A DNA stretch of 64,000 bases from Xanthobacter dioxanivorans. GTDB taxonomy: Bacteria > Pseudomonadota > Alphaproteobacteria > Rhizobiales > Xanthobacteraceae. Position numbers and translations under genes: made by a program. The stretch covers positions 124,001 to 188,000 of the forward strand of contig NZ_CP063362.1 in NCBI RefSeq assembly GCF_016807805.1, in the 5' to 3' direction. Of the stretch, positions 1-64,000 are shown in pieces; within the stretch, counting starts at the first letter, position 1; each line of letters opens with the position of its first letter. Below the pieces are notes generated by a model. That model was not told the DNA's origin. It searched no databases and was given only the letters and a program-made list of their open reading frames with translations.

Positions 1-369
1 CAGAGCGTTTTCATGATCACCCCCTACCCCGACGCCGTGAACGCGGAGGAGGTGGCCTTCCTCACCCACTACGGGTTCGAAGTGGCGGGCGTCGATGCGT
101 TCGGCTGCGCCACCTCGGCCGAGATCCGGGCGCTGACCTCGGATCAGGTTGCGGGCCTTGCCTTGCGGCACCGGGCGCGGATCGCCCGATGCGATGCCCT
201 CTTCGTCAGCTGCACCAATCTGCTCACCATGAACGAGATCGAGGGGCTGGAGGTCGGGCTCGGCGTGCCCGTGGTCTCCTCCAATCAGGCAACGCTCTGG
301 ATGGCGCTCGGCCGGCTCGGGGTCCACGCGCCGGCGGGGCCGGGGCGGCTGTTCCGCCTCGCGCCCTGA
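1..369 (+). CDS. Maleate cis-trans isomerase / Asp-Glu racemase family protein (C-terminal part)
   Basis: The reading frame is open from the first base, so the gene starts outside the window and only about 122 C-terminal residues are visible. The second half contains the SCTNL motif, which carries the second catalytic cysteine of maleate isomerases, arylmalonate decarboxylases and related cofactor-free racemases. The enzyme would act in the cytosol on a small dicarboxylic acid; maleate isomerase makes fumarate from maleate at the end of nicotinate and gentisate-type pathways. The substrate cannot be fixed from half a protein, and arylmalonate decarboxylase or hydantoin racemase relatives remain possible. 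It ends about 70 bases before the 3' end of the convergent LysR gene. Confidence 0.7.
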   Translation, partial: QSVFMITPYPDAVNAEEVAFLTHYGFEVAGVDAFGCATSAEIRALTSDQVAGLALRHRARIARCDALFVSCTNLLTMNEIEGLEVGLGVPVVSSNQATLWMALGRLGVHAPAGPGRLFRLAP

Positions 370-440
370 GGCAGGCCATGCCATAGCCCGCGCGCTTGAG
401 CGACCCCCCGGCGCCGGTTGACGGCCGGGCCGGAGGGTCT

Positions 441-1292
441 TCAGAAAGCCATGCCGCGGAACGTCTCGAACACGCGCTTGACCGCGTCGCTGACGCTCTC
501 GTCGCGCATGTAGAGGTGGAAGGTCACGTCCGGCAGCCGCGGTAGCCCCTCCGCCTCGCCGAGCACGCGCAGATCCGGGGTGAGCATCTCGATATTGCGG
601 GCGGTGACCCCCAGCCCCGCCCGCACCGCCGCCCGGATGGCGCCGAGGTTGAGGCTGAGATAGGCGATGCGCCAAGCCATGTGCGCCTTGTCCAGCGCGT
701 CGATGGCGAGGGCACGGAACAGGCTCGGCTCGTTGGAGACGATGAGCGGCAGCGGCTTCTTGCGCTCGTAGGGGAAATCGGCCGCGCACAGCCAGACGGT
801 CGGCGAGGTGCGCAGCATGATGCGGGGACGCTCGGGATCGAGGCGGGTGGTGATGGCGAGGTCGAGCTCGCCCTTGCGCAATTCCTCCATGAGGAAGGGG
901 CTGCGGCCGGTGCGGATTTCCAGCAGCACGTTGGGATGGGCCTTGGCGATGCGTCCCAGCATGATGGGCAGGATATTGTCCGCCATGTCGTGATTGGCGC
1001 CGAGGCGCACCACGTCCGCCTGTCCGGGGCCGGCAGCAAGGGCGATGTTGGCCTCGTCGTTCAGGGCAATGATGCGGCGGGCGTAGTCGAGCAGCTTCAG
1101 GCCGTCTTCAGTGAGGCGCTTCGAGCGCCCGTTCTTCACCAGCAGGGTCTTGCCCACGTGCCCTTCGAGACGCTGCATCTGCTGGCTCACCGCCGACTGG
1201 GTGCGATGAACGCGATGCGCGGCGGCGGCGAACGTTTCAGCGTCCGCGATGGCGACGAAAGTCCGCAGGAGATCGAGGTCGAGATTGCGCAT
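441..1292 (-). CDS. LysR-family transcriptional regulator
   Basis: A 283-residue protein with an N-terminal winged helix-turn-helix (about residues 4-62, containing AETFAAAAHRVHRTQSAVSQ) and a C-terminal periplasmic-binding-protein-like effector domain, the usual LysR length and order. I chose the ATG at 1292, which gives the family-typical MRNLDLDLLRTFVAIA start; the open frame runs further upstream but that extension would overlap the promoter region. It is divergent from the metC-like gene, the classical arrangement for a LysR protein controlling its neighbour and itself. An 11-base inverted match in the intergenic region is a candidate binding pair. The inducer is unknown. Confidence 0.9.
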   Translation of the reverse strand: MRNLDLDLLRTFVAIADAETFAAAAHRVHRTQSAVSQQMQRLEGHVGKTLLVKNGRSKRLTEDGLKLLDYARRIIALNDEANIALAAGPGQADVVRLGANHDMADNILPIMLGRIAKAHPNVLLEIRTGRSPFLMEELRKGELDLAITTRLDPERPRIMLRTSPTVWLCAADFPYERKKPLPLIVSNEPSLFRALAIDALDKAHMAWRIAYLSLNLGAIRAAVRAGLGVTARNIEMLTPDLRVLGEAEGLPRLPDVTFHLYMRDESVSDAVKRVFETFRGMAF

Positions 1293-1338
1293 CACGGCGG
1301 AGGCCAAGGCAGCAGGTGGGGGATAAAAGTTAGCGTAT

Positions 1339-1512
1339 CTAATGGATCGCGTCACGACTTTTAAATTGTCCGGCGCCCCGCGGATGCGTATCCATGACGC
1401 CGGATACAGTGTCAATTCGGCTTCAATCGGCGCTTTGCGTCACATTGCGCCGGTCATTCCGCGGATGGAGACGCCTTGTCGATGGCCTCCGAATTTTCAG
1501 TCGATCCATTAG
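1339..1512. promoter_or_regulatory. Divergent LysR/metC promoter region with an 11-bp inverted repeat
   Basis: CTAATGGATCG at 1339-1349 is repeated exactly as its reverse complement at 1502-1512, about 150 bases apart, between the LysR start and the metC-like start. The region is richer in A and T than the flanking genes. An 11-base exact match is unlikely by chance in so short an interval, so these may be two operator half-sites for the LysR protein with looping between them. The function is inferred from position only. Confidence 0.4.
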
Positions 1513-1552
1513 CAACCCTCAAGGTCCCTTGTGCGGGGCGGGAGTGCCGCCG

Positions 1553-2734
1553 GTGAAGAAGGACACGCTTCTCGTTCACGCCGGGCGCAGTGCCACCGGG
1601 CCGGTGAACCCGCCGGTCGCCCGCGCCTCCACCATCCTGTTCGAGGACCTCGCCGCCTACGATGCCCTGCGCGGCGACCGCTTCGCCGGATTGCGCTACG
1701 GCATCCACGGCACGCAGACCCTATTCGCCCTCGAGGAGGCGCTGACCCGGCTCGAAGGCTGCCATCGCGCCATCATCGTGCCGTCGGGCCTCGCCGCCAT
1801 CACCGCCGCGCTCATGGCGGTGGTGAAGCCGGGCGACCACCTGCTCATGGTGGATACCGTCTATGGCCCGACCCGCGCCTTCTGCGACGGCCTGCTCGCC
1901 CGCAACGGCGTGGTCACCACCTATTACGATCCCCTGATCGGCTCGGGGATCGCCGATCTCATCCGCGACAATACCCGCGCCATCTTCTGCGAGAGCCCCG
2001 GCTCCCTCACCTTCGAGGTGCAGGACATTCCCGCCATCGTTGCCGTCGCTCGGGAGCGTGGCATTGCGGTGCTGCTCGACAACACCTGGGCGAGCCCGCT
2101 CTTCTTCGATGCGCTCGGCCATGGCGTGGACATTTCCATCCAGGCGGCCACCAAGTATCTGTCCGGCCATTCCGACGTGATGATGGGCACCATCGCCACC
2201 ACCGAGGCCTGGTGGCGGCCGGTGCGGAACGTGGTGGCCGACCTCGGCTTCTCCACCAGCCCCGACGATTGTTACTTGGTGCTGCGCGGCCTGCGGACGC
2301 TCGGCGTGCGGCTGCGTCACCAGGAGAAGAGCGCGCTCGCGGTCGCCCGCTGGCTGGCGGGGCAGAAGGACGTGGTCCGTGTGCTCCATCCGGGCCTGGA
2401 GGACGATCCGGGTCACGCGCTCTGGAAGCGGGATTTCACCGGCGCGTCGGCCTTGTTCGGCGTGGAGCTGGCGGTGACCGCACCGGCGGCGGTCTCAGCC
2501 TTCGTGGATGGGCTGGAGTTGTTCGGCATCGGCTCCAGTTGGGGCGGCTTTGAAAGCCTGGTGGTGCCGGCCCGCTTCACCCGCGCGGCGCGGCCTTTCC
2601 CCCTGTCCGGCGCGCTGGTGCGCCTGCACGTGGGTCTTGAAGACCCCGAGGACCTGATCTGCGACCTCGCCGGCGCCCTTGATGCCATGCGGGCGGCGCA
2701 GGACGGCGCAGCCCCATCCGCCGCGCGGGCGTGA
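1553..2734 (+). CDS. metC: Cystathionine beta-lyase-like PLP enzyme (Cys/Met metabolism family)
   Basis: About 393 residues with the full Cys/Met-metabolism PLP enzyme fold. The Schiff-base lysine sits in the motif AATKYLSGHSD at about K201, preceded by the LLDNTWASPLFF strand that holds the PLP aspartate. The family cleaves or exchanges C-S bonds; beta-lyase would release homocysteine, pyruvate and ammonia from cystathionine. I prefer the GTG at 1553, about nine bases after a CGGGAG ribosome-binding site, giving MKKDTLLVHAGR; GTG at 1544 is the alternative. The deacylase and BisC-like reductase follow on the same strand, suggesting a sulfur-amino-acid salvage operon rather than housekeeping biosynthesis. 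Confidence 0.82.
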   Translation: MKKDTLLVHAGRSATGPVNPPVARASTILFEDLAAYDALRGDRFAGLRYGIHGTQTLFALEEALTRLEGCHRAIIVPSGLAAITAALMAVVKPGDHLLMVDTVYGPTRAFCDGLLARNGVVTTYYDPLIGSGIADLIRDNTRAIFCESPGSLTFEVQDIPAIVAVARERGIAVLLDNTWASPLFFDALGHGVDISIQAATKYLSGHSDVMMGTIATTEAWWRPVRNVVADLGFSTSPDDCYLVLRGLRTLGVRLRHQEKSALAVARWLAGQKDVVRVLHPGLEDDPGHALWKRDFTGASALFGVELAVTAPAAVSAFVDGLELFGIGSSWGGFESLVVPARFTRAARPFPLSGALVRLHVGLEDPEDLICDLAGALDAMRAAQDGAAPSAARA

Positions 2735-2774
2735 CGCCCGCTTCGATCTTCATCGCTTCTTGCAGGTTCTGCCC

Positions 2775-3800
2775 ATGCCCGCTTCGTCTTCCTCCCGCGC
2801 CTTCTCCGAGATTCTCGCCATGGCCGAGCCCGGCCGCCTCGCGACGGGCGCGATTTTCGTCGGGCGCCTTGCCTCCGGCGCGGCCGTGGAAATTCCCTAT
2901 GTGATCGCCAAGGGCGCGAAGCCCGGAAAATGCCTGTGGCTGAACGGGCAGGTGCATGGCGACGAGATCAACGGCATCGTCGCCGCCCTCGACTTCGCCC
3001 GGGAGCTGGACCTCTCCGAGCTGTCGGGCAGCGTGGTGGTGAGCTCCACCGCCAATCCGCTCGCCTTCGACGGACGCCGCAAGAAGGCGCCGCAGGACGA
3101 TATCGACCTGGACCAGTCGTTTCCCGGCTCGGCCGGCGGCCTCTCCTCCGAACGCATGGCGAAGATCTTCTTCGAGGCCTGCACCTGCGCCGATGTGGTG
3201 GTGAACCTCCACACCATGGGCACCACTTTCGATGCCGATCCCTACGCGGTCTACAAGGTCCATCCCAATGGTCGGGTGAGCGAGGAGACCCTGCTCCACC
3301 TCGTCGCGCCGTTCGCCCCGGCCGTGGCCTGCCGCATGAACGTGGCGGGCGGCACCGGCGAATTGCCCGGCAACCTCGCCGGCGCGCTGGATTTCCAGTG
3401 CCTCGACCGGGGCCAGATCGCCTTCATGGTGGAGCTGGGCGGGGGTGGACGCCTGGTGGCGGAGCATGTGGCCCAGGGCATCACCGGCTTCGAGGGTTTG
3501 GCGCGCCGGCTCGGCCTGCTGCCGGGCGCGGCGGTGGCGCCCGCCGAATTGCGCCAGGTGACGAAGCGCCGGCACGTCACCTGCGCGGAAGGGGGCATCT
3601 TCCGGGTCCTCGCCCGCCCGGCCACGGTCATCCCGGCGGGGCAGCCCCTCGGCGAGGTCATGGATCTGCACGGGGTGGTGCGCGAGCAGATCACGCTGCC
3701 GTTCGATGCCCTGGTGATCGGCATCCGGCGCGATCCGGTGGTGCATTTCGGTGACCGCGTGGCCTTCGTCGCGGAACACTGGTCCAACGTCCCGGCCTGA
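2775..3800 (+). CDS. Succinylglutamate desuccinylase / aspartoacylase family zinc hydrolase
   Basis: A 341-residue zinc-dependent carboxypeptidase-fold deacylase. The zinc ligands are readable as VHGDE (H61, E64) and the later NLHTMGT histidine (about H146). A conserved FMVELGGGG segment and a C-terminal beta domain are typical of the N-acyl amino acid deacylase or ectoine-deacetylase-like branch. It would remove an acyl group from an N-acylated amino acid in the cytosol. It lies 40 bases after the metC-like gene and 17 before the BisC-like gene, so the three are probably cotranscribed; an N-acylated sulfur amino acid is a reasonable but untested substrate. ATG at 2820 is a less likely start. 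Confidence 0.75.
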   Translation: MPASSSSRAFSEILAMAEPGRLATGAIFVGRLASGAAVEIPYVIAKGAKPGKCLWLNGQVHGDEINGIVAALDFARELDLSELSGSVVVSSTANPLAFDGRRKKAPQDDIDLDQSFPGSAGGLSSERMAKIFFEACTCADVVVNLHTMGTTFDADPYAVYKVHPNGRVSEETLLHLVAPFAPAVACRMNVAGGTGELPGNLAGALDFQCLDRGQIAFMVELGGGGRLVAEHVAQGITGFEGLARRLGLLPGAAVAPAELRQVTKRRHVTCAEGGIFRVLARPATVIPAGQPLGEVMDLHGVVREQITLPFDALVIGIRRDPVVHFGDRVAFVAEHWSNVPA

Positions 3801-3817
3801 ACGCGGAAGCATCCACA

Positions 3818-6139
3818 ATGGCGATCCGGCGCTATCCCCATCTCGCCCATTGGGGGGCTTTCACGGCGGTGGTCGAGGACGGCGTGCTCGTCGCCTGCGA
3901 GCCGTTTCTCGCCGACCCCAATCCCTCGTCCATGCTGGGGAGCGTCGCGCCCGGGGTCTATTCGGACAAGCGCATCCGCCGGCCCGCGGTGCGCGAAGGC
4001 TGGCTGAAGCGCCGCCATGGCGCCGGAGGCGAGGGGCGCGGCCGGGAAAAGATGATCGAAGTGGACTGGGACGAGGCGCTCGACCTCGTCGCCGGGGAAA
4101 TCCGCCGGGTGGAAGCCGAGCGCGGGCGCGAGGCGCTCTTCGCCGGCTCCTATGGCTGGTCCTCGGCGGGCCGCTTCCACCATGCGCGCTCGCTCATCCG
4201 CCGCTTCTACTTTTCTGGCGGCGGCGCCGTCGACCAGGTGGGCAATTACAGCTGGGGCACCGCGCAATTCCTGCTGCCCTATGTGATCGGCACCTACCAG
4301 CCGCTCACCGGGCGGGTCACCGCATGGCCCAGCATCCTCGCCCATACCGAGATCTTCCTCGCCTTCGGCGGCCTCGCCCTCAAGAACGGGCAGGTTTCCT
4401 CCGGCGGAGCCGTCCAGCATACCCAAGAGCTCTGGCTGCGGCGTCTGGCCGCCAAGGGCATCCCGATCGTCAACATCTCGCCCACCCGCGACGATTGCCC
4501 CGACTTTCTCGAGGCCGAATGGCTGCCGATCCGTCCCAATACGGACGTGGCGCTGATGCTGGCCCTCGCCTTCGAGATCCTGCGGCTCGGCGGCGCGGAC
4601 CAGGACTTCCTCGCGCGCCACACGGTCGGCGCGGAGGCGCTGGCGGCCTATGTGCGCGGCGAGAGCGACGGCGTTCCGAAGTCGCCGGACTGGGCGGAGG
4701 GGATCTGCGGGCTGCCCGCGGCCGCCATCGCCGGACTTGCCGCGCGCCTCGTGGGCAAGCGCTCCTACATCACCTGTTCCTTTGCCGTGCAACGCGCCCA
4801 GCACGGGGAGCAGCCCTACTGGATGGCCATCGCGCTCGCCGCCCTGCTCGGGCAGGTGGGCCTGCCGGGTGGCGGCTTCGGCTTCGGCCACGGCTCCATG
4901 AACGGGGTGGGCAATCCACGCCCCGCCACGCCCGGCCCGGAAATGGCGGTGGGCCGCAACCCGCTGAGGCGCGCCATTCCCTGCGCCCGCATCGCCGACA
5001 TGCTGCTCGCCCCCGGAACGCCCTATGCGTTCGACGGGCGGCAGGAGACCTATCCGGACGTGCGCCTCATCCATTGGGCGGGCGGCAATCCCTTCCACCA
5101 CCACCAGCAGCTCAACCGCCTGCTTGAGGCCTGGCGGCGGCCCGAGACCGTCATCGTCAACGAGATCTGGTGGACGCCCACCGCGCGCCTCGCCGACATC
5201 GTGCTGCCGGTGACCACGACGCTGGAGCGCAACGACATCGGCGGCTCCTCGCGCGACCGCTATGTGGTCGCCATGCACAAGGCGATCGAACCGCTCCACG
5301 CCGCGCGATCCGACTTCGACATCTTCCACGACCTTGCCGCGCGACTGGGCCATGCGCAGGCCTTCACCGAAGGTCGCGACGAGATGGGGTGGGTGCGCGA
5401 CATCTATGCCCGCTGCGCTGCCGCCAACCGGGCAGCGGACATCCCGTTTCCCGATTTCGAGACGTTCTGGGCCGCCGGGACGGTGGAGTTGCCAGAGCCT
5501 GAGGGCGATTTCGTCCTGTTCTCGGACTTCCGCGCCGACCCGGTGTCACATCCGCTGAAGACGCCGAGCGGGCGGATCGAACTGTTCAGCGAGACCATCG
5601 CCCGCCTCGCCTTGCCGGACTGCCGCCCGCATCCCGCCTGGATCCCGCCGGCCGAGTGGCTCGGAGCGCCGTCCGTGGAACGCTACCCGCTGCATCTTCT
5701 CTCGGTGCAGCCCGCCGACCGTCTGCACAGCCAGCTGGATTTCGCCCCCCTGCCGCAGGCGAACAAGGTGAAGGGGCGGGAAGCCATTGCCCTGAATCCC
5801 GCCGATGCCGCCAGCCGCGGCTGCCGCGACGGCGACCTCGTGGAAGTGTCCAACGCGCGCGGCGCATGCCTCGCCGGCCTGCGCATCAGCGACGGCGTGC
5901 GCCGTGGCGTCGCGGTGATGGCGACCGGGGCGTGGTTCGATCCCGACCTCGGCGGCAACGGCGCCGAACGGGCCGGCACCGCCAATGTCCTCACGCTCGA
6001 TGTGGGAACATCGCTGCTGACACAGGGCCCGAACGCCATGGGCTGTCTGGTCGAGGTCCGGCCCGCACAGGACCGGGAAGGGCGGGTCGGTCCGGCAGCC
6101 GCGGTGGACCGTCGTGACCGGGGCCTTCAGCGCTCCTGA
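3818..6139 (+). CDS. Molybdopterin oxidoreductase, biotin/methionine sulfoxide reductase type (BisC/TorZ-like)
   Basis: A 773-residue DMSO-reductase-superfamily enzyme. The YGWSSAGRFHHA segment puts a serine (S116) where this branch ligates molybdenum. There is no N-terminal Cys-rich Fe-S motif and no twin-arginine signal, so it is a cytoplasmic, cluster-free BisC-type protein. Later segments (MNGVGNPRPATPGPEM, NPFHHHQQLNRL, LPVTTTLERNDI, and a molybdopterin-dinucleotide-binding domain near residues 610-740) match the family. The family reduces S- or N-oxides, such as methionine sulfoxide or biotin sulfoxide. Its place after a metC-like lyase favours a sulfur substrate. The stretch from 6140 has no downstream partner gene. 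Confidence 0.85.
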   Translation: MAIRRYPHLAHWGAFTAVVEDGVLVACEPFLADPNPSSMLGSVAPGVYSDKRIRRPAVREGWLKRRHGAGGEGRGREKMIEVDWDEALDLVAGEIRRVEAERGREALFAGSYGWSSAGRFHHARSLIRRFYFSGGGAVDQVGNYSWGTAQFLLPYVIGTYQPLTGRVTAWPSILAHTEIFLAFGGLALKNGQVSSGGAVQHTQELWLRRLAAKGIPIVNISPTRDDCPDFLEAEWLPIRPNTDVALMLALAFEILRLGGADQDFLARHTVGAEALAAYVRGESDGVPKSPDWAEGICGLPAAAIAGLAARLVGKRSYITCSFAVQRAQHGEQPYWMAIALAALLGQVGLPGGGFGFGHGSMNGVGNPRPATPGPEMAVGRNPLRRAIPCARIADMLLAPGTPYAFDGRQETYPDVRLIHWAGGNPFHHHQQLNRLLEAWRRPETVIVNEIWWTPTARLADIVLPVTTTLERNDIGGSSRDRYVVAMHKAIEPLHAARSDFDIFHDLAARLGHAQAFTEGRDEMGWVRDIYARCAAANRAADIPFPDFETFWAAGTVELPEPEGDFVLFSDFRADPVSHPLKTPSGRIELFSETIARLALPDCRPHPAWIPPAEWLGAPSVERYPLHLLSVQPADRLHSQLDFAPLPQANKVKGREAIALNPADAASRGCRDGDLVEVSNARGACLAGLRISDGVRRGVAVMATGAWFDPDLGGNGAERAGTANVLTLDVGTSLLTQGPNAMGCLVEVRPAQDREGRVGPAAAVDRRDRGLQRS

Positions 6140-6552
6140 TGGTCCGGCCGAACATCTGGTCGTGGACAAGCGGAGCGGGTCTGCACGAACGGACGATGAC
6201 CGTCGGCGTGGATGCCGGACCCCCGAACGCCTTCCCCGGGGCATGGGGCCAGCGAGCTTGACCTCGCCCGATTCGGACCAGGCGGCGCCCCTGCATAGAA
6301 ACTGCACGACAATCCTCGAAATCTCCTCCCGGCCCTCAAGGCCACTGCACAGCCGCCGCTCATCCTGCGCGGCATGCAAAACCTGATCGATCTTCCCTTA
6401 CGACCCGCCCCGCTGCCGCGCTGCCTGACCCGGGACGGCTGGTGGCTCGTGCCTGTCCCCTCTGCATTCAACGGCGACGCCTTCCGGCCCGCTCCCGGCT
6501 CCACAGCTGCCCCGCCCTCTCCCCTTCCCGCCCGCCTCTCACGAGTTGTCCC
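6140..6552. other. 413-base intergenic stretch without a convincing gene
   Basis: Open frames here are short, rich in Arg, Pro and Ser, and look like frame shadows. I saw no tRNA, repeat or clear terminator. It separates the sulfur-related operon from the DUF4173/two-component module and probably holds the promoter of the latter, but no promoter is convincing by eye. Confidence 0.4.
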
Positions 6553-8086
6553 ATGACGCCTGACGCGCACTTGCGTACCCGGCGGGCGGCCCTGTGCTGG
6601 CTGGCCCAGCGGACGGGCTTCGCCCTCGCCGCCATCGCGCTGGCCGACTGGCTGTTCTTCAACGCGCACGCCATCGGCATTTCGCTGCCCCTTTTCCTCG
6701 GCACCTGCGGCGGGCTTGTGGTGGCGGTGAACCCTATCCGGGCGTCCGCCCGGCTCAGGATCTTCTGCGCGCTCACGTTTCTCCTGGCGCTCGCCGCGCT
6801 GGTCGAGGATGTGTCCTGGCTGTCGGTGCTCGTGGCGGGCCTCACCTCCCTCCATCTCGCCGGCCTGCTCGTCGGCGGCGGCGGAGAGCGCTGGACGGTG
6901 GGGCTGCTACGTTCCGCTGGCCGGCCTTTCGCCGGTCCGTTCCGACTTGCGACGGACCTCGCGCGTGTCCGCCGCCTTTCGGCATGTGGCCGAAGGGGGT
7001 TCAAGGGCGCTGCATCGCTGGCGGCGTGGATCGCCCCGGTGGTGCTGACTCTGGTGTTCCTGGGTCTGTTCGATGCGGCGAACCCTCTGATCCACGAATG
7101 GCTGCGCGCGCTCGACCCCCAGCGCCTTCCCGAGCTGATCTCGCTGCCACGGCTGGGCTTCTGGCTCGTGGCGCTCTGCCTCATCTGGCCGCTCGTGCAC
7201 CTGAAGCGCGCCCGCAGGCGGGCGGCGCCGGTGACTGCAATGCAGCCACCTGACCTGCCGGAAATGCAGGCCCTTCTCGGCCCGGCGTCCGTGCTGCGCT
7301 CGCTGATCCTGTTCAATGCCCTGTTCGCCCTCCAGACCGGGCTCGACGCGGCCTATCTCTGGGGCGGGCTCGCACTGCCGGACGGCATGACCTATGCGGC
7401 CTATGCCCATCGCGGGGCCTATCCGCTGATCGTCACCGCGCTGCTGGCCGCCGCCTTCGTGCTCGCCGCCATGCGCCCAGGTGGCCCCGCCGGGGCGTCG
7501 CGCAGAATCCGGCCGCTGGTGCTCGTCTTCGTGGCGCAGAATGTGGCGCTGGTGGCCTCCTCCATCCTGCGCACGGCGCTCTATGTGGAAGCCTATGGGC
7601 TGACCCAGCTGCGGCTCGCCGCGTTCATCTGGATGGGACTGGTGGGGCTGGGGCCTCGCGCTGATCGTGGTCAAGATCCTGTGCAGCAAATCGAACGCGT
7701 GGCTGCTCGATGCCAATGCGATTGCGGTCGTGGCGACGCTCTATCTGTGCTGCTTCGCCAATTTTCCCTATATGGTCGCGCGCTACAACCTGACGCACTG
7801 GCAGGAAAGGAGTGACATGGGACCTGTGCTCGACGTCGCCTATCTGGCCGCCCTCGGGCCGGACGCGCTGCCGGCCTATGCCGGGATCGCGGTGGGCGCC
7901 AATCCGTATCGGCTCGCCGGGTGGCAAGTCGTCAGGCTGCAACGTGAACAGAGCTCCGCCGAGCACATGCTTGAACAGGCGAACTGGCGCAGCTGGACCT
8001 TCCGCAACTGGCGCCTGAAGCGCGTTCTCGCGGCCCATCCCCTGGATGCGGCGCCGTCGGGCACCGCGCCCGCATCGGCGAACTAG
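6553..8086 (+). pseudogene. DUF4173 integral membrane protein, frameshifted
   Basis: Two overlapping frames together encode one DUF4173-type membrane protein of about 510 residues. The first frame (from ATG 6553) gives some ten hydrophobic segments up to FIWMGLVGLG near 7650. The sequence resumes one frame on as LALIVVKILCSKSNAWLLDANA and runs to the soluble tail ending at 8086. Removing one G from the GGGG run at 7650-7653 restores a continuous protein of normal family length. The response regulator starts ten bases later, so the three genes form an operon and this protein may be linked to the signal sensed. The role of the family is unknown. The lesion could be real or a sequencing error. 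Confidence 0.75.
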
Positions 8087-8095
8087 GCGGCCGCC

Positions 8096-8791
8096 GTGGC
8101 CTACCGCATCCTCGTCGCCGACGACGACCCGCACATCCGCGAGATCATCTGCTTCGCGCTGGAGAAGGCGGGCATGACCGCCCTCCCCGCCCGCGATGGA
8201 GCCGAGACGCTGCGCCAGTTCGGTCTAGGCGCACCCGATCTGGTCGTGCTCGACGTGGGCATGCCGGAGATGGACGGGCTGGAGGTGTGCCGCCGCATCC
8301 GCAAAACCTCCGAGGTGCCGGTGCTGTTCCTCTCCGCGCGGGACGAGGAGATCGACCGGGTGATCGGCCTTGAGATCGGCGGCGATGATTATGTGACCAA
8401 GCCGTTCAGCCCGCGCGAGCTGGTGGCGCGGGTCAACGCCATCCTGAAGCGGGTTCAGACGAGGCCCGCCCCCGGCCCTGCGCCTCTCTCGCACGGCGCG
8501 CTCGCCCTCGATCCCGATGCACACGCGGCGACGTTCCGCGCCGAGCCCATCGCCCTCACCGCCATCGAGTTCGCCATCCTCAGGACGCTGATCACGCGGC
8601 CGGGACAGGTGTTCAGCCGCACCCAGATCCTCGATGCGGCCTATGGCGGGGTGATCCATGTGGCGGACCGAACCATCGACAGCCACGTACGGAACATCCG
8701 CGCCAAGCTCGCCGCCGCCGGCTGTGACAGCGTCATCGACACGGTGCATGGGGTGGGATTTCGCATCGGCCGATGCCGGGCCGAGCCGTGA
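8096..8791 (+). CDS. Two-component response regulator, OmpR/PhoB family
   Basis: A 231-residue protein with an N-terminal receiver domain (acidic pocket VADDDPH, phospho-acceptor D53 in VVLDVGMPEMDG, lysine K102 in YVTKPFSPREL) and a C-terminal winged-helix DNA-binding domain ending in VIDTVHGVGFRI. The start is GTG at 8096. Its 3' end overlaps the histidine kinase start by 19 bases, showing translational coupling. It is phosphorylated by that kinase and binds DNA; the target genes are unknown. CreB is one well-known relative of similar layout. Confidence 0.92.
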   Translation: MAYRILVADDDPHIREIICFALEKAGMTALPARDGAETLRQFGLGAPDLVVLDVGMPEMDGLEVCRRIRKTSEVPVLFLSARDEEIDRVIGLEIGGDDYVTKPFSPRELVARVNAILKRVQTRPAPGPAPLSHGALALDPDAHAATFRAEPIALTAIEFAILRTLITRPGQVFSRTQILDAAYGGVIHVADRTIDSHVRNIRAKLAAAGCDSVIDTVHGVGFRIGRCRAEP

Positions 8792-10461
8792 GCGCGCGCG
8801 TATCGGCCCCGAAGGTCGCACGCAAATGGCGGCCGACCATGGGCCTCATCGTCGGCCTGGTCATCCTCACCGCCCTGGCGCTGCCGCTGGCCGGGCTGTT
8901 CTTCTTCCGCATCTACGAGAACCAGCTGATCCGCCAGACGGAGGCGGACCTGATCGGCCAGAGCGCGGTGCTTGCCACCGTGATGGCCCGGGAGATCGCG
9001 GCGCTGCCACCCGGCGTGCCGCTCGGCAGCGCCGAGCCGCCTGCCCCGGCCGAGGCAGACATGCCCTACCGGCCGATCCTGCCGGCGCTCGACCTGGCGC
9101 ACGATCCCATCCTCGACCGCCGGCCGCCTGCCGCGGCGGCGCCCGTGCCGGCCGATCCCGCCTTCGTCGCCCTCGGGGCACGGCTCGCGCCCGATCTCGT
9201 GGCGACGCAGAAGACCACCCTCGCCGGCTTCCGCCTCTTGGACCCGCGTGGCGTTGTGATCGCCGGGCGCGAGGAGTTGGGCCTGTCCCTCGCCCATGTG
9301 GAGGAGGTGGCGGCGGCGCTCGATGGTCGGTTCAGGGCCGTCATGCGCTTGCGGGTCTCGAAGCATGAGCCGCCGCCGCTCTACTCGCTGAGCCGTGGCA
9401 CCTCGGTGCGGCTGTTCGTGGCCATGCCGGTGATCGTGGCGGGGCGCGTCGCCGGCGTGGTCTACGCCTCACGTACGCCCAGCAACGTGTTCAAGAGCTT
9501 CCACGAGGAACGTGGCAAGCTGATAGCCGCCGGGCTGACGATCCTCGCCCTCGCCGCCTTGATCGGCTTCATCTTCCAGCGGGCCATCACCCGGCCCATC
9601 CGCGAGCTGATGAAGCGGACGGAGGCCATCGGGCGGGGCGACCGCGTGGCCCTCACGCCGCTGGCCCATCACGGCACCGCCGAATTCGCCGCCCTGTCCC
9701 AAGGCTTCCTCGACACCGCGCAGGCCCTGCAGGACCGTTCTGACTTCATCGCCACCTTCGCCGCCCATGTCTCGCACGAGCTGAAATCGCCGCTCACCGC
9801 CATCAAGGGCGCGGCCGAGCTGCTGCGAGACGATCTCGACGCGGGCACACCCGGCATGGACCGCGCCGACCGGCGCCGCTTCCTCGACAACATCGTCTCG
9901 GACACCGGGCGCCTCACCACCATCGTCCAGCGCCTGCGGGAGCTGGCGCGGGCGGAGGGGGTGCCGACCGCAGGCGCAACCACCCTCACCGCTACCGTCG
10001 CCGACCTGCGCTCGGGCTTCGCCACGCTGAAGATCCAGACTGAGGGCGCCGTGTCCGAGCCGGTCCGCATCTCCCCGGAGAATGCCCGCATCGTCCTCTC
10101 CCACCTCGCCGACAATGCCCTGCGCCACGGGGCGCGCTCCCTCGCCATATCCGCCCATCGCGAGGCCGACAGGCTGCGCGTGAGCGTGCGCGACGACGGG
10201 CCCGGCATCTCCGCCGCCAACCGCGGAAAGGTCTTCGAGAGCTTCTTCACCACCCGGCGGGACAGCGGAGGCACCGGCATGGGCCTGTCCATCGTGCGGG
10301 CCATGCTGGAGGCCCATGGCGGCAGCATCGTGCTGGGAGGAAGCGACGGCGCCGCGGAGGGCGCAACCTTTGTTCTCTCGATCCCGCTTGCTCCTCAATC
10401 CAGCGCATCGGCCGCACGAGGGCGCATGATTCCGGCAGAGGGTAAAGGACACCGCGAATGA
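8773..10461 (+). CDS. Sensor histidine kinase with HAMP domain
   Basis: A 562-residue membrane kinase. A first membrane helix (about residues 23-45) is followed by a periplasmic sensor region of about 200 residues rich in Ala and Pro, a second helix (about 245-267), a HAMP linker, the dimerisation/phosphotransfer helix with H335 in HVSHELKSPL, and a C-terminal ATPase domain with N, G1 (DDGPGIS) and G2 (GGTGMGLSI) boxes. It pairs with the overlapping response regulator. The domain order resembles CreC, but the sensor region is not recognisable and the signal is unknown. The operon includes the upstream DUF4173 gene. Confidence 0.92.
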   Translation: MPGRAVSARVSAPKVARKWRPTMGLIVGLVILTALALPLAGLFFFRIYENQLIRQTEADLIGQSAVLATVMAREIAALPPGVPLGSAEPPAPAEADMPYRPILPALDLAHDPILDRRPPAAAAPVPADPAFVALGARLAPDLVATQKTTLAGFRLLDPRGVVIAGREELGLSLAHVEEVAAALDGRFRAVMRLRVSKHEPPPLYSLSRGTSVRLFVAMPVIVAGRVAGVVYASRTPSNVFKSFHEERGKLIAAGLTILALAALIGFIFQRAITRPIRELMKRTEAIGRGDRVALTPLAHHGTAEFAALSQGFLDTAQALQDRSDFIATFAAHVSHELKSPLTAIKGAAELLRDDLDAGTPGMDRADRRRFLDNIVSDTGRLTTIVQRLRELARAEGVPTAGATTLTATVADLRSGFATLKIQTEGAVSEPVRISPENARIVLSHLADNALRHGARSLAISAHREADRLRVSVRDDGPGISAANRGKVFESFFTTRRDSGGTGMGLSIVRAMLEAHGGSIVLGGSDGAAEGATFVLSIPLAPQSSASAARGRMIPAEGKGHRE

Positions 10462-10676
10462 TGCAGCCGTTGCCCTGATCGGGGCGCGGCCCTCATCATC
10501 TGGTCCTGAAAGCGGTAGCTCAGATACCGCGATAACCGGTCGGGCATTGCCGGTGGAACGTCAGATGGCGCAAGCGCATTCTATGCTCGTGGTGTCGCCG
10601 AGGCTGACTGCGAACGCGCCCGGAGCGCGGGGGAAATCCGGGCCGCAATCGGCTTCAAAACCCGAAAGGACAAGCA

Positions 10677-11156
10677 ATGGCAACGGCAAAGAACACGATC
10701 TGCCTGTGGTACGACAAGGACGCCGAGGCTGCCGCCCGCTTCTACGCCGAGACCTTTCCGAACAGCTCGGTGAGCGCCGTCCACCGTGCTCCCAGCGACT
10801 ACCCGTCCGGCAAGGCGGGCGACGTGCTGACGGTCGAATTCACAGTCGCCGGCGTCCCCTGTCTCGGCCTCAATGGCGGGCCCGTGTTCAAACATAACGA
10901 AGCCTTCTCATTCCAGATCGCCACCGACGACCAGCAGGAGACCGACCGCTACTGGAACGCCATCGTCGACAATGGCGGCCAGGAAAGTGCGTGCGGTTGG
11001 TGCAAGGACAAATGGGGCATCTCCTGGCAAATCACGCCACGCGTGCTGACCGAGGCGCTGGCTGCCGGCGGCGATGAAGCAAAGCGCGCGTTTGCCGCGA
11101 TGATGAACATGAAGAAAATCGATGTCGCCGGGATCGAGGCGGCGCGGCGCGGCTGA
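10677..11156 (+). CDS. PhnB-like VOC family protein
   Basis: A 159-residue protein of the PhnB/glyoxalase-like VOC fold, recognisable from the ICLWYDKDAEAAARFYAETFPNS start and the GGPVFKHNEAFSFQIATDDQ and CGWCKDKWGISWQITPR segments. The family is often annotated as 3-demethylubiquinone methyltransferase-like, but it has no methyltransferase fold and its function is generally unknown. An AAAGGA ribosome-binding site precedes ATG 10677. It stands alone, convergent with the maiA gene, with no evident operon partner. Confidence 0.8.
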   Translation: MATAKNTICLWYDKDAEAAARFYAETFPNSSVSAVHRAPSDYPSGKAGDVLTVEFTVAGVPCLGLNGGPVFKHNEAFSFQIATDDQQETDRYWNAIVDNGGQESACGWCKDKWGISWQITPRVLTEALAAGGDEAKRAFAAMMNMKKIDVAGIEAARRG

Positions 11157-11322
11157 CGGTCATGGGTTGCCCCTTCGCTGCCGCCGGCCATGCCTGCTTC
11201 CGGCAAGCTTGCGCGCACGCTGGCGGGCAGGACGGACCCATGAAGCCGGCCCAATGGCATCGTCGATGCGAGGGTCCTTGCTCCGCTCGCATTGGCATTG
11301 CAAAGGCGTCAGCGGTGAACGC

Positions 11323-11958
11323 TCATTCCGCATCGGCCTGATGCGCAGGATGGGCCGTCCGGAAGGCCGGGTGCTCCGCGGCGAGGGCGTCGACGCGCAG
11401 GATGCGCGGATAGGCGTCGAGCGGAACATTGAAGCGGCGTGCCGAGAACACCTGGGGAATGAGATAGATGTCGGCGAGGCCGGGCTCCGGCCCGAAGCAG
11501 TAGCCCTCGGCGCCGATCCATTGCTCCACGGCCCTGAATCCCGCATGGATCCAGCGGGCGATCCAGGCCGAGACATCCTCCTCCGTGTGTCCCAGCTCCC
11601 GGCGCAGGACGTTGAGCGGAGAAACATTGTTCAACGGGTGGATGTCGCAGCCGATGATGGCGGCCACGGCGCGCACCTGCGCCCGCCCTTCCAGGGATGC
11701 AGGCAGCAGCGGGGGACGCGGGAAGGCCTCGTCGAGATATTCGAGGATGGCGGGGGACTGGATGAGCACCGTGCCGTCGTCGAGCACCAGGGTCGGCACG
11801 CGACCCGTCGGGTTGAGGGCGAGATAGGCGGGTGAGAACTGCTCGCCGCCCCCCCGCACCAGGTGGATGGGCCATTGCTCGCAGGAGATGCCCTTCAAGG
11901 CGAGGGCGATCCGCACCCGGTAGGACGAGGTGGAGCGGAAATAGCCGTAGAGCCGCAT
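11323..11958 (-). CDS. maiA: Maleylacetoacetate isomerase (zeta-class glutathione transferase)
   Basis: A 211-residue zeta-class GST with the catalytic-loop motif YFRSTSSYRVRIALALKGI at residues 4-22, the thioredoxin-fold N-domain (VPTLVLDDGTVLIQSPAILEYLDE) and an all-helical C-domain. It isomerises maleylacetoacetate to fumarylacetoacetate with glutathione, the middle step between homogentisate dioxygenase and fumarylacetoacetase. ATG 11958 follows a GAGGG site and lies five bases after the fahA stop, so the two are cotranscribed. The C-terminus ends in a short run of acidic and polar residues. Confidence 0.93.
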   Translation of the reverse strand: MRLYGYFRSTSSYRVRIALALKGISCEQWPIHLVRGGGEQFSPAYLALNPTGRVPTLVLDDGTVLIQSPAILEYLDEAFPRPPLLPASLEGRAQVRAVAAIIGCDIHPLNNVSPLNVLRRELGHTEEDVSAWIARWIHAGFRAVEQWIGAEGYCFGPEPGLADIYLIPQVFSARRFNVPLDAYPRILRVDALAAEHPAFRTAHPAHQADAE

Positions 11959-11963
11959 GGCCC

Positions 11964-13276
11964 TCACCGCACCGGCAGAATGGTGCCCCGGCATTCGCCG
12001 AAGCCGATGGGGGCAAAGCCCTCGCGCCGGGCGGTACCGCGGATGACCACGGTGTCGCCGTCCTCCAGGAAGCGCCGCGTCTCCCCGATTCCAGCGCGAT
12101 GGGTGCCTTGCCTCCCTGCGTCAGCTCCAGCAGGCTGCCGAAGCTGCCCGGGGCGGTGCCGGAGATGGTGCCGGTGCCGAGCAGGTCGCCGGGAGACAGG
12201 TTGCACCCCCCCGAGGTGTGGTGGGCGACGAACTGGGCGAAGGTCCAGTAGAGGTCGCGGGTGGAGCCCACCGAAAGGCGGTGCGGCGGCAGGCCCTTCG
12301 CTTTCAGCCCCTCGGTCTCCAGCAGCACTTCAAGGGTGACGTCGAGGGCGCCCCGCGCCTGGTCCTCGGCATCGAGCAGGTAAGGCAGCGGCGCCGGGTC
12401 GCCTTCGGGCCGCGACGGCTGGGCGATGCGGAACGGGGCGAGGGCCTCGGGCGTCACCACCCAGGGCGAGATCGTGGAGGCGAAGTTCTTGGCGAGGAAC
12501 GGGCCGAGCGGCTGGTATTCCCACGCCTGGATGTCGCGGGCCGACCAGTCGTTGAGCAAACAGAAGCCAGCGATGTGGCTGCCCGCCCCGGCGATGGGGA
12601 TCGGCTCGCCCAGCTCGTTGCCCGGCCCGACGAAGATACCCAGCTCCAGCTCGTAATCGAGGTTGCGGGCCGGCCCGAAGGTGGGCACCGCTTCGTCGGG
12701 CCGCTTGCGCTGGCCGTTGGGCCGGCGCACGTCGAAGCCCGAAGGGCGGATGGAGGAGGCCCGCCCGTGATAGCCGATGGGCACGTATTTGTAGTTGGGC
12801 AAAAGTGGATTGTCCGGGCGGAACAGCTTGCCCACATTGGTGGCGTGCGAGATGCCCGCATAGAAATCGGTGTAGTCGGCGATGACCGCGGGCAGGTGCA
12901 TCCGGCAGTCTGCAGCCCGATGGAGCAGCGTGCCGGCAAGGGCTTCAACCGCCACGCGGTCGGGGCCCTTCGCATCGAGGATGTCCGCGAGCCGCGCCCG
13001 CAACGCCACCCGATGCCCGGTGCCGAGGGCAAACAGCGGATTGAGGCTCGGCCCTGCCGCGGCCTGCGCCACTTCCTTCGCCAATCCCTCGAACAGCCCG
13101 GCCGCAAGGCCGGCCGGCAAGTCGAAGATCTCGTCGCCGATGGCGACGCCCCCGCGGGGTCCCCCGTCCGCCGGACTGAAGATGCCGAGGGGCAGGTTCT
13201 GGAGGGGGAAGGCGGGATGCCCGTTGGCCGTGGAGACCCAGCTGGTGCGGTCGGGGGCGTGGGTTGCGTCGATCAT
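11964..13276 (-). pseudogene. fahA: Fumarylacetoacetase, frameshifted near the C-terminus
   Basis: The frame from ATG 13276 encodes a clear fumarylacetoacetase (SFFDYADFY-like IADYTDFYAGISHATNVG, PIGYHGRASS, LDYELELGIFVG, FLLNDWSARDIQAWE-type core). It leaves frame after about 395 residues. The expected end (ETRRFLEDGDTVVIRG, then GFGECRGTILPVR) continues in the adjacent frame and stops at 11964. Adding one C to the CCCC run at 12083-12086 restores a 437-residue protein of normal length. The enzyme hydrolyses fumarylacetoacetate to fumarate and acetoacetate. Without it homogentisate catabolism would be blocked and toxic intermediate would build up, so an assembly error is at least as likely as a true mutation. 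Confidence 0.85.
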
Positions 13277-13364
13277 GGAGGGTTCCGAAACGGGAGGGGC
13301 AGAAAATCGAAAGCTCGCGCGCCGACAAAGGCTGGCGCGGGCGCCGATCAATCTCGAATGCGCG

Positions 13365-14726
13365 CTACCATGCGTTCCGGCGGGTGGGATCGAAGCGCTT
13401 CTTGAGGCCCGCCCAGCAGTCCACATAGTTCGCCTGCAGCTGCGGCACGCCGGCCGCATAGGCGGTCACGCGCTGGGGCAGGCGCGTCTCGAACATGAAG
13501 GCGAGTGTGTTCTCCAGCTTCACTGGTGTCTGCGCGCCGGTGGAGGCGTGCTCGAACGCCTGCTCGTCCGGCCCGTGGGGCAGCATCAGATTGTGCAGGG
13601 AGAAGCCACCCGGCGCGAAGCCCGCGGGCTTCGCGTCGTACACGCCATAGATGAGGCCCATGAATTCGGACATGATGTTGCGGTGGTACCACGGCGGACG
13701 GAAGGTGTTCTCCGCCACCATCCAGCGCTCGGGGAAGATCACGAAATCGATGTTGGCCGTGCCCGGCGTGCCGGAGGGCGAGGTGAGCACGGTGAAGATG
13801 GACGGGTCCGGGTGGTCGAACAGCAGCGCGCCCACCGGCGAGAAGTGCCGCAGGTCGTATTTGTAGGGGGCGTAATTGCCGTGCCAGGCCACCACGTCGA
13901 GGGGTGACTGGCCGATCTCGGTCACGTGCAGCTCCCCGCCCCATTTCACATAGAGGAGGGAGGCCTCCTCCTTGTCCTCATAGGCGGCGACGGGGGTGAG
14001 GAAATCGCGCGGGTTGGCGAGGCAGTTGGCGCCGATGGGGCCGCGATCCGGCAGGGTGAAGGTGGCGCCGTAATTCTCGCACACATAGGCGCGGGCCGGC
14101 CCGTCGATCAGCTCCACCTTGAAGATGACGCCGCGCTGGATGAGGCAGATCTCGCCGGGCGCGATGTCGATGACGCCGAACTCGGTACGGAAGCGCAAGG
14201 CGCCTTCCTGCGCCACCACCAGCAGCTCGCCATCGGCATTGAAGAAATATTCGTTCTCCATGGAGGCGGTGACGAAGGCCATGTGCGCCGCCATGCCGCC
14301 TTGGCTGTCGACGTCGCCGGCGGTCGTGATGGTGCGCAGGCCGGCAATGAAGGTGAGCTTCTCCTGCGGCAGCGGAATGGCACTCCAGCGATACTGTCCG
14401 AGCGCGATGTCGCTTTCGTCACGGGCCATCGGGGCGGTACGGATGAAGCCCTTATCCACCCTGTGATACCGGCCCGAATGCTTCACCGCGGGGCGGATCC
14501 GGTAGAGCCAGGAGCGCTCGTTCACCGCCTGCGGCGCGGTGAAGGGCGAGCCCGAGAGCTGCTCGGCATAAAGCCCGTAATTGATCTTCTGCGGAGAGTT
14601 GCGGCCGATGGGCAGGGTGCCGTCCAGCGCCTCGGTTTCAAAGGAATTGCCGAAGCCGGACATGTAGCCGGGCACGAGAGCGCTCGACCTTGTTCCTTCG
14701 AGAGTGGGTTGGGGCAGAATGTTCAT
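13365..14726 (-). CDS. hmgA: Homogentisate 1,2-dioxygenase
   Basis: A 453-residue protein matching homogentisate 1,2-dioxygenase along its whole length ([19 protein letters not shown] at the N-terminus, [12 protein letters not shown], and the iron-binding region around [17 protein letters not shown] and [17 protein letters not shown]). It opens the homogentisate ring with oxygen to give maleylacetoacetate, using non-haem Fe(II). fahA starts 88 bases downstream and maiA follows, so this is the complete central pathway. The gene is divergent from a MarR-type regulator with only 56 bases between starts, which implies shared control. Confidence 0.97.
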
Positions 14727-14782
14727 GATGGCCTCCCGAAACTGGTTGCGAGCATGACGGTTGAAAATGTAACTAACAAGCC
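14727..14782. promoter_or_regulatory. Divergent hmgA/MarR control region
   Basis: This 56-base gap separates the start codons of hmgA and the MarR gene. It holds TGGTTGCGA, also found in the 17.7 kb MarR control region, and an imperfect palindrome TGTAACTAACA immediately before the MarR start. A MarR dimer bound here would block both promoters until an aromatic ligand is present. The assignment rests on position and weak symmetry. Confidence 0.4.
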
Positions 14783-15268
14783 ATGCGCACTCTCGACCTC
14801 GAAGTATTCCTGCCCTACCGGCTGAACCGTGTGGCGACTGCCGTCTCCGAGCAGCTGCGTGAGGTCTATGGCCGCAAGTTCGGCCTCACCATTCCCGAAT
14901 GGCGCGTGCTGGCGACCCTCGCCCAGTTTCCCCGCAGCACGGCGAAGGCGGCGGGCCGGCACGCGCGGCTGCACAAGACCAAAGTGAGCCGGGCGGTCCA
15001 GGCGCTCGAGGAGCGGCGCTGGCTCGCCCGCAGCGAAAACCCGGATGACCGGCGCGAGGAATTCCTCGCCTTGACGGCAACGGGCCTGCAGGCCTACGGC
15101 GCCATCGTCCCGGACATGACCGCGTTCGAGGCGCGCCTGCTGGCCTCGCTCGGGCCGGACGGCACGCGCGCGGTGCTGCACGCGCTCGACCGGCTGGAAG
15201 ACGTGCTGGAGCTCGGCGGCGGACGCCCGGGCCCCGCGCCTGCGGGGGGCCCGGAGCAAGAGCCGTAA
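14783..15268 (+). CDS. MarR-family transcriptional regulator, probably of the hmg operon
   Basis: A 161-residue MarR protein: N-terminal dimerisation helix ([19 protein letters not shown]), winged helix ([48 protein letters not shown] wing) and C-terminal helix. The tail from about residue 148 is Gly/Pro rich. MarR proteins of this type usually repress aromatic catabolism and release DNA when they bind the substrate. It is divergent from hmgA. Two more MarR genes with a closely similar EWRVLA helix lie within 4 kb, suggesting duplicated regulators. Confidence 0.88.
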
Positions 15269-15275
15269 GCAGGGC

Positions 15276-16520
15276 TCAGGATTTGCCCAGCAGGCACCCC
15301 GTCTCGCCGGCGGGACGGAACACCTCTGCCGCGGGCAGCGTGGTGACCGGCTTGTAATAGTCCCACGGAGCCTTGCTCTCGGCGGGGCTCTTCACCTCGT
15401 AGAGGGTGAGGTCGTACAGCACGCGCCCGTCCGCCCGGATGGATGCGGCGTGACCGAAATAGTCCACCGGCAGGCGCCGCATCTCGGCATTGACCTTGCC
15501 CGCCTCATCGGTACCCGAGGCGGCCACGGCGCTGAGGTAATGGGTGATCGAGGCATAGACCGAAGCCTGCTGCTTGGTGGGCATCCGGCCCATCTTGGCG
15601 AAGAAGCGCTTCGCGAAAGCGCGGGCCTTGTCGTTCTGGTCCCAGTAGAAGCCGGTGGTGACGCGCAGGCCCTTGGCCAGTGGCAGGCCGATGGCGTGCA
15701 CATCGGTGATGAAGACCAGGAAGCCGGCCACCTTCTGCCCTCCAGAGGTAATGCCGAACTCTGCCGCCTGCTTGATGGAATTGGTGGTGTCCCCGCCGAC
15801 ATTGGCAAGGCCCACCACTTCGGCCTTGGAGGCCTGGGCCTGGATGAGGAAGGATGAGAAATCGGCGGTGCCAAGGGGATGGCGCGTGGCGCCGAGCACC
15901 TTGCCGCCGGCCGCGGTGACCGCCGCCGACGCGTCGCGCTCCATGGCGTGGCCGAAGGAATAGTCCACGGTGAGGAAGAACCAGGTCTTGCCGCCGGCGG
16001 CGGTCACCGCCCGCCCGGTGGCATTGGCCAGGGCATAGGTGTCGTCCGCCCAATGGGTGGAATAGGGAGAGCAGGCCTTGCCGGTGAGATCGGAGACGGC
16101 GGCACCGGAGATCAGCAGGGTTTTCTTCCGCTCGCGAGCAATCTCCTGCGCGGCCAGCGCAACGGAGCTGACCGGCAGATCGGCCACCGCGTCCACGCCG
16201 CCCTCGTCGAACCATTTGCGCAGTGTCGCGCCACCGATGTCCGCCTTGTTCTGGTGATCCCCGGCGATGATCTCGATGGGAACGCCAGCGACCTTGCCGC
16301 CGAAATCCTCCGCGGCAAGCTGGGCAGCCACCACCGACCCCTTGCCTCCGATGTCAGCGAACTGCCCGCCCATGTCGCCGAGCACGCCGATGCGCACCAC
16401 GGTGTCGGAGATCTGGGCACGGGCGCTGGCCGGCAACAGAACCGACGTGGCGAGAATGACCGAAGTGGCGAGCTTGCAAAGCCTCACCCGCACCCGGCGC
16501 GATTGATCCGTCCGTTGCAT
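15276..16520 (-). CDS. ABC transporter solute-binding protein, branched-chain amino acid/aromatic type
   Basis: A 414-residue periplasmic protein. A signal peptide (residues 1-37, ending LLPASARAQ) is followed by the type I binding fold typical of Liv-type receptors (VVRIGVLGDMGGQFADIGG, IEIIAGDHQNKADIG, VDYSFGHAMERD). ATG 16520 follows an AGGGAGGAAG site. It is an orphan: no permease or ATPase is adjacent, but a full Liv-type importer lies at 24.7-29.3 kb, so it may supply a second receptor to it. It follows the MBL-fold gene by 107 bases on the same strand and probably binds an aromatic acid. Confidence 0.9.
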   Translation of the reverse strand: MQRTDQSRRVRVRLCKLATSVILATSVLLPASARAQISDTVVRIGVLGDMGGQFADIGGKGSVVAAQLAAEDFGGKVAGVPIEIIAGDHQNKADIGGATLRKWFDEGGVDAVADLPVSSVALAAQEIARERKKTLLISGAAVSDLTGKACSPYSTHWADDTYALANATGRAVTAAGGKTWFFLTVDYSFGHAMERDASAAVTAAGGKVLGATRHPLGTADFSSFLIQAQASKAEVVGLANVGGDTTNSIKQAAEFGITSGGQKVAGFLVFITDVHAIGLPLAKGLRVTTGFYWDQNDKARAFAKRFFAKMGRMPTKQQASVYASITHYLSAVAASGTDEAGKVNAEMRRLPVDYFGHAASIRADGRVLYDLTLYEVKSPAESKAPWDYYKPVTTLPAAEVFRPAGETGCLLGKS

Positions 16521-16627
16521 GTTCTTCCTCCCTTGGGCGCGCGGCATCGCTCCCTGCGACGCAGCGCGGGTTGGTTCTTTCTTCTTGTCGAGACCTTGGC
16601 GCCGCCGTTCGCTGGCGGCGCCCGCTT

Positions 16628-17602
16628 TCAGCCCTCGAGGGCGCTCCACATCTCGATGTCGCGCTCGGCGGTCCAGATCCGCGGCGTGTCGATGCCCTGC
16701 GCCTCGTCATAGGCCCGGGAGATGTCGAACGGCATGCAGTGGTCGAAGATGACCCAGTGCCCGTACTTCGGCCGCATCTGCCGCATGGCCTCGGCATAGA
16801 CGGTCTTCAGATCGTGGCCGGCCTTCACCCCCGCCTCGGCGATGGCGAAGGCATCGCGCAGGAAGGCGCGGGTCTCGTCCAGCCCCGCCTTGATCTGCGC
16901 GGGGGTGACGAGGGCCTCGCCGCGGCCCGGCACCAGCTTTTCGGCGGAAAGCGTTTCCAGCCGGTCGAGGGTCGACGGCCAGTCGCGGAAATGGGCGTCG
17001 CCGCAATAGGGCGTGGCGCCGAATTCCACGAGGTCGCCGGAGAACAGCACCTTCTCCTTCGGCAGCCAGGCGACGGTGTCGCCGCGGGTGTGGCCGCGCC
17101 CCGCATGGATGATGCGCACCTCGCGCGATCCGAGCCACAGCGTCATTTCCTGGTGGAAGGTGACGGTGGGCCAGGTGAGGCCCGGAATGGTCTCCCGCGC
17201 CCGGAACAGGCGGGGAAAGCGCTGGATCTCGGACGCCATGTCCTGCGCCCCGCGCTCGACGATCATGTCGCGGGTCACGTCGCTGGCGATGACGTTGACA
17301 CGCTCCTCGAAGCCCGCCGCCCCCAGCACGCGCACGGCGTGGTAGTGGGTGAGGAGGATGTGGCGGATGGGCTTGTCGGTGATGGTGCGGATGCACGCCA
17401 CCAGTTCCTGCGCCATCACCGGCGTCGCTCGCGCATCGATGACGAGCACGCTGTCGTCGCCGATGACGACGCCGGAATTGGGATCGCCCTCGGCGGTGAG
17501 GGCGAAGACGCCGTCCGCGAGCTCGGTGAAGGTTTCCTTCTTCTCGACGAGATCGGCCTGGCTCGCAAAAACCTTGGCCGCAGTTCCTGAAGCGGTGCTC
17601 AC
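16628..17602 (-). CDS. MBL-fold hydrolase with an altered metal site
   Basis: A 324-residue metallo-beta-lactamase-fold protein (GVFALTAEGDPNSGVVIGDD start, later AGRGHTRGDTVAWL and VLFSGDLVEFG). The usual HxHxDH motif reads THYHAVRVLG, so the Asp and last His that bind the second metal are absent, while the downstream His and Asp are present. I believe a branch of the family shares this THYHAV version, so it need not be decay. The reaction is unknown; the context (aromatic catabolism, MarR regulators) suggests hydrolysis of a lactone or thioester intermediate. It is divergent from the MarR gene at 17.8 kb. Confidence 0.78.
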   Translation of the reverse strand: MSTASGTAAKVFASQADLVEKKETFTELADGVFALTAEGDPNSGVVIGDDSVLVIDARATPVMAQELVACIRTITDKPIRHILLTHYHAVRVLGAAGFEERVNVIASDVTRDMIVERGAQDMASEIQRFPRLFRARETIPGLTWPTVTFHQEMTLWLGSREVRIIHAGRGHTRGDTVAWLPKEKVLFSGDLVEFGATPYCGDAHFRDWPSTLDRLETLSAEKLVPGRGEALVTPAQIKAGLDETRAFLRDAFAIAEAGVKAGHDLKTVYAEAMRQMRPKYGHWVIFDHCMPFDISRAYDEAQGIDTPRIWTAERDIEMWSALEG

Positions 17603-17710
17603 GCGGTCGTCCTCCCGTTCGGGTGTAAGGCACGCCGGAACGGATCGGACCGGGTCACTTGAACCCGAGGTCCGCCGGACGCTTCCTTGATCCCCAACAG
17701 TTTGATATAG

Positions 17711-17757
17711 CGCAATTGGTTGCGACTGAGACGATGTTATACAGTTGCAACTGCAAC
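17711..17757. promoter_or_regulatory. Palindromes between the MBL-fold and MarR genes
   Basis: Two symmetrical elements lie in the roughly 200-base divergent region. CGCAATTGGTTGCG at 17711-17724 has five-base perfect arms. GTTGCAACTGCAAC at 17744-17757 has six-base perfect arms and overlaps the perfect 12-base palindrome CAGTTGCAACTG (17742-17753). Both suit a MarR dimer controlling the genes on either side. The surrounding sequence is AT-richer than the coding DNA. Confidence 0.5.
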
Positions 17758-17806
17758 AGTCAAGGGCCGGATGGCGGCCTGGATGGAAAGGTGCGGGTCG
17801 CGAACC

Positions 17807-18274
17807 ATGTCAAAGCGCAAGGTGGAGCGATTGAACCTGCTGAAATTCATGCCGTTCCGGCTCAACCGGCTGGCAGCGGAATTCTCCAACGCGCTGGCCA
17901 TGGAATACATGGCCCGCTTCGGCATCGACATTCCCGAATGGCGGGTGCTCGCGACGCTGGGCCTGCACGATGAGCCGCGCAGTGCCCAATATGTGGTCCG
18001 CTGCACCCGCACGCACAAATCCCGCATCAGCCGGGCGGTGGGCGCGCTGGTGACGCTCGGCTGCGTCGCCCGCCTGGAGAGCACGGATGACCGCCGCGAA
18101 GTGATGCTCGAACTCACGCCCAAGGGGCGGGCCATCTACAACGAGCTCGTGCCGCTGCTGCTGAAGCGCGAGGAGGCGATCCTCGCCTGCCTCACGCAGG
18201 AGGAGCGGGCCCAGCTCGATCACCTCATGGACAAGCTAGAGAAGAGCTTCGATCTCGTGCAGTGCGCGGACTGA
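17807..18274 (+). CDS. MarR-family transcriptional regulator
   Basis: A 155-residue MarR protein with dimerisation helix (FMPFRLNRLAAEFSNALAMEYM), recognition region ([45 protein letters not shown]) and wing (STDDRREVMLELT). ATG 17807 (MSKRKVERL) is chosen on family length; in-frame ATGs at 17771 and 17783 are possible. It is divergent from the MBL-fold gene and meets the next MarR gene tail to tail with nine bases between. Most likely it represses the MBL-fold/binding-protein operon and itself; the ligand is unknown. Confidence 0.87.
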   Translation: MSKRKVERLNLLKFMPFRLNRLAAEFSNALAMEYMARFGIDIPEWRVLATLGLHDEPRSAQYVVRCTRTHKSRISRAVGALVTLGCVARLESTDDRREVMLELTPKGRAIYNELVPLLLKREEAILACLTQEERAQLDHLMDKLEKSFDLVQCAD

Positions 18275-18283
18275 AGCCGGACA

Positions 18284-18748
18284 TCAGCCCCGTTCGATCA
18301 GGCCCTGGGCCCGGGCCAGGAGCTTGTCCATGGCCTTTTCCAGGACCGCACGTTCTTCCACATCGAGATCTTCGAGCAGGTAGTCTTCCCGGGCGCGGGC
18401 CAACGGCACGATCTTCTGGAACAGGATGCGCCCCGCCGCCGTCAGGGTGAGGATCTTCGCCCTCCGGTCGGTGTCGTCGGGCGCGCGGGTGATGAGGCCG
18501 GCTTCCTCGAGGCGGCTCACCGCGCGGCTCACCTGCATCTTGTCGAGCGTGGAATAGGCGCCGATCTCCTTTGCCGCCATGCCGTTGTTGGCGCCGAGCG
18601 CCGCCAGCACGCGCCATTCGGCCCGGCTGATGTGGAAGCGGTCGGCATAGAGCTGCGCCACAGCGACGGACACCCGCTCCGCCAGCACCGCCAGGCGGTA
18701 GGGGAAGAAGTCCGAGAGCGCGAACGGAACCGGCTCGTGTTTCGACAT
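18284..18748 (-). CDS. MarR-family transcriptional regulator
   Basis: A 154-residue MarR protein (FFPYRLAVLAERVSVAVAQ dimerisation helix; ISRAEWRVLAALGANNGMAAKEIG and LDKMQVSRAVSRLEEAGLI DNA-binding helices; DDTDRRAKILTLT wing; acidic C-terminal helix). It is divergent from the VOC/monooxygenase genes. Two closely similar candidate operators, one near each start, lie between them, so it probably controls both itself and the hydroxylation genes. Confidence 0.88.
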   Translation of the reverse strand: MSKHEPVPFALSDFFPYRLAVLAERVSVAVAQLYADRFHISRAEWRVLAALGANNGMAAKEIGAYSTLDKMQVSRAVSRLEEAGLITRAPDDTDRRAKILTLTAAGRILFQKIVPLARAREDYLLEDLDVEERAVLEKAMDKLLARAQGLIERG

Positions 18749-18778
18749 GCTCGCTCCGCCTTTCCGCCGACCGGCTCA

Positions 18779-18913
18779 TTGATAACACAGGTGACTTATA
18801 CACCAACCGGAACGGAAAGGTGCCATCGGGATGTGGGTTTGAGGTTGAGGGTATAATTCGTCGCGATCGCAACGGATTTCGCTTGCGCCAATTGGTAACA
18901 CTTGTTACTTTTA
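18779..18913. promoter_or_regulatory. Pair of similar MarR-type operators before the VOC/monooxygenase genes
   Basis: Two 22-base segments, 18779-18800 and 18892-18913, match at about 17 positions (TTG.TAACAC..GT.ACTT.TA). The second contains the perfect palindrome GTAACACTTGTTAC (18895-18908, six-base arms, two-base centre). One lies 30 bases upstream of the leftward MarR gene, the other 45 bases upstream of the rightward VOC gene. This layout fits one repressor controlling a divergent pair of promoters. Confidence 0.6.
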
Positions 18914-18957
18914 ATGCGGCCCCACACAGCCCAACCACCAAAAGGGAGGATCCCGAT

Positions 18958-19497
18958 ATGCTCGTCGAGAAGATTCACCACGTCGCCTATCGCTGCAAGG
19001 ACGCCAAGCAGACGGTCGATTTCTACAAGCGCATCCTCGACATGGACCTGATCGGCGCCATCGCCGAGGACAAGGTTCCCTCCACCAAGGAGCCGGACCC
19101 CTACATGCACATCTTCCTGGATGCGGGTTCCGGCAATATCCTCGCCTTCTTCGAGCTGCCCAACTCCCCGCCCATGGGCCGTGACCCCAACACCCCCGAA
19201 TGGACCCAGCACATCGCCTTCCAGGCGCCGGACCTGGCGGCGCTGGAGACGGTGAAGGCGAAGGCCGAGGCGGCCGGCGTCGAGGTGGTCGGGCCCACCG
19301 ACCACGATATCTTCAAGTCCATCTATTTCTTCGATCCGTCCGGCCACCGGCTGGAGCTCGCCGCCTGGACCACCACGCCGGAGACCCTGGCGCGGCTGAA
19401 GGCGGTGGCCCCTGCCATGGTCGAGGAATGGGCGCAGACGAAAAAGCCGCCGCGCCATGCCGCCTGGCTGCACGAGAAGGAGTTTTCCGCCAACTGA
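18958..19497 (+). CDS. VOC-family protein (glyoxalase/extradiol dioxygenase fold)
   Basis: A 179-residue protein with two beta-alpha-beta-beta-beta modules. Four residues sit at the usual metal positions: H8 (KIHHVAYRC), E66 (LAFFELP), H85 (EWTQHIAFQ) and E133 (HRLELAAW), so a metal centre is likely. A C-terminal tail of about 35 residues (AMVEEWAQTKKPPRHAAWLH) is not part of the core fold. ATG 18958 follows AAGGGAGGA. It could be a small ring-cleavage dioxygenase, a lactoylglutathione-lyase relative or an isomerase. Its position as first gene before an aromatic-ring FAD monooxygenase favours aromatic catabolism. Confidence 0.8.
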   Translation: MLVEKIHHVAYRCKDAKQTVDFYKRILDMDLIGAIAEDKVPSTKEPDPYMHIFLDAGSGNILAFFELPNSPPMGRDPNTPEWTQHIAFQAPDLAALETVKAKAEAAGVEVVGPTDHDIFKSIYFFDPSGHRLELAAWTTTPETLARLKAVAPAMVEEWAQTKKPPRHAAWLHEKEFSAN

Positions 19498-19513
19498 GGT
19501 TGCGGAAACCGTG

Positions 19514-19538
19514 ACGCCCCACGTCCGCCATGGGGCGT
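19514..19538. other. Hairpin between the VOC and monooxygenase genes
   Basis: ACGCCCCA at 19514-19521 and TGGGGCGT at 19531-19538 form an eight-base perfect inverted repeat with a nine-base loop. There is no T-run, so it is more likely an mRNA-stabilising or attenuating stem than a strong terminator. Confidence 0.45.
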
Positions 19539-19596
19539 GAGACAAAGGCAAATCGAGAGGCCGAACGGCCCGCACATCTTCCGGGAGAGCGCTCCG

Positions 19597-21204
19597 ATGA
19601 TGAGCACCTACACCTATCCAAAGTACCCCTACCGCATCTCCGCGGAGCAGGAGGCGGGCCGCCTCCTGCTCCATCCGGTGGTGGTGATCGGCGCCGGTCC
19701 CGTGGGGCTCACGGCGGCCCTCGACTTCGCCAGCCGCGGCATTCCCACCGTGGTGCTGGACGACAACGACACCGTTTCCATCGGCTCGCGCGCCGTATGC
19801 TACGCCAAGCGCCCGCTGGAGATCTGGGACCGCCTCGGCTGCGGCGAGCGCATGGTGGCGAAAGGCGTGAGCTGGCGCGTGGGCAAGGTCTTCTTTGAGG
19901 AAGACCTGCGCTATCAGTTCGACCTCCTGCCCGAGCCGGACCACAAGATGCCGGCCATGATCAACCTCCAGCAATACTATCTGGAGGAGTTCATGGTGGA
20001 AGAATGCGCCCGTCAGCCGCTTGTGGACCTGCGCTGGAAACACAAGCTGCTCAGCCTGCGGCAGGACGGTGACTTCGCCACCCTTGTGGTGGAAACCCCC
20101 GACGGCATCTTCAACATGGAGGCGCAATGGGTGGTGGCCTGTGACGGCGCCAATTCCGACACCCGCAAGATGGTGGGGGCGGAGTTCACCGGCCAGTTCT
20201 TCCATGACCGGTTCCTCATTGCCGACGTGGTGATGAAGGCGGATTTCCCCACCGAGCGCTGGTTCTGGTTCGATCCGCCGTTCCATCGCAATCAGTCGGT
20301 GCTCCTGCACCGACAGGCGGACGATGTGTGGCGCATCGATTTCCAGCTCGGGTGGGACGCCGACCCCACCGAGGAGAAGAAGCCGGAGAACATCATCCCC
20401 CGTGTCCAGGCCATGCTGGGACCGGATACGCAGTTCGAGCTGGAATGGGCCTCGGTCTATCAGTTCGCCTGCCGGCGCATCGACCGGTTCCGCCATGGCC
20501 GGGTGGTCTTCGCCGGCGACAGCGCCCACCAGGTTTCCCCCTTCGGTGCCCGCGGCGCCAATTCCGGGGTGCAGGACATCGACAATCTCAGCTGGAAGCT
20601 GAAGCTTGTACTGGACGGGCTGGCGCCCGAGGCCCTCATCGATACCTATCACGAGGAACGGGCGCTGGCGGCGGACGACAACATCGCCAATTCCACCCGC
20701 TCCACCGACTTCATCACCCCGAAGAGCCCCATGAGCCGGCGCTTCCGCAATGCGGTGCTGGAGCTTGCGGAGGAGTATCCCTTCGCGCGGCCGCTGGTGA
20801 ATTCCGGCCGGCTTTCCATGCCCACGCCCTATCTCCATTCCTCCCTCAACTCGGCGGATGACGCGCCGTTCGCCGGCTGCATGATGCCGGGCGCCAATTG
20901 CGCGGACGCCCCGGTGGTGGTGGACGGACGGGAGTGCTGGTTCCTCGGGCTCCTCGGCGCCGGCTTCACGGTGGTTACCTTCGGGGCGGCCCCGGTGGCG
21001 GACGTGGTGTGGGACGGCATCCGCGCCCCGGTCATCCGTGTGGGATCCGACGTGACGGACGCGAAGGGACGCCTCGCCGAGCGCTATGACGGCGCACCGG
21101 GCACCACCTATCTCATCCGCCCCGACCAGCACGTGGCCGCGCGCTGGCGCACGTTCGACGCCCAGAAGATCAAAAGCGCGATCCGGCGCGCCGTGGCCGC
21201 CTGA
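19597..21204 (+). CDS. FAD-dependent aromatic-ring monooxygenase (MhpA/MhaA-like)
   Basis: A 535-residue class A flavoprotein hydroxylase. The FAD-binding GAGPVG motif is at about residues 32-37, the DG motif region at about 183 (VVACDGANSD), and the GD motif FAGDSAHQVSPFGARGANSG near 310. A thioredoxin-like C-terminal domain ends DQHVAARWR. It hydroxylates a phenolic ring using NAD(P)H and oxygen. ATG 19597 (or 19600) follows GGGAGA. A 76-residue DUF2783 protein follows 13 bases downstream. With hmgA nearby, the best analogue is the MhaA/MhaB 3-hydroxyphenylacetate 6-hydroxylase of Pseudomonas, which makes homogentisate; 3-(3-hydroxyphenyl)propionate hydroxylase is the other option. Confidence 0.85.
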   Translation: MMSTYTYPKYPYRISAEQEAGRLLLHPVVVIGAGPVGLTAALDFASRGIPTVVLDDNDTVSIGSRAVCYAKRPLEIWDRLGCGERMVAKGVSWRVGKVFFEEDLRYQFDLLPEPDHKMPAMINLQQYYLEEFMVEECARQPLVDLRWKHKLLSLRQDGDFATLVVETPDGIFNMEAQWVVACDGANSDTRKMVGAEFTGQFFHDRFLIADVVMKADFPTERWFWFDPPFHRNQSVLLHRQADDVWRIDFQLGWDADPTEEKKPENIIPRVQAMLGPDTQFELEWASVYQFACRRIDRFRHGRVVFAGDSAHQVSPFGARGANSGVQDIDNLSWKLKLVLDGLAPEALIDTYHEERALAADDNIANSTRSTDFITPKSPMSRRFRNAVLELAEEYPFARPLVNSGRLSMPTPYLHSSLNSADDAPFAGCMMPGANCADAPVVVDGRECWFLGLLGAGFTVVTFGAAPVADVVWDGIRAPVIRVGSDVTDAKGRLAERYDGAPGTTYLIRPDQHVAARWRTFDAQKIKSAIRRAVAA

Positions 21205-21217
21205 AGGAGGAATGCCC

Positions 21218-21448
21218 ATGTTGCGGGAAGCCCCGAGACACACCAGCCTCGTGCTGACGCCGAATATCCCGGACCCCGACGGCTACTACGAGGAGCTGAT
21301 CGACAGCCAGCGGAACCTCAGCGAGGAAGAGGCGCAGCTCATGAACTGCAAGCTCATCCTCCTGCTCGCCAACCATATCGGCAACCGCGCGGTGCTGACC
21401 GAAGCGTTGAAGGCGGCCGGCGGCAAGTTGGAGTGCGACCACCGCTGA
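21218..21448 (+). CDS. DUF2783 small protein, probable monooxygenase partner
   Basis: A 76-residue protein (TPNIPDPDGYYEELIDSQRN, then SEEEAQLMNCKLILLLANHI, ending ALKAAGGKLECDHR) with two or three predicted helices. I start it at ATG 21218, seven bases after the strong GAAGGAGG site; ATG 21212 would leave only one base. It directly follows the FAD monooxygenase. A distant paralogue occupies the same place behind the second FAD monooxygenase at 24.3 kb. The repeated pairing suggests a coupling or stabilising subunit like MhaB; that function is inferred, not visible. Confidence 0.8.
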   Translation: MLREAPRHTSLVLTPNIPDPDGYYEELIDSQRNLSEEEAQLMNCKLILLLANHIGNRAVLTEALKAAGGKLECDHR

Positions 21449-21463
21449 CTGCAACCTCCTCGC

Positions 21464-21511
21464 GCGCAATCGCCGTGCCGCCTTGTCGGACCGGCGGTGT
21501 TGCGATTGCGC
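21464..21511. terminator. Bidirectional hairpin between the monooxygenase and LuxR genes
   Basis: GCGCAATCGC (21464-21473) pairs perfectly with GCGATTGCGC (21502-21511), and an inner CCGCC/GGCGG stem follows a short bulge. It lies 15 bases after the DUF2783 stop and between two convergent genes, a typical place for a shared terminator. There is no strong T-run, so efficiency is uncertain. Confidence 0.5.
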
Positions 21512-21598
21512 TTGAGGAACGTGGCCGCGGGGCGGCGTCCTTCCGCACCGGACCGCCGCACCGGACCGCCTCACGCCGTTCGTTCCACGCAGCCCGTC

Positions 21599-22438
21599 TC
21601 ACATGGCGAGACCGGCGCATTGGGCGAACAGCTCGCCCCGGCTGGTGATGGAGAGCTTGCCGTAGGCGCGCTTGCGGAAGGTGACGACGGTTTCCTCGCT
21701 GACGTGCAGCTCGAGCGCGATGGCCGCCACCGAGAATCCGCAGGCGATCAACGCGCAGACCTGCGCCTCCCGCGGCGACAGGCCCGGAAAGCGCTCCTTC
21801 AGGTATGATTCCGCGCGCGTCCTGGCGGTACCGGCACCGAATTGCCCGCCGGTGAGAGCATCATGCTTGTGCAACAGCTCGGCCAGCAATGTGCCGCTGG
21901 TGTCCGGACCGAGGCCGGGAACGGCATCCGGCGCCGCGTCACGAAAGTAAAAATTCACATAGACGACACGTTCACCGCGTCTTGAGATCAGCGCCATCTT
22001 TCCAGAGAGGTCGGCACCGGAGAAAAATCGGCTTCGATAATGTTCATCGTAGATATCTGTTGAGACAAAGCTGCGCGCCATGAAGTCGCCGCCCTGCCGC
22101 CCACCCTCCAGATGGCGCTGCAGCACCGGATCGCGCTCGAACTGGCCGCGCGCGTAGCTGCGGCACAGGGTTTCCACGAGACGCGGCTCCCTCGGACGGT
22201 AGGCGAGGGCACAGCGCACCCGCTGCTGTTCCAGAAAGAACGTGGTCACCTGTGCCGCGCCGGTGAGCGCCGCATATTCCTGGGCCAGCTCGTCCATGAA
22301 GTTCGCATGGCCGAGAACCGAGATGAGGCGGCAGACCGCACCGACCTCGCTGCCGCCGGCAAGCGTATCCGGCCGCTGCGGGCCGAGCCGGGGAGGCTGG
22401 GCGGTCCCTTGGCCCTGGCGTGCATGAAGCGTCGGCAT
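21599..22438 (-). CDS. LuxR-family transcriptional regulator
   Basis: A protein of up to 279 residues with a C-terminal LuxR/GerE helix-turn-helix (LSPREAQVCALIACGFSVAAIALELHVSEETVVTFRKRAYGKL, about residues 218-262). The N-terminal half has no recognisable autoinducer-binding or receiver domain. The first 30 or so residues are low-complexity, and a later start (for instance the valines near residue 32) is possible. It is divergent from the second monooxygenase/DUF2783/Liv importer series, which it most likely controls; an inverted repeat before that operon is a candidate site. Confidence 0.85.
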   Translation of the reverse strand: MPTLHARQGQGTAQPPRLGPQRPDTLAGGSEVGAVCRLISVLGHANFMDELAQEYAALTGAAQVTTFFLEQQRVRCALAYRPREPRLVETLCRSYARGQFERDPVLQRHLEGGRQGGDFMARSFVSTDIYDEHYRSRFFSGADLSGKMALISRRGERVVYVNFYFRDAAPDAVPGLGPDTSGTLLAELLHKHDALTGGQFGAGTARTRAESYLKERFPGLSPREAQVCALIACGFSVAAIALELHVSEETVVTFRKRAYGKLSITSRGELFAQCAGLAM

Positions 22439-22597
22439 GGCGGGCGAGCGTTTCCTTTATTTAACCCATGAAAGCATTCCCGCGCGTCGACGACAAGCGG
22501 AAGGGGCTTCGAATTCGGCGTGGCTCCGTGCGATCGCATGATCCCGCCCGCTGTCCCCGTTTGAAGGGACAGATCAGCGGCGGCCCAGGGGTTAGTT

Positions 22598-22643
22598 CGT
22601 CGAGGCGTGGAATTGCGCGTCTACCGACGAAATCTCCTCGACG
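22598..22643. promoter_or_regulatory. Inverted repeat before the second monooxygenase operon
   Basis: CGTCGAGG (22598-22605) and CCTCGACG (22636-22643) are perfect eight-base arms 30 bases apart, ending 17 bases before the monooxygenase start. It could be the operator of the divergent LuxR protein or a leader hairpin near the ribosome-binding site. Confidence 0.4.
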
Positions 22644-22660
22644 CACAAGAAGAGCCAAGA

Positions 22661-24340
22661 ATGCACACGCCAGAAACGCAGCCGAGAGCATCGGTTTTCT
22701 ACACCTACAAGATCTATCCGTTCCGCCGCCCCGAGGAACTGGTGGGAGGCGCGGCCAGGGCCCCGGTGGTCATCGTCGGCGCCGGCCCCGTAGGCCTGCT
22801 CACCGCCATCGATCTTGCCCGCTACGGGGTGCGGAGCGTGGTGCTGGAGGCCGAGCAGCAGGTCTCCCACGGCAGCCGCGCCATAGTGCTCACCCGCCGC
22901 TCCATGGAGATCCTGCAGCACGCCGGCGTCGCCGAGCCGTTCGTGCGCAAGGGCCTGCAATGGTCGAAGGGGCGTTCCTTCTTCCGCGGGAAGGAGGTCT
23001 ACCAGATGGTGATGCCCCACGATTCCAACGACCGGTTCCTGCCCGGCCTCAACATCTCCCAGCAATATATCGAGGAATATCTCGTGGACGCCGCCGAGCG
23101 CACGGGCCTCGTGGACCTGCGCTGGGGCTCCAAGGTCACCGACATCCACCAGAACGCCGATGCCGTGCTCCTCAGCATCGACACCCCCGAGGGTGAATAT
23201 GCGCTCACCGCCGATTACGTGGTAGCGGCGGACGGCGGCCGTTCCACGGTGCGGCGCCTGCTGGGCCTGCGCATGGAGGGCCGGGCGTACGCGGGCAATT
23301 TCGTCATCGCCGACATCAAGGCGAACATCGACCTGCCCACCGAGCGCCTGTGCTTCTTCGATCCCGACTGGAACCCGGGCAACAACGTGCTGGTGCACCG
23401 CCAGCCCGACGACATCTGGCGCCTCGACTTCCGCCTGCCGGACGGGGAGACGGCGGAGGAGGCGCTGGAGCGCTCCCGCCTCGCCGCGCGCATCGACCTC
23501 ATCCTGGCCATGATCGGAAGGAAGGTGCCGTGGGAGCTGGACTGGGCCACGGTCTATTCGGCCTCCACCCTGACCTTGCCCGATTATGTGAGCGGCCGTG
23601 TCGCCTTCGTCGGCGATGCCGCACATCTCCTGCCCATCTTTGGCGTACGCGGGGCCAACACCGGCTTCCAGGACGCGGGCAACCTCTCCTGGAAGCTCGC
23701 GCTCGTGGCGAAGGGCTTGGCGCCGCCGCGCCTGCTGGAGAGCTATTCGCAGGAGCGCGTCACCGCCGCCCGCGAGATCTGCGACGAGGCGGCCAAGAGC
23801 ACCCGCTTCATGAGCCCGCCAACCCCTGGCTATCGGCTGATGCGCGACGCGGTCCTCTCCTTGAGCCTCAGCCAGGATTTCTGCAGGAACCTGCTCCACT
23901 GGCGCACCTCGCGGCCCCACGTCTATGCCCACTCCGCCCTCAACAGCCCGTCCGCGGACGCCTTCATCACCGGTCCCGCGCCGGGCGAGCCGGCGCTCAA
24001 TGCGCGGATCGCCGAGGGAGACCATCTGCAGGACCACTTCGGTCCCGGCTTCCAGCTCCTGTGCTTCCCCGCGACGCCCGCCGATGTCGCGCCGCTGGCT
24101 GCCGCAATGCATGCCAGCGGCCTGCCGGTCACGGTCCTGGCGCTGGGACGGGGCGCTGCCGAGGGGGCAGATGTCGTGCTTCCAGATCCCGATGGCGTGG
24201 TGGCGGCCCGCTACGGCGCGGCGCCCGGCACCGCCTATCTGCTGCGGCCGGACCTTCACGTATGCGCCCGCTGGCGCGCCCCCACCCCGGAGGGCGTGAC
24301 GGCGGCGCTCACCACTGCCATTGCCGGAGAGCGTCCATGA
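22661..24340 (+). CDS. FAD-dependent aromatic-ring monooxygenase (second copy)
   Basis: A 559-residue class A flavin hydroxylase, clearly related to the one at 19.6 kb but diverged: same FYTYKIYPFRR-type leader, VVIVGAGPVGLLTAIDLARYG FAD motif near residue 43, VVAADGGRSTVRRLLG, and FVGDAAHLLPIFGVRGANTGFQD. The C-terminal thioredoxin-like domain ends RPDLHVCARWRAP. Its stop overlaps the start of another DUF2783 gene (ATGA), so the pair is translationally coupled. The Liv-type importer genes follow about 350 bases later. It may act on a different hydroxyphenyl-alkanoate from the first copy. Confidence 0.85.
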   Translation: MHTPETQPRASVFYTYKIYPFRRPEELVGGAARAPVVIVGAGPVGLLTAIDLARYGVRSVVLEAEQQVSHGSRAIVLTRRSMEILQHAGVAEPFVRKGLQWSKGRSFFRGKEVYQMVMPHDSNDRFLPGLNISQQYIEEYLVDAAERTGLVDLRWGSKVTDIHQNADAVLLSIDTPEGEYALTADYVVAADGGRSTVRRLLGLRMEGRAYAGNFVIADIKANIDLPTERLCFFDPDWNPGNNVLVHRQPDDIWRLDFRLPDGETAEEALERSRLAARIDLILAMIGRKVPWELDWATVYSASTLTLPDYVSGRVAFVGDAAHLLPIFGVRGANTGFQDAGNLSWKLALVAKGLAPPRLLESYSQERVTAAREICDEAAKSTRFMSPPTPGYRLMRDAVLSLSLSQDFCRNLLHWRTSRPHVYAHSALNSPSADAFITGPAPGEPALNARIAEGDHLQDHFGPGFQLLCFPATPADVAPLAAAMHASGLPVTVLALGRGAAEGADVVLPDPDGVVAARYGAAPGTAYLLRPDLHVCARWRAPTPEGVTAALTTAIAGERP

Positions 24341-24525
24341 TCGAAAGGAACATCACCGACACCGCGCTCGAAGCCGCCTATGACGGCATCGCCGAGGCCA
24401 TCGACGCAACCCCTGAAGACAAGCGCCCCCTGTTCCTGGCCAAGCTTGCTCTGGTGCTGGCGAATCTGGTGGGTGACGAAGGCCGGATCGCCGACGCGGT
24501 GAGCGCCGCCCGCTGCGATCTTTAG
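24337..24525 (+). CDS. DUF2783 small protein (second copy)
   Basis: A 62-residue protein (ITDTALEAAYDGIAEAIDAT, RPLFLAKLALVLANLVGD) that aligns with the 76-residue protein at 21.2 kb through the Tyr, the KL.L.LAN.+G segment and the Ala-rich end. ATG 24337 overlaps the monooxygenase stop by four bases. Co-occurrence behind both hydroxylases argues for a dedicated accessory subunit. Confidence 0.8.
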   Translation: MIERNITDTALEAAYDGIAEAIDATPEDKRPLFLAKLALVLANLVGDEGRIADAVSAARCDL

Positions 24526-24688
24526 GGGTGGCGCCGGCCTGGGGTCCGCGAAGCTCCTCCTCCGCCGATTGGGGAGGCGGCGGGCGCCGGCCTGTCCCCC
24601 CTGGGGGGGATGGGCTCCCCTCCGGCCGGGGCAGATGATCCGGCGCAATCAAAAAATCGTCCGCAAATAATCGTCTGGAGGACCGCCG
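24526..24688. other. Intergenic region with a repeated GC-rich motif and hairpin
   Basis: GCGCCGGCCTG occurs at 24531-24541 and again at 24584-24594. Between them CCGCCG (24562-24567) pairs with CGGCGG (24578-24583). A short AT-rich patch before 24680 precedes the GGAGGA site of livH. The stem may reduce read-through from the monooxygenase genes into the importer genes. Confidence 0.35.
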
Positions 24689-25567
24689 TTGCAGGATCTG
24701 GCCCAATTCGTCGCCTCGGGCCTCACCCGGGGGGCGATCTACGCGCTCGTGGGCGCAGGCTTCGCCATCATCTACAGCGCCAGCAACGTCATCAATTTCG
24801 CCCAGGGTGAATTCGTCATGCTGGGCGGCATGGTGACGGCCTATCTCGTGGTCACCACCGGCCTGCTGCCGCTCGTCCTGGCGGTGCCGCTGGCCGTTCT
24901 CGTCACCGTTCTGGTGGGCATCGCCCTCTATCGCTTCGCCGTCGCCCAGGTGGAGCCCTCGCGGCTCGCCACCATCATCATCATCACCATCGGCAGCTCC
25001 ATCCTCATCCGCGGCGTGGTGGAGGTGGTGCTGGGCAAGCGCGAGTTCGTCTATCCTGCCTTCACCGATACCGGCCCCCTCCACCTGTTCGGCGCCGCCA
25101 TCGATGTCCAAAGCCTGTGGGTGCTGGGCACGCTGGTATTGGTCGCCATCGGCCTCAAGCTGTTCTTCGACCACACGCTGTTCGGCAAGGCCATGCGCGC
25201 CACGGCGCAGAGCCCGATGGCGGCGCAGCTGGTGGGCATCGACGTGCGCAACGTGCTGGTGGCGAGCTTCGCGCTCTCGGCCGCCCTCGGGGCGCTGGCC
25301 GGCGCCCTCGTCACGCCCATCACCCTCACCCGCTTCGACGTGGGCCTGATGCTCGGCCTCAAGGGCTTCGCTGCCACAATGCTCGGCGGCCTCGGCAGCG
25401 CCTACGGCGCGCTGGCCGGCGGGCTCCTGCTCGGCCTCGCGGAGGCGTTGGCCGGCGGCTACATTTCCTCCGGTTACCAGGATGCGGTGGCGTTCCTGCT
25501 CATTCTCGGCCTCCTCGTGCTGCGACCCGCCGGCCTGTTCGGGCGCGTCAAGCTGGAGCGGGTGTGA
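24689..25567 (+). CDS. livH: Branched-chain-type ABC importer permease LivH
   Basis: A 292-residue inner-membrane permease with about eight hydrophobic helices (GAIYALVGAGFAIIYSASNVINFAQGEF at the start is diagnostic of LivH). It starts with TTG at 24689 behind a GGAGGA site. With LivM it forms the channel of a high-affinity importer; the aromatic-catabolism context suggests aromatic acids rather than leucine as substrate. livM follows after three bases. Confidence 0.9.
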   Translation: MQDLAQFVASGLTRGAIYALVGAGFAIIYSASNVINFAQGEFVMLGGMVTAYLVVTTGLLPLVLAVPLAVLVTVLVGIALYRFAVAQVEPSRLATIIIITIGSSILIRGVVEVVLGKREFVYPAFTDTGPLHLFGAAIDVQSLWVLGTLVLVAIGLKLFFDHTLFGKAMRATAQSPMAAQLVGIDVRNVLVASFALSAALGALAGALVTPITLTRFDVGLMLGLKGFAATMLGGLGSAYGALAGGLLLGLAEALAGGYISSGYQDAVAFLLILGLLVLRPAGLFGRVKLERV

Positions 25568-25570
25568 GCC

Positions 25571-26581
25571 ATGGCGACGACTGAACCCGTCGTCCCCGAC
25601 CGGGCCGTGACCGAGCCGCTGACCGCCTTCCGCCCGCTGCCGGTGGGGGTGCCGTTGGCGCGCCTCGCGGTGCTGTGCCTGGTCCTCGCGCTGGCGCCCT
25701 TGGCCTTCTCCAATGCCTTCCACTATGACGTGGCGGTCAAGATCGCCGTCAACGCCATCGTCTGCGTCGGGCTCAACCTGCTGGTGGGCTATGCCGGCCA
25801 GATCAGCCTCGGCCATGCCGCCTTCTTCGCCCTCGGCGCCTATGGCACCGCGCTTCTGCCCCTGCGTCTCGGCCTGCCGGCCATCCCGGCAGCGCTGCTC
25901 ACCGCCGCCGTGGTGGGGGTGTTCGCCGCGCTGGTGGCGCTGCCGATCCTGAAGCTGAAGGGCCACTACCTGGCCATGGCCACCCTCGGCCTCGGCTCCA
26001 TCATCTCCATCGTCCTCAACCGCGAGATCGGCCTCACCGGCGGACCGGACGGCCTCACCGTGCCGGCGCTGGTGATCGGCGGGGTGAAGGTGCGGGCCAT
26101 CGAGACCTGGTACGTGGTGGTGGCGGTGGGCGTGGTCGTCGCGGTGTATCTGGCGGAGAACCTCATCCACTCGCCGTCCGGCCGCGCGCTGCGGGCCCTG
26201 CACAGCTCGGAGATCGCCGCCTCCACCTCGGGCATCGACGTGGCGCGGGGCAAGGCGCGGGTGTTCGCCCTGTCGGCGGTCTATGCCAGCCTCGCCGGCT
26301 CGCTGTTCGCGTGGGCCGAACGGTTCGTGACGCCCGCCGACGCCAGCTTCCTGCACTCGGTGGAATTCCTCACCATGATCGTGCTGGGCGGGCTCGGCTC
26401 CACCTATGGCGCGCTGGTGGGCGCGGGGCTGCTCACCGCTCTGCCGCAGGTGTTCGCCGGAGTGGCGGAATACAAGAACATCGCCATCGGCCTCGTGCTC
26501 ATCCTCACCATGGTGTTCCTGCCCAGGGGGATCGTGCCGACCCTCACCGGCCTCGCCGCACGCGGGAGGCGTCGGCCATGA
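25571..26581 (+). CDS. livM: Branched-chain-type ABC importer permease LivM
   Basis: A 336-residue permease with a 35-residue cytoplasmic leader and about nine membrane helices, including LLVGYAGQISLGHAAFFALGAYG and the EAA-like LSAVYASLAGSLFAW region typical of LivM. Its stop overlaps the livG start (ATGA), so the importer genes are translationally coupled. Confidence 0.9.
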   Translation: MATTEPVVPDRAVTEPLTAFRPLPVGVPLARLAVLCLVLALAPLAFSNAFHYDVAVKIAVNAIVCVGLNLLVGYAGQISLGHAAFFALGAYGTALLPLRLGLPAIPAALLTAAVVGVFAALVALPILKLKGHYLAMATLGLGSIISIVLNREIGLTGGPDGLTVPALVIGGVKVRAIETWYVVVAVGVVVAVYLAENLIHSPSGRALRALHSSEIAASTSGIDVARGKARVFALSAVYASLAGSLFAWAERFVTPADASFLHSVEFLTMIVLGGLGSTYGALVGAGLLTALPQVFAGVAEYKNIAIGLVLILTMVFLPRGIVPTLTGLAARGRRRP

Positions 26582-27384
26582 CCGCCGCGACATCACCTTC
26601 TTCCGTCCCCCTTCTGGTGGTGCAGAGCCTCGTCAAGGCGTTCGGTGGCGTGCGCGCCGTGGACGACGTGAGCTTTTCCGTCGCGCCGGGCCGCATCCAT
26701 GCCCTCATCGGCCCGAACGGGGCCGGCAAGACCACCCTGTTCAACCTGGTGGCGGGCGTCGTCACGCCCAGTTCCGGACAGATGACCTTCGCCGGCGCCG
26801 ACATCACCCGTCTGCCGCCCATGCTGCGGGCCCGCGCCGGCCTGCAACGCACATTCCAGAACCTGCAGACCTTCGGCGAGCTGACGGCGCTGGAGAATGT
26901 GATGGTGGGGCGGCACATCCATTCCAACACCCGTTTCCTGCCCGCCATGCTGGGACTTCCCGGCGTGCGCCGTTCCAACCGCGCGGCGCAGGACAAGGCC
27001 GAGGCGCTGATGCGGACGGTGGGCCTTTCCGCCTATCTCGGCGCCCGCGCCGACGCCCTGCCCTACGGCGCCCTGAAGCGGCTCGACATCGCCCGCGCGC
27101 TCGCCACCGAGCCGAGCCTGCTGCTGATGGACGAACCGGCCGCCGGGCTCAACCCTTCGGAGACCGTCGCCATGACGGAGCTGATCCGCCGGATCACGGC
27201 GGGCGGGGTCACCGTCGTGCTGGTGGAGCACGACATGAAGCTGGTCATGAACCTGTCCGAGCACATCGTGGTGCTCGATCGTGGCAGGAAACTCGCCGAG
27301 GGGTCGCCGGAGGCGGTGCGCGCCGACCCGGCGGTGATCGCCGCCTATCTCGGCTCCGGCACCACCAGGCGGAGACGGAAATGA
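26578..27384 (+). CDS. livG: Branched-chain-type ABC importer ATP-binding protein LivG
   Basis: A 268-residue ATPase with Walker A GPNGAGKTT, Walker B LLLMDEPAAGLNP, an atypical signature reading PYGALKRLDIARAL in place of LSGGQ-type (common in LivG), and switch histidine in VEHDMKLVMNLSEHI. ATG 26578 overlaps the livM stop. It energises the importer with the LivF partner. Confidence 0.9.
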   Translation: MTAATSPSSVPLLVVQSLVKAFGGVRAVDDVSFSVAPGRIHALIGPNGAGKTTLFNLVAGVVTPSSGQMTFAGADITRLPPMLRARAGLQRTFQNLQTFGELTALENVMVGRHIHSNTRFLPAMLGLPGVRRSNRAAQDKAEALMRTVGLSAYLGARADALPYGALKRLDIARALATEPSLLLMDEPAAGLNPSETVAMTELIRRITAGGVTVVLVEHDMKLVMNLSEHIVVLDRGRKLAEGSPEAVRADPAVIAAYLGSGTTRRRRK

Positions 27385-28094
27385 GCGGGGCGCTGCTCGA
27401 AATCACCGACCTGTCGTCCGCCTACGGCCATGTGATCGCCCTGTCCAGCGTCACGCTGGAGGTGCGGCGGGGCGAGATCGTCACCCTGGTGGGCTCCAAC
27501 GGGGCGGGCAAAACCACGCTCCTGCGCTGCATCAGCGGAGTGCAATCCGTCGCCGCCGGCACCATCCGCCTCGAGGGGGCGGACATCACCCGCGCCCGGG
27601 CTTCGGCGCGGGTCGCAGCGGGCATCGCCCAGTCGCCGGAGGGGCGGATGGTGTTCGCCGAGCTGTCGGTGGACGACAATCTGGAGCTGGGCGGCTACCT
27701 GCGCCGCAAGGCGGAGCGCAAGGCGACGCTGGAACAGGTTTTCACCTTGTTTCCCGCCCTGGCGGAGCGGCGCGACAGCCTCGCCGGCGCCTTGTCCGGA
27801 GGCCAGCAGCAGATGGTGGCCATCGGCCGGGCCCTGATGACCGGCCCGAAGCTGCTGCTGCTGGACGAACCGTCCATGGGGCTTGCCCCGGTGGTGGTGG
27901 AACAGATCTTCGACGCCATCGACCTCCTGTGCGCGGACGGCATGACCATTCTCCTCGTCGAGCAAAACGCGTCCGCCGCACTCGCTCTGGCCGACCGGGC
28001 CTATGTGATCGAGAACGGTGCCATCGTCCTGTCCGGCGAGGGCCCGGCTCTGGCCGCCGACGAACGGGTCCGCGCCGCCTATCTCGGCGCCTGA
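27381..28094 (+). CDS. livF: Branched-chain-type ABC importer ATP-binding protein LivF
   Basis: A 237-residue ATPase (Walker A GSNGAGKTT, signature LSGGQQQM, Walker B LLLLDEPSMGLAP, switch EQNASAALALADRAYV). It overlaps the livG stop by four bases. A short GC hairpin follows, before the binding-protein gene. Confidence 0.9.
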   Translation: MSGALLEITDLSSAYGHVIALSSVTLEVRRGEIVTLVGSNGAGKTTLLRCISGVQSVAAGTIRLEGADITRARASARVAAGIAQSPEGRMVFAELSVDDNLELGGYLRRKAERKATLEQVFTLFPALAERRDSLAGALSGGQQQMVAIGRALMTGPKLLLLDEPSMGLAPVVVEQIFDAIDLLCADGMTILLVEQNASAALALADRAYVIENGAIVLSGEGPALAADERVRAAYLGA

Positions 28095-28110
28095 CCCCGC
28101 CCAAAGCGCA

Positions 28111-28126
28111 CCCGCCGCACGGCGGG
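28111..28126 (+). other. GC hairpin between livF and the binding-protein gene
   Basis: CCCGCCG and CGGCGGG are perfect seven-base arms around two bases; the real stem is probably six pairs with a four-base loop. It may protect mRNA ends or set different levels for the binding protein and the membrane components. Confidence 0.4.
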
Positions 28127-28159
28127 AACAACAACATCACCCATCAACGGGAGGAACAC

Positions 28160-29335
28160 GTGACACTCAAGGCTACCCTCGCCGCCCTCGCTACAGGCTT
28201 CGCGCTCGCCGCGGCGCCTGCCTTCACGCTCGCCGCGGGGCCTGCCATCGCGGAGCCGATCCGGATCGGCGCCTATGTGTCGGCCACCGGTCCCAACGCC
28301 TTTCTCGGCGACCCCGAGATGAAGACGCTGAAGCTCTTAGTGGACTCCATCAACGCCGCAGGCGGGATCAAGGGCCAGAAGCTGGAGCTCTTCGCCTACG
28401 ATGATGCGGGCGACGCCACCCAGGCCCGCTCCTTCGCCCTGCGCCTCGTCAAGCAGGATAAGGTGGTGGTGGTCCTCGGCGGCAGCAACACGGGCACCAC
28501 CATGGCCGCCGTGCCCGTGTTCCAGGATGAGGAGATCCCCTTCATTTCGCTGGCGGGTGCCATCGTCGTCACCTCGCCCACCAAGGAGTGGGTGTTCAAG
28601 GTACCGGCCACCGACCGCATCGCCGCCGAGCGAAGCCTCGCGCACATGAAGGCGCGCGGCCTCACCAAGGTGGCCATGCTCAATGGCTCCGACGGCTACG
28701 GCCAGTCCGGCCGAGAGCAGACCCTGAAGGCCGCCAAGGAGGTGGGCGTGGACATCGTCGCCGACGAGATCTATGCGCCGACCGACACGGACATGACGGC
28801 CCAGCTCACCCGCATCCGAAATTCGGGGGCGCAGGCGATCCTCAATTTCGGCATCGGCGCAAGCCCCTCCATCATCGCGCGCAACGTCAAGCAGCTCGGC
28901 CTTACACAGGCACTCTACCTGTCTCCGGCGGTCGCCTCCCGTGCCTTCCTGGAGAATACCGGCGCCGCCGCCGAGGGCGTGCACATCCCGGTGTCCGCCG
29001 TGCTGCTGGCGGGGAAGCTGCCGGCCTCCCATCCCCAGGCGGCCGTCGCCGAGGCGTTCCGGACGGCCTTTGAATCCAGCCTCAAGGAACCCGTCTCCTA
29101 TGGTGCGGGCATCGCCTATGACGCGCTGAAGATCGCCGTTGGCGCCATCGAGCGCGTGGTCGCGGCGGGCAAGCCCGTGACCCCGGAGGCGATCCGCGCC
29201 GAGATTGAGAAGACCAGGGGCTATGTGGGCCTCAACGGCGTGGTCAACATGACGCCGCAGGACCACATGGGCCTCGACAGCTCCGCCTTTATCATCGCGG
29301 TGGTGAAGGACGGCGACTGGCAGCTCGCCCCATAG
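28160..29335 (+). CDS. ABC transporter solute-binding protein, branched-chain amino acid/aromatic type
   Basis: A 391-residue periplasmic receptor. The signal peptide (about residues 1-31) is followed by a Peripla_BP_6-type fold (IRIGAYVSATGPNAFLGDPE, KLELFAYDDAGDATQARSFA, LGGSNTGTTMAAVPVFQDEEI). It starts with GTG at 28160 after a GGGAGGA site. As last gene of the livHMGF operon it is the cognate receptor. A strong terminator follows 22 bases after its stop. Confidence 0.9.
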   Translation: MTLKATLAALATGFALAAAPAFTLAAGPAIAEPIRIGAYVSATGPNAFLGDPEMKTLKLLVDSINAAGGIKGQKLELFAYDDAGDATQARSFALRLVKQDKVVVVLGGSNTGTTMAAVPVFQDEEIPFISLAGAIVVTSPTKEWVFKVPATDRIAAERSLAHMKARGLTKVAMLNGSDGYGQSGREQTLKAAKEVGVDIVADEIYAPTDTDMTAQLTRIRNSGAQAILNFGIGASPSIIARNVKQLGLTQALYLSPAVASRAFLENTGAAAEGVHIPVSAVLLAGKLPASHPQAAVAEAFRTAFESSLKEPVSYGAGIAYDALKIAVGAIERVVAAGKPVTPEAIRAEIEKTRGYVGLNGVVNMTPQDHMGLDSSAFIIAVVKDGDWQLAP

Positions 29336-29357
29336 GGCCTCCCCGAGTGCACAGATT

Positions 29358-29391
29358 GCGACGGCGCCGGGCTGGCGCCGCCGCATTTTTT
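29358..29391 (+). terminator. Rho-independent terminator after the Liv operon
   Basis: CGGCGCC (29362-29368) and GGCGCCG (29374-29380) form a seven-pair stem with a five-base loop, extended by GCG/CGC across one mismatch. It is followed by ATTTTTT (29385-29391), making it the clearest rightward intrinsic terminator in the window. Confidence 0.8.
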
Positions 29392-29465
29392 GCCACGACA
29401 GCAATCGGAAAAAAGGCGGGCCCGCGACGCTCGCCCCTTCGGCGGTGCCGATTCGTCCAGGTCAC

Positions 29466-29920
29466 CTACCACCTTGAGGATAGCCGCGCCGGCGATATCC
29501 CGCGCGGCATCGCCCCGGTTTCCGCAGTGTCCCGCAGGTCGACGGCCATGCCGCCGCAATCGCCTCGCGACCGGGCGCGCAGCCCGGGAGCCGGTAGCGC
29601 CGGAGGCCGGCTCATCTCCCGTGGGTAGCGGGCCAGGAATTCGGGCAGAAGCGGCAGGATGTGGGTGGTGCCGAAAGTGGGGCTCAGGCTCGCCCTCGGC
29701 ACGCCGGCCGGCTCCGATGCGCCGGACGAGGCGTCGGCGATCGCCGCCTGGCGCATGCCGAGCGTGTCGCCGATGGACGGGAGGAAGCGCTCGCCCGCCT
29801 CGGTTAGCACCAGCTTGCGTGTCGAGCGCTGGAACAGCCGGACACCGAGACTGCGCTCCGGCATGGCGACGTTGCGGCTGACGGCGGGGGCGTGAGGGCG
29901 AGGCGCCGCGCGGCCTCACG
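29466..29920 (-). pseudogene. LysR-family regulator remnant
   Basis: The minus strand encodes a truncated LysR protein: PAVSRNVAMPERSLGVRLFQ, then RSTRKLVLTEAGERFLPSI, match the recognition helix and wing, and ASLSPTFGTTHILPLLPEFL matches the start of the effector domain. The first 25 or so residues of the DNA-binding domain and any start codon are missing. The effector domain soon loses resemblance to the family. It lies directly behind the aldolase gene on the same strand, so the N-terminus may have been lost when the aldolase operon came to rest here. It is a decayed gene rather than a simple frameshift. Confidence 0.7.
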
Positions 29921-29930
29921 CCCGTCGGCC

Positions 29931-30701
29931 TCAGTTCTCCGCCGTCACCTCCTCATGCAGGCGCTGGGCGCCCTTGAGCAGGAGGGCGAGGTCGACGCCG
30001 GCGGCGACGAACCGGTAGCCCCACCCCAGATAGCGCCGGGCATCGACGGCGGCGGTGGCGAGGATCCCCGGCGCCTTGCCCGCGGCGAGGATGCGGCGGG
30101 CGGCATCCTCGAGCGCGGCTTGGACATCGGCATGCCCCGGCTGCCCCAGGTGCCCGAGTGAAGCGGCAAGATCCGAGGGGCCGAGAAAGACCCCGTCAAC
30201 CCCCTCCACCGCGGCGATCTCCTCCAGCCGCGCCAGGGCCGCCCCCGTCTCGATCTGCACCAGAACACACACCTCGCGGTTCGCCACGCGGAAATAGTCC
30301 GTGGTGAGGCCGAAGCGGCTGGCCCGGGTGAGGCCGGCGACCCCGCGCACGCCCTCAGGGGGATAGCGCGTGGCGGCCACGGCCGCGCGCGCCTCCTCCG
30401 GGGTCTGCACGAACGGCACCAGCAGGGTCTGCGCGCCCATGTCGAGGACGCGCTTGATCAGGACCGGATCGTTCCATGCCGGCCGGACCACGGTGGCGGC
30501 GCGGCCTGCAGCCGCGGCTTGGAGCAACGGCTGCACCCCGGCGACGTCCAGCGGCGTATGCTCGGTGTCGAACATCAGCCAGTCGTGCCCGAGCAGGGAC
30601 AGGGCCTCGGCTGCCACAGGGCTTGCCAGCGTCATCCACAGCCCGTGCAGGACCTCGCCGGCCAGAAGCCTGGACTTGAAGCGGTTTTCGGGAGCGTTCA
30701 T
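29931..30701 (-). CDS. HpcH/HpaI-family aldolase
   Basis: A 256-residue class II pyruvate aldolase (NRFKSRLLAGEVLHGLWMTL, HDWLMFDTEHTPLD, metal-binding VLVQIETGAALARLEEIAAV and FLGPSDLAASLG). The family splits 4-hydroxy-2-oxo acids into pyruvate and an aldehyde; HpaI acts on 4-hydroxy-2-oxoheptanedioate. ATG 30701 follows GAGG and overlaps the hydratase stop. It is the last gene of the long leftward operon and would deliver pyruvate to central metabolism. The exact hydroxy-oxo acid is not determinable. Confidence 0.85.
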   Translation of the reverse strand: MNAPENRFKSRLLAGEVLHGLWMTLASPVAAEALSLLGHDWLMFDTEHTPLDVAGVQPLLQAAAAGRAATVVRPAWNDPVLIKRVLDMGAQTLLVPFVQTPEEARAAVAATRYPPEGVRGVAGLTRASRFGLTTDYFRVANREVCVLVQIETGAALARLEEIAAVEGVDGVFLGPSDLAASLGHLGQPGHADVQAALEDAARRILAAGKAPGILATAAVDARRYLGWGYRFVAAGVDLALLLKGAQRLHEEVTAEN

Positions 30702-30708
30702 GCGCGCC

Positions 30709-31491
30709 TCATACGAACTGGACGGCGACGGAGCCGAGCGGCCCGAAATCCGCATGCAGCGTGTCGCCCTTTCTGGCCCACACCGGACGCGTGAAGCTGC
30801 CGGACAGCAGCATGTGGCCGGGCTCCAGCGTCACGCCGAAGGGAGCAAGCTTGTTGGCGAGCCACGCCACGGCCATGGCCGGATGGCCCAGCACGCCGGC
30901 GGCAAGGCCCGTCTCCTCGATCTCGCTATTGCGATAGAAGATGGCCCCCACCCAGCGAAGATCGACATCCGTCGGCCGCACCGGCCGGCCGCCGAGGACC
31001 AGGCCCGCGGCCGCACCGTTGTCGGCCACGGTGTCGAAGATCCGGCGCGGCTCCCGCACGCGGGCATCGATGATCTCGATGGAGGGCACCACCCACTCGG
31101 TGGCGCGCAGCACGTCGACGAGGCCGACGTCCGGCCCCTTGAGCGGCTCCTTGAGCACGAAGGTCAGCTCGGGCTCGACCCGCGGCACGCAGAAGTCCTC
31201 GAAGCGCACCTTGGCCCCATCCGAGAGCACCTGGTCGTCGAACATGTAGCCGTAGTCCGGCTCGTCGATCTTCGAGGAGGCCTGCATGGCCTTGGAGGTG
31301 AGGCCGATCTTGTGGCCGATGATCCGCGCGCCGGCGGCGATGCGGGCCTGCGCCACCGCCGAGGAGATGGCGTAGCTGTCGGCGATCTCGATGTGCGGAA
31401 ACATTTCGGACGGGCGCAGGCCCTGGACCTTGGTCCGGTGGCTTTCCAGCAGGCCCGCGACGGCGCGCGCGCGTTCTTCTTCGGTCAACAT
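30709..31491 (-). CDS. 2-keto-4-pentenoate hydratase / oxalocrotonate decarboxylase family protein
   Basis: A 260-residue member of the FAH-like hydratase/decarboxylase family ([39 protein letters not shown] with the metal-binding glutamates, GLVLGGRP). HpaH and DmpE relatives add water to 2-hydroxy-dienoates; DmpH relatives decarboxylate oxalocrotonate. The gene lies between the semialdehyde dehydrogenase and the aldolase, the usual order in meta-cleavage lower pathways. No separate second member of the family is nearby, so either the decarboxylation or the hydration step is missing or performed by this enzyme. Confidence 0.82.
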
Positions 31492-31504
31492 GGCGGCAGG
31501 CCCC

Positions 31505-33010
31505 TTACAGCTTGATGCAGACGTTGCGCAGGTCGGTGTAGAATTCCATGGAGTGGACTCCGCCCTCCCGGCCAATCCCCGATTGCTTCGACCCGCCGAA
31601 CGGCGTGCGCAGGTCGCGCAGGAACCATGAATTGACCCAGCAGAGCCCGACCTCGATCCGCGAGGCGACCCTGTGGGCACGTGCGAGGTCACGCGTCCAG
31701 ATGGTGGCGGCGAGGCCGTACGGATTGTCGTTGGCCGCGGCGAGCACCGCATCCTCGTCGTCGAAGGGCACGAGGGTGCAGCAGGGTCCGAAGATTTCCT
31801 CGCGCATCACCGGGGAATGCTCGCTCAAGCCGGCCCAGATGGTCGGCTGGATGAAGGCGCCGCCGTCATAGGGCGCGGGAAGGTCCGGAATGCCGCCGCC
31901 GGCGACCACCTCGGCCCCCTCCGCGCGGGCCTGGGCGTAATAGCGCAGCACCTTGCCCCGGTGGGCATGGCTGATCAGCGGGCCGAGGGTGGTGGCGGCG
32001 TCGAACGGGTTGCCGGGGCGCAGCGCCTGCGCCGCCAGCCGCAGCCGCTCCGTGAAGGCGGCGAAGATCGGCCTCTCCACATAGACCCGCTCGGTTCCGA
32101 GGCACACCTGCCCGCAATTGGCGAACACCGCGCGGGTCACCCCTTCCAGGGCCTTGTCCAGGTCGCAGTCGGCGAACACGATCGCCGCGTTCTTGCCGCC
32201 CAGCTCCAGGGAGACCGGTCGCACACCGGTGGCGGCGGCGCGCATGATCGCCTCGCCGGTGCGCGTTTCCCCGGTGAAGGTGATGCCGTTCACCAGGGGA
32301 TGGCGGGTAAGGTATTCCCCGGCGCTGTCCTCGCCGCGGCCGTGGACCACGTTGTAGACGCCCGGCGGCACGCCGGCGGCGTTCATCACCTCCCCGAGCA
32401 GGGTCGCGGTGGCGGGGGTCTCCTCCGAGGGCTTCACGACCACCGTGTTGCCGCAGGCCAGCGCCGGAGCCACCTTCCACGTCATCAGCAGCAGCGGCAG
32501 GTTCCACGGGCAGACCACGGCGATGACCCCGCGCGGCACGCGAATGGCATAGTTGAGCGCACCGGCGCCGTCCGGCGTGGCGGTGCGGAAAGCTTCCGTG
32601 GACAGGGTGAGCACCTGGTCGGCGAATACGTTGAAGTTCGCGGCCCCGCGCGGAATGTCGATGTGCGAGGCGAGGCTGCGCGGCTTGCCGGTGTCGAGAA
32701 TCTCCGCTTCGAGGAACGCGTCGAAGCGGGCGAGGATGCCGTCCGCAACCTTGCGCAGGATCGCGGCGCGCTCCTGTTCGCTGCTGCGGCCCCACGGCCC
32801 GTCGAGCGCCGCGCGCGCGGCGCGGACCGCCGCGTCCACCAACGCGCTGTCCGCTTCGGGCACGAGGCCCACGACAGCGCCGGTGGCGGGATTGATGTTC
32901 TCGAATTCGGTCCGCCCCTCCGGCACGAAACGGCCGGCGATAAAATGCGGGTAGCGTCGCGGCGTTGCGCCCGCGCAGGCGGCCGCGACGCTCGAAGCGG
33001 CACTGGTCAT
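31505..33010 (-). CDS. Aldehyde dehydrogenase, 2-hydroxymuconic-semialdehyde dehydrogenase type
   Basis: A 501-residue NAD-dependent aldehyde dehydrogenase. The general-base glutamate is in LELGGKNAA, the nucleophilic cysteine in NCGQVCLGTERV, and the C-terminus (EFYTDLRNVCIKL) is typical of XylG/DmpC and HpaE. It oxidises a ring-cleavage semialdehyde to the dicarboxylate. ATG 33010 follows GAGGA at eight bases and overlaps the molybdenum-hydroxylase large-subunit stop, so the genes are coupled. No extradiol dioxygenase that would make the semialdehyde is in this operon. Confidence 0.85.
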   Translation of the reverse strand: MTSAASSVAAACAGATPRRYPHFIAGRFVPEGRTEFENINPATGAVVGLVPEADSALVDAAVRAARAALDGPWGRSSEQERAAILRKVADGILARFDAFLEAEILDTGKPRSLASHIDIPRGAANFNVFADQVLTLSTEAFRTATPDGAGALNYAIRVPRGVIAVVCPWNLPLLLMTWKVAPALACGNTVVVKPSEETPATATLLGEVMNAAGVPPGVYNVVHGRGEDSAGEYLTRHPLVNGITFTGETRTGEAIMRAAATGVRPVSLELGGKNAAIVFADCDLDKALEGVTRAVFANCGQVCLGTERVYVERPIFAAFTERLRLAAQALRPGNPFDAATTLGPLISHAHRGKVLRYYAQARAEGAEVVAGGGIPDLPAPYDGGAFIQPTIWAGLSEHSPVMREEIFGPCCTLVPFDDEDAVLAAANDNPYGLAATIWTRDLARAHRVASRIEVGLCWVNSWFLRDLRTPFGGSKQSGIGREGGVHSMEFYTDLRNVCIKL

Positions 33011-33021
33011 GGTCTGGTTCC

Positions 33022-35442
33022 TCACGTGACGTCGCTAACGAGTTCGGTGCCGGGCGCCGGGTGGATCGGCGCCGGACGCGCGCGCAAGGCGCGCCAGATG
33101 CGTTCGGCGGTGAGCGGAAAGGTGTCGAGGCGCGCGCCGGTCTCCGCGAGGGCCGCGTTCACGCCGTTAAGGATGGCCGCCTGGGCGCCGGCGATGCCGG
33201 ATTCCCCCGCACCCTTGGCGCCGAGCTGGCTCTGCGCGGTGGGGGTGGACATGTGCACCACCACGATGTCGGGCAGTTCCACGGCCATGGGCGTGAAGTA
33301 GTCCGCCATGGTGGCGGTCGCGAGATCACCCGAGGCGCTGTAGAGGCACTCCTCCCACAGGGCGCCGCCGATGCCCATCACCGCCGCGCCACGCACCTGC
33401 TCGTCGGCCAGCAGCGGATTGAGCACGGTGCCGCAATCGGCCACCACCCAGAAGCCGGCGAGGCGGACTTCCCCGGTGACCTCGTCCACCTCCACGAGGG
33501 CCGCATGGGCGCCGTTGGTGAAGGTGTAGGGAAAGTCCTCGTGCAGATAGGTCTCGGTGGCGGTCAGGCTTTCCAGCGCGTGGCCCGGCAGGGTGTCGGG
33601 CCGGTAGTGAACCCGGCGGGCGATATCGGCGAGGCTCGCGCGCGTCTGGCCGTCCCCGTCGACGACGAGACCGTGGGCGATGGCGAGGGCATGGGTCCCG
33701 TCCGGCCGATCCAGCGCCGCGGCGGCCACGGCCAGGATGCGGTGCCGCAGGGCGCGCGCGGCAAGCCAGGCCGCTTCTCCGCCGAGCGAGGCGCCGCGAG
33801 AGGCCCAGGCGCCGCCGCCGAAGGGAGCGCCCGACGTGCCCCCGTGCAGCACCCGCACCCGCTCCACGTCCACGCCGACACCGTCTGCCACCACCTGGGC
33901 GATCACGGTCTCGATGCCCTGCCCCTGGTCGGTGATGCCCACTTGAACCGTGACGCCCCCATCGGGCTCGAGGCGCACCGTGGCCGTCTCGCGGGACGAG
34001 ATATGGGCGCCGCCGAGGCCGTAATAGCCGACGCCGGGGGAGGTGAGCTCGACAAACAGCGCGATGCCGAGGCCGAGCCGCTTGCGTCCGCCCGCGCCGC
34101 GCTGCGCCACGACCCGCGCCCGCGCTTCGGCCGTGACCTGCCGGATCGTTTCCAGCGCCGCCTGCTGGCCCAGCCGCTCGAAGCGGAAGCCCCCGTGCGA
34201 CTGGTGGGGAAAGGCGTCGGCGGGAACCAGGTTCAGGGCGCGAATCTCGAAGGGATCGAGGCCAAGGGCCAGGGCGGCCTTGTCCATGAGCGCTTCGGTG
34301 AGGGCGCAGGCGATCGGATGGCCGACGCCGCGCAGTTGCCCACTCGGCGGCGTATTGAGGAACATGCAGGTTGCGACGGCGCGGTAATGCGGCACGAGAT
34401 AGGGCCCGCCACACAGGCGGCTGACCTGGTTGGGCTCCAAAAAGCTGGTTCGCGGATAGACCGAGTAAGCGCCGATGCCGGCGCGGATATCCACCATCAT
34501 CGCCCGGATCCGCCCCTGGGCATCGACGGCGAGGCGCCCCTGCACGATCTGCCGCCGGGCCTGCGTGTCGCTCATGAACGATTCCAGCCGGTCGGCCACG
34601 AACTTCACCGGTCGGCCAAGAAGCACCGACGCCGCAACCGCCGCCATCTCGTCGGGGAAGACATGCAGCTTCAGGCCGAAAGCGCCGCCGACGTCGGGCA
34701 CGACGACGTTGACGTCGCATTCCGCGAGGCCGAAACACCTCGCCACCACGTCCCGCATCTGGAACGGCGCCTGGGCCGACCAGACGACGTCGAGCCGCTT
34801 CATGGCCGCGTCGTAGTCGGCCAGGACGCCGCGGGTCTCCATGGACACGGCGGTGACGCCGGGAAAGTGGAGGGTCTCCTCCACGACGGTCAGGCCCCCG
34901 GCTGCGAGCGCCGCAATGGCATCGCCAGCCGTCGTCACGCTGTGGAAGGCGATGTTGTCCGGGTGCTCGGGATGGACGCACGGCGCTCCCGCCTCGCAGG
35001 CGGCGGCGAGATCGGTCACGGACGGGAGCGGCTCGTAGGCGATCTCGACGGCATCGCAGCCATCCTCCGCACGGGCGCGGCTGGTGGCCACCACCACCAC
35101 GACCGGCTCGCCCTGGTAGGTCACCCGCCCCCTCGCCAGGGGGCGCTGGAGGGGCGAGCGCATGCCGGGAGGGCGCTCCAGGACGCCGGACCAGGGGGCA
35201 CAGACCTGGTCCACCTCCTCCGCGGTCAGCACCGCCACCACGCCGGGCATCAGGCGGGCCGACAGCACATCGATGCCGAGGATGCTGGCATGGGCGTGGG
35301 GGCTGCGCACGAAGGCGGCGTGGAGCAGGCCGGGGCGGGTCACATCATCAAGGTAGCGGCCGCCCCCCTCCAGGAGGCGCCGGACCTCGCGCCGGGGCAG
35401 CGGGCGGCCGATCGCCGCGCCGTGGGAGGGACGGCCCGTCAT
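33022..35442 (-). CDS. Xanthine-dehydrogenase-family molybdenum hydroxylase, large subunit
   Basis: An 806-residue molybdopterin-binding subunit (GGRYLDDVTRPGLLHAAFVRS leader, VPDVGGAFGLKLHVFPDEM, GITDQGQGIETVI, LGAKGAGESGIAGA with the catalytic glutamate). It lacks the AYRCSFR active-site loop of CO dehydrogenase, having PPSGQLRGVGHP there, so despite the neighbouring CoxG-like gene it is not a CoxL. The family inserts water-derived oxygen into N-heterocycles, aldehydes or aromatic C-H bonds. It starts at ATG 35442, overlapping the small-subunit stop. Confidence 0.88.
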   Translation of the reverse strand: MTGRPSHGAAIGRPLPRREVRRLLEGGGRYLDDVTRPGLLHAAFVRSPHAHASILGIDVLSARLMPGVVAVLTAEEVDQVCAPWSGVLERPPGMRSPLQRPLARGRVTYQGEPVVVVVATSRARAEDGCDAVEIAYEPLPSVTDLAAACEAGAPCVHPEHPDNIAFHSVTTAGDAIAALAAGGLTVVEETLHFPGVTAVSMETRGVLADYDAAMKRLDVVWSAQAPFQMRDVVARCFGLAECDVNVVVPDVGGAFGLKLHVFPDEMAAVAASVLLGRPVKFVADRLESFMSDTQARRQIVQGRLAVDAQGRIRAMMVDIRAGIGAYSVYPRTSFLEPNQVSRLCGGPYLVPHYRAVATCMFLNTPPSGQLRGVGHPIACALTEALMDKAALALGLDPFEIRALNLVPADAFPHQSHGGFRFERLGQQAALETIRQVTAEARARVVAQRGAGGRKRLGLGIALFVELTSPGVGYYGLGGAHISSRETATVRLEPDGGVTVQVGITDQGQGIETVIAQVVADGVGVDVERVRVLHGGTSGAPFGGGAWASRGASLGGEAAWLAARALRHRILAVAAAALDRPDGTHALAIAHGLVVDGDGQTRASLADIARRVHYRPDTLPGHALESLTATETYLHEDFPYTFTNGAHAALVEVDEVTGEVRLAGFWVVADCGTVLNPLLADEQVRGAAVMGIGGALWEECLYSASGDLATATMADYFTPMAVELPDIVVVHMSTPTAQSQLGAKGAGESGIAGAQAAILNGVNAALAETGARLDTFPLTAERIWRALRARPAPIHPAPGTELVSDVT

Positions 35443-35960
35443 GGGTTGCCCTCCCCCGCGGCGGCGATGGCATCGACGATCGCCTCGTAGCCCGTGCAGC
35501 GGCAGTAATGGCCGGAAATGGCCTCTCGGATCCCGGCCCGGTCGGGGCAGGGCCCGGTCTCCAGCAAGGTCATCGCCGCCACCAGCATTCCGGGCGTGCA
35601 GAAGCCGCATTGCAGGGCGTTGCGGGCGAGAAAGGCATCCTGTAGCGCGGTCAGCCGGCCGGCTTGGGTCAATCCGACCACGGTCTCCACCGCCGCGCCG
35701 TCGGCCTGCGCGGCGAGGGTGAGGCAGCCACGCACGGCCAGCCCGTCCAGCAGCACCGTGCAGGCGCCGCATTTGCCCTGCTCGCAGCCCACATGAACAT
35801 CGGTGGCGCCGCAGCACTGGCGCAGGAAGTCGGCAAGGGACAGTCGCGCCTCGACCCGCTGACGCACCCACTCGCCATTGACCTTGACGGTGATGTCAAC
35901 CTCGACGCCGCTGCCGACATTCGTGGGGGGATGCTCCATTGCACGGCGATGAGCAGTCAT
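35439..35960 (-). CDS. Molybdenum hydroxylase small subunit, 2x[2Fe-2S]
   Basis: A 173-residue Fe-S subunit. C59, C64, C67 and C79 (CEQGKCGACTVLLDGLAVRGC) bind the plant-ferredoxin-type cluster; C118, C121, C153 and C155 (CGFCTPG, CRCTGYEA) bind the second. The N-terminal 20 residues are an extension not needed for the fold. It passes electrons from the molybdenum site to the FAD subunit. Start and stop overlap the neighbours by four bases each, giving a strictly coupled M-S-L gene order. Confidence 0.92.
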   Translation of the reverse strand: MTAHRRAMEHPPTNVGSGVEVDITVKVNGEWVRQRVEARLSLADFLRQCCGATDVHVGCEQGKCGACTVLLDGLAVRGCLTLAAQADGAAVETVVGLTQAGRLTALQDAFLARNALQCGFCTPGMLVAAMTLLETGPCPDRAGIREAISGHYCRCTGYEAIVDAIAAAGEGNP

Positions 35961-36823
35961 GGGTGATCCTCCCGAACGGACGCGCCCGCCGCCGCGAGAG
36001 CGCGCGCCAGCAGGTCCTGGGTCAGGGCAATCCGATACGCGTCCGCGCCGGCGCCGGCACGGGCGGCAAGCTCCACCGGAAGGCCGGCCACCGCGCGAGC
36101 GATTGACGGTGCGTCGAACGGTGCTTGCGCGAGGCGCGCCATGGTGTCCTCGGCCAGCACCGCGCGGTCGCCGAGGCCGATGAACACCAGCCGGAGCCCG
36201 GCAACGGCACCGCCCGCCGGGGTGCCGACCGCGGCGAGCCCGGCAATGGCGAAATCGCCGCGACGCCGGACGTGCTCGTCGAACCACGACCAGGCGGGTA
36301 CGGGCCGGGGCACAAGAATGGCCCGCAGAAGCTCCCCGGGACGCAGCGCGGTCTGGAACACCCCGCGTAGGAAATCAGCCACCGGCACCTGCCGCACCCC
36401 ATCCCGCCACGCGAGCTCGAGGCGCGCATCGAGGGCCAGCAGGGATCCCGCCGTCTCCGCCGACGGATCGGCGTGGCACAGGCTCCCGCCCAGCGTGCCG
36501 CGATTGCGAACCGCAGCATTGGCGACATGCGGCAACGCCAGCCGCAGCAGCGGAACATGGATGGAGGCGGGATCGGCAAGGAAGGCCGCATAGGTCGTCG
36601 CGGCGCCGATGCGGACATGGTCGCTCTTCACCTCGACACCCTTCAGGGCGGCGATGCGGCTGAGGTCCACCAGCGCGCTGGGGGCGGCGAGGCGCATGTT
36701 CATGGTGGGCAGCAGGCTCTGGCCGCCGGCCAGCACCTTGGCGTCGGGACCGAGCGTCGCGAGAAGCTCAAGGGCCTCGGCGAGGTCGGGCGGGCGGTGA
36801 AGGGCGAACGGCGCGGGCTTCAT
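35957..36823 (-). CDS. Molybdenum hydroxylase medium subunit, FAD-binding
   Basis: A 288-residue FAD subunit with the two family motifs AGGQSLLP (residues 32-39) and TLGGSLCHADP (about 109-119), plus the C-terminal CO-dehydrogenase-flavoprotein-like domain. It receives electrons from the Fe-S subunit and hands them to an acceptor. It is the first of the three hydroxylase genes in the operon, 36 bases after the CoxG-like gene. Confidence 0.9.
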   Translation of the reverse strand: MKPAPFALHRPPDLAEALELLATLGPDAKVLAGGQSLLPTMNMRLAAPSALVDLSRIAALKGVEVKSDHVRIGAATTYAAFLADPASIHVPLLRLALPHVANAAVRNRGTLGGSLCHADPSAETAGSLLALDARLELAWRDGVRQVPVADFLRGVFQTALRPGELLRAILVPRPVPAWSWFDEHVRRRGDFAIAGLAAVGTPAGGAVAGLRLVFIGLGDRAVLAEDTMARLAQAPFDAPSIARAVAGLPVELAARAGAGADAYRIALTQDLLARALAAAGASVREDHP

Positions 36824-36859
36824 GGCCGGCGCGGTCCGCTCGCGGTGGCGCGTGCCATC

Positions 36860-37516
36860 TCAGCGCGCCAGTCCCAAAGCGAGCGCCGCGGCGCCCGTGG
36901 CGGCGATGCCGACAGCAATGCCGGTGAGGAACGCCGTCGCTACCCGCACGGGCACAAGCATGTCCCCTTGGTGCACGGATGTGGGAGGGGCCGCAGCCGT
37001 GGTTCCGACGGCGGAGGTGGCCGGGGGAGCGGCGGGCCTGGGCGGCGGGGCGAGGGGACGGGCGTCACCGCCCAGCTCCCGCGCAAAAGCGCCGAAGAAG
37101 TCGTCGGCGAGCGACTTCGCCACCGACTGGATCAGCCGCCCGCCGACCATGGCAACCTTGCCGCCGATGTCCGCCTCGGCCCGATAGGTGAGGACGGTGC
37201 TGTCCGGCCCCGCACCGGCGTCGAGCAGGATTTCCGCGCCGCCGCGAGCAAAGCCGGCGAGACCACCGTTGGCCCGGCCGTTGAGCACGTAGCGGGACGG
37301 CGGGTCGGCCTCGGCCCGGTGCAGATCCCCCTTGAAGGTGGTGGAGATCACGCCGATGCGAGCGACGACCGTCGCCGCGAAGCTGTCCGGCCCCGTCGCC
37401 GTCAGGGCGGTGCAGCCCGGAATGCAGCGCGCCAGGACGTCGGGATCGTTCAGGCTCGCCCAGACCCGCTCGCGCGGGGCCGGGATCAGGTAGGAGCCGG
37501 TGAAGACGAGCGCCAT
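36860..37516 (-). CDS. CoxG-like SRPBCC protein with C-terminal membrane anchor
   Basis: A 218-residue protein. The first 150 residues form a CoxG/SRPBCC domain (SYLIPAPRERVWASLNDPDVL, CIPGC, YRAEADIGGKVAMVGGRLIQSVAKSLADDFF). A Pro/Ala-rich linker and one hydrophobic C-terminal helix (FLTGIAVGIAATGAAALALGL) follow. CoxG proteins recruit molybdenum hydroxylases to the membrane, so this probably anchors the downstream enzyme beside the importer and respiratory chain. It starts two bases after the permease stop. Confidence 0.82.
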   Translation of the reverse strand: MALVFTGSYLIPAPRERVWASLNDPDVLARCIPGCTALTATGPDSFAATVVARIGVISTTFKGDLHRAEADPPSRYVLNGRANGGLAGFARGGAEILLDAGAGPDSTVLTYRAEADIGGKVAMVGGRLIQSVAKSLADDFFGAFARELGGDARPLAPPPRPAAPPATSAVGTTAAAPPTSVHQGDMLVPVRVATAFLTGIAVGIAATGAAALALGLAR

Positions 37517-37518
37517 GG

Positions 37519-38268
37519 CTAGTTGCCCCCGCCGCGCCGCCAGGGCAGGAAGGTGCGCTCGCACAGCCCCACCAGGCTGGCGAAGGTGAAGCCGAGCAGG
37601 GCGATGATGACCAGCCCCACGTACATCTGCTCCACCCAGAACACGGTCCAGGACCACCAGATGCGGAAGCCGAGCCCTTCCGTCGCACCGACGAATTCGG
37701 CGGAGACGAGCAGGATCAGCGCCACGCCGGTGGCGAGCCGCAGCCCGGTGAAGATGCCCGGCAGCGCGCCGGGCAGCGCCACGGTGAGGTAGACCTTCCA
37801 GCCCGGGATCTTCAAGTTCTTGGCAACATCGAAATATATCTTGTTGATATTCTGGACGCCGCCATAGGTGTTGATCGCCATGATGAAGAAGACGCCTATG
37901 GCGACGATGGCGTATTTCGAGGCCTCGCTGAGGCCGAAGATGAGCATGATCAGCGGTAGAAGCGCGATCTTGGGCAGCGGGTAGAGCATGCTGATGAGCG
38001 GCGAGATCATCCGCTCGGCCAAAGACGAGAGACCCATCAGCAGGCCCACCGCCGCGCCCGGCACTGCGCCGATCACGAAGCCGACCATGAGGCGGACGAC
38101 GGAGACGCGCAGGTCGAGCCAGAACTGCTCGGTCATCACCATCTCGGCGAACTTGGCGAAGATGGCGGAGGGAGCAGGAAAGAAGCGCGTCTCCACGAGG
38201 CCGAGGCTGGCCACGGCCTGCCAGACCACGAGCACGATGACGGGAGAGATCCAGGATTGATACTTCAT
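37519..38268 (-). CDS. ABC importer permease, nitrate/taurine/sulfonate type
   Basis: A 249-residue BPD_transp_1 permease with about six membrane helices and the EAA loop (VALPGALPGIFTGLRLATGVALILLVSAEFVG). Members import taurine, sulfonates, nitrate, pyrimidine precursors or aromatic acids such as phthalate. It belongs to the importer formed with the ATPase and binding protein just upstream, all in the molybdenum-hydroxylase operon, so the substrate is probably the one hydroxylated. Confidence 0.88.
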   Translation of the reverse strand: MKYQSWISPVIVLVVWQAVASLGLVETRFFPAPSAIFAKFAEMVMTEQFWLDLRVSVVRLMVGFVIGAVPGAAVGLLMGLSSLAERMISPLISMLYPLPKIALLPLIMLIFGLSEASKYAIVAIGVFFIMAINTYGGVQNINKIYFDVAKNLKIPGWKVYLTVALPGALPGIFTGLRLATGVALILLVSAEFVGATEGLGFRIWWSWTVFWVEQMYVGLVIIALLGFTFASLVGLCERTFLPWRRGGGN

Positions 38269-38277
38269 CTGAGTGCC

Positions 38278-39123
38278 CTACCGGTCTTTGCGCGCGGCCA
38301 TGACTTCCTCACCCAGGAGGTCCCACAGCCGGCCGTAGAGCTGGCCGAACTCGGGAGTGCTCTTGAGAGTGAGGAGATTGCGCGGACGCTCGAATGGAAT
38401 ATCGATCGTTTCCTTGATGCGGCCGGGGGCCGCCGACATCACCGCGACCCGGTCGCCCAGCAGGATGGCCTCGTCGAGGCTGTGGGTGATGAACAGGACC
38501 GAGATCTTGTTGTCCTCCCACAGGCGCTCGACCTCCTGCTGGAGCAGCAGCTTGTTCTGCTCGTCCAGGGCGGCGAACGGCTCGTCCATGAGCAGCAGCT
38601 CGGGATGGGCGGAGAAGGCGCGCACGATGGAGAGCCGCTGCTTCATGCCGCCCGAAAGCTGGTGCGGGTAGAAGTCGCGGAATTTCGACAGCCCGCAGCG
38701 CTCAAGGAAATAGTCCACGCGCCGCTGGCTCTCGGCGCCGTTCCACAGGCCCAGCATGCGCACGGCATAGGTGGCGTTGCGTTCAACCGTGAGCCAGGGA
38801 AAGACCGATTCCTGCTGGAACACGATGGCGCTGGTGGGGCGCCGGGAATCCTCCACGCGCACGCTCACGGTTCCGGAAGAGGGCTGGTCGAGCCCTCCCA
38901 GCATGCGCAGCAAGGTCGACTTGCCGCACCCGCTCGGGCCCACGAGGCAGAGGAACTCGCCGGCGCGGATCTCCAGGTTGATGTCGGCCAGCGCGTGGAA
39001 GACCTGCCGATTGACGGAGAATGTCCGGCACACGTCGCGGATGGAAACCTTGGGGGCGGCTGTGGGCGAGGTCATCCGAGCGGTGGCATCGAGGGGGATC
39101 GTCCGGGAGGCCTCAGCGGGCAT
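38278..39123 (-). CDS. ABC importer ATP-binding protein, nitrate/taurine/sulfonate type
   Basis: A 281-residue ATPase (Walker A GPSGCGKST, Q-loop VFQQESVFPWLTV, signature LSGGMKQRLSI, Walker B LLLMDEPFAALDE, switch THSLDEAILLGD). ATG 39123 overlaps the binding-protein stop and follows a GGAG site; the M at 39075 is an alternative that would trim a non-conserved leader. It energises the importer. Confidence 0.9.
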   Translation of the reverse strand: MPAEASRTIPLDATARMTSPTAAPKVSIRDVCRTFSVNRQVFHALADINLEIRAGEFLCLVGPSGCGKSTLLRMLGGLDQPSSGTVSVRVEDSRRPTSAIVFQQESVFPWLTVERNATYAVRMLGLWNGAESQRRVDYFLERCGLSKFRDFYPHQLSGGMKQRLSIVRAFSAHPELLLMDEPFAALDEQNKLLLQQEVERLWEDNKISVLFITHSLDEAILLGDRVAVMSAAPGRIKETIDIPFERPRNLLTLKSTPEFGQLYGRLWDLLGEEVMAARKDR

Positions 39124-40099
39124 GGGCGCGCTCCAGGAAGCTGGTGTCGGTGACCGCCGCAAGGTTCGGCATCTTGGGGATCAGTTTTTGTGCGGCGTAG
39201 AAATCGAGCTGTTCCTGGAGGCTGGGAAGGTTCACCTTCTGGCCGTCGGTCGTCAGCTGCCAGCTCATGCGCTCGTACATCTTCGGATCCTTCACCGGCA
39301 GGCTCTTCTGCATGATCGCGGCGACCTCCACTGTGCGCGCCGGATCGGTGAGGACGCCCCGCATGTACTGCATGGACTTCACCAGGCCGCGCATGAAGCG
39401 CTCCCCGAGATCGCGGTCCCTGGTCGCCAGGCGCGGCCCGTAGATGGTCACGCCGAGCTGGAGGTTCGGGAAGGCTTCCGTGTGGTTGAGGAGCAGGCGG
39501 GCGACTCCCATTTCCCGGGCCTGGGTGACGAAGGGCTCGGTCATGTTGGCGGCGTCGATGGCGCCATTGGCGAGCGCGGCCACCATGTCCGGATACGGCA
39601 TGTTGACCAGCCGGACGTCCTTCTCGGTGAGGCCCGCGGACTTCAGGATGCGCACCGCCGCCTGATGCGTGTAGACGCCCACCGCGGTGACTCCGATGGA
39701 TCGGCCTTTGAGGTCCGCCACGGTCTTCACCTTGCCGCTGGCCATCAGCTCCTCGCGCACCAGCAGCCCGTGCGGCGCGGTGCCCGGCACCAGGGAGATG
39801 TAGTCGGCGACGATCTTCATATCGACGCCCGAGGCGATCGCATTGAACAGGGACGCGGTGGCCGAGCTCAGGATGACGTCGACGGTGCCGGTGGAAAGGG
39901 CCGGGATCTGCTCCGCCCCCGAGCGGAAGTAGACCGGCTCCACATCCACCCCGTATTCCTTGAAGAAGCCCTTTTCGACACCCACCACCAGCGGGTTGCC
40001 GATCATCAGCAGGCCGACCTTCACCGTCTGGGCGGTCGCGGGAGCGGCGAGCAAGACACATGCGGCGAACAAGGCAGCCAGACGGCTCCAGACTCTCAT
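39113..40099 (-). CDS. ABC importer solute-binding protein, NMT1/SsuA type
   Basis: A 328-residue periplasmic protein with a clear signal peptide (RLAALFAACVLLAAPATAQ, residues 6-24) and an NMT1-like fold (VKVGLLMIGNPLVVGVEKGFFKEYGVDVE, GRSIGVTAVGVYTHQAAVRILKSAG). ATG 40099 follows AAGGAGGAA. It binds a small anionic substrate for the adjacent permease and ATPase. The family includes taurine, sulfonate, phthalate and thiamine-precursor receptors. Confidence 0.88.
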   Translation of the reverse strand: MRVWSRLAALFAACVLLAAPATAQTVKVGLLMIGNPLVVGVEKGFFKEYGVDVEPVYFRSGAEQIPALSTGTVDVILSSATASLFNAIASGVDMKIVADYISLVPGTAPHGLLVREELMASGKVKTVADLKGRSIGVTAVGVYTHQAAVRILKSAGLTEKDVRLVNMPYPDMVAALANGAIDAANMTEPFVTQAREMGVARLLLNHTEAFPNLQLGVTIYGPRLATRDRDLGERFMRGLVKSMQYMRGVLTDPARTVEVAAIMQKSLPVKDPKMYERMSWQLTTDGQKVNLPSLQEQLDFYAAQKLIPKMPNLAAVTDTSFLERAHAR

Positions 40100-40242
40100 T
40101 GGCGTTCCTCCTTGGGCGGGCTTTCGCCTCGTTTTGGCTGGCATGGGCACACGCCGGGGCTCACCAGCGCCCGGCCGGGCGGGCGCGGCTTCCAGTCCCC
40201 CGAATGCCGCTCCGCCGGTCCGGTGGCCGGCGCGCAGCGCGC

Positions 40243-40620
40243 CTATTCGGCGGCGGGTGCGTCGTAGATCTTGTTGATCAGCTCGCCCGCGAGGTTGAAG
40301 GCGGGCAAGCCGCGGAACAGGAAGGCGAGCGCGGCCACGTCGTGGAGCTCGCGCTTGGTCGCGCCAGCCCGGATGGCGCCGCGGGCATGGTATTCGGCTG
40401 CGGGAGCGACGTGCGACAGCAGGATGCCGAACAGGATCAGCTGGGAAACCTTGGTCTCCATGGATTCGGGGTACATGGCGCGCGTGCGCAGGGCCTCCAC
40501 CAGATCCAGGAGCTCGGGATCGCACTCTCGCTCGACCCGCAGCCGGTGCTGAATGCGGGGCGGGACGAATCCGATCAGGTCCACATAGATGTCTTCGTAG
40601 GCGGGGGCGTTTCCAGACAT
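40243..40620 (-). CDS. Carboxymuconolactone decarboxylase-family protein
   Basis: A 125-residue AhpD/CMD-fold protein (ETKVSQLILFGILLSHVAPAAEYHARGAIRAGATKRELHDVAALAF). It has the conserved Glu and His but not the CxxC of peroxidase-type AhpD, so it is nearer gamma-carboxymuconolactone decarboxylases. It is the first gene of the leftward operon, divergent from the GntR regulator. The reaction here is unknown; an isomerase, lactone decarboxylase or scaffold role are all possible. Confidence 0.78.
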   Translation of the reverse strand: MSGNAPAYEDIYVDLIGFVPPRIQHRLRVERECDPELLDLVEALRTRAMYPESMETKVSQLILFGILLSHVAPAAEYHARGAIRAGATKRELHDVAALAFLFRGLPAFNLAGELINKIYDAPAAE

Positions 40621-40689
40621 GACAGGGCTCTTGCCTCGGGCCGGTTGTTGGGGGCGTCGGTGCGCTCCAGGCACGAGGCAAGCTAGAAT

Positions 40690-40772
40690 CACGCAAGATC
40701 GATGTAAAGATATTTTATCGATGATTTTTAGCTTTATATTATTTATTGATTTTTATCGTGCATGGTGCATGC
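40690..40772. promoter_or_regulatory. AT-rich divergent promoter with tandem and palindromic repeats
   Basis: This stretch is strikingly AT-rich beside its GC-rich neighbours. ATCGAT occurs at 40698-40703 and 40717-40722, GATTTTTA twice nearby, and GTGCATG as an exact tandem repeat at 40758-40764 and 40765-40771. It sits between the CMD-like gene and the GntR gene and is the likely control region of the 11-kb leftward operon. Confidence 0.55.
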
Positions 40773-40805
40773 TTAGGCAAATTTGCCGCATTTCAGGACC
40801 CCATG

Positions 40806-41507
40806 ATGGCGAGACCCGAAACCAGCAGTCCCGACACGTCCACGCTGTCCCAGCAGGCGTACAGCCTGCTTCATCATGACATTCTTGTCGGCGCCCTGGC
40901 GGCGGGCAGCAAGCTGCGGATCGATGCGCTCAAGACGCGCTACGGCATCGGCCCGACCCCATTGCGAGAGGCCCTGTCGCGCCTTGCCGCCGACGGCTTC
41001 GTGGAAAGCGAGGAGAACAAGGGCTTCAGCATTCCCCCCCTGAGCCTGAGCGAGCTGCGGGACGTCACCGATCAGCGCAAGCTGGTGGAATGCACGGCGC
41101 TGCGCCGCGCCATCGAGCGGATGGACGATGACTACGAGGCGCGGGTCGTGGGCGCCTACCACAAGCTGAAGCGTCTCGATGAAACGCTCGCGACGTCCGA
41201 CGACGAGGCTCTCGCCCGCTGGGAGGAGCGCCACCGGGCCTTCCATCGGGCCCTCATCGAAGGCGCCGGATCGCGCTGGCTCTCCAAGTTCCAGAGCGTC
41301 CTCTACGATCAGGCGGATCGCTATCGCAGGCTTTATTTTCGCAGCGCGCGCCTGCCGCCGCAGGTGGCGACGGACCACCAGGAAATCCTCGACGCGACCC
41401 TCGACCGCGATGCCGAGCGGGCCTGCGCCCTGCTCGACCGCCATATCGAGCGGGTGTTTGAGATCGCCTCGAAATCCCCTGTCTTCACCCAGGCGCTCTG
41501 CGACTGA
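40806..41507 (+). CDS. GntR-family regulator with FCD domain
   Basis: A 233-residue FadR-type regulator: winged helix (SQQAYSLLHHDILVGALAAG, RYGIGPTPLREALSRLAADGFVES) then an all-helical FCD ligand domain (DVTDQRKLVECTALRRAIERM, RHRAFHRALIEGAGS, DHQEILDATLDRDAERACALLDRHIE) with metal-binding histidines. It starts at ATG 40806 or 40803 behind AGGA. It is divergent from the molybdenum-hydroxylase operon and most likely represses it until its organic-acid ligand is bound. Confidence 0.88.
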   Translation: MARPETSSPDTSTLSQQAYSLLHHDILVGALAAGSKLRIDALKTRYGIGPTPLREALSRLAADGFVESEENKGFSIPPLSLSELRDVTDQRKLVECTALRRAIERMDDDYEARVVGAYHKLKRLDETLATSDDEALARWEERHRAFHRALIEGAGSRWLSKFQSVLYDQADRYRRLYFRSARLPPQVATDHQEILDATLDRDAERACALLDRHIERVFEIASKSPVFTQALCD

Positions 41508-41768
41508 CCAATCCGCGAGGCCCGTCGGCGACGCCGCCGGGTGCGAGGGGCCCCTGCCCTCCTTGCGCGCCCGCCGGGCAGCGTTCGTACGGGTGGTGAC
41601 GCAGAAATCCGTCAGCCTCGCCGTTCGAATTGCGCCGTCCGTTTGATCAAGGCCCTGGGTTCGTCGACTCGAAACCCAAACCGCTCTTCCCCAAGCCGGC
41701 CTCCCCACGCCGCCTGTCAGATCTTGCTGCCATGCTCATGGCCCGACCAAGTCGGGCACGGGCTTGAG

Positions 41769-42365
41769 CTAGTCCGAATGTGTCGAGGCGCCGTCGCTCC
41801 CGGCGGCGGCCACGGCGACCACCACCAGCACCTCCGCCTGCTGGCCGCCGAGACTGACCAGTTCATGGCGCTCTTCGCCCGCGAAATAGAGGCAATCGCC
41901 CTTTTCCATGATGAACTCTTGCGTCCCGAGCTTCACCGCGATGGTGCCGGAGACGACGAACAGCATCTCCTCGCCGCCATGGGACCATTTCGGGCTCGCC
42001 TTGCCCCCGCTGGCCATGGGCGGCCGGAACAGGAACGGCTCCATCACCTTGCGCGCGCGACCGGGCGCAAGGGACACGAAACTGCCCGCACCGCCTGCGC
42101 CGGTGGCGTCCGCCGCCCGCTGCAGCGTGTAACGTGGGCTGGGCGTCGCATTGAGATCGAAGAGCTCAGCCACATGCACGTCGAGCGCCGCCGCCACGCG
42201 CAGGAGCGCCGCGATGGACGGCGTTTTCAAGCCGCGTTCCACAAGCGAGAGGTAGCCACGCGTCAGCTCGCTCATGGCGGCGAGGCGATCCAGCGTCAGG
42301 CTGCGCTCGACGCGGAGCTTGCGCAGGTTCTGGCCAAGACGATCTGGCTTTGCGACGTCGAGCAC
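41769..42365 (-). CDS. XRE-family regulator with cupin domain
   Basis: A 198-residue protein: N-terminal helix-turn-helix (LGQNLRKLRVERSLTLDRLA, YLSLVERGLKTPSIAALLRVA; residues 10-70) and a C-terminal cupin_2 barrel (WSHGGEEMLFVVSGTIAVKLG, EKGDCLYFAGEERHEL). Such proteins usually sense a small metabolite in the cupin. It is divergent from the importer/isomerase/RidA operon starting at 42750 and is its probable regulator. Two inverted repeats lie in the 384-base gap. Confidence 0.88.
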   Translation of the reverse strand: MLDVAKPDRLGQNLRKLRVERSLTLDRLAAMSELTRGYLSLVERGLKTPSIAALLRVAAALDVHVAELFDLNATPSPRYTLQRAADATGAGGAGSFVSLAPGRARKVMEPFLFRPPMASGGKASPKWSHGGEEMLFVVSGTIAVKLGTQEFIMEKGDCLYFAGEERHELVSLGGQQAEVLVVVAVAAAGSDGASTHSD

Positions 42366-42574
42366 TCAATTCTCCGCTCACCTCTGCGCAACCGCGGCTG
42401 CGCGTCCGTCCTTAAACTCGTTCCAGCTGAGCAACGCAATCACCCGAGATCACGGCGCGCGAGCAGGGAAGGACGGCCACGTTAATCCCACCTAGATACA
42501 GCTTCTTGATCAGAATACATCCACTGGTAAACAACCGTCTGTGCGGAAATTTCGTGCCCGAAACGCTGAAGGAT

Positions 42575-42630
42575 TGGGCGAAAAGCGTCAAAAACCGTCA
42601 TTTCATCTAAATTTTTTGACCCATCGCCCA
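42575..42630. promoter_or_regulatory. Interrupted inverted repeat upstream of the second taurine-type importer operon
   Basis: TGGGCGA (42575-42581) and GTCAAAAA (42587-42594) are mirrored by TTTTTTGAC (42612-42620) and TCGCCCA (42624-42630). The two arms share the same outer and inner blocks with slightly different spacers. It may be a binding site for two regulator dimers or a leader structure. Confidence 0.45.
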
Positions 42631-42699
42631 GGAAATGAGCAGCAGGCGGGATCGCGCAAAAATACGGCTATTGATTTCCATCAGTAAACTTGCTTGGCT

Positions 42700-42716
42700 T
42701 TGCGAGTAGCTCGCAA
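42700..42716. promoter_or_regulatory. Perfect 7-3-7 palindrome upstream of the binding-protein gene
   Basis: TTGCGAG (42700-42706), TAG, CTCGCAA (42710-42716) is a perfect palindrome 34 bases before the ATG at 42750, a good position for an operator of the divergent XRE-cupin regulator. Confidence 0.55.
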
Positions 42717-42749
42717 CTACGGCGCCAAACAGGAACGAGGGGAATCTGC

Positions 42750-43790
42750 ATGGCCAATTTGAACATCACCCGCCGCGGTCTGCTGGGAGCTGCGGCGATG
42801 GGCGCGGGCATCTGCCTGCTGCCGCGCAACGTCCTTGCCGCCCCGCACGTCACGTTCGGCGTGGCGAGCCTCGACGTCTCCTACGCCTTCATCTACGCCG
42901 CCTTGAAGAAGGGCTATTTCGTCGAGGCCGGCCTCGACGTGGAACACCTCAACTCCCAGAGCGGTCCGCGCACCAAGCAGATGCTTTCCGCCGGGCAGAT
43001 CTTCGCCGCCGCGACCGGATCGAGCGATTCCGTCGCGCTGACCATGGCCGGCAAGCCCTCCGTCCTGGTGTGCTCGTTCGAGCGCCGGCCGGCGCTGGCG
43101 AATATCGTGGTCAGCAAGGCCGCCTACGACGCCGGCGTGCGCAGCGTGAAGGATCTCGCCGGGCGCAAGATCGGCGTCACCCAGCCCCAGTCGCTCACAT
43201 GGCTACTGGGCGTCGCCATCACCGAGGCGGCCGGACTGAAGGGCAAGGTGGATTTCCGCCCCCTGGGCGACTTCACCACCATGCTTGGCGCGGTGAAGGC
43301 GGGCTCGGTGGACGGCTGCATCGCCTCCTTCTCCATGCTCGATGCCGCCGAGGCCGAGGGCTGGGGCATGCCGATCTTCCGTGCCTATGACGACGCCGAC
43401 TGGAACTCCGCCTTTAAGGGCGACCTTCCGGGCGTCGGAGTCTACGTGCTCAAGGACACCCTCGAGGAGAAGCGGGCCGAGGTGCAGAAGCTGGTCGACG
43501 GCCTGGTAAAGGGCACGGACTGGGTGAAAGCCGCCTCCCCCGAGGAGATCGCCGAGCTGGTGAAGACGGACTTCCTGCCCACGACCCCGCTCCCCGCGCT
43601 CGTGAGCGCAGCAAAGAAGTTCAAGGCCACCTGGAATTTCGACAATACCTACACGCCGAAAGCCTATGCCGACCTCATGGCGGTCATGGGCGAGGGGCGC
43701 ATGTATCCCACGGCCGACCTCGCGGCGCGGGCCAAATTTGCCGACCTCGTCGACAATTCCTTCGTCCTCAAGGCGCGGGGCAAGGCGTGA
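42750..43790 (+). CDS. ABC importer solute-binding protein, NMT1/SsuA type
   Basis: A 346-residue protein with a twin-arginine-like leader (NITRRGLLGAAAMGAGICLL, cleavage near LAAPH) and an NMT1-like fold (VTFGVASLDVSYAFIYAALKKGYFVEAGLDVE, GRKIGVTQPQSLTWLLGVAITEAAG). ATG 42750 follows GAGGGGA. It is the receptor of the importer encoded by the next two genes. The Tat-type signal is unusual for these receptors and would imply export after folding. Confidence 0.86.
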   Translation: MANLNITRRGLLGAAAMGAGICLLPRNVLAAPHVTFGVASLDVSYAFIYAALKKGYFVEAGLDVEHLNSQSGPRTKQMLSAGQIFAAATGSSDSVALTMAGKPSVLVCSFERRPALANIVVSKAAYDAGVRSVKDLAGRKIGVTQPQSLTWLLGVAITEAAGLKGKVDFRPLGDFTTMLGAVKAGSVDGCIASFSMLDAAEAEGWGMPIFRAYDDADWNSAFKGDLPGVGVYVLKDTLEEKRAEVQKLVDGLVKGTDWVKAASPEEIAELVKTDFLPTTPLPALVSAAKKFKATWNFDNTYTPKAYADLMAVMGEGRMYPTADLAARAKFADLVDNSFVLKARGKA

Positions 43791-44605
43791 TGCGCGTCAT
43801 GATCCGCCTCGACGGCGTCGGCAAGACCTACAGCTCCAAGGCCACGCGCCACACCGCCATCGGCAGCGTCTCCCTCGAAATTGCGCAAGGCGAATTCGTC
43901 TGCGTGGTCGGCCCCTCCGGGTGCGGCAAGAGCACCCTGCTCAACATGATCGCCGGCTTCCAGCCGGCGACCGCCGGTGCGATCACCGTGAACGGCGTGC
44001 CGGTGCAGCCGGGTGCCGTGCCCCAGGGCTTGGGATACCTGTTCCAGAAGGACACGGTGCTGCCCTGGCTGACCGTGGAGCAGAACGTCGGCCTGGGCCT
44101 GCGTTTTGCCCACCTTCAGCCCGACCGCATCGCCGAGAAGGTGCAGGGCCTGCTCAAGCTCGCCAACCTCGAGCCGTATGCGGGCTACTTCCCCTATCAG
44201 ATATCCGGCGGCATGCGGCAGCGCACCGCGCTCCTGATGACGCTCGCCTGCGATCCCCAGGTGCTGCTGCTCGACGAACCCTTCGGTGCGCTCGATTCAC
44301 ACACCAAGATCAACCTCCACCGCGAGCTGCACGAGATCTGGCGGCAGCTCGGCCAGACCATCGTCATGGTCACGCACGACCTCGACGAAGCGGTAGCGCT
44401 GGCCGACCGCGTCATTGTCCTCTCGGGCCCGCCGAGCCGGGTGCTTCTCGACCACCCTATCGACATCCCCCACCCGCGCGATCCTTACGCCGTGCGCGAG
44501 ACCGATGCCTTCGGCCAGCACCTCAAAGCCATCTGGGCGGTGCTGGGACGCGAATACCAGCGCACGCCCGACGGCACGCGGTCCGTCACCGGAGCCGCCG
44601 CATGA
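43790..44605 (+). CDS. ABC importer ATP-binding protein, nitrate/taurine/sulfonate type
   Basis: A 271-residue ATPase (Walker A GPSGCGKST, Q-loop LFQKDTVLPWLTV, signature ISGGMRQRTAL, Walker B LLLLDEPFGALDS, switch THDLDEAVALAD). ATG 43790 overlaps the binding-protein stop and the gene's own stop overlaps the permease start, so the three are coupled. Confidence 0.9.
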   Translation: MRVMIRLDGVGKTYSSKATRHTAIGSVSLEIAQGEFVCVVGPSGCGKSTLLNMIAGFQPATAGAITVNGVPVQPGAVPQGLGYLFQKDTVLPWLTVEQNVGLGLRFAHLQPDRIAEKVQGLLKLANLEPYAGYFPYQISGGMRQRTALLMTLACDPQVLLLDEPFGALDSHTKINLHRELHEIWRQLGQTIVMVTHDLDEAVALADRVIVLSGPPSRVLLDHPIDIPHPRDPYAVRETDAFGQHLKAIWAVLGREYQRTPDGTRSVTGAAA

Positions 44606-45471
44606 GCAGCACAATGGAAAGCCTTCACACGCCGCTGGCGCCCCCGGCGGCCCCGCCCGCCCGCCACGCCGGCTTGAGCGACGATGCTCGCGTCCGGATC
44701 TACCAGCTTGTCCTGCTCGCCCTGTTCCTCGGCTTGTGGGAAGGGCTCACGCGCGTGCCTTACCTGATCAAGAACACCTTCCTCGACCCGTTCTTCATCA
44801 GCCGCCCCTCGCTCATCGCCGAGCAATTGTGGGCATGGACCTTCGGCGCCCAGGCCGGCTTCCTCATGCCCCACCTCGCCTCGACCCTTGGGGCGACGCT
44901 CCTCGGCCTGGCGGTCGCCGGGGTGACAGGCTTCGCCGCCGGCCTGGTGCTCAGCCAGAACCCCATCCTCGCCCGGACGCTGAACCCCTTCATCGTCTGC
45001 TGCAACTCGCTGCCGCGCATCGCCATGGTGCCGCTCATCACCATGATGTTCGGCCTCGGCCTGCTGGCGAAGGTGGTCACGGTCTGGTTCGTGGTGTTCT
45101 TCCTGATCTTTTTCAACACCTTCAAAGGCTCGTTGTCGGTGGAGAAGCACATCCTGCAATTCTGCCAGACGCTGGGCGGATCGCCGCGGCAGATCCTGTG
45201 GAGCGTGCGCGTGCCGAGCGCGCTGGCCTGGACCTTCGCCGCGCTGCCCAATGCCATCTCCTTCTCCCTGGTCGGGGTGGTGATCGCCGAATTCGTCGGC
45301 ACCACCACGGGCATGGGCTACCTGATCGTCTCCTCCCTCTCCACCCTGAACGCCAGCGAGATGTTCGCCGCCATCACCGTGCTCGGCCTGTGCGGCGTCG
45401 GCCTCGTCTCCCTCGCCGAACGCCTGGAGCGACGCCTGCTGCGCTGGTCGCCCCAGTTCAACGAACGCTGA
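44602..45471 (+). CDS. ABC importer permease, nitrate/taurine/sulfonate type
   Basis: A 289-residue permease with a Pro/Ala-rich cytoplasmic leader of about 30 residues, some six membrane helices and the EAA loop (RVPSALAWTFAALPNAISFSLVGVVIAEFVG). It completes the importer. The catabolic genes begin 20 bases later. Confidence 0.88.
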   Translation: MSSTMESLHTPLAPPAAPPARHAGLSDDARVRIYQLVLLALFLGLWEGLTRVPYLIKNTFLDPFFISRPSLIAEQLWAWTFGAQAGFLMPHLASTLGATLLGLAVAGVTGFAAGLVLSQNPILARTLNPFIVCCNSLPRIAMVPLITMMFGLGLLAKVVTVWFVVFFLIFFNTFKGSLSVEKHILQFCQTLGGSPRQILWSVRVPSALAWTFAALPNAISFSLVGVVIAEFVGTTTGMGYLIVSSLSTLNASEMFAAITVLGLCGVGLVSLAERLERRLLRWSPQFNER

Positions 45472-45491
45472 ATGCTGATCGGAGCCGCAAA

Positions 45492-46145
45492 ATGAGCGAA
45501 ACCACGCCGGACGCCATCGACTATTATTTCTGGATCAATTCCGACTGGGCTTACTTCGGCAATCCGCGCCTGAAAGCCATGGGCGAGCGCTACGGCCTGC
45601 CGATCAACTACTACCCGGTGGACATCGGCGCGGTCTATGCCCGCACCGGCGGCATCAAGCTGCCGCTGCGCTCCAAGGAGCGGCGCGACTACCGCTTCCT
45701 GGAGATGCGCCGCTTCCGCGACATCCTCGGCATGCCCATCAATCTCGAACCAAAACACATGACTCAGTCGGTGGAGATCCCTTCGCGCTTCGCCATCGCC
45801 GCCATGCACATGGGCCTTCGGGCCCACGACCTCGTGCACGCCATCATGACCGCCCTGTGGGTGGAGGAGAAGGACATCGAGGACGCGGCGACCCTCGTCG
45901 CCATCGCTAACGGCCTCGGTCTCGACGGCGCAGCCATCCTCGCCCGCTCCAAAGGGAAGGAGGCCGCCGGGCAATATTACCGCAACACCGACGAAGGCAT
46001 CGCCAACGGCATGTTCGGCGCACCGTTCTATGTCTTCCGCGGCGAGGGCTTCTGGGGCCAGGACCGGCTGGAGATGCTGGACGCGACCATCTCCCGCGCC
46101 CTCGGTAAGCCTGCCGCGCTCGCCGACCTGAAGGCGGCGTCGTGA
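45492..46145 (+). CDS. 2-hydroxychromene-2-carboxylate isomerase-like DsbA-family protein
   Basis: A 217-residue kappa-GST/DsbA-like protein (IDYYFWINSDWAYFGNPRLKAMGERYGLPINYYPVDIGAVYARTGG start; GMFGAPFYVF cis-proline region; FWGQDRLEML end). The active-site position reads NSDWAYFG with a serine as in HCCA isomerases, which use glutathione to isomerise 2-hydroxychromene-2-carboxylate in naphthalene breakdown. No naphthalene genes are present, so another glutathione-dependent isomerisation is more likely. Its stop overlaps the ridA start (GTGA). Confidence 0.82.
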   Translation: MSETTPDAIDYYFWINSDWAYFGNPRLKAMGERYGLPINYYPVDIGAVYARTGGIKLPLRSKERRDYRFLEMRRFRDILGMPINLEPKHMTQSVEIPSRFAIAAMHMGLRAHDLVHAIMTALWVEEKDIEDAATLVAIANGLGLDGAAILARSKGKEAAGQYYRNTDEGIANGMFGAPFYVFRGEGFWGQDRLEMLDATISRALGKPAALADLKAAS

Positions 46146-46495
46146 TCCGCCGCATCGGGGGCGGCCCCCGCCTTTCCGCCGCCACCGTCCACGGTGGCCT
46201 CGTCTACGTCTCGGGGCACGTGCCGGACGACCTGTCCACCGGCGTCGAGGACCAGGCGCGGCAGGTGCTCGCCAAGATCGACGCCATCCTCGCCGAGGCG
46301 GGGACCGACAAGGCCCGCATTCTGACCGCGACCGTGTGGCTGCCGGCCATCGGCGACTTCGCCGCCTTCAACACGGTGTGGGACGCCTGGGTTCCGCCCG
46401 GCGAGGCGCCGGCGCGCGCCTGCGTCGAGAGCCGGCTCGCCCACCCGGGCATCAAGGTGGAAATCGGCTGCATCTCGGCTTTGCCCGACGGCTGA
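46142..46495 (+). CDS. RidA-family protein
   Basis: A 117-residue Rid protein (HGGLVYVSGHVPDD, ARQVLAKIDAILAEAGTDKARILTATVWL, ARACVESRLAHPGIKVEIGCIS). The conserved arginine before CVESRL is the one that binds carboxylates in active RidA deaminases. It starts with GTG at 46142. RidA hydrolyses reactive enamine/imine intermediates, so the pathway probably contains an amino group or PLP-type dehydration; no such enzyme is in this operon. Confidence 0.85.
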   Translation: MIRRIGGGPRLSAATVHGGLVYVSGHVPDDLSTGVEDQARQVLAKIDAILAEAGTDKARILTATVWLPAIGDFAAFNTVWDAWVPPGEAPARACVESRLAHPGIKVEIGCISALPDG

Positions 46496-46528
46496 CGAGA
46501 CATCGGCCAATGAGAGGAACAGCAACCG

Positions 46529-46549
46529 CCCGGCCGTGAAGAAGCCGGG
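46529..46549 (+). other. Hairpin between ridA and the MHS transporter gene
   Basis: CCCGGC (46529-46534) pairs with GCCGGG (46544-46549), with two more pairs beyond a mismatch. There is no T-run; it is probably an attenuating or stabilising stem in a 107-base gap. Confidence 0.35.
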
Positions 46550-46602
46550 TGGAACGGAGCAGTGCGCGCCTGGGCCTTCCAAACCTCCATGGGGATACTC
46601 AC

Positions 46603-47916
46603 ATGACCGTCACGGAACACATGGGCCTTTCCACCCCGAAACTACAGGCGTCGGAGATGCGCCGGATCGTCTGGTCGTCGGTGATCGGCACGGCCGTGGA
46701 ATGGTATGACTTCCTCATCTACGCGGTGGCTACCGCGCTCGTCTTCAACAAGCTGTTCTTCCCCACGCAAGACCCTGCAATCGGCACGATCGCCGCCTTC
46801 GGCACCTATGCGGTCGGCTATCTCGCCCGCCCGCTCGGCGCCGTCATCTTCGGCCATTTCGGCGACAAGCTCGGTCGCAAGGCCATGCTGTCCACCACCA
46901 TCATCATCATGGGGCTTGGCACCTTCTGCATCGGGCTGCTGCCCACCTACGAGCAGATCGGCGTCGCCGCGCCCATCCTGCTGGTGCTGCTGCGGTTCGT
47001 GCAGGGCATCGGCATCGGCGGCGAATGGGGCGGCGCGGTGCTGATGGTGGTGGAGAATGCCCCGAAGGAAAAGCGCGGCTTCTTCGGCTCCATGGTGCAG
47101 GTGGGCAACCCCATCGGCAACCTCGCCGCCCTCGGCGTGTTCGCCATCGCCTCCCAGTTGCCGGAACAGGATTTCCTCGGCTGGGCGTGGCGCATCCCGT
47201 TCCTGTTGTCCATCGTGCTCATCGGCGTCGGCCTTTTCATCCGCCTGAAGCTGCACGAAACGCCCGCATTCCGCCAGGTGAAGGCCAGGCACGACGTCGC
47301 CGCCATGCCGGTGGCCGAGGTGTTCCGCGACCATAAGAAGACCTTCTTCACCGCCGTGGGCCTCAAGATCGCGGAAATCTCCTACGCGTCCATCGCCGCG
47401 GTCTTCATCCTGTCCTACGCCACCCAGCATCTGGGCATGACACGCTCCACCATCCTCAACGGGGTGATGCTCTCCTCGTTCGTGGCGCTGTTCTCCATCC
47501 CGGCCTTCGGCTGGCTCTCCGACCGCTTCGGCCGGCGCACCCTGTTCTTCCTGAGCTGCCTGTTCTGCGCCGGCTTCGCCTTCCCCATGTTCGCGCTGCT
47601 GGAGACGCGGGACCCGGTGATCGTCTCCCTCACCGTCGTCGTCGCCATATCGTTCGGCCAGATGGTCATGTTCGGCGTGGGCGCGCCCTTCTACTCGGAG
47701 CTGTTCACCGCCCGCCTGCGCTACAGCGGCGCTTCGCTCGGCTTCCAGATCGGCGCGGCCATCTCCGGCGGCCTCACGCCGGTGGTCGCGGCCTCCCTGA
47801 TGGCCTGGAGCGGCGGCGCCACCTGGCCGGTGTCGCTCTTTCTCATCTTCTGCGCGCTCGTCACCGCGATCGCCACCTGGGCCGCGCCCGAGACCGCCGG
47901 CAAGGAACTCACCTGA
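46603..47916 (+). CDS. MFS transporter, metabolite:H+ symporter (MHS) family
   Basis: A 437-residue protein with 12 predicted membrane helices and the MHS signatures GTAVEWYDFLIYAVATALVF, HFGDKLGRKAML and GIGIGGEWGGAVLMVVE. The family co-transports protons with citrate, alpha-ketoglutarate, proline/betaine or shikimate. ATG 46603 is chosen over 46549 on family length. It provides a second uptake route next to the ABC importer. A hairpin terminator follows. Confidence 0.88.
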   Translation: MTVTEHMGLSTPKLQASEMRRIVWSSVIGTAVEWYDFLIYAVATALVFNKLFFPTQDPAIGTIAAFGTYAVGYLARPLGAVIFGHFGDKLGRKAMLSTTIIIMGLGTFCIGLLPTYEQIGVAAPILLVLLRFVQGIGIGGEWGGAVLMVVENAPKEKRGFFGSMVQVGNPIGNLAALGVFAIASQLPEQDFLGWAWRIPFLLSIVLIGVGLFIRLKLHETPAFRQVKARHDVAAMPVAEVFRDHKKTFFTAVGLKIAEISYASIAAVFILSYATQHLGMTRSTILNGVMLSSFVALFSIPAFGWLSDRFGRRTLFFLSCLFCAGFAFPMFALLETRDPVIVSLTVVVAISFGQMVMFGVGAPFYSELFTARLRYSGASLGFQIGAAISGGLTPVVAASLMAWSGGATWPVSLFLIFCALVTAIATWAAPETAGKELT

Positions 47917-47924
47917 CCAAATCC

Positions 47925-47950
47925 GGGGCGGCCACGAAGCCGCCCCTTCT
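47925..47950 (+). terminator. Hairpin after the MHS transporter gene
   Basis: GGGGCGGC (47925-47932) and GCCGCCCC (47939-47946) form a perfect eight-pair stem with a six-base loop, followed by TTCT. It begins nine bases after the stop and probably gives partial termination before the MOSC gene. Confidence 0.6.
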
Positions 47951-47973
47951 CCCCAGCCCTGAGGAAAAAGTTC

Positions 47974-48501
47974 ATGGACGTGCAAAGCCTCATCGCGAGC
48001 CCGGCCGAGGGGTCCCCACCCGTCTCCCTCAGCTTCGTCGGCGTCGTGCGCTTCCTCCACATCACCCCACGCGCCTTTCTGCCCATGCGCGCCATGCCGG
48101 CGATCACCCTGGTGGCCGGCAGAGGCATCGAGGGCGACCGCTACATGCTCGGCCGCGAGGAGGGCTTCTATTCCGACCGCCCCGAGGAGGGCCGGCAGAT
48201 CACCCTGTTCGAGATCGAGACGCTGGAAGCGCTGAGGCGCGATGCCGGCATCGACCTGCGCCCCGAGGACCATCGCCGCAACGTGACCGTGGAGGGCGTG
48301 CCCCTGAACCATCTCGTCGGGCGGCGTTTCCGCCTGGGCGAGACGCTTCTGGAGGCCACGCGCCTCTCGGTGCCCTGCCGTCATATCGAGGAGATCACGG
48401 GCAAGGCCATTTTCGACCCGCTCATCAACCGCTCCGGCCTCAATTGCCGCATCCTCAGCGGCGGCGAGGTGCGCGTGGGTGACCTGGTGCAGAACCTGTG
48501 A
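47974..48501 (+). CDS. MOSC-domain protein
   Basis: A 175-residue MOSC protein (AITLVAGRGIEGDRYMLG, ITLFEIETLEAL, HRRNVTVEGVPLNHLVGRRFRLGE, and the conserved cysteine in LSVPCRHIEEI). MOSC proteins handle sulfur or molybdenum cofactor; stand-alone ones such as YiiM reduce N-hydroxylated compounds with partner electron carriers. The start codon of the reductase overlaps its stop (TGATG). In other bacteria I recall MOSC and FAD/ferredoxin reductase domains in one protein, so the two probably act together. Confidence 0.83.
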   Translation: MDVQSLIASPAEGSPPVSLSFVGVVRFLHITPRAFLPMRAMPAITLVAGRGIEGDRYMLGREEGFYSDRPEEGRQITLFEIETLEALRRDAGIDLRPEDHRRNVTVEGVPLNHLVGRRFRLGETLLEATRLSVPCRHIEEITGKAIFDPLINRSGLNCRILSGGEVRVGDLVQNL

Positions 48502-49441
48502 TGACCCCCCGCAACATCCGCACGGTGGTGACAACCCGCATCCCGGCGGGCCGGGACGTGGTGGCCTTCGTCCTGCAGGATCCTGACGGCTGGGAACTGC
48601 CGCCGTTCCGCCCCGGCGCCCATGTGGATCTGTACCTGCCTGGAGGGCTGGTGCGGACCTATTCGCTCGTCAACGCCCCGGCTGAGAACGACCGCTACAT
48701 GATTGCGGTGAAACGCGAGGCGGCTGGGCGCGGCGGCTCCCGCCTGCTGTGCGACGCCATCGAGGCCGGCGACGAGATCGGCGTCGGGCTTCCGCGCGGG
48801 GGTCTACGGCTGGGGCCGGAGCCCCAGGTCTTCATCGCTGGAGGCATCGGCGTCACCCCGTTCCTGTCGGCGGCATCCGCCCTGCTCCGGGCCGGCCGCA
48901 GCGACTTCATGCTCCACGTCATCGCCCGCGGCGCACCGCCGCTTGCGAATCTGATTTCCCCCCTCGTTGCCGCGGGGTAGCCCGCATCCACGACACGCGC
49001 GCGGCTCCCCGCCCCTCGCTCGATGCATTCCTTGCGCCCCATGCGGGGCAGGCCTCCGCCTCCTGCTGCGGCCCGCAGGCGCTCGTCACCGGCTTCGAGG
49101 CTGCGACCGCGCATTGGCCGGCGCACAGGGTCCATGTGGAGCGCTTCGTCGCCCCTCCCATGACCCCGCCGCCGGACGCACGATCTTACCGGCTCGTGCT
49201 CGCGCGCAGCGGGGAGGAAATCGAGGTCGAGGCGGGCGCGAGCATGCTGGACAAGCTGACGGCCCACGGCATCGCCATCCCCCACTCATGCTGCGGCGGC
49301 ATTTGCGGCCTGTGCAAGGTGGGCTGGATCGAGGGCGAGCCCCTGCACCGGGATCGGAGCCTCAGCCCGGATGAACGCCGGAAAAGCCTCCTGGCTTGCG
49401 TTGCGTTGTCCGCCGGCCCGCGCCTGGTTGTAGACCTGTAG
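48501..49441 (+). pseudogene. FAD/[2Fe-2S] oxidoreductase of the phthalate dioxygenase reductase type, frameshifted
   Basis: The first frame encodes the flavin domain (FRPGAHVDLYLPGGLVRTYSLVN) and NAD-binding start (FIAGGIGVTPFLSAASALL) and stops at 48980. The adjacent frame continues from VARIHDTRAAP and ends with a plant-type ferredoxin domain (HSCCGGICGLCKVGW, ending LACVALSAG). Adding one G to the GGGG run at 48974-48977 restores a 313-residue protein of normal length and domain order. It would pass electrons from NAD(P)H to the MOSC protein or to an oxygenase not present here. Mutation and sequencing error cannot be told apart. Confidence 0.8.
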
Positions 49442-49681
49442 CGCGACCGGCTGCCTTCCGCACGGGCCACCCTCATCCTCAACCGGGGGCAGGAGGCGGC
49501 GCGCCCCCTGCCCCACCCGACTGGCACCGGGACGTCGGCCTCGCCGATCACGATGGGGATCCGGTGATGATGCGGTCAGCAGGCGCGGGAAGCGGGCCGC
49601 GCGGTTCGGCCAAGACGCCGTGCGAAACACCATGCTTCGGTCGCGCAGGCAGATCGCCACATCGATGGACGGGCGCTGACG

Positions 49682-50596
49682 TTACAAGGGAACCCGCTCG
49701 AAGCGCGCTGCGAGTTCGGCGTTCTGGCTCACGACCGCCAAGTCCGGCGGTATCGGTCCCTTCATCCGGGCGTCGATGTCTTCGGCGCGAATTTCGGGAA
49801 GAACCTGCGGAAACACCGGGCCACCGATTGGATCGCCGGCCTTCAGCCCGTGCGGCCAGGGGACCTGCAACTCCTGGCCGGTGGGCGTGAAGCGCGCATC
49901 GTCGCCGCACCAGCGCGTCGCAATCGCGCGCCGGTTCTGATTTCCCGCCGGCCGTCCGCGGGCGCCATGGAGCGTTAATGCGTGAAAGATGACCGCGTCG
50001 CCCGGCCGCATGTCCCAACTGGCGATCTGGTAGTCTTCGCGCGCACCGTCGAAATCGGGCGTTGGGCCGAGCGGCGCGACCGACTTGACGATGCCGCCAA
50101 CCCCGAGGGGCCGATATCGCTGAGACCAACGATGAGAGCCCACGACGAACTCGAGAGCGGATTCGGCTGTCGTCACAGGGTCGACGGACGTCCACACCGA
50201 GGCAATCTGGTCGCCACTCAACGGGAAGAAGGTAAAGTCGTGATGCCACGGTGTGCGTTCGCCATTGTGGGCTTGCTTGACGAAGATCTGGTCGCAGAAC
50301 AGATTGATCCGCTCCGAGCGCAAGACCTGTTTGACGGCGTGGGCCGTCGGGGCGAACAGGGAAAAGTCCCGCAGCCTGTCGTTCGTATGCCACGTATAGG
50401 CGTCCGCGCGAAAGCGCGGGTCTTTCGCTGCTTCCGCACCATCATCCCGAAGCCCGCAGATTTCGTTGAGGGCCTCCCGGACTGTCGAGATCCATTTCTC
50501 GGAATAAAAGTCGCGGACGATGATGACTCCATCGCTCCAGAACCGATCGATCTCGGTTTCGGACAACACGCGGGAAGGGGGTTCAGGTATCAGCAT
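49682..50596 (-). CDS. Phytanoyl-CoA dioxygenase-family Fe(II)/2-oxoglutarate oxygenase
   Basis: A 304-residue PhyH-family protein. The iron ligands are readable as WHHDF (H118, D120) and the distal histidine in LTLHGARGR (H210), with a nearby arginine pair (NRRAI) for 2-oxoglutarate. It would hydroxylate a substrate with loss of CO2 from 2-oxoglutarate, without needing the ferredoxin genes nearby. It follows the MHS transporter gene on the same strand and is probably cotranscribed with it from the operator-bearing promoter at 52.1 kb. Confidence 0.82.
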   Translation of the reverse strand: MLIPEPPSRVLSETEIDRFWSDGVIIVRDFYSEKWISTVREALNEICGLRDDGAEAAKDPRFRADAYTWHTNDRLRDFSLFAPTAHAVKQVLRSERINLFCDQIFVKQAHNGERTPWHHDFTFFPLSGDQIASVWTSVDPVTTAESALEFVVGSHRWSQRYRPLGVGGIVKSVAPLGPTPDFDGAREDYQIASWDMRPGDAVIFHALTLHGARGRPAGNQNRRAIATRWCGDDARFTPTGQELQVPWPHGLKAGDPIGGPVFPQVLPEIRAEDIDARMKGPIPPDLAVVSQNAELAARFERVPL

Positions 50597-50679
50597 TGCT
50601 TGCTATCCCAGACTCCAGGAATGGCCCATGGACGGTGCGCCCATGGGCTGTCGTGCAAATCTACCAGCCAGGCTGCGGA

Positions 50680-51993
50680 TCATTCAGCCGAGGCATTGTG
50701 GCGCGGCTTCATCGCCAGCACGCTGAGGAACGAAATGAGGGAAACGGCCGCCAGATAGAGGCCAACCGGGACGGCCGAGCCGAATTGGCCGAGCAGGGCG
50801 GTCGCGACGATCGGAGCGATACCGCCGCCGATTGCGCCTCCGATATTGGCGCACATCGACAGGCCGGTGTAACGCACCTCGACCGGGAACAAATTGGCGA
50901 AAAGGGAGGCCTCCGGCGCGTACATGATCGGGTAGAGGATGCCGAGGGCAAAGACGATTGCCAGCCAGACCAGCTCAACCCTTCCGGTTTCGATAAGCAG
51001 GAACAGTGGAACCGCGCTGATCATCAGAAGAAGCGTTCCGGCGTTGAACACCATCCGCTTGCCGAATTTGTCGCTCAGGATCCCGCAGACCGGCATCAGG
51101 AGGAACATGATGACGGCACCGACGGTCGTGGCGTTCAAGACCTCGCTGCGGGGCAGCTGGAGCTTTCCGGTTGCGTAGGAAAGGACAAATATCGCAAACA
51201 GCCAGAAAAGCGTGATTTCGCCGAGCTTCGCGGCCGTTCCCAGAACCACGGCCCCAAGATGCTTGGAAAAGACGCGAGCGATTGGGATCTGGACAACGCC
51301 ACCAGTCGCGCTCAGCTTCTTGAAGCTCGGCGATTCATTGACCTTCCTGCGGATGAAAAAACCGACAAAAACGAGGACGAAGCTCGCAATGAACGGCAAC
51401 CGCCACCCCCATGCCTCGAATTGATCTGCAGGCAGCAGCCCGACCAGGGAGAAGGCGACGCTTGACAGGATCAGAGCGGCTGGACACCCCATCTGCGGCA
51501 GGCTTCCAAACAATCCTCCTCGCCGCGAGGGCGCATGTTCGACCGCCATCAGGACGGCGCCGCCCCATTCCCCGCCAAGCGCGACACCTTGGCAAACCCG
51601 GATGAGAAGAAGCGCGATCGGCGCCAGAATGCCAATCTGATCATAGGTGGGGAGTACACCAATCACCCCGGTGGGAATTCCCATCAGAAGCAGGCCAGCG
51701 ACGAGCATTTTCTTGCGGCCGATGCGGTCCCCGAAGTGACCGAAGAGAATGGCGCCGAAAGGTCGCGCAAAGAGCCCGACGGCGAATGTCGTCAAGGCCA
51801 ACAACGTTCCCACCGCCGGATCGAAAGAGGGAAAATAAACCTTGCTGAAAATCAGGGCGCTGGCAGTTCCGAAGATAAAGAAATCATACCATTCGATGGT
51901 TGTCCCGATCATGGTGGAGCAGGCCACCAGGGTTCTCGAAGAAGCAGGCGCCATATCCCGCTCAAGGTCCACTACATGTGAAGCGTTTGACAT
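50680..51993 (-). CDS. MFS transporter, MHS family
   Basis: A 437-residue transporter with 12 membrane helices and MHS motifs (GTTIEWYDFFIFGTASALIF, HFGDRIGRKKML, GVALGGEWGGAVLMAVEHA). ATG 51993 (MSNASHVVDLERD) follows AAGGGGAAG; the longer frame has no better signal. It probably imports the growth substrate of this module. It resembles the MHS protein at 46.6 kb in motifs but is clearly a different protein. Confidence 0.88.
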   Translation of the reverse strand: MSNASHVVDLERDMAPASSRTLVACSTMIGTTIEWYDFFIFGTASALIFSKVYFPSFDPAVGTLLALTTFAVGLFARPFGAILFGHFGDRIGRKKMLVAGLLLMGIPTGVIGVLPTYDQIGILAPIALLLIRVCQGVALGGEWGGAVLMAVEHAPSRRGGLFGSLPQMGCPAALILSSVAFSLVGLLPADQFEAWGWRLPFIASFVLVFVGFFIRRKVNESPSFKKLSATGGVVQIPIARVFSKHLGAVVLGTAAKLGEITLFWLFAIFVLSYATGKLQLPRSEVLNATTVGAVIMFLLMPVCGILSDKFGKRMVFNAGTLLLMISAVPLFLLIETGRVELVWLAIVFALGILYPIMYAPEASLFANLFPVEVRYTGLSMCANIGGAIGGGIAPIVATALLGQFGSAVPVGLYLAAVSLISFLSVLAMKPRHNASAE

Positions 51994-52101
51994 AAACTTC
52001 CCCTTCTGAATGTCATATCGTTGATCGTCTCGGGGCACCGCCCGATGAATCGAGTCGATGCCCCCGTTTTGTTGGTCCGCTTCTTCGAGCAGATTTAGGA
52101 A

Positions 52102-52140
52102 AATTCTGACACGATAAATTTACATGTCAATTTGACATGT
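52102..52140 (-). promoter_or_regulatory. Promoter and GntR-type operator of the MHS/PhyH genes
   Basis: ACATGTCAA-T-TTGACATGT (52122-52140) is a perfect 9-1-9 palindrome. On the minus strand it contains TTGACA (52130-52125) followed 17 bases later by AGAATT (52107-52102), a reasonable sigma-70 promoter, so a bound repressor would cover the -35 box. Nearly the same site lies at 58202-58220. Confidence 0.75.
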
Positions 52141-52141
52141 C

Positions 52142-52168
52142 AAAAATTGCCCGACAGGGGCGATTTTT
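52142..52168 (-). terminator. Intrinsic terminator after the DapA-family gene
   Basis: AAAAATTGCCC (52142-52152) and GGGCGATTTTT (52158-52168) form an 11-pair stem with one G-T wobble and a five-base loop, flanked by A and T runs, so it works in either direction. It separates the DapA-family gene from the MHS promoter. Confidence 0.7.
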
Positions 52169-52288
52169 GGCCGCCTTTCTGCCTGTCAGGGCGCTGTCGA
52201 GCGAAGTGAATTCCGGTTCGCGCAGCTGACAGGCGTCGAAATAACGAGTTAAGGCGCCTCCGGCGAACAGGAGTCCACCTGAATTGCT

Positions 52289-53164
52289 TTAGGTGAGCGA
52301 CGCCAGAAGACTTTCGAGCTCGTCCCGCTCCGCCGAACCCATGGGAGATTGCGGCAGAACTGGTTCTCCGACATCATACCTTTGGATGATCAGGCCCGCC
52401 TTGATGCAAGCGGCCAGATTGAAGCGATTGAAGACCTCGTTGACCCGCCAGAGCTTGGCTTGGAGGGCGAGTGCCCGCTCCCAATCCTTTGCCATGCAGA
52501 GATCATACAACCGGACGCATTGCTCCGGAATCAGGCAGGCCGGCCCCGCCATCCAACCACGCCCCCCAATCAGCAAAACGGCGGCAGGAATGTGCGAGGA
52601 GGCGGCAAAGACGTCGATCTTGCCACGACAGCGCTCCAGGATGGAAAGCAATCGCCCGGTATTCGACGAGGCATCCTTGATGTACCGAATACGGTCGTGC
52701 CCGGCCAGACGCTCGATCAGGTCGAGACTGAGATCGGTTCGCTGAAAGCTCGGGTTGGTATAGATGACGATGGGAACCTCGACCGCATCGGCAATCGCAC
52801 GGAAATAGCCCTCGATCTGCGGTTCGGTCAGGGGAAAGTAAGAGTCGATGACAGCAATGATGCCATCCACGCCAAGCTTTTCGTATGTCCTTGCCATATC
52901 GACCGCTTCGTCGGTGGAAGTCGACGATACGCCGGCAATCACCGGGACCCGTTTGGCCGCGGCCTCCACCACCGTTCGCACGACATCGATCTTCTGCAAG
53001 CGATTGAGATAGGCAAATTCACCGGTCGACCCGAGGGCGGCGAGACCATGCACGCCTTTGCCAATGAGATCGTCGCTCAGTCGTCCCAGAACCGCGCGGC
53101 GAACAGTTCCATCGCCGTCAAGGGGTGACACGATATAGGGAAAGACGCCTTGGAAGTGAAACAT
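52289..53164 (-). CDS. DapA/N-acetylneuraminate-lyase family aldolase or dehydratase
   Basis: A 291-residue class I TIM-barrel enzyme. The Schiff-base lysine is K163 (IRYIKDASS), the catalytic tyrosine Y135 (PIVIYTNP), and the carboxylate-binding GSTGEF is at residues 45-50. The family condenses or cleaves pyruvate with aldehydes, or dehydrates and deaminates sugar acids and hydroxyproline derivatives. Its place in a catabolic operon argues for cleavage or dehydration rather than lysine biosynthesis. It is the last gene before a terminator. Confidence 0.87.
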
Positions 53165-53187
53165 TGATCAATCCACCCCAGCCAGTG

Positions 53188-54396
53188 TCACTGGACTAAC
53201 GTTTTAAGTTGGAAGGTGACATCCGCCGCGCATGCCGGATCCAACAGTGTCTGCGCGGCGATCAACCGGCGCGCGACCATGTGATCGGCGGACTGATTAA
53301 CTGATTCGACGGCGATCAGGCGGTCGTCGCGGAAGCTGAAGACCGAGAACGTGTTCTCCTCGGGCGATCCGCGCACAACGTGACGGTCGCTCCCCCCGGT
53401 GAGGCCGGCGATTTGAAGCTTGTCCAGACCCTGGTCGCTCCAGAACCATGGCAGCGCCGAATAGGGAAGGGCCTTGCCGGTAAGCTTCCGGGCGACGCTG
53501 CGTGCCTGGTCATTGGCATTTTGAACACTTTCCAGGCGAACCGGATGCGACGCATAGGAGGTCGGGAAACGCGTGCAGTCACCAATCGCCGAGATGCAGG
53601 GGTCGGATGTCGTCAAATACCTGTCGACGACGATTCCATCGTCGGTGGCCAGACCCCCGGCATCGGCAAGCTCGGTATTGGCCACAACCCCGATACCGGC
53701 GACGATGAGATCGGCTTCAACCACCTCCCCGCTCGCAAGCCGCAGGCCGCACACCGTCCCCTCTTTCCGGAGGATGTCCGAAATCGTGGCGGCAAACCGA
53801 AACTGAACGCCCGCCTGGAGATGGCGCCTCTCAAAGTAGGTCGAGATCTCGTGCGACGCGGTCCGTGCCATCGCCCTGTCAGCAAGGTCAATGACATCCA
53901 CGGCTTTGCCGGCGCCGGCCGCAAACGCGGCGAACTCGAGACCGATAAAGCCCGCACCGATGATGACAACCTGCCGGGCCTCCGGCAGGGCGCGCCGTAT
54001 TGCTTCCGCATCGCTGACAGTCTTGAGATAAAACACCCCCTGATCACCGCTCGGGACCTGAAGGCGCCGGTTGACCGCTCCGGTCGCAAGTATCAGGTGG
54101 TCGTAAGGCAGCGGCTTTCCGGTGGCCATCCTGACCTCGCGACGATCGCGGTCGATCTCCTGCGCCGTGTCACGGATGAGCTGGATGCGGCTTTCGGCGA
54201 ATGCGCTTTCGCCTCGTAGCAGGAATTCTTCCGCCCAGCCCGACGTCAGGAACGCTTTCGAAAGCGGTGGCCGGTGATAGGGAAGCGCGTCTTCCCCGTT
54301 CACCAGCGTGAGCGCGCCCTGATGGCCGCCGGCGCGCAGGGCAAAGGCCAGTTGGCATCCGGCGTGGCCGGCCCCGAGGATGACGATCCTGTCCAT
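53188..54396 (-). CDS. NAD(P)H:ferredoxin reductase, FAD-dependent pyridine nucleotide-disulfide family
   Basis: A 402-residue reductase with an N-terminal FAD motif (VILGAGHAGCQLAFAL), a central NAD motif (VVIIGAGFIGLEFAAFAAG) and an FAD C-motif (CISAIGDCTRFP), followed by a C-terminal reductase domain. This is the class that reduces ferredoxins for P450s and Rieske oxygenases. The ferredoxin gene lies about 145 bases upstream in the same direction. No terminal oxygenase is adjacent, so its partner is outside the module or unrecognised. Confidence 0.88.
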   Translation of the reverse strand: MDRIVILGAGHAGCQLAFALRAGGHQGALTLVNGEDALPYHRPPLSKAFLTSGWAEEFLLRGESAFAESRIQLIRDTAQEIDRDRREVRMATGKPLPYDHLILATGAVNRRLQVPSGDQGVFYLKTVSDAEAIRRALPEARQVVIIGAGFIGLEFAAFAAGAGKAVDVIDLADRAMARTASHEISTYFERRHLQAGVQFRFAATISDILRKEGTVCGLRLASGEVVEADLIVAGIGVVANTELADAGGLATDDGIVVDRYLTTSDPCISAIGDCTRFPTSYASHPVRLESVQNANDQARSVARKLTGKALPYSALPWFWSDQGLDKLQIAGLTGGSDRHVVRGSPEENTFSVFSFRDDRLIAVESVNQSADHMVARRLIAAQTLLDPACAADVTFQLKTLVQ

Positions 54397-54541
54397 TCAC
54401 CCCTCCCCTGTTCGCGCTCGCGCTTGTTGCTCGACCATGACAAATGAAACCCGACCGGCGCCCACGGGTCGAACTCCAAGTCTTCGATCCGGTGGATCAA
54501 CTTTTAGAAATGGATGAGCAGCATCCAATTCGATTGATCCA

Positions 54542-54865
54542 TTAGAATTGCGTCTCGGGAACATGCAGAACCAAACCGTCGAGTTGATCGGACAATTCGA
54601 TCTGGCAGCACAGCCTGCTCGTCGCCTTGCGTTCGGCCGCGACGAGATCCAGCATGTCGCTTTCCTGCTCCGAAGCGACGGCGAGCCGCCCCGTGTCCGC
54701 CTCGTCGACATAGACATGGCAGGTTCCACAGGAGAGCGCTCCGCCGCACTCGGCTTCGATGCCCGCGACGCCATGGCTGCGGGCCACCTGCATGGCCGAG
54801 GTCGGACGATCGAAGACGAGTTCCTGACGGGCTCCACTTGGTGAAACGAAAACGACACTCGGCAT
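54542..54865 (-). CDS. [2Fe-2S] ferredoxin, adrenodoxin/plant type
   Basis: A 107-residue ferredoxin with cluster ligands C40, C46, C49 and C86 (ECGGALSCGTCHVYV, RLCCQIEL), the C-x5-C-x2-C-x36-C spacing of P450- and oxygenase-linked ferredoxins. It is reduced by the reductase encoded just downstream. It lies 12 bases after the Fe-S protein stop, so it is cotranscribed. Confidence 0.92.
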   Translation of the reverse strand: MPSVVFVSPSGARQELVFDRPTSAMQVARSHGVAGIEAECGGALSCGTCHVYVDEADTGRLAVASEQESDMLDLVAAERKATSRLCCQIELSDQLDGLVLHVPETQF

Positions 54866-54877
54866 TTGCTTCCTTTC

Positions 54878-56194
54878 TCAGACGCGTTCCATCACGGCGC
54901 CCTGAACCGGTTTGGCGGCGATCTGATCGGCGAGAAGGATGTCTCGGGCTTCGTCGGGATCGAGCCCATGCTCGGCGATCATGTCGCTGCATTCGTCGAT
55001 CATGCGGTCGATGCCATCCATCATCTTGATGCGCTTGTAGATATCATCGGCGTGAAGCCCCATGCTCTCGCCGATGATCTCCATGACGTTGATGATCTCG
55101 AAAGAGACGTCCTTTTCGAAATGACAAAGCTCGCGGTGGCAGGCGTGAAAGACTGTCGCCAGCGTGGTGACGCCAGCCTCCGCGGCTGCCCGAAACTCCT
55201 TTTCGCGAAGCTCCTCCTTGAACCGCGGCGTCACCGTGAGATAGTTCGACATCAAGCCGACGCGGGGCACGTCGAGTTCGACCAACTTGACCCCGGGGAT
55301 GGCGGAGAGAATGTTTTTGACGGCCCGCGTCACACCGGGAAGACCCGGGCGCTCGTTCAGCGCGACCGTCTTGTTGACGACGCGGGTGAAATGCGGACGC
55401 AACAGTTCGAGCCGCTCTTCGAGATATTCGTAAAACGGCTGGAGGCTGAAAGAGCGGTCCTGCGTGATCTTCTCGTAACTGGGGATGATGATCTCATCGA
55501 ACTGCGACTGGCAGCTTGGGCACCAGGAGACTTTCGTCTCCGCGCCGACCTCCTGGATTTGCGACAGCGTGCTCAAACCGGCCCGTCCGGAGGTCTCGCC
55601 ATCGCCGGCGCGAAACTGGTTGATCCCGCAGCACGCGGAGGTGCCGCCAATGATCTGGTAGGACGCTCCGATCCGCTCGAGCACATCGAGGCACAGGATA
55701 AGGATATGTGGCGTCTTGTGGATGTTGCATCCCGTATAGAGGGCCACATCGGGCCTGACCTGTGGTTTCTGCGAGGGGCCGGCCGGCTGGAGACGTTCGA
55801 TTTCCCGTTTCGGTAGCTGAAGGCGCGACACAACCCGGACGGTCTTGGCCATGGCACGGAACGACTTCATCGCATTCAATTTAACGGTCTGGCGATCGCG
55901 CCTTTGACCATGGGCATAGTTCGCGAGCCTGACGAGCAGGCGCGGATCGACCCCGTAGTCGCAAGCGTCGACACACAGACCACTGCTCGAGCACGCGGCG
56001 CCCCAGCGCACGGCCTCCTCGGTTCCGTCGCCGCCACGCAGCAGGTCTATCATCCCCTGCAGCACGCCGGTCGGGTCGGCGGCATGGATGCCGACCGCCT
56101 CGGTCATTGGACAGGCGGTGAAGCACTTGCCACACGCTGTGCACGCGTCCGCGATCTCGCCCATGCGCTGACCCAGGGCTTCAACGAAGTCCAT
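54878..56194 (-). CDS. Fe-S protein with two ferredoxin-like motifs and CCG domain (HdrD/GlcF/DgcB-like)
   Basis: A 438-residue Fe-S oxidoreductase. The first cluster motif is complete (C18, C21, C24, C28: CTACGKCFTACP). The second reads CSSSGLCVDACDYG with C68, C74 and C78, but S71 replaces the expected second cysteine. A CCG-type domain follows (TGCNIHK, SACCGIN, WCPSCQSQFDE) and a late CHRELCHFE. Relatives are Fe-S subunits of glycolate oxidase, heterodisulfide reductase or dimethylglycine demethylation (DgcB). It should pass electrons from a dehydrogenase to the membrane. ATG 56194 follows AAGGAAG. Confidence 0.82.
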   Translation of the reverse strand: MDFVEALGQRMGEIADACTACGKCFTACPMTEAVGIHAADPTGVLQGMIDLLRGGDGTEEAVRWGAACSSSGLCVDACDYGVDPRLLVRLANYAHGQRRDRQTVKLNAMKSFRAMAKTVRVVSRLQLPKREIERLQPAGPSQKPQVRPDVALYTGCNIHKTPHILILCLDVLERIGASYQIIGGTSACCGINQFRAGDGETSGRAGLSTLSQIQEVGAETKVSWCPSCQSQFDEIIIPSYEKITQDRSFSLQPFYEYLEERLELLRPHFTRVVNKTVALNERPGLPGVTRAVKNILSAIPGVKLVELDVPRVGLMSNYLTVTPRFKEELREKEFRAAAEAGVTTLATVFHACHRELCHFEKDVSFEIINVMEIIGESMGLHADDIYKRIKMMDGIDRMIDECSDMIAEHGLDPDEARDILLADQIAAKPVQGAVMERV

Positions 56195-56228
56195 ATCAGT
56201 TCTTCCTTTTCCGACTGACGACAGACGC

Positions 56229-56990
56229 CTATCGCGCGGTCCAGCCGCCGTCGGCGAACAGCGTCGAGCCGGTGCAGAAAGACGACTCGTCGCTGGCAAG
56301 GAAAAGCATCGCCGCGGCGATTTCTTCCGGCCGTCCCAGTCGATTGAACAATTGCCGCTGCTCGAGATGGGCGCGCAGCTTGTCCGGCTCCGGACTGGCG
56401 GCGAACAGCCGGTCGTAATAGGGGGATTCAACCGTACCGGCACCAACGCAATTAACGCGAATCTTCTGGTCGGCATGATCGAGGGCCATCGCCCGGGTCA
56501 GAGCTGCCACCGCACCTTTAGACGCGACGTAGGCGGCCCGATCGTAGATGCCGACCACCGACACCGCCGAGGCCGTGTTGATGATCGACCCGCCCCCTTG
56601 TGCTGCCATGATCGGAATGACGGCCTTGCAGCCGAAGAACACACCGTTGACATTCGTCGCCATCAGCGCATTCCAGTCGGCCTCCGTCGTATCGACAACG
56701 GTTCCGCCGATCCCGTAACCCGCATTGTTGACCAGAATATCAATTCTGCCCCAGGTTGCTTGAGCCACGTCGACCATTCTTGCGACGTCTTCGAATTTCG
56801 AGACGTCGGCCGTGACGGCGAAGGCATCACCACCAGCCGCCCTGATCTCGCCCACCGTTCGCGAAGCCTCGACGTCATTGCGATCTGCAACGCAGACGGA
56901 CGCGCCTTCTTTCGCGAAGCCGAGCGCTGCCGCGCGGCCGATCCCTGAACCGCTGCCGGTGATGATGGCCGTCTTGTTCCTCAAACGCAT
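56229..56990 (-). CDS. Short-chain dehydrogenase/reductase
   Basis: A 253-residue classical SDR: nucleotide motif TGSGSGIG (residues 11-18), D36 in VADRND favouring NAD(H), NNAG at 88-91, and catalytic S141, Y154 and K158 (YVASK). The C-terminus FCTGSTLFADGGWTAR is typical. It oxidises an alcohol or reduces a ketone in the module's pathway. It follows the GntR gene on the same strand after about 250 bases. Confidence 0.9.
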   Translation of the reverse strand: MRLRNKTAIITGSGSGIGRAAALGFAKEGASVCVADRNDVEASRTVGEIRAAGGDAFAVTADVSKFEDVARMVDVAQATWGRIDILVNNAGYGIGGTVVDTTEADWNALMATNVNGVFFGCKAVIPIMAAQGGGSIINTASAVSVVGIYDRAAYVASKGAVAALTRAMALDHADQKIRVNCVGAGTVESPYYDRLFAASPEPDKLRAHLEQRQLFNRLGRPEEIAAAMLFLASDESSFCTGSTLFADGGWTAR

Positions 56991-57236
56991 TGCAATCTCC
57001 AGGTCACCGGGAAAGGGTCTGTCGTCGCCTGCTCACAGCCAGGCCGGAACGGTATCGCGACGGAGGGGGAAAGCTGAAGTGGACCTCGCTCGCCGACCGT
57101 GGCGGCGTTGTCGCCGCGCGCCGCGCATGCCGGTGCTCACGCGGGATCAGGGATCCCGGCGAGCGGTGGGACAAAAGCTTGGAGCAAGAATGAGCGGCGC
57201 GGTCGGCCGTCCGCCGTTTCGGCGGCTGCGACCGGA

Positions 57237-57890
57237 CTACTTGCCGAGAACAGCTCGCTCTGTGGTGCGGATATGTCTTTGAAGAGCCGCCTTGAGGGCT
57301 TCTGCATCGCGCTTCGCGAGCGCGGCGAAGATATCCAGGTGCTCCTGGTGGCGGGCCGTCGCCGCGGCAGGATCTGCGCCGCGCTCCGCCAGGTAAATGA
57401 CCACGTGCAATTGGATCTGCAGCTGCGCGTAAAACCGGATCAGCATCGGGTTGGCGGCGAGAGCGACGATCGAGGAATGAAACTCCGTGTTCGCGCGCAC
57501 GAAATCTGCGCTCGATCCGGCTTCGCCGAGCTTGTCGACGGCGCGTTTTAGCTTCTGAAGATCCGCGTCCGTCACATTCTGCACCGCGTAATCGGCGGCG
57601 AAGGATTCCAAGGTTAGACGCAAAGCAAAGAGCTGGCGTGCCTGGGCCTGGTCGATGGGATTGACAACGGTTCCGCTGCGCCCGGCGACCGACAGGAAGC
57701 CTTCGCTCTGCAGGCGGTTGATCGCTTCCCGGACCGGCGTCCTGCCGATCTGCAGCCGATCGACCAGAAGATACACCGAGGTTCTCTCTCCCGGCCGCAG
57801 CTCGCGACGCAGGACCAGATCGATGATGCCGTTGTAGGCGAGGTCGACGGCGGAGAGCTCCTTGGCGGCGGTATTCGGCATGTCGTCCAT
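57237..57890 (-). CDS. GntR-family regulator with FCD domain
   Basis: A 217-residue FadR-type regulator: winged helix (AYNGIIDLVLRRELRPGERT, LQIGRTPVREAINRLQSEGFLS) and FCD domain (RLTLESFAADYAV, NTEFHSSIVALAANP, RHQEHLDIFAALAKRDAEAL). ATG 57890 is used; 57881 is an alternative. It probably recognises the palindromes at 52122-52140 and 58202-58220, which bracket the module, and so controls both the MHS/PhyH unit and its own operon. Confidence 0.88.
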   Translation of the reverse strand: MDDMPNTAAKELSAVDLAYNGIIDLVLRRELRPGERTSVYLLVDRLQIGRTPVREAINRLQSEGFLSVAGRSGTVVNPIDQAQARQLFALRLTLESFAADYAVQNVTDADLQKLKRAVDKLGEAGSSADFVRANTEFHSSIVALAANPMLIRFYAQLQIQLHVVIYLAERGADPAAATARHQEHLDIFAALAKRDAEALKAALQRHIRTTERAVLGK

Positions 57891-58181
57891 GATCGACCGG
57901 TTCGTTGTCAGCCGCTTGCGCGATCGCCGCGGAAACGGCGCCATCCTGCGGGCAGAAAGCTAGCCGAGCATCCGCGATGCGGATACCCGGACATGTTGCT
58001 GTCAACGAAAATCTTCCGACGCCCCTGTCGAGCAGCGCCACCCGACCCGGCGTTGGCGCCCTCAGGCGCCAGGCTACGGCACGGTTGCAGTACCCGGCGA
58101 TGCTCGACCCGAGCAACGTGGCCCGTCCGTCAACGAATGTCTGATGCCGTCGGATCACGTCCGTTCCCTTCTTCTTGCCAA

Positions 58182-58220
58182 ACGCTATCCTTGCCGAATT
58201 GACATGTCAATTTAGCATGT
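58182..58220 (-). promoter_or_regulatory. Promoter and GntR-type operator of the regulator operon
   Basis: ACATGTCAA-T-TTAGCATGT (58202-58220) differs from the perfect site at 52122-52140 at two positions, and the match continues into the flanking CAAAA. On the minus strand TTGACA (58210-58205) is followed 17 bases later by TAGCGT (58187-58182). The site lies about 310 bases upstream of the GntR start, leaving a long leader. Confidence 0.65.
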
Positions 58221-58733
58221 CAAAAAAGAAGGACAATTCGTGGCTGATGGGCAAGCGTGAGTGATCGCCGCCGTCGCCCTTGGCGAAACAGAAGCTCGGA
58301 TCGTCTGGGCAATCATGACAGGGGGGCAGAATTGCAGGATGGCGTGAACGGCCGCATCCATCGGAAGGGACGCCAGGCGCCCCGGCGTCCTCCCCCCCCC
58401 GGCAAGGAGATCGCCTGGCGCCCATGCGGCAAGGGCTTCAATGTCCAGGATGGGGGGAAAGTCAGTCCGGGGGCTCGCGCGCAAAGCTCTCTGAGCCGAT
58501 GCGGCCGCCTGCTCTTCGCACTGCATGTCGGCCCCGTGGCACAGGCCACGACCACAGGCCTGACACACGACCCATAGAAGCGCCAAGCTGCCCAGGCCCC
58601 GTCAGAAAATCTCCTTGCAAAGGCGGGGGCATCCACACACGCCCCCGCTTGCCTGGAGACCGAGAGCAACCATCAGTCGTTCGACCCGCCCGGGGACGGC
58701 AAAAGCTGCGCCCTCATCGTATCCAGGCTGCGG
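58221..58733. other. Intergenic region between the GntR module and the nitrile hydratase operon
   Basis: Apart from the terminator hairpin at 58621-58650, I see no supportable gene. A minus-strand frame of about 124 residues (58212-58586) has no recognisable domain. The change in base composition from the AT-richer module to GC-rich DNA falls in or near this region. Confidence 0.4.
58621..58650 (-). terminator. Hairpin downstream of the nitrile hydratase operon
   Basis: GCGGGGGC (58623-58630) and GCCCCCGC (58641-58648) are perfect eight-base arms with a ten-base loop, extended by one wobble and one A-T pair. It lies about 85 bases beyond the leftward accessory-gene stop. The T-run is weak. 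Confidence 0.5.
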
Positions 58734-59087
58734 TCACGAGCCTTGTTCCAGAATGCCGGGTGCAAGCTCAATGGGCTGACCATGGGGCGTCGCCTTACCC
58801 GCCGCGCGCCAGGCCTCGCGTAGCGCGTCGAGAACCGCACGGTCGGTGGCGGCCCTGGAAATCAGCAGTTCTTCCAGAGTGTCGAGCCACAGCTCGTAGC
58901 TGGCCTCGCCGCTGGGCGAAGCCTTGGTCCGCGCCACCAGCGCCTCGGTCCACTCCATCCAGGAGAACAGGCCGGCGCGGTTGAGGCAGACGGCAAGCGC
59001 GAATACCCGCGCTTGCCACGGCTCCTGAAAGACAGCTCCCCCCGGCGGTGGCTCGGGGTGCGAAGAGGCGTCAGATTGGTGGCTCAA
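58734..59087 (-). CDS. Nitrile hydratase accessory (activator) protein
   Basis: A 117-residue protein of the nitrile hydratase activator family (FQEPWQARVFALAVCLNRAGLFSWMEWTEAL, YELWLDTLEELLI), related to the N-terminal half of the beta subunit. In cobalt enzymes such proteins exchange or insert the metal and assist cysteine oxidation. It overlaps the beta-subunit stop by 17 bases, the usual alpha-beta-activator order. Confidence 0.88.
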   Translation of the reverse strand: MSHQSDASSHPEPPPGGAVFQEPWQARVFALAVCLNRAGLFSWMEWTEALVARTKASPSGEASYELWLDTLEELLISRAATDRAVLDALREAWRAAGKATPHGQPIELAPGILEQGS

Positions 59088-59733
59088 GGTAGCTTTCCCA
59101 CGCTTCGATGGTCACTGACAAGGTGGGGTCGGACTCTGAGCCCCACAGCTCGCGTCCGTCGAAGCGGACAGTATAGAGCCACTGGGGCTGAGGGCCGAGG
59201 CCTTGGGCGTTGGCATCGGCGAATACGAAGAAGCCACGCACCGCTTCGATCACGCCGGCCTTGCCGCGCGCGTATCGGGGAAGGCGGGTGTGGTGAGAGG
59301 GGTTCATCTGGCGCGTCCGGACCGGGGCACCCGCGGCAAACCTCGCCGGCCGATCCGGCTCGCGGGTGTATTGCGCTCCAGCCGCCAGCGCCGGGAGCAC
59401 CCGCTCTGCCGTCAGCACGCTGGGCACCGGCCGGCCCGGACCTTGCGAGATGCCGCTTTCCACCTCGGCGCGGCTCACCAACCCCTCGGCGACCAGGCGG
59501 GAGACAAGCCCCTTGAACCAGATCTCGAAATAGGAAGAGGTCAGATACTCCGCCGGAGGCAGCTTCTCCCGGCTCGCGCGCATGGCGTCGATGTTCCACA
59601 CGCCCATCGCCATGCAGGCGAGCGTGTTTGCCAGCACGCGCCGCTCCCAGGTCGAGTGGAACGGGATGTGGACGGGCTCGGGAACCACCGGCCCGAACCC
59701 CTCCATGCCACCAAGGTCGTGGGCCCCGTTCAT
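59071..59733 (-). CDS. nthB: Nitrile hydratase subunit beta
   Basis: A 220-residue beta subunit ([20 protein letters not shown] start, YEIWFKGL-type [20 protein letters not shown], then [21 protein letters not shown] and [10 protein letters not shown] near the end), the normal length. With the alpha subunit it forms the enzyme that hydrates nitriles to amides. Its start overlaps the alpha stop by four bases (ATGA). Confidence 0.94.
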
Positions 59734-60362
59734 GCGGCGCCTCCAGGCACGGTGACGAGGCCGGTGCCGATCATGGAATCGCGGGTGACGAGGGCGGCGA
59801 GGGCGGCGAGGTCCCAGGCCTCCGTGCCGGCGGGGCGCTGGGGAATCACGAGGTAACGCACTTCGGCGGTGGAATCCCAGACCCGGATCTTTTTGTCCAC
59901 TGGCAGCGTCACGCCGAAATCCGCCAGCACCGCGCGCGGATCGCTCACCACCCGTGAACGGTAAGCCGCGCTCTTGTACCAGGCGGGCGGCAGGCCGAGC
60001 ACGGGCCATGGATAGCAGGAGCACAGCGTGCACACGACCACGTTGTGCACGCTGTCGGTGTTCTCCAGCGCCACCATCGTCTCACCCTGGCGGCCGCCAT
60101 AGCCGAGGGTGGCGATGGCCGCGGAGGCATCGCGGCGCAGGAAATCCATGTAGTCGGGTTCGAGCCAGGCCTTGGCGACCACCCGGGCGCCGTTCCGCGG
60201 GCCGATCCGCGTCTCGTAGCTTTCGATGATGAGGTCGAGGGCCGCCGGATCGACATAGCCCTTCTCGACCAGCACCGTCTCCAGAGCCCGGACCCTCAGC
60301 TCCATCTCCGAGAGCGAACTGCCCTCGTCATGATCATGTCCGTGCTCATGATCTCCCGACAT
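59730..60362 (-). CDS. nthA: Nitrile hydratase subunit alpha, cobalt type
   Basis: A 210-residue alpha subunit. The metal claw VCTLCSC is at residues 110-116 (C111, C114, S115, C116), where two cysteines are oxidised in the mature enzyme. Thr at position 112 marks the cobalt rather than the iron type. A His/Asp-rich N-terminus ([11 protein letters not shown]) may help bind metal. The product amide would need an amidase, which is not in the window. Confidence 0.95.
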
Positions 60363-60401
60363 CTCTCGTCTCCTGGCTCATGCAGGTGGCGTGTCCGCCC
60401 A

Positions 60402-60902
60402 TCACGCGACGGTCGCGAATTCCGGCTTGCTCAGGGCGCTATCCTCGATCCGGTTGATGAGGCCGTAGATGTCGCCGAGCACCCACAGGTCGCGCACCAG
60501 ACCACCTTCGAAGGTGAAGATCGGTGCACCGTTCCACCACACATGCCGGCCACTGGGCGCGTGCCCGAACAGCGGCTTGCGATGGATGCCGTGGAAGCGC
60601 ACCTTCGCCGCAACCTGGTTATCCTGCTCGATCATGATCAGGATATCCGAAGTATAGCCCTCCAAAGAATCCGTCACCCAGCGCACATAATCGGCGAACT
60701 GGGCGTGGCCCACAAGCGTCGGCCCGAGCGAGCCGCGGAAGGTGAAATCGGGGTGGAAGATCTGAGGGATCAGGCCGACGTCCGCATGGTCCCACATGTC
60801 TTTGTAGAACATGCGCACGATCTCCTTCTGCGGGCTGAGGGAGGTGGCGCCGAAGCACATCGGTGCCTCGCCGTCCATGAGCGGTGCCGCTTTTGAGTTC
60901 AT
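60402..60902 (-). CDS. SnoaL-like polyketide cyclase/NTF2-fold protein
   Basis: A 166-residue NTF2-fold protein (KEIVRMFYKDMWDHADVGLIPQIFHPDFTFRGSLG, FADYVRWVTDSLEGY, VAAKVRFHGIHRKPLFGHAPSGRHVWW). The family covers cyclases, isomerases and small-molecule carriers. It sits between the importer and the nitrile hydratase genes in the same operon, so it may process or bind the nitrile or its precursor. ATG 60902 follows GAGG. Confidence 0.8.
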   Translation of the reverse strand: MNSKAAPLMDGEAPMCFGATSLSPQKEIVRMFYKDMWDHADVGLIPQIFHPDFTFRGSLGPTLVGHAQFADYVRWVTDSLEGYTSDILIMIEQDNQVAAKVRFHGIHRKPLFGHAPSGRHVWWNGAPIFTFEGGLVRDLWVLGDIYGLINRIEDSALSKPEFATVA

Positions 60903-60948
60903 TTCTGCCTCGTGTTCATGAAAGGTGGGACGGGACCGGTGCGTCAGC

Positions 60949-61956
60949 TCAACCGCCCTGAGCCGCGGCGGCTTCGTCTGCGCCGAACGCGGGCGTCGGC
61001 GCGGCTCCCGCCCCAAGGCCGCGCAGGGTGCCGATGACACCGCGGGCGAAGAAGAGCGAGACGATGATGAGCACGACGCCGACCAGGATCGGCACGTAGA
61101 CGAAGTAGAGGGAGATAACCTCCGTGATCGGATAGATCAGCAACACGCCGATGAGCGGCCCGAACACGGTGCCCAGCCCGCCGATGACGGCGTAGAGGAT
61201 GGCATTGATGGACAGGCCGATCTCCAGGCTGGAGGTGCTGACGTGGCGCATCATCAGCGCGTAAAAGGCCCCGCCCATGCCCGCGATGGCCGCGCTCGCG
61301 GCGAACATCAGGAGGCGCCACAGCCGCGCATCGAAGCCGAGCTGGCGGGCGCGGTCCTCGTTCTGCGCAACGGCCCGCACCAGCATCCATGTTTCGGCCC
61401 GCTGCAAGGCGAGCCGCCCGAGCATGATGGCGACCAGGGGAAGCACCGCGAGGTAGTAGAGCGCCACCGTGGGGCCGATGCCGACCTGAAATCCCATGAA
61501 GCCGATAGTGCGGGCGTCGATGAGGAGCCCGTCCTCGCCCCCCGTCACACCCGACATGGCATTGGCGGCGAGCAGCGCGATGGAGGAGATGATGACGGTG
61601 GCGATGGTGGGATTGTGGTTCTCCATCCGTACCAGGACAGCGGCCACCAGCAGCCCCGCGAGCCCCGCGGCCACCAGCGATCCGACCAGGACTGCCGGCA
61701 GAGACCAGGCCGCCGCGGAGACCAGCGGAACCGCCAGATAGGCGCCGATTGCAAAGAACAGCGCATGCATGAAGCTCAAGATGCGCGCGTAGCTGTAGCT
61801 GAGGTCGAACCCGATCGCGAGATAGACCATCACCACCATCTGGAAGAAGAAGAACCTCCAGTAGTCGCTCGCCAGCAGCGGCGCGATCAACAGCAGGACG
61901 AGCGAGGCCGTCTGCAGCGCATCGATGAGGGCGGAAGTCCAATTGCGACGCATCAT
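60949..61956 (-). CDS. livM: Branched-chain-type ABC importer permease LivM
   Basis: A 335-residue permease with about nine membrane helices (YSYARILSFMHALFFAIGAYLAV region, MGGAFYALMMRHVSTSSLEIGLSINAILYAVIGG). It starts at ATG 61956 or 61953, overlapping the livH stop (TGATGATG) behind GGGAGG. It belongs to the importer of the nitrile hydratase operon. Confidence 0.88.
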   Translation of the reverse strand: MMRRNWTSALIDALQTASLVLLLIAPLLASDYWRFFFFQMVVMVYLAIGFDLSYSYARILSFMHALFFAIGAYLAVPLVSAAAWSLPAVLVGSLVAAGLAGLLVAAVLVRMENHNPTIATVIISSIALLAANAMSGVTGGEDGLLIDARTIGFMGFQVGIGPTVALYYLAVLPLVAIMLGRLALQRAETWMLVRAVAQNEDRARQLGFDARLWRLLMFAASAAIAGMGGAFYALMMRHVSTSSLEIGLSINAILYAVIGGLGTVFGPLIGVLLIYPITEVISLYFVYVPILVGVVLIIVSLFFARGVIGTLRGLGAGAAPTPAFGADEAAAAQGG

Positions 61957-62819
61957 CACCGCCTCCCAAAAATGCCGTTCGGCTTGAAGTAGACGACGCA
62001 CAGCAGCGTCGAGAGCGCCGCCACCTCCGACCAGGTCGGGCTGAGGAGCGTGCTGTAGAGGCCCCGGATCAGCCCGAAGGCGACGGCGACCACCACTGCG
62101 CCCACCAGATTGCCCATGCCGCCGATGACGACCACGATGAAGCAGGCGGCGATAACCGACAGGCCCATTTGGAAATGCGCGCCGCTGATGGGGGTCGCCA
62201 GCGCGCCGGCGAGGCCGACGGTCAGTCCGGCGATGGCGGCCGTGACGGCGTTCACCCGGCGGATGGGGACGCCGGTGACTGCGGCAAGGTCGCGCGCCTG
62301 AGGGACCGCGCGCATCCAGAGCCCATATTTGGTGAAGCGCAGGAACAGCGCGACGGCGACGAGCACCAGGAGAGCCAATCCCGCCGCCACGAGGCGGTAG
62401 ACCGGATAATACACGCCGGCGAACTCAACCACTTCGAAGACCGGCGGCAATACGCTCTGCGGGTCGCCGCCGGCGATGGCGAGCACCATGTTGTCCAGGG
62501 TGAGAAACACGCCCGCTGTCGCGAGGAGGCCGATGGCCGGGTCGCGGCTGAGCACACGCTCGAATATGGCGGTGTTCAGCGCGAGCGTGAGCAGCCCGAC
62601 GCACAGGGCGGCGAGTGGCAGCACCAGCCAGAAGTCGAGCCCGGCGCGATTGATCAGATAGGCCGCGCACATGGCGCCCACCATGTAGAGGGAGCCGTGG
62701 GCGAGGTTGATGATGCCCATGAGGCCGTAGATGAGGCAGAGGCCGAGCGCGATGACGCTCAGGATCAAGCCCCACACCACCCCGTTCACGAGCTCGAATA
62801 GGATCTGGTCAAAAGCCAT
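61956..62819 (-). CDS. livH: Branched-chain-type ABC importer permease LivH
   Basis: A 287-residue permease (FELVNGVVWGLILSVIALGLCLIYGLMGIINLAHGSLYMVGA is diagnostic of LivH). It follows livF by about 75 bases and overlaps livM. No binding-protein gene of this importer is visible in the window; it may lie beyond the right edge. Confidence 0.9.
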   Translation of the reverse strand: MAFDQILFELVNGVVWGLILSVIALGLCLIYGLMGIINLAHGSLYMVGAMCAAYLINRAGLDFWLVLPLAALCVGLLTLALNTAIFERVLSRDPAIGLLATAGVFLTLDNMVLAIAGGDPQSVLPPVFEVVEFAGVYYPVYRLVAAGLALLVLVAVALFLRFTKYGLWMRAVPQARDLAAVTGVPIRRVNAVTAAIAGLTVGLAGALATPISGAHFQMGLSVIAACFIVVVIGGMGNLVGAVVVAVAFGLIRGLYSTLLSPTWSEVAALSTLLCVVYFKPNGIFGRR

Positions 62820-62894
62820 CTGAGGGCTGGTCCTTTGGCGTGAAGACGCGGATGTTCCGGAAGGGAAAGGCAAGCATGTCGGAACGCCCTCGGC

Positions 62895-63608
62895 TCAGTG
62901 CGCGCCGGCGCCGCTGACGCCGAGATAGCGCTCCAGCAAACCGTTGGAGACGATCTGCTTCGGCGTGCCCTGCGCCACGAACCGCCCCTTCTCCAGGATG
63001 TGCAGGCGCGTGCAGACGGCGAGGGTGAGCTCCACGTTCTGTTCCACCAGAAGGACCGCCACCGAACGCGCGGCGAGCGCGCGCACGATCTCGCCGATGC
63101 GCGTGACGATGGAGGGCATCAGCCCCTCCGTGGGCTCGTCGAGCATCAGCACCTTGCAGCGAACGGTGAGATTGCGGGCGATGGCGACCAGTTGCTGCTG
63201 CCCGCCGCTGAGGCGTCCGGCCGGCCGCCGCCAATGCTCCTTCAGTTCCGGGATCATTCCCAGCACCTCCCCGAGGGGCATGGGGTCTCGCACAGTCAAG
63301 GCGGCGGTGCGGCAGTTCTCCTCCACCGTGAGCTCGGGAAACACCCTCATGTCCTGGGACATGAGGGCCAGGCCCGCGCGCGCGCGGGCATCGGTGGGCA
63401 GGGAGCGGAGCGACGCGCCGAACAATTCCAGTTCGCCCTCGACCCGCGGTGCAAGGCCCATGACGGCGCGCAGCAGGGTCGTCTTGCCGGCTCCGTTGCG
63501 GCCGATCACTCCCACCACGGCGCCGGGCTCCAGCGCGAGGTCTACGCCCTGGAGGATGTGGGCCTTGCCGTAGAAGGCATGAAGATGCTTGAGCTCAAGC
63601 GCGACCAA
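62895..63608 (-). CDS. livF: Branched-chain-type ABC importer ATP-binding protein LivF
   Basis: A 237-residue ATPase (Walker A GRNGAGKTT, signature LSGGQQQL, Walker B VLMLDEPTEGLMP, switch VEQNVELTLAV). It starts with TTG at 63608 behind a GAGGGAGG site and overlaps the livG stop by 14 bases. Confidence 0.9.
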   Translation of the reverse strand: MVALELKHLHAFYGKAHILQGVDLALEPGAVVGVIGRNGAGKTTLLRAVMGLAPRVEGELELFGASLRSLPTDARARAGLALMSQDMRVFPELTVEENCRTAALTVRDPMPLGEVLGMIPELKEHWRRPAGRLSGGQQQLVAIARNLTVRCKVLMLDEPTEGLMPSIVTRIGEIVRALAARSVAVLLVEQNVELTLAVCTRLHILEKGRFVAQGTPKQIVSNGLLERYLGVSGAGAH

Positions 63609-64000
63609 GATAGGCCTCCCTCACGAACGGGTTCTGCATGATCTCGTTCGGCGTGCCATCGGCGAGCACGGCGCCACCTGCGAGCACGCAGATGCGGTCC
63701 GCGGTGCCCATCACCACCGCCATGTCGTGCTCGATGAGGACAATTGTGACCTTGCCGCGCAGACGCTCATTGACGAGGTCGATGAAGGCCTTGGTCTCGG
63801 CGGGACTCATGCCGGCACTGGGTTCGTCGAGCAGCAGCAGCCTGGGTTGGCAGGCCAGCGCCACGGCCACCTCTAAAAGCCGCTGGTCGCCATGGGAGAG
63901 CACCTCCGCCTTCACCTGCGCCGCTGTCGCGAGGCCCACCAGGGCGAGCAGGTCCCGCGCCGTGGTGGCGCCCGCCCGTGCCCGCACATCGGCATCGAGC
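63595..64000 (-). CDS. livG: Branched-chain-type ABC importer ATP-binding protein LivG (C-terminal part)
   Basis: The frame is open to the window edge, so only the last 134 or so residues are present. They include a signature-like LSHGDQRLLEVAVALA, Walker B LLLLDEPSAGMSP, and IEHDMAVVMGTADRICVL. It is the first visible gene of the leftward operon leading to nitrile hydratase; more importer genes probably lie to the right. Confidence 0.88.
   Translation of the reverse strand, partial: LDADVRARAGATTARDLLALVGLATAAQVKAEVLSHGDQRLLEVAVALACQPRLLLLDEPSAGMSPAETKAFIDLVNERLRGKVTIVLIEHDMAVVMGTADRICVLAGGAVLADGTPNEIMQNPFVREAYLGRA

Follow-up and report, generated by a model that had tools for sequence, protein, structure and literature searches.

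The analysed stretch, hereafter the window, comprises 64,000 nucleotides of contig NZ_CP063362.1 of Xanthobacter dioxanivorans and carries two class A FAD monooxygenase genes (hydroxylases A and B). As the preliminary description stated for these 535- and 559-residue proteins, each is directly followed on the same (+) strand by a tiny gene encoding a small partner. The two pairs and their neighbors are arranged as follows.

11323..11994, - strand: maiA, maleylacetoacetate isomerase (TIGR01262, 262.7 bits, cut-off 171.05)
12000..13276 (lower end approximate), - strand: fahA-like fumarylacetoacetase frame, named by likeness, start codon at 13276
13365..14726, - strand: hmgA, homogentisate 1,2-dioxygenase (TIGR01015, 649.3 bits, cut-off 510.75)
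15276..16649, - strand: periplasmic binding protein adjoining the MBL gene (PF13458, E = 1.4e-99)
16628..17602, - strand: metallo-beta-lactamase (MBL)-fold protein with HYHAVR replacing HxHxDH, candidate for the second enzymatic step in the A system (PF00753)
17807..18274, + strand: MarR-type regulator MarR1 (PF12802)
18284..18748, - strand: MarR-type regulator MarR2 (PF12802, PF01047)
18958..19497, + strand: VOC-fold protein, encoded immediately before hydroxylase A (PF00903)
19597..21204, + strand: hydroxylase A, class A FAD monooxygenase, 535 aa (PF01494, E = 1.1e-62; NF006002/PRK08132, 844.6 bits)
21218..21448, + strand: small partner A, DUF2783 protein, 76 aa (PF10932, E = 6.2e-27, 93.5 bits), AAGGAGG just upstream
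21599..22438, - strand: LuxR-type (GerE) regulator, between the two pairs and adjoining pair B (PF00196)
22661..24340, + strand: hydroxylase B, class A FAD monooxygenase of the MhaA-like clade, 559 aa (NF006002, 613.5 bits)
24337..24525, + strand: small partner B, divergent DUF2783/MhaB-like protein, 62 aa (PF10932, E = 2.7e-5, 24.2 bits), ATGA overlap with hydroxylase B
24689..29335, + strand: ABC transporter genes of the branched-chain-amino-acid type, following pair B (LivH-, LivM- and LivF-like, Peripla_BP_6)

The pairs had been placed beside hmgA, fahA and maiA. While hmgA and maiA score over their cut-offs, the fahA-like frame lying between them is apparently shifted close to its 3' end, near 12090. 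The transporter genes are all below the NCBIfam equivalog cut-offs. Of the two FNR-like boxes in the 64 kb, the one at 17702 drew attention in light of PMC6710368 but was discarded as a sign of FNR/FixK regulation. This site overlaps a CGCAA-N4-TTGCG palindrome that is preserved ahead of a MarR gene in same-genus loci, and a MarR operator would thus be the simpler reading.

Two clades of hydroxylases

Both hydroxylases exceed the threshold of 416 bits that defines membership in the NF006002/PRK08132 family, and they are the only proteins of this genome to do so, with 39% identity to each other across 551 columns. The MhpA-named models score them far below their own cut-offs (e.g., 193.8 of 546 bits for A). 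In a quick-search tree of 107 of 155 rows plus 4 outgroup rows, read as unrooted given the very long outgroup branches, the B rows (n=29) form one side of a branch with a support of 100. Moreover, the loop after GD(S/A)AH contributes to the 13 strongly conserved positions that separate A from B hydroxylases.

MhaA and MhaB of Pseudomonas putida U are reported as a flavoprotein of 566 aa and a coupling protein of 60 aa in a homogentisate context (PMC3053370). The parallel drawn earlier between this system and both pairs holds for pair B, which has similar lengths (559 and 62 aa) and shares its clade with Pseudomonas proteins of ~566 to 570 aa, taken here as stand-ins for MhaAB. A single NF006002 match, of type B (~570 and 566 aa), is present in each of Pseudomonas lini and P. 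karstica, beside small ORFs of 60 and at most 68 aa, respectively. Hydroxylase A is 36 to 38% identical to these two proteins. Pair A differs from MhaAB by its separate clade, its longer DUF2783 partner and its MBL-fold companion; owing to this distinct clade and extra partner, pair A is not simply a second MhaAB.

Small partners and their association with the hydroxylases

The preliminary description had both small proteins as DUF2783 members that align with each other. Against the Pfam gathering cut-off of 25 bits for PF10932, small protein A qualifies easily, whereas small protein B misses it by 0.8 bits. BLASTP of A against B gave no alignment, but the profiles of the two families (246 records, reduced to 157 after removal of identical tails) align over 55 columns around the Tyr and KLxLxLAN..G, with an hhalign probability of 95.6 and an E value of 1.1e-8 for this single comparison. 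To judge from this profile match, small protein B is a DUF2783 relative standing just outside the PF10932 model. The genome holds three PF10932 matches, the best two adjoining hydroxylases A and B and the third, of 13.3 bits, located elsewhere; no match to either small protein was found beside four weaker class A hydroxylase relatives in this genome.

Of the 199 genomes sampled from the phylum, 28 had over-cut-off matches to both PF10932 and NF006002, and the other 171 had neither. From DUF2783 outward, an NF006002-type hydroxylase was located just upstream and on the same strand in 47 of 48 foreign over-cut-off loci (27/27 in the phylum sample and 20/21 in the relatives sample), the lone exception being a decayed remnant. 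This bears out the linkage on which the preliminary description had made its reading depend. From the hydroxylase outward, the small gene was found at 79 of the 80 named loci; the remaining one stops at a contig edge. This profile-based count, whose B profile had some of those B loci in its training set and whose A profile had no loci, replaces a first, permissive count of any nearby ORF of 45 to 130 aa. Across the 199 genomes, every one of the 36 hydroxylase loci had a small partner, two contig-end pieces in G004 being counted as one gene and two matches within one G178 frame as one. In-frame hydroxylase-DUF2783 fusions were identified as uninterrupted reading frames in three genomes (L050, L062, and L088), each from a different family, and PF01494 is combined with PF10932 in 8 among 120 listed database proteins, query included. 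Plasmid records gave 48 matches to hydroxylase B and 35 to small protein A; of six plasmid hydroxylase records sampled, four B-like and one A-like had the small gene annotated, and in the sixth, without annotation, the partner was located by tblastn. Altogether, hydroxylase and small protein are found together nearly always in the sampled bacteria, suggesting that the latter is a functional component of the enzyme.

Structure prediction of the hydroxylase with its small protein, from which an interface had been hoped for, yielded no confident one. In the AlphaFold model of fusion P0121, the hydroxylase is confident (top Foldseek matches include PieE, GrhO5, and HbpA), but the DUF2783 helices have block-mean pLDDT values of only ~48 to 70 and no reliable interface, and we therefore claim no docking. 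Modeled on its own, small partner A forms three helices with a mean pLDDT of 87.8. An alignment mixing full-length and small proteins, in which the latter were smeared across the hydroxylase, was discarded before folding. Distances among hydroxylases and among partners are correlated (r of 0.49 in A and 0.81 in B, with 0 of 2,000 permutations as high); as shared descent accounts for this correlation, it was set aside as a sign of contact.

An MBL-fold companion specific to clade A

In the 80 named loci, MBL-fold matches were found at 46/54 A loci versus 0/26 B loci, LuxR-type regulator matches at 8/26 B loci and 0/54 A loci, and VOC matches at 14/54 and 5/26 A and B loci, respectively. HxHxDH is the metal motif of canonical MBL-fold hydrolases, and the MBL-fold protein of the window has HYHAVR instead. 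The same HYHAVR stands at the usual place in 94/94 linked MBL proteins (93 distinct sequences from 130 of 133 matches kept, plus that of the window), while 20 of the 22 PF00753 matches in this genome have HxHxD near the corresponding place. We know of no MBL-fold protein that catalyzes a 1,2-shift; if the companion of clade A, with its altered metal motif, did so, this would represent new chemistry for the fold.

Proposed roles of the two pairs

We propose that each pair is, very probably, a two-part flavin hydroxylase in which the small DUF2783/MhaB-type protein acts as an obligate accessory subunit, because the genes are adjacent, co-occurring and sometimes fused. The small three-helix protein would bind near the C-terminal end of the hydroxylase and, as has been reported for MhaB, would link the oxidation of NADH to hydroxylation of the ring. 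Two different substrates that feed homogentisate, one for each pair, would be consistent with the existence of two clades and with their neighborhoods. For pair B, we lean toward an identity with MhaAB, which would convert 3-hydroxyphenylacetate (3-HPA) to homogentisate in one step. More tentatively, pair A could be the HpaH flavoprotein of 4-hydroxyphenylacetate (4-HPA) 1-hydroxylase; it would form quinol-acetate, which a second enzyme, for which the clade-specific MBL-fold protein is a candidate, would rearrange to homogentisate.

According to a review, Escherichia coli given hpaH and hpaC of Ruegeria pomeroyi and of Halomonas olivaria did not produce homogentisate (unpublished work of the review authors), and a missing sequence is suspected behind this failure (PMC9338888). 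It is a more speculative possibility that DUF2783 is the overlooked component of the 4-HPA 1-hydroxylase, explaining the failed cloning, and that the MBL-fold companion is a quinol-acetate mutase and not a hydrolase. Xanthobacter is listed for C1-hydroxylation in the same review (PMC9338888), in a loose list that also has Pseudomonas putida, whose reported route is that of 3-HPA (PMC9338888, PMC10983741).

Could the small protein instead be a same-pathway factor, such as an FAD-loading chaperone or a small regulator? Linkage and co-occurrence alone cannot tell a subunit from an assembly factor, and no match to the small protein was found among the solved structures compared. Nevertheless, the fusions in three families favor a part that stays with the enzyme, and a coupling function is ascribed to MhaB (PMC3053370), making this alternative improbable. 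Another view is that hydroxylase A acts on a different aromatic acid or CoA ester (e.g., hydroxyphenylpropionate or a hydroxybenzoyl compound), its link to the homogentisate genes being partial. In line with it, hmgA (TIGR01015) is absent from 7 of the 28 genomes with the hydroxylase-DUF2783 system, and homogentisate is thus not a certain product everywhere. The 54 A loci argue the other way, with matches to hmgA in 27 (two only 25% identical), fahA in 24 and maiA in 12, as does the presence of hmgA in 21/28 genomes with the system versus 29/171 without, and we regard another substrate as rather unlikely. HPPD is present in 26 of the 28 genomes, which therefore need no hydroxylase for homogentisate; hence, an absence of HPPD was ruled out as support for a homogentisate-supply role.

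Somewhat less unlikely, though still doubtful, is that both pairs are 3-HPA 6-hydroxylases, i.e., MhaAB paralogues differing in regulation or affinity, with the MBL and VOC genes serving another step. Both hydroxylases belong to NF006002, both pairs lie near homogentisate genes, and the hydroxylase adjoining hmgA1 in Paraburkholderia xenovorans LB400 is reported to respond more strongly to 3-HPA than to 4-HPA (PMC3053370, PMC10983741), which, if that protein is of type A, speaks against the 4-HPA assignment of pair A. Its reported 47% identity to MhaA would fit type B better: compared with the two Pseudomonas B proteins, named Burkholderia B proteins are 44% identical and five A proteins, three of them from named Burkholderiaceae genomes, 36 to 39%, although an Achromobacter B protein reaches only 39%. 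The separation of A and B in the tree and at the 13 positions, together with an MBL partner found only with A in the 80 named loci, also runs counter to this reading. Moreover, among 2-, 3- and 4-HPA, only the last is reportedly used by Halomonas titanicae (PMC8058095), and an A-type cluster is present in the record of Halomonas sp. PA16-9 (not H. titanicae itself).

Comparison with known systems

Flavin hydroxylases of class A are commonly regarded as enzymes made of one protein, and in the annotation records examined the small gene carries only a DUF2783 or hypothetical label; expression constructs and cloning may therefore omit it. With two-part enzymes as proposed here, DUF2783, a Pfam family of unknown function, gains a testable role as the small protein that one group of flavin hydroxylases requires. 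The window hydroxylases share the FAD_binding_3 domain and class A fold with MhpA, the 3-(3-hydroxyphenyl)propionate hydroxylase, and other PF01494 enzymes, while standing well below the MhpA-named cut-offs; to our knowledge, MhpA works without a small partner. Module A has the same gene order as bll2330-bll2329-bsl2328 of Bradyrhizobium diazoefficiens (VOC protein, FAD oxidoreductase, DUF2783), which is tabulated among the genes that changed in an nnrR mutant (PMC6710368), whereas the regulators in the window are MarR-type. Lastly, pair A with its companion may, by description, correspond to HpaH/HpaC of Delftia acidovorans (EC 1.14.13.18 plus mutase), a flavoprotein and a second protein converting 4-HPA to homogentisate, for which the account in the review passages mentions no small partner (PMC9338888). 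If type A is indeed a 4-HPA 1-hydroxylase, the DUF2783 gene could be the missing part in the failed hpaH/hpaC reconstitutions.

Results

The closest named DUF2783 proteins belong to Xanthobacter autotrophicus, in keeping with a Xanthobacter origin of the window. A small gene directly follows each of the two FAD hydroxylases, as the preliminary description had claimed:

16628-17602, minus strand: metallo-beta-lactamase (MBL)-fold protein, separated from hydroxylase A by two MarR genes and a VOC gene
19597-21204: hydroxylase A, FAD hydroxylase, NF006002
21218-21448: small gene A (76 aa)
22661-24340: hydroxylase B, FAD hydroxylase, NF006002
24337-24525: small gene B (62 aa)

Small gene A starts 13 bases past the hydroxylase A stop, with AAGGAGG ahead of its start, and small gene B shares an ATGA overlap with hydroxylase B. 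The assignment of both small proteins to DUF2783 (PF10932, cut-off 25 bits) held clearly for A and narrowly failed for B, just below the cut-off; likewise, their proposed mutual alignment was recovered between the profiles of both small families and not by BLASTP, which gave no alignment. Within the window's genome, only A and B passed the NF006002 cut-off (416 bits) and the two best PF10932 matches adjoin them, while no DUF2783-type partner was found at four weaker class A relatives. The neighbours hmgA and maiA were correctly placed nearby, as was fahA, but the latter as an apparently shifted frame (12000-13276, minus strand; shift near the 3' end, at ~12090), due to either an artefact of sequencing or a genuine lesion.

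In 199 genomes sampled from the phylum, over-cut-off DUF2783 was found in 28 genomes and the over-cut-off NF006002 hydroxylase in the same 28, none having just one of the two. The combinatorial value of this co-occurrence is ~1e-34, kinship being ignored, and the 28 genomes represent 21 of 121 genera and are thus not fully independent. The expected linkage was borne out: outside the window's genome, the hydroxylase lay just upstream on the same strand in 27/27 DUF2783 loci of this sample and was present at 20 of the 21 over-cut-off loci of a second sample (61 genomes, 24 with a DUF2783 match at E <= 0.1). The sole exception, a locus of the same genus (L084), has a MarR1-like gene and then only a C-terminal DUF2783 remnant, with no hydroxylase nearby, as if the module had been lost whole. 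Among three foreign matches below the cut-off, one (L087) came with a B-like hydroxylase and two (L085 and L086) without any hydroxylase.

Starting from the hydroxylase avoided the bias of searching by DUF2783. In a scan of named genomes (best 80 of at least 207 relatives; 54 nearer A, 26 nearer B), small-family profiles found a partner at 53/54 A and 26/26 B loci, the B scores (lowest, 69.9 bits) being flattered by a profile partly trained on the same loci; at the A locus without a partner (L192), just 168 bases remain past the hydroxylase. The 199 genomes held 36 over-cut-off hydroxylase loci (28 A-like or third-group and 8 B, two contig-end pieces of genome G004 being treated as one gene), every one with a partner, which in three cases shares the reading frame of the hydroxylase. 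The same pattern emerged from 157 distinct pooled records, gathered partly through DUF2783: A with an A-type partner (108), B with a B-type partner (42), a B-like partner at two A-side records and one weak record, one record without a partner, and three contig-end cuts.

A single open frame runs from hydroxylase to DUF2783 in three loci of three different families (L050, L088, and L062), and at a contig end (L063) the C-terminal part is in one frame with DUF2783; in the four inspected frames, DUF2783 lies at the C-terminal end. PF01494 and PF10932 co-occur in 8 of 120 listed database relatives of one fusion, query counted. Alone, DUF2783 is predicted to form three helices (20-31, 36-54, and 57-66; mean pLDDT, 87.8), and solved structures gave neither a sequence match at a meaningful E-value nor a Foldseek match at E <= 0.001. 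Most of the fusion model is structurally similar to PieE, GrhO5, and HbpA; it shows no trustworthy hydroxylase-small protein interface.

In a tree built from 107 hydroxylases plus four outgroup rows, a branch with support of 100 sets all 29 B rows apart; the remaining rows are A plus a small third group. The hydroxylases of this deeper group (L049, L240, L241, L242, and L244) are NF006002-like, and a DUF2783-like partner accompanies every one. Thirteen positions, each at least 88% conserved in both clades, distinguish A from B, including the loop after GD(S/A)AH (SPFGARG in A, PIFGVRG in B). Neighbours were counted around the 54 A and 26 B loci (best 80 of at least 207 relatives) by tblastn with the window's genes (E <= 1e-6; flanks of up to 5 kb, shorter at contig ends). 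The MBL gene was matched in 46/54 A and 0/26 B loci (Fisher p 2.4e-14, kinship ignored); the corresponding counts were 27 and 0 for hmgA, 24 and 6 for fahA, 12 and 0 for maiA, 14 and 5 for VOC, and 0 and 8 for LuxR. Outside those 80, an Acinetobacter plasmid B pair adjoins fahA, maiA, and VOC, and hmgA and maiA sit between the A and B hydroxylases of L051; B-type genes can, hence, adjoin homogentisate genes too.

The VOC-fold protein (window, 18958-19497) accompanies A and B loci, often adjoining fahA or maiA, is 60-65% identical to the window's in L108, L114, L117, L120, L144, L145, L148-L150, and L152, and may have a later role in homogentisate breakdown.

The usual MBL metal motif is HxHxDH. 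HYHAVR replaces it in 94/94 linked MBL sequences (93 distinct from the loci plus the window's), which alters two residues that normally belong to the second metal site; His171, Asp175, and Asp190 never vary, and 93/94 have His288. HxHxD lies near the corresponding place in 20 of the 22 PF00753 matches of the window's genome, the exceptions being this MBL and L275. These residues suggest that the protein does something different from ordinary di-metal hydrolysis. The interval separating the MBL gene from MarR1 holds the palindromes CGCAA-N4-TTGCG and TTGCAACTGCAA (17702-17765), which are largely conserved in five same-genus loci, the former also in L084; they are predicted, and probable, MarR operators.

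Discussion

Passages on 4-HPA (hydroxyphenylacetate) 1-hydroxylase attribute it to Xanthobacter, Delftia, Azoarcus, Halomonas, and others and name its genes, which await reconstitution: the flavoprotein HpaH is described as yielding metabolite Z, converted to homogentisate by HpaC, a "1,4-dihydroxyphenylacetate mutase" (PMC9338888, PMC8058095). According to the same passages, neither Delftia hpaH-hpaC constructs nor unpublished two-gene constructs from Ruegeria pomeroyi and H. olivaria produced homogentisate, and their authors suspected a further sequence (PMC9338888, PMC8058095). We found the MBL gene alongside A and DUF2783 in a Ruegeria arenilitoris locus (L166) and a Halomonas sp. PA16-9 record (L193). 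C1-hydroxylation would require a second enzyme and C6-hydroxylation would not, which fits the presence of the MBL gene with A and not with B. Through this chain of inference, A is a candidate 4-HPA 1-hydroxylase flavoprotein.

Several points argue against this assignment of A. Among the 28 genomes with the system, hmgA is absent in 7 and HPPD present in 26, and the review's C1-hydroxylation list, as excerpted, is loose, naming P. putida too (PMC9338888). Moreover, the LB400 hydroxylase adjoining hmgA1 is described in excerpts as more abundant with 3-HPA than with 4-HPA (PMC3053370, PMC10983741), a response that would count against a 4-HPA role for A if this hydroxylase is of type A. Its 47% identity to MhaA would indirectly fit type B better; this is weakened by one Achromobacter B protein just 39% identical to Pseudomonas B proteins.

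MhaAB, the 3-HPA 6-hydroxylase of P. putida U, pairs a 566-aa flavoprotein with a 60-aa coupling protein in the excerpted account (PMC3053370), and reportedly does not use 4-HPA (PMC10983741, in part). The parallel drawn earlier with MhaA/MhaB fits pair B, whose sizes and Pseudomonas relatives agree and which is probably an MhaAB; it is too simple for A, which belongs to the other clade with its MBL partner. Another B-type pair, on a Diaphorobacter plasmid (L109), lies one gene away from a cytochrome P450/oxidoreductase recalling OhpA of the 2-hydroxyphenylacetate route (PMC8449657, in part).

Our literature search around MhaB, 3-HPA 6-hydroxylase, and 4-HPA 1-hydroxylase, with most subscription papers outside its scope, returned no link to DUF2783. 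Among the papers covered, the term occurs in one, where an excerpted table lists genes altered in an nnrR mutant, in the order VOC, FAD oxidoreductase, DUF2783 (PMC6710368). The two-component arrangement itself is known; it is extended here to an entire Pfam family and to a second clade that has an additional partner.
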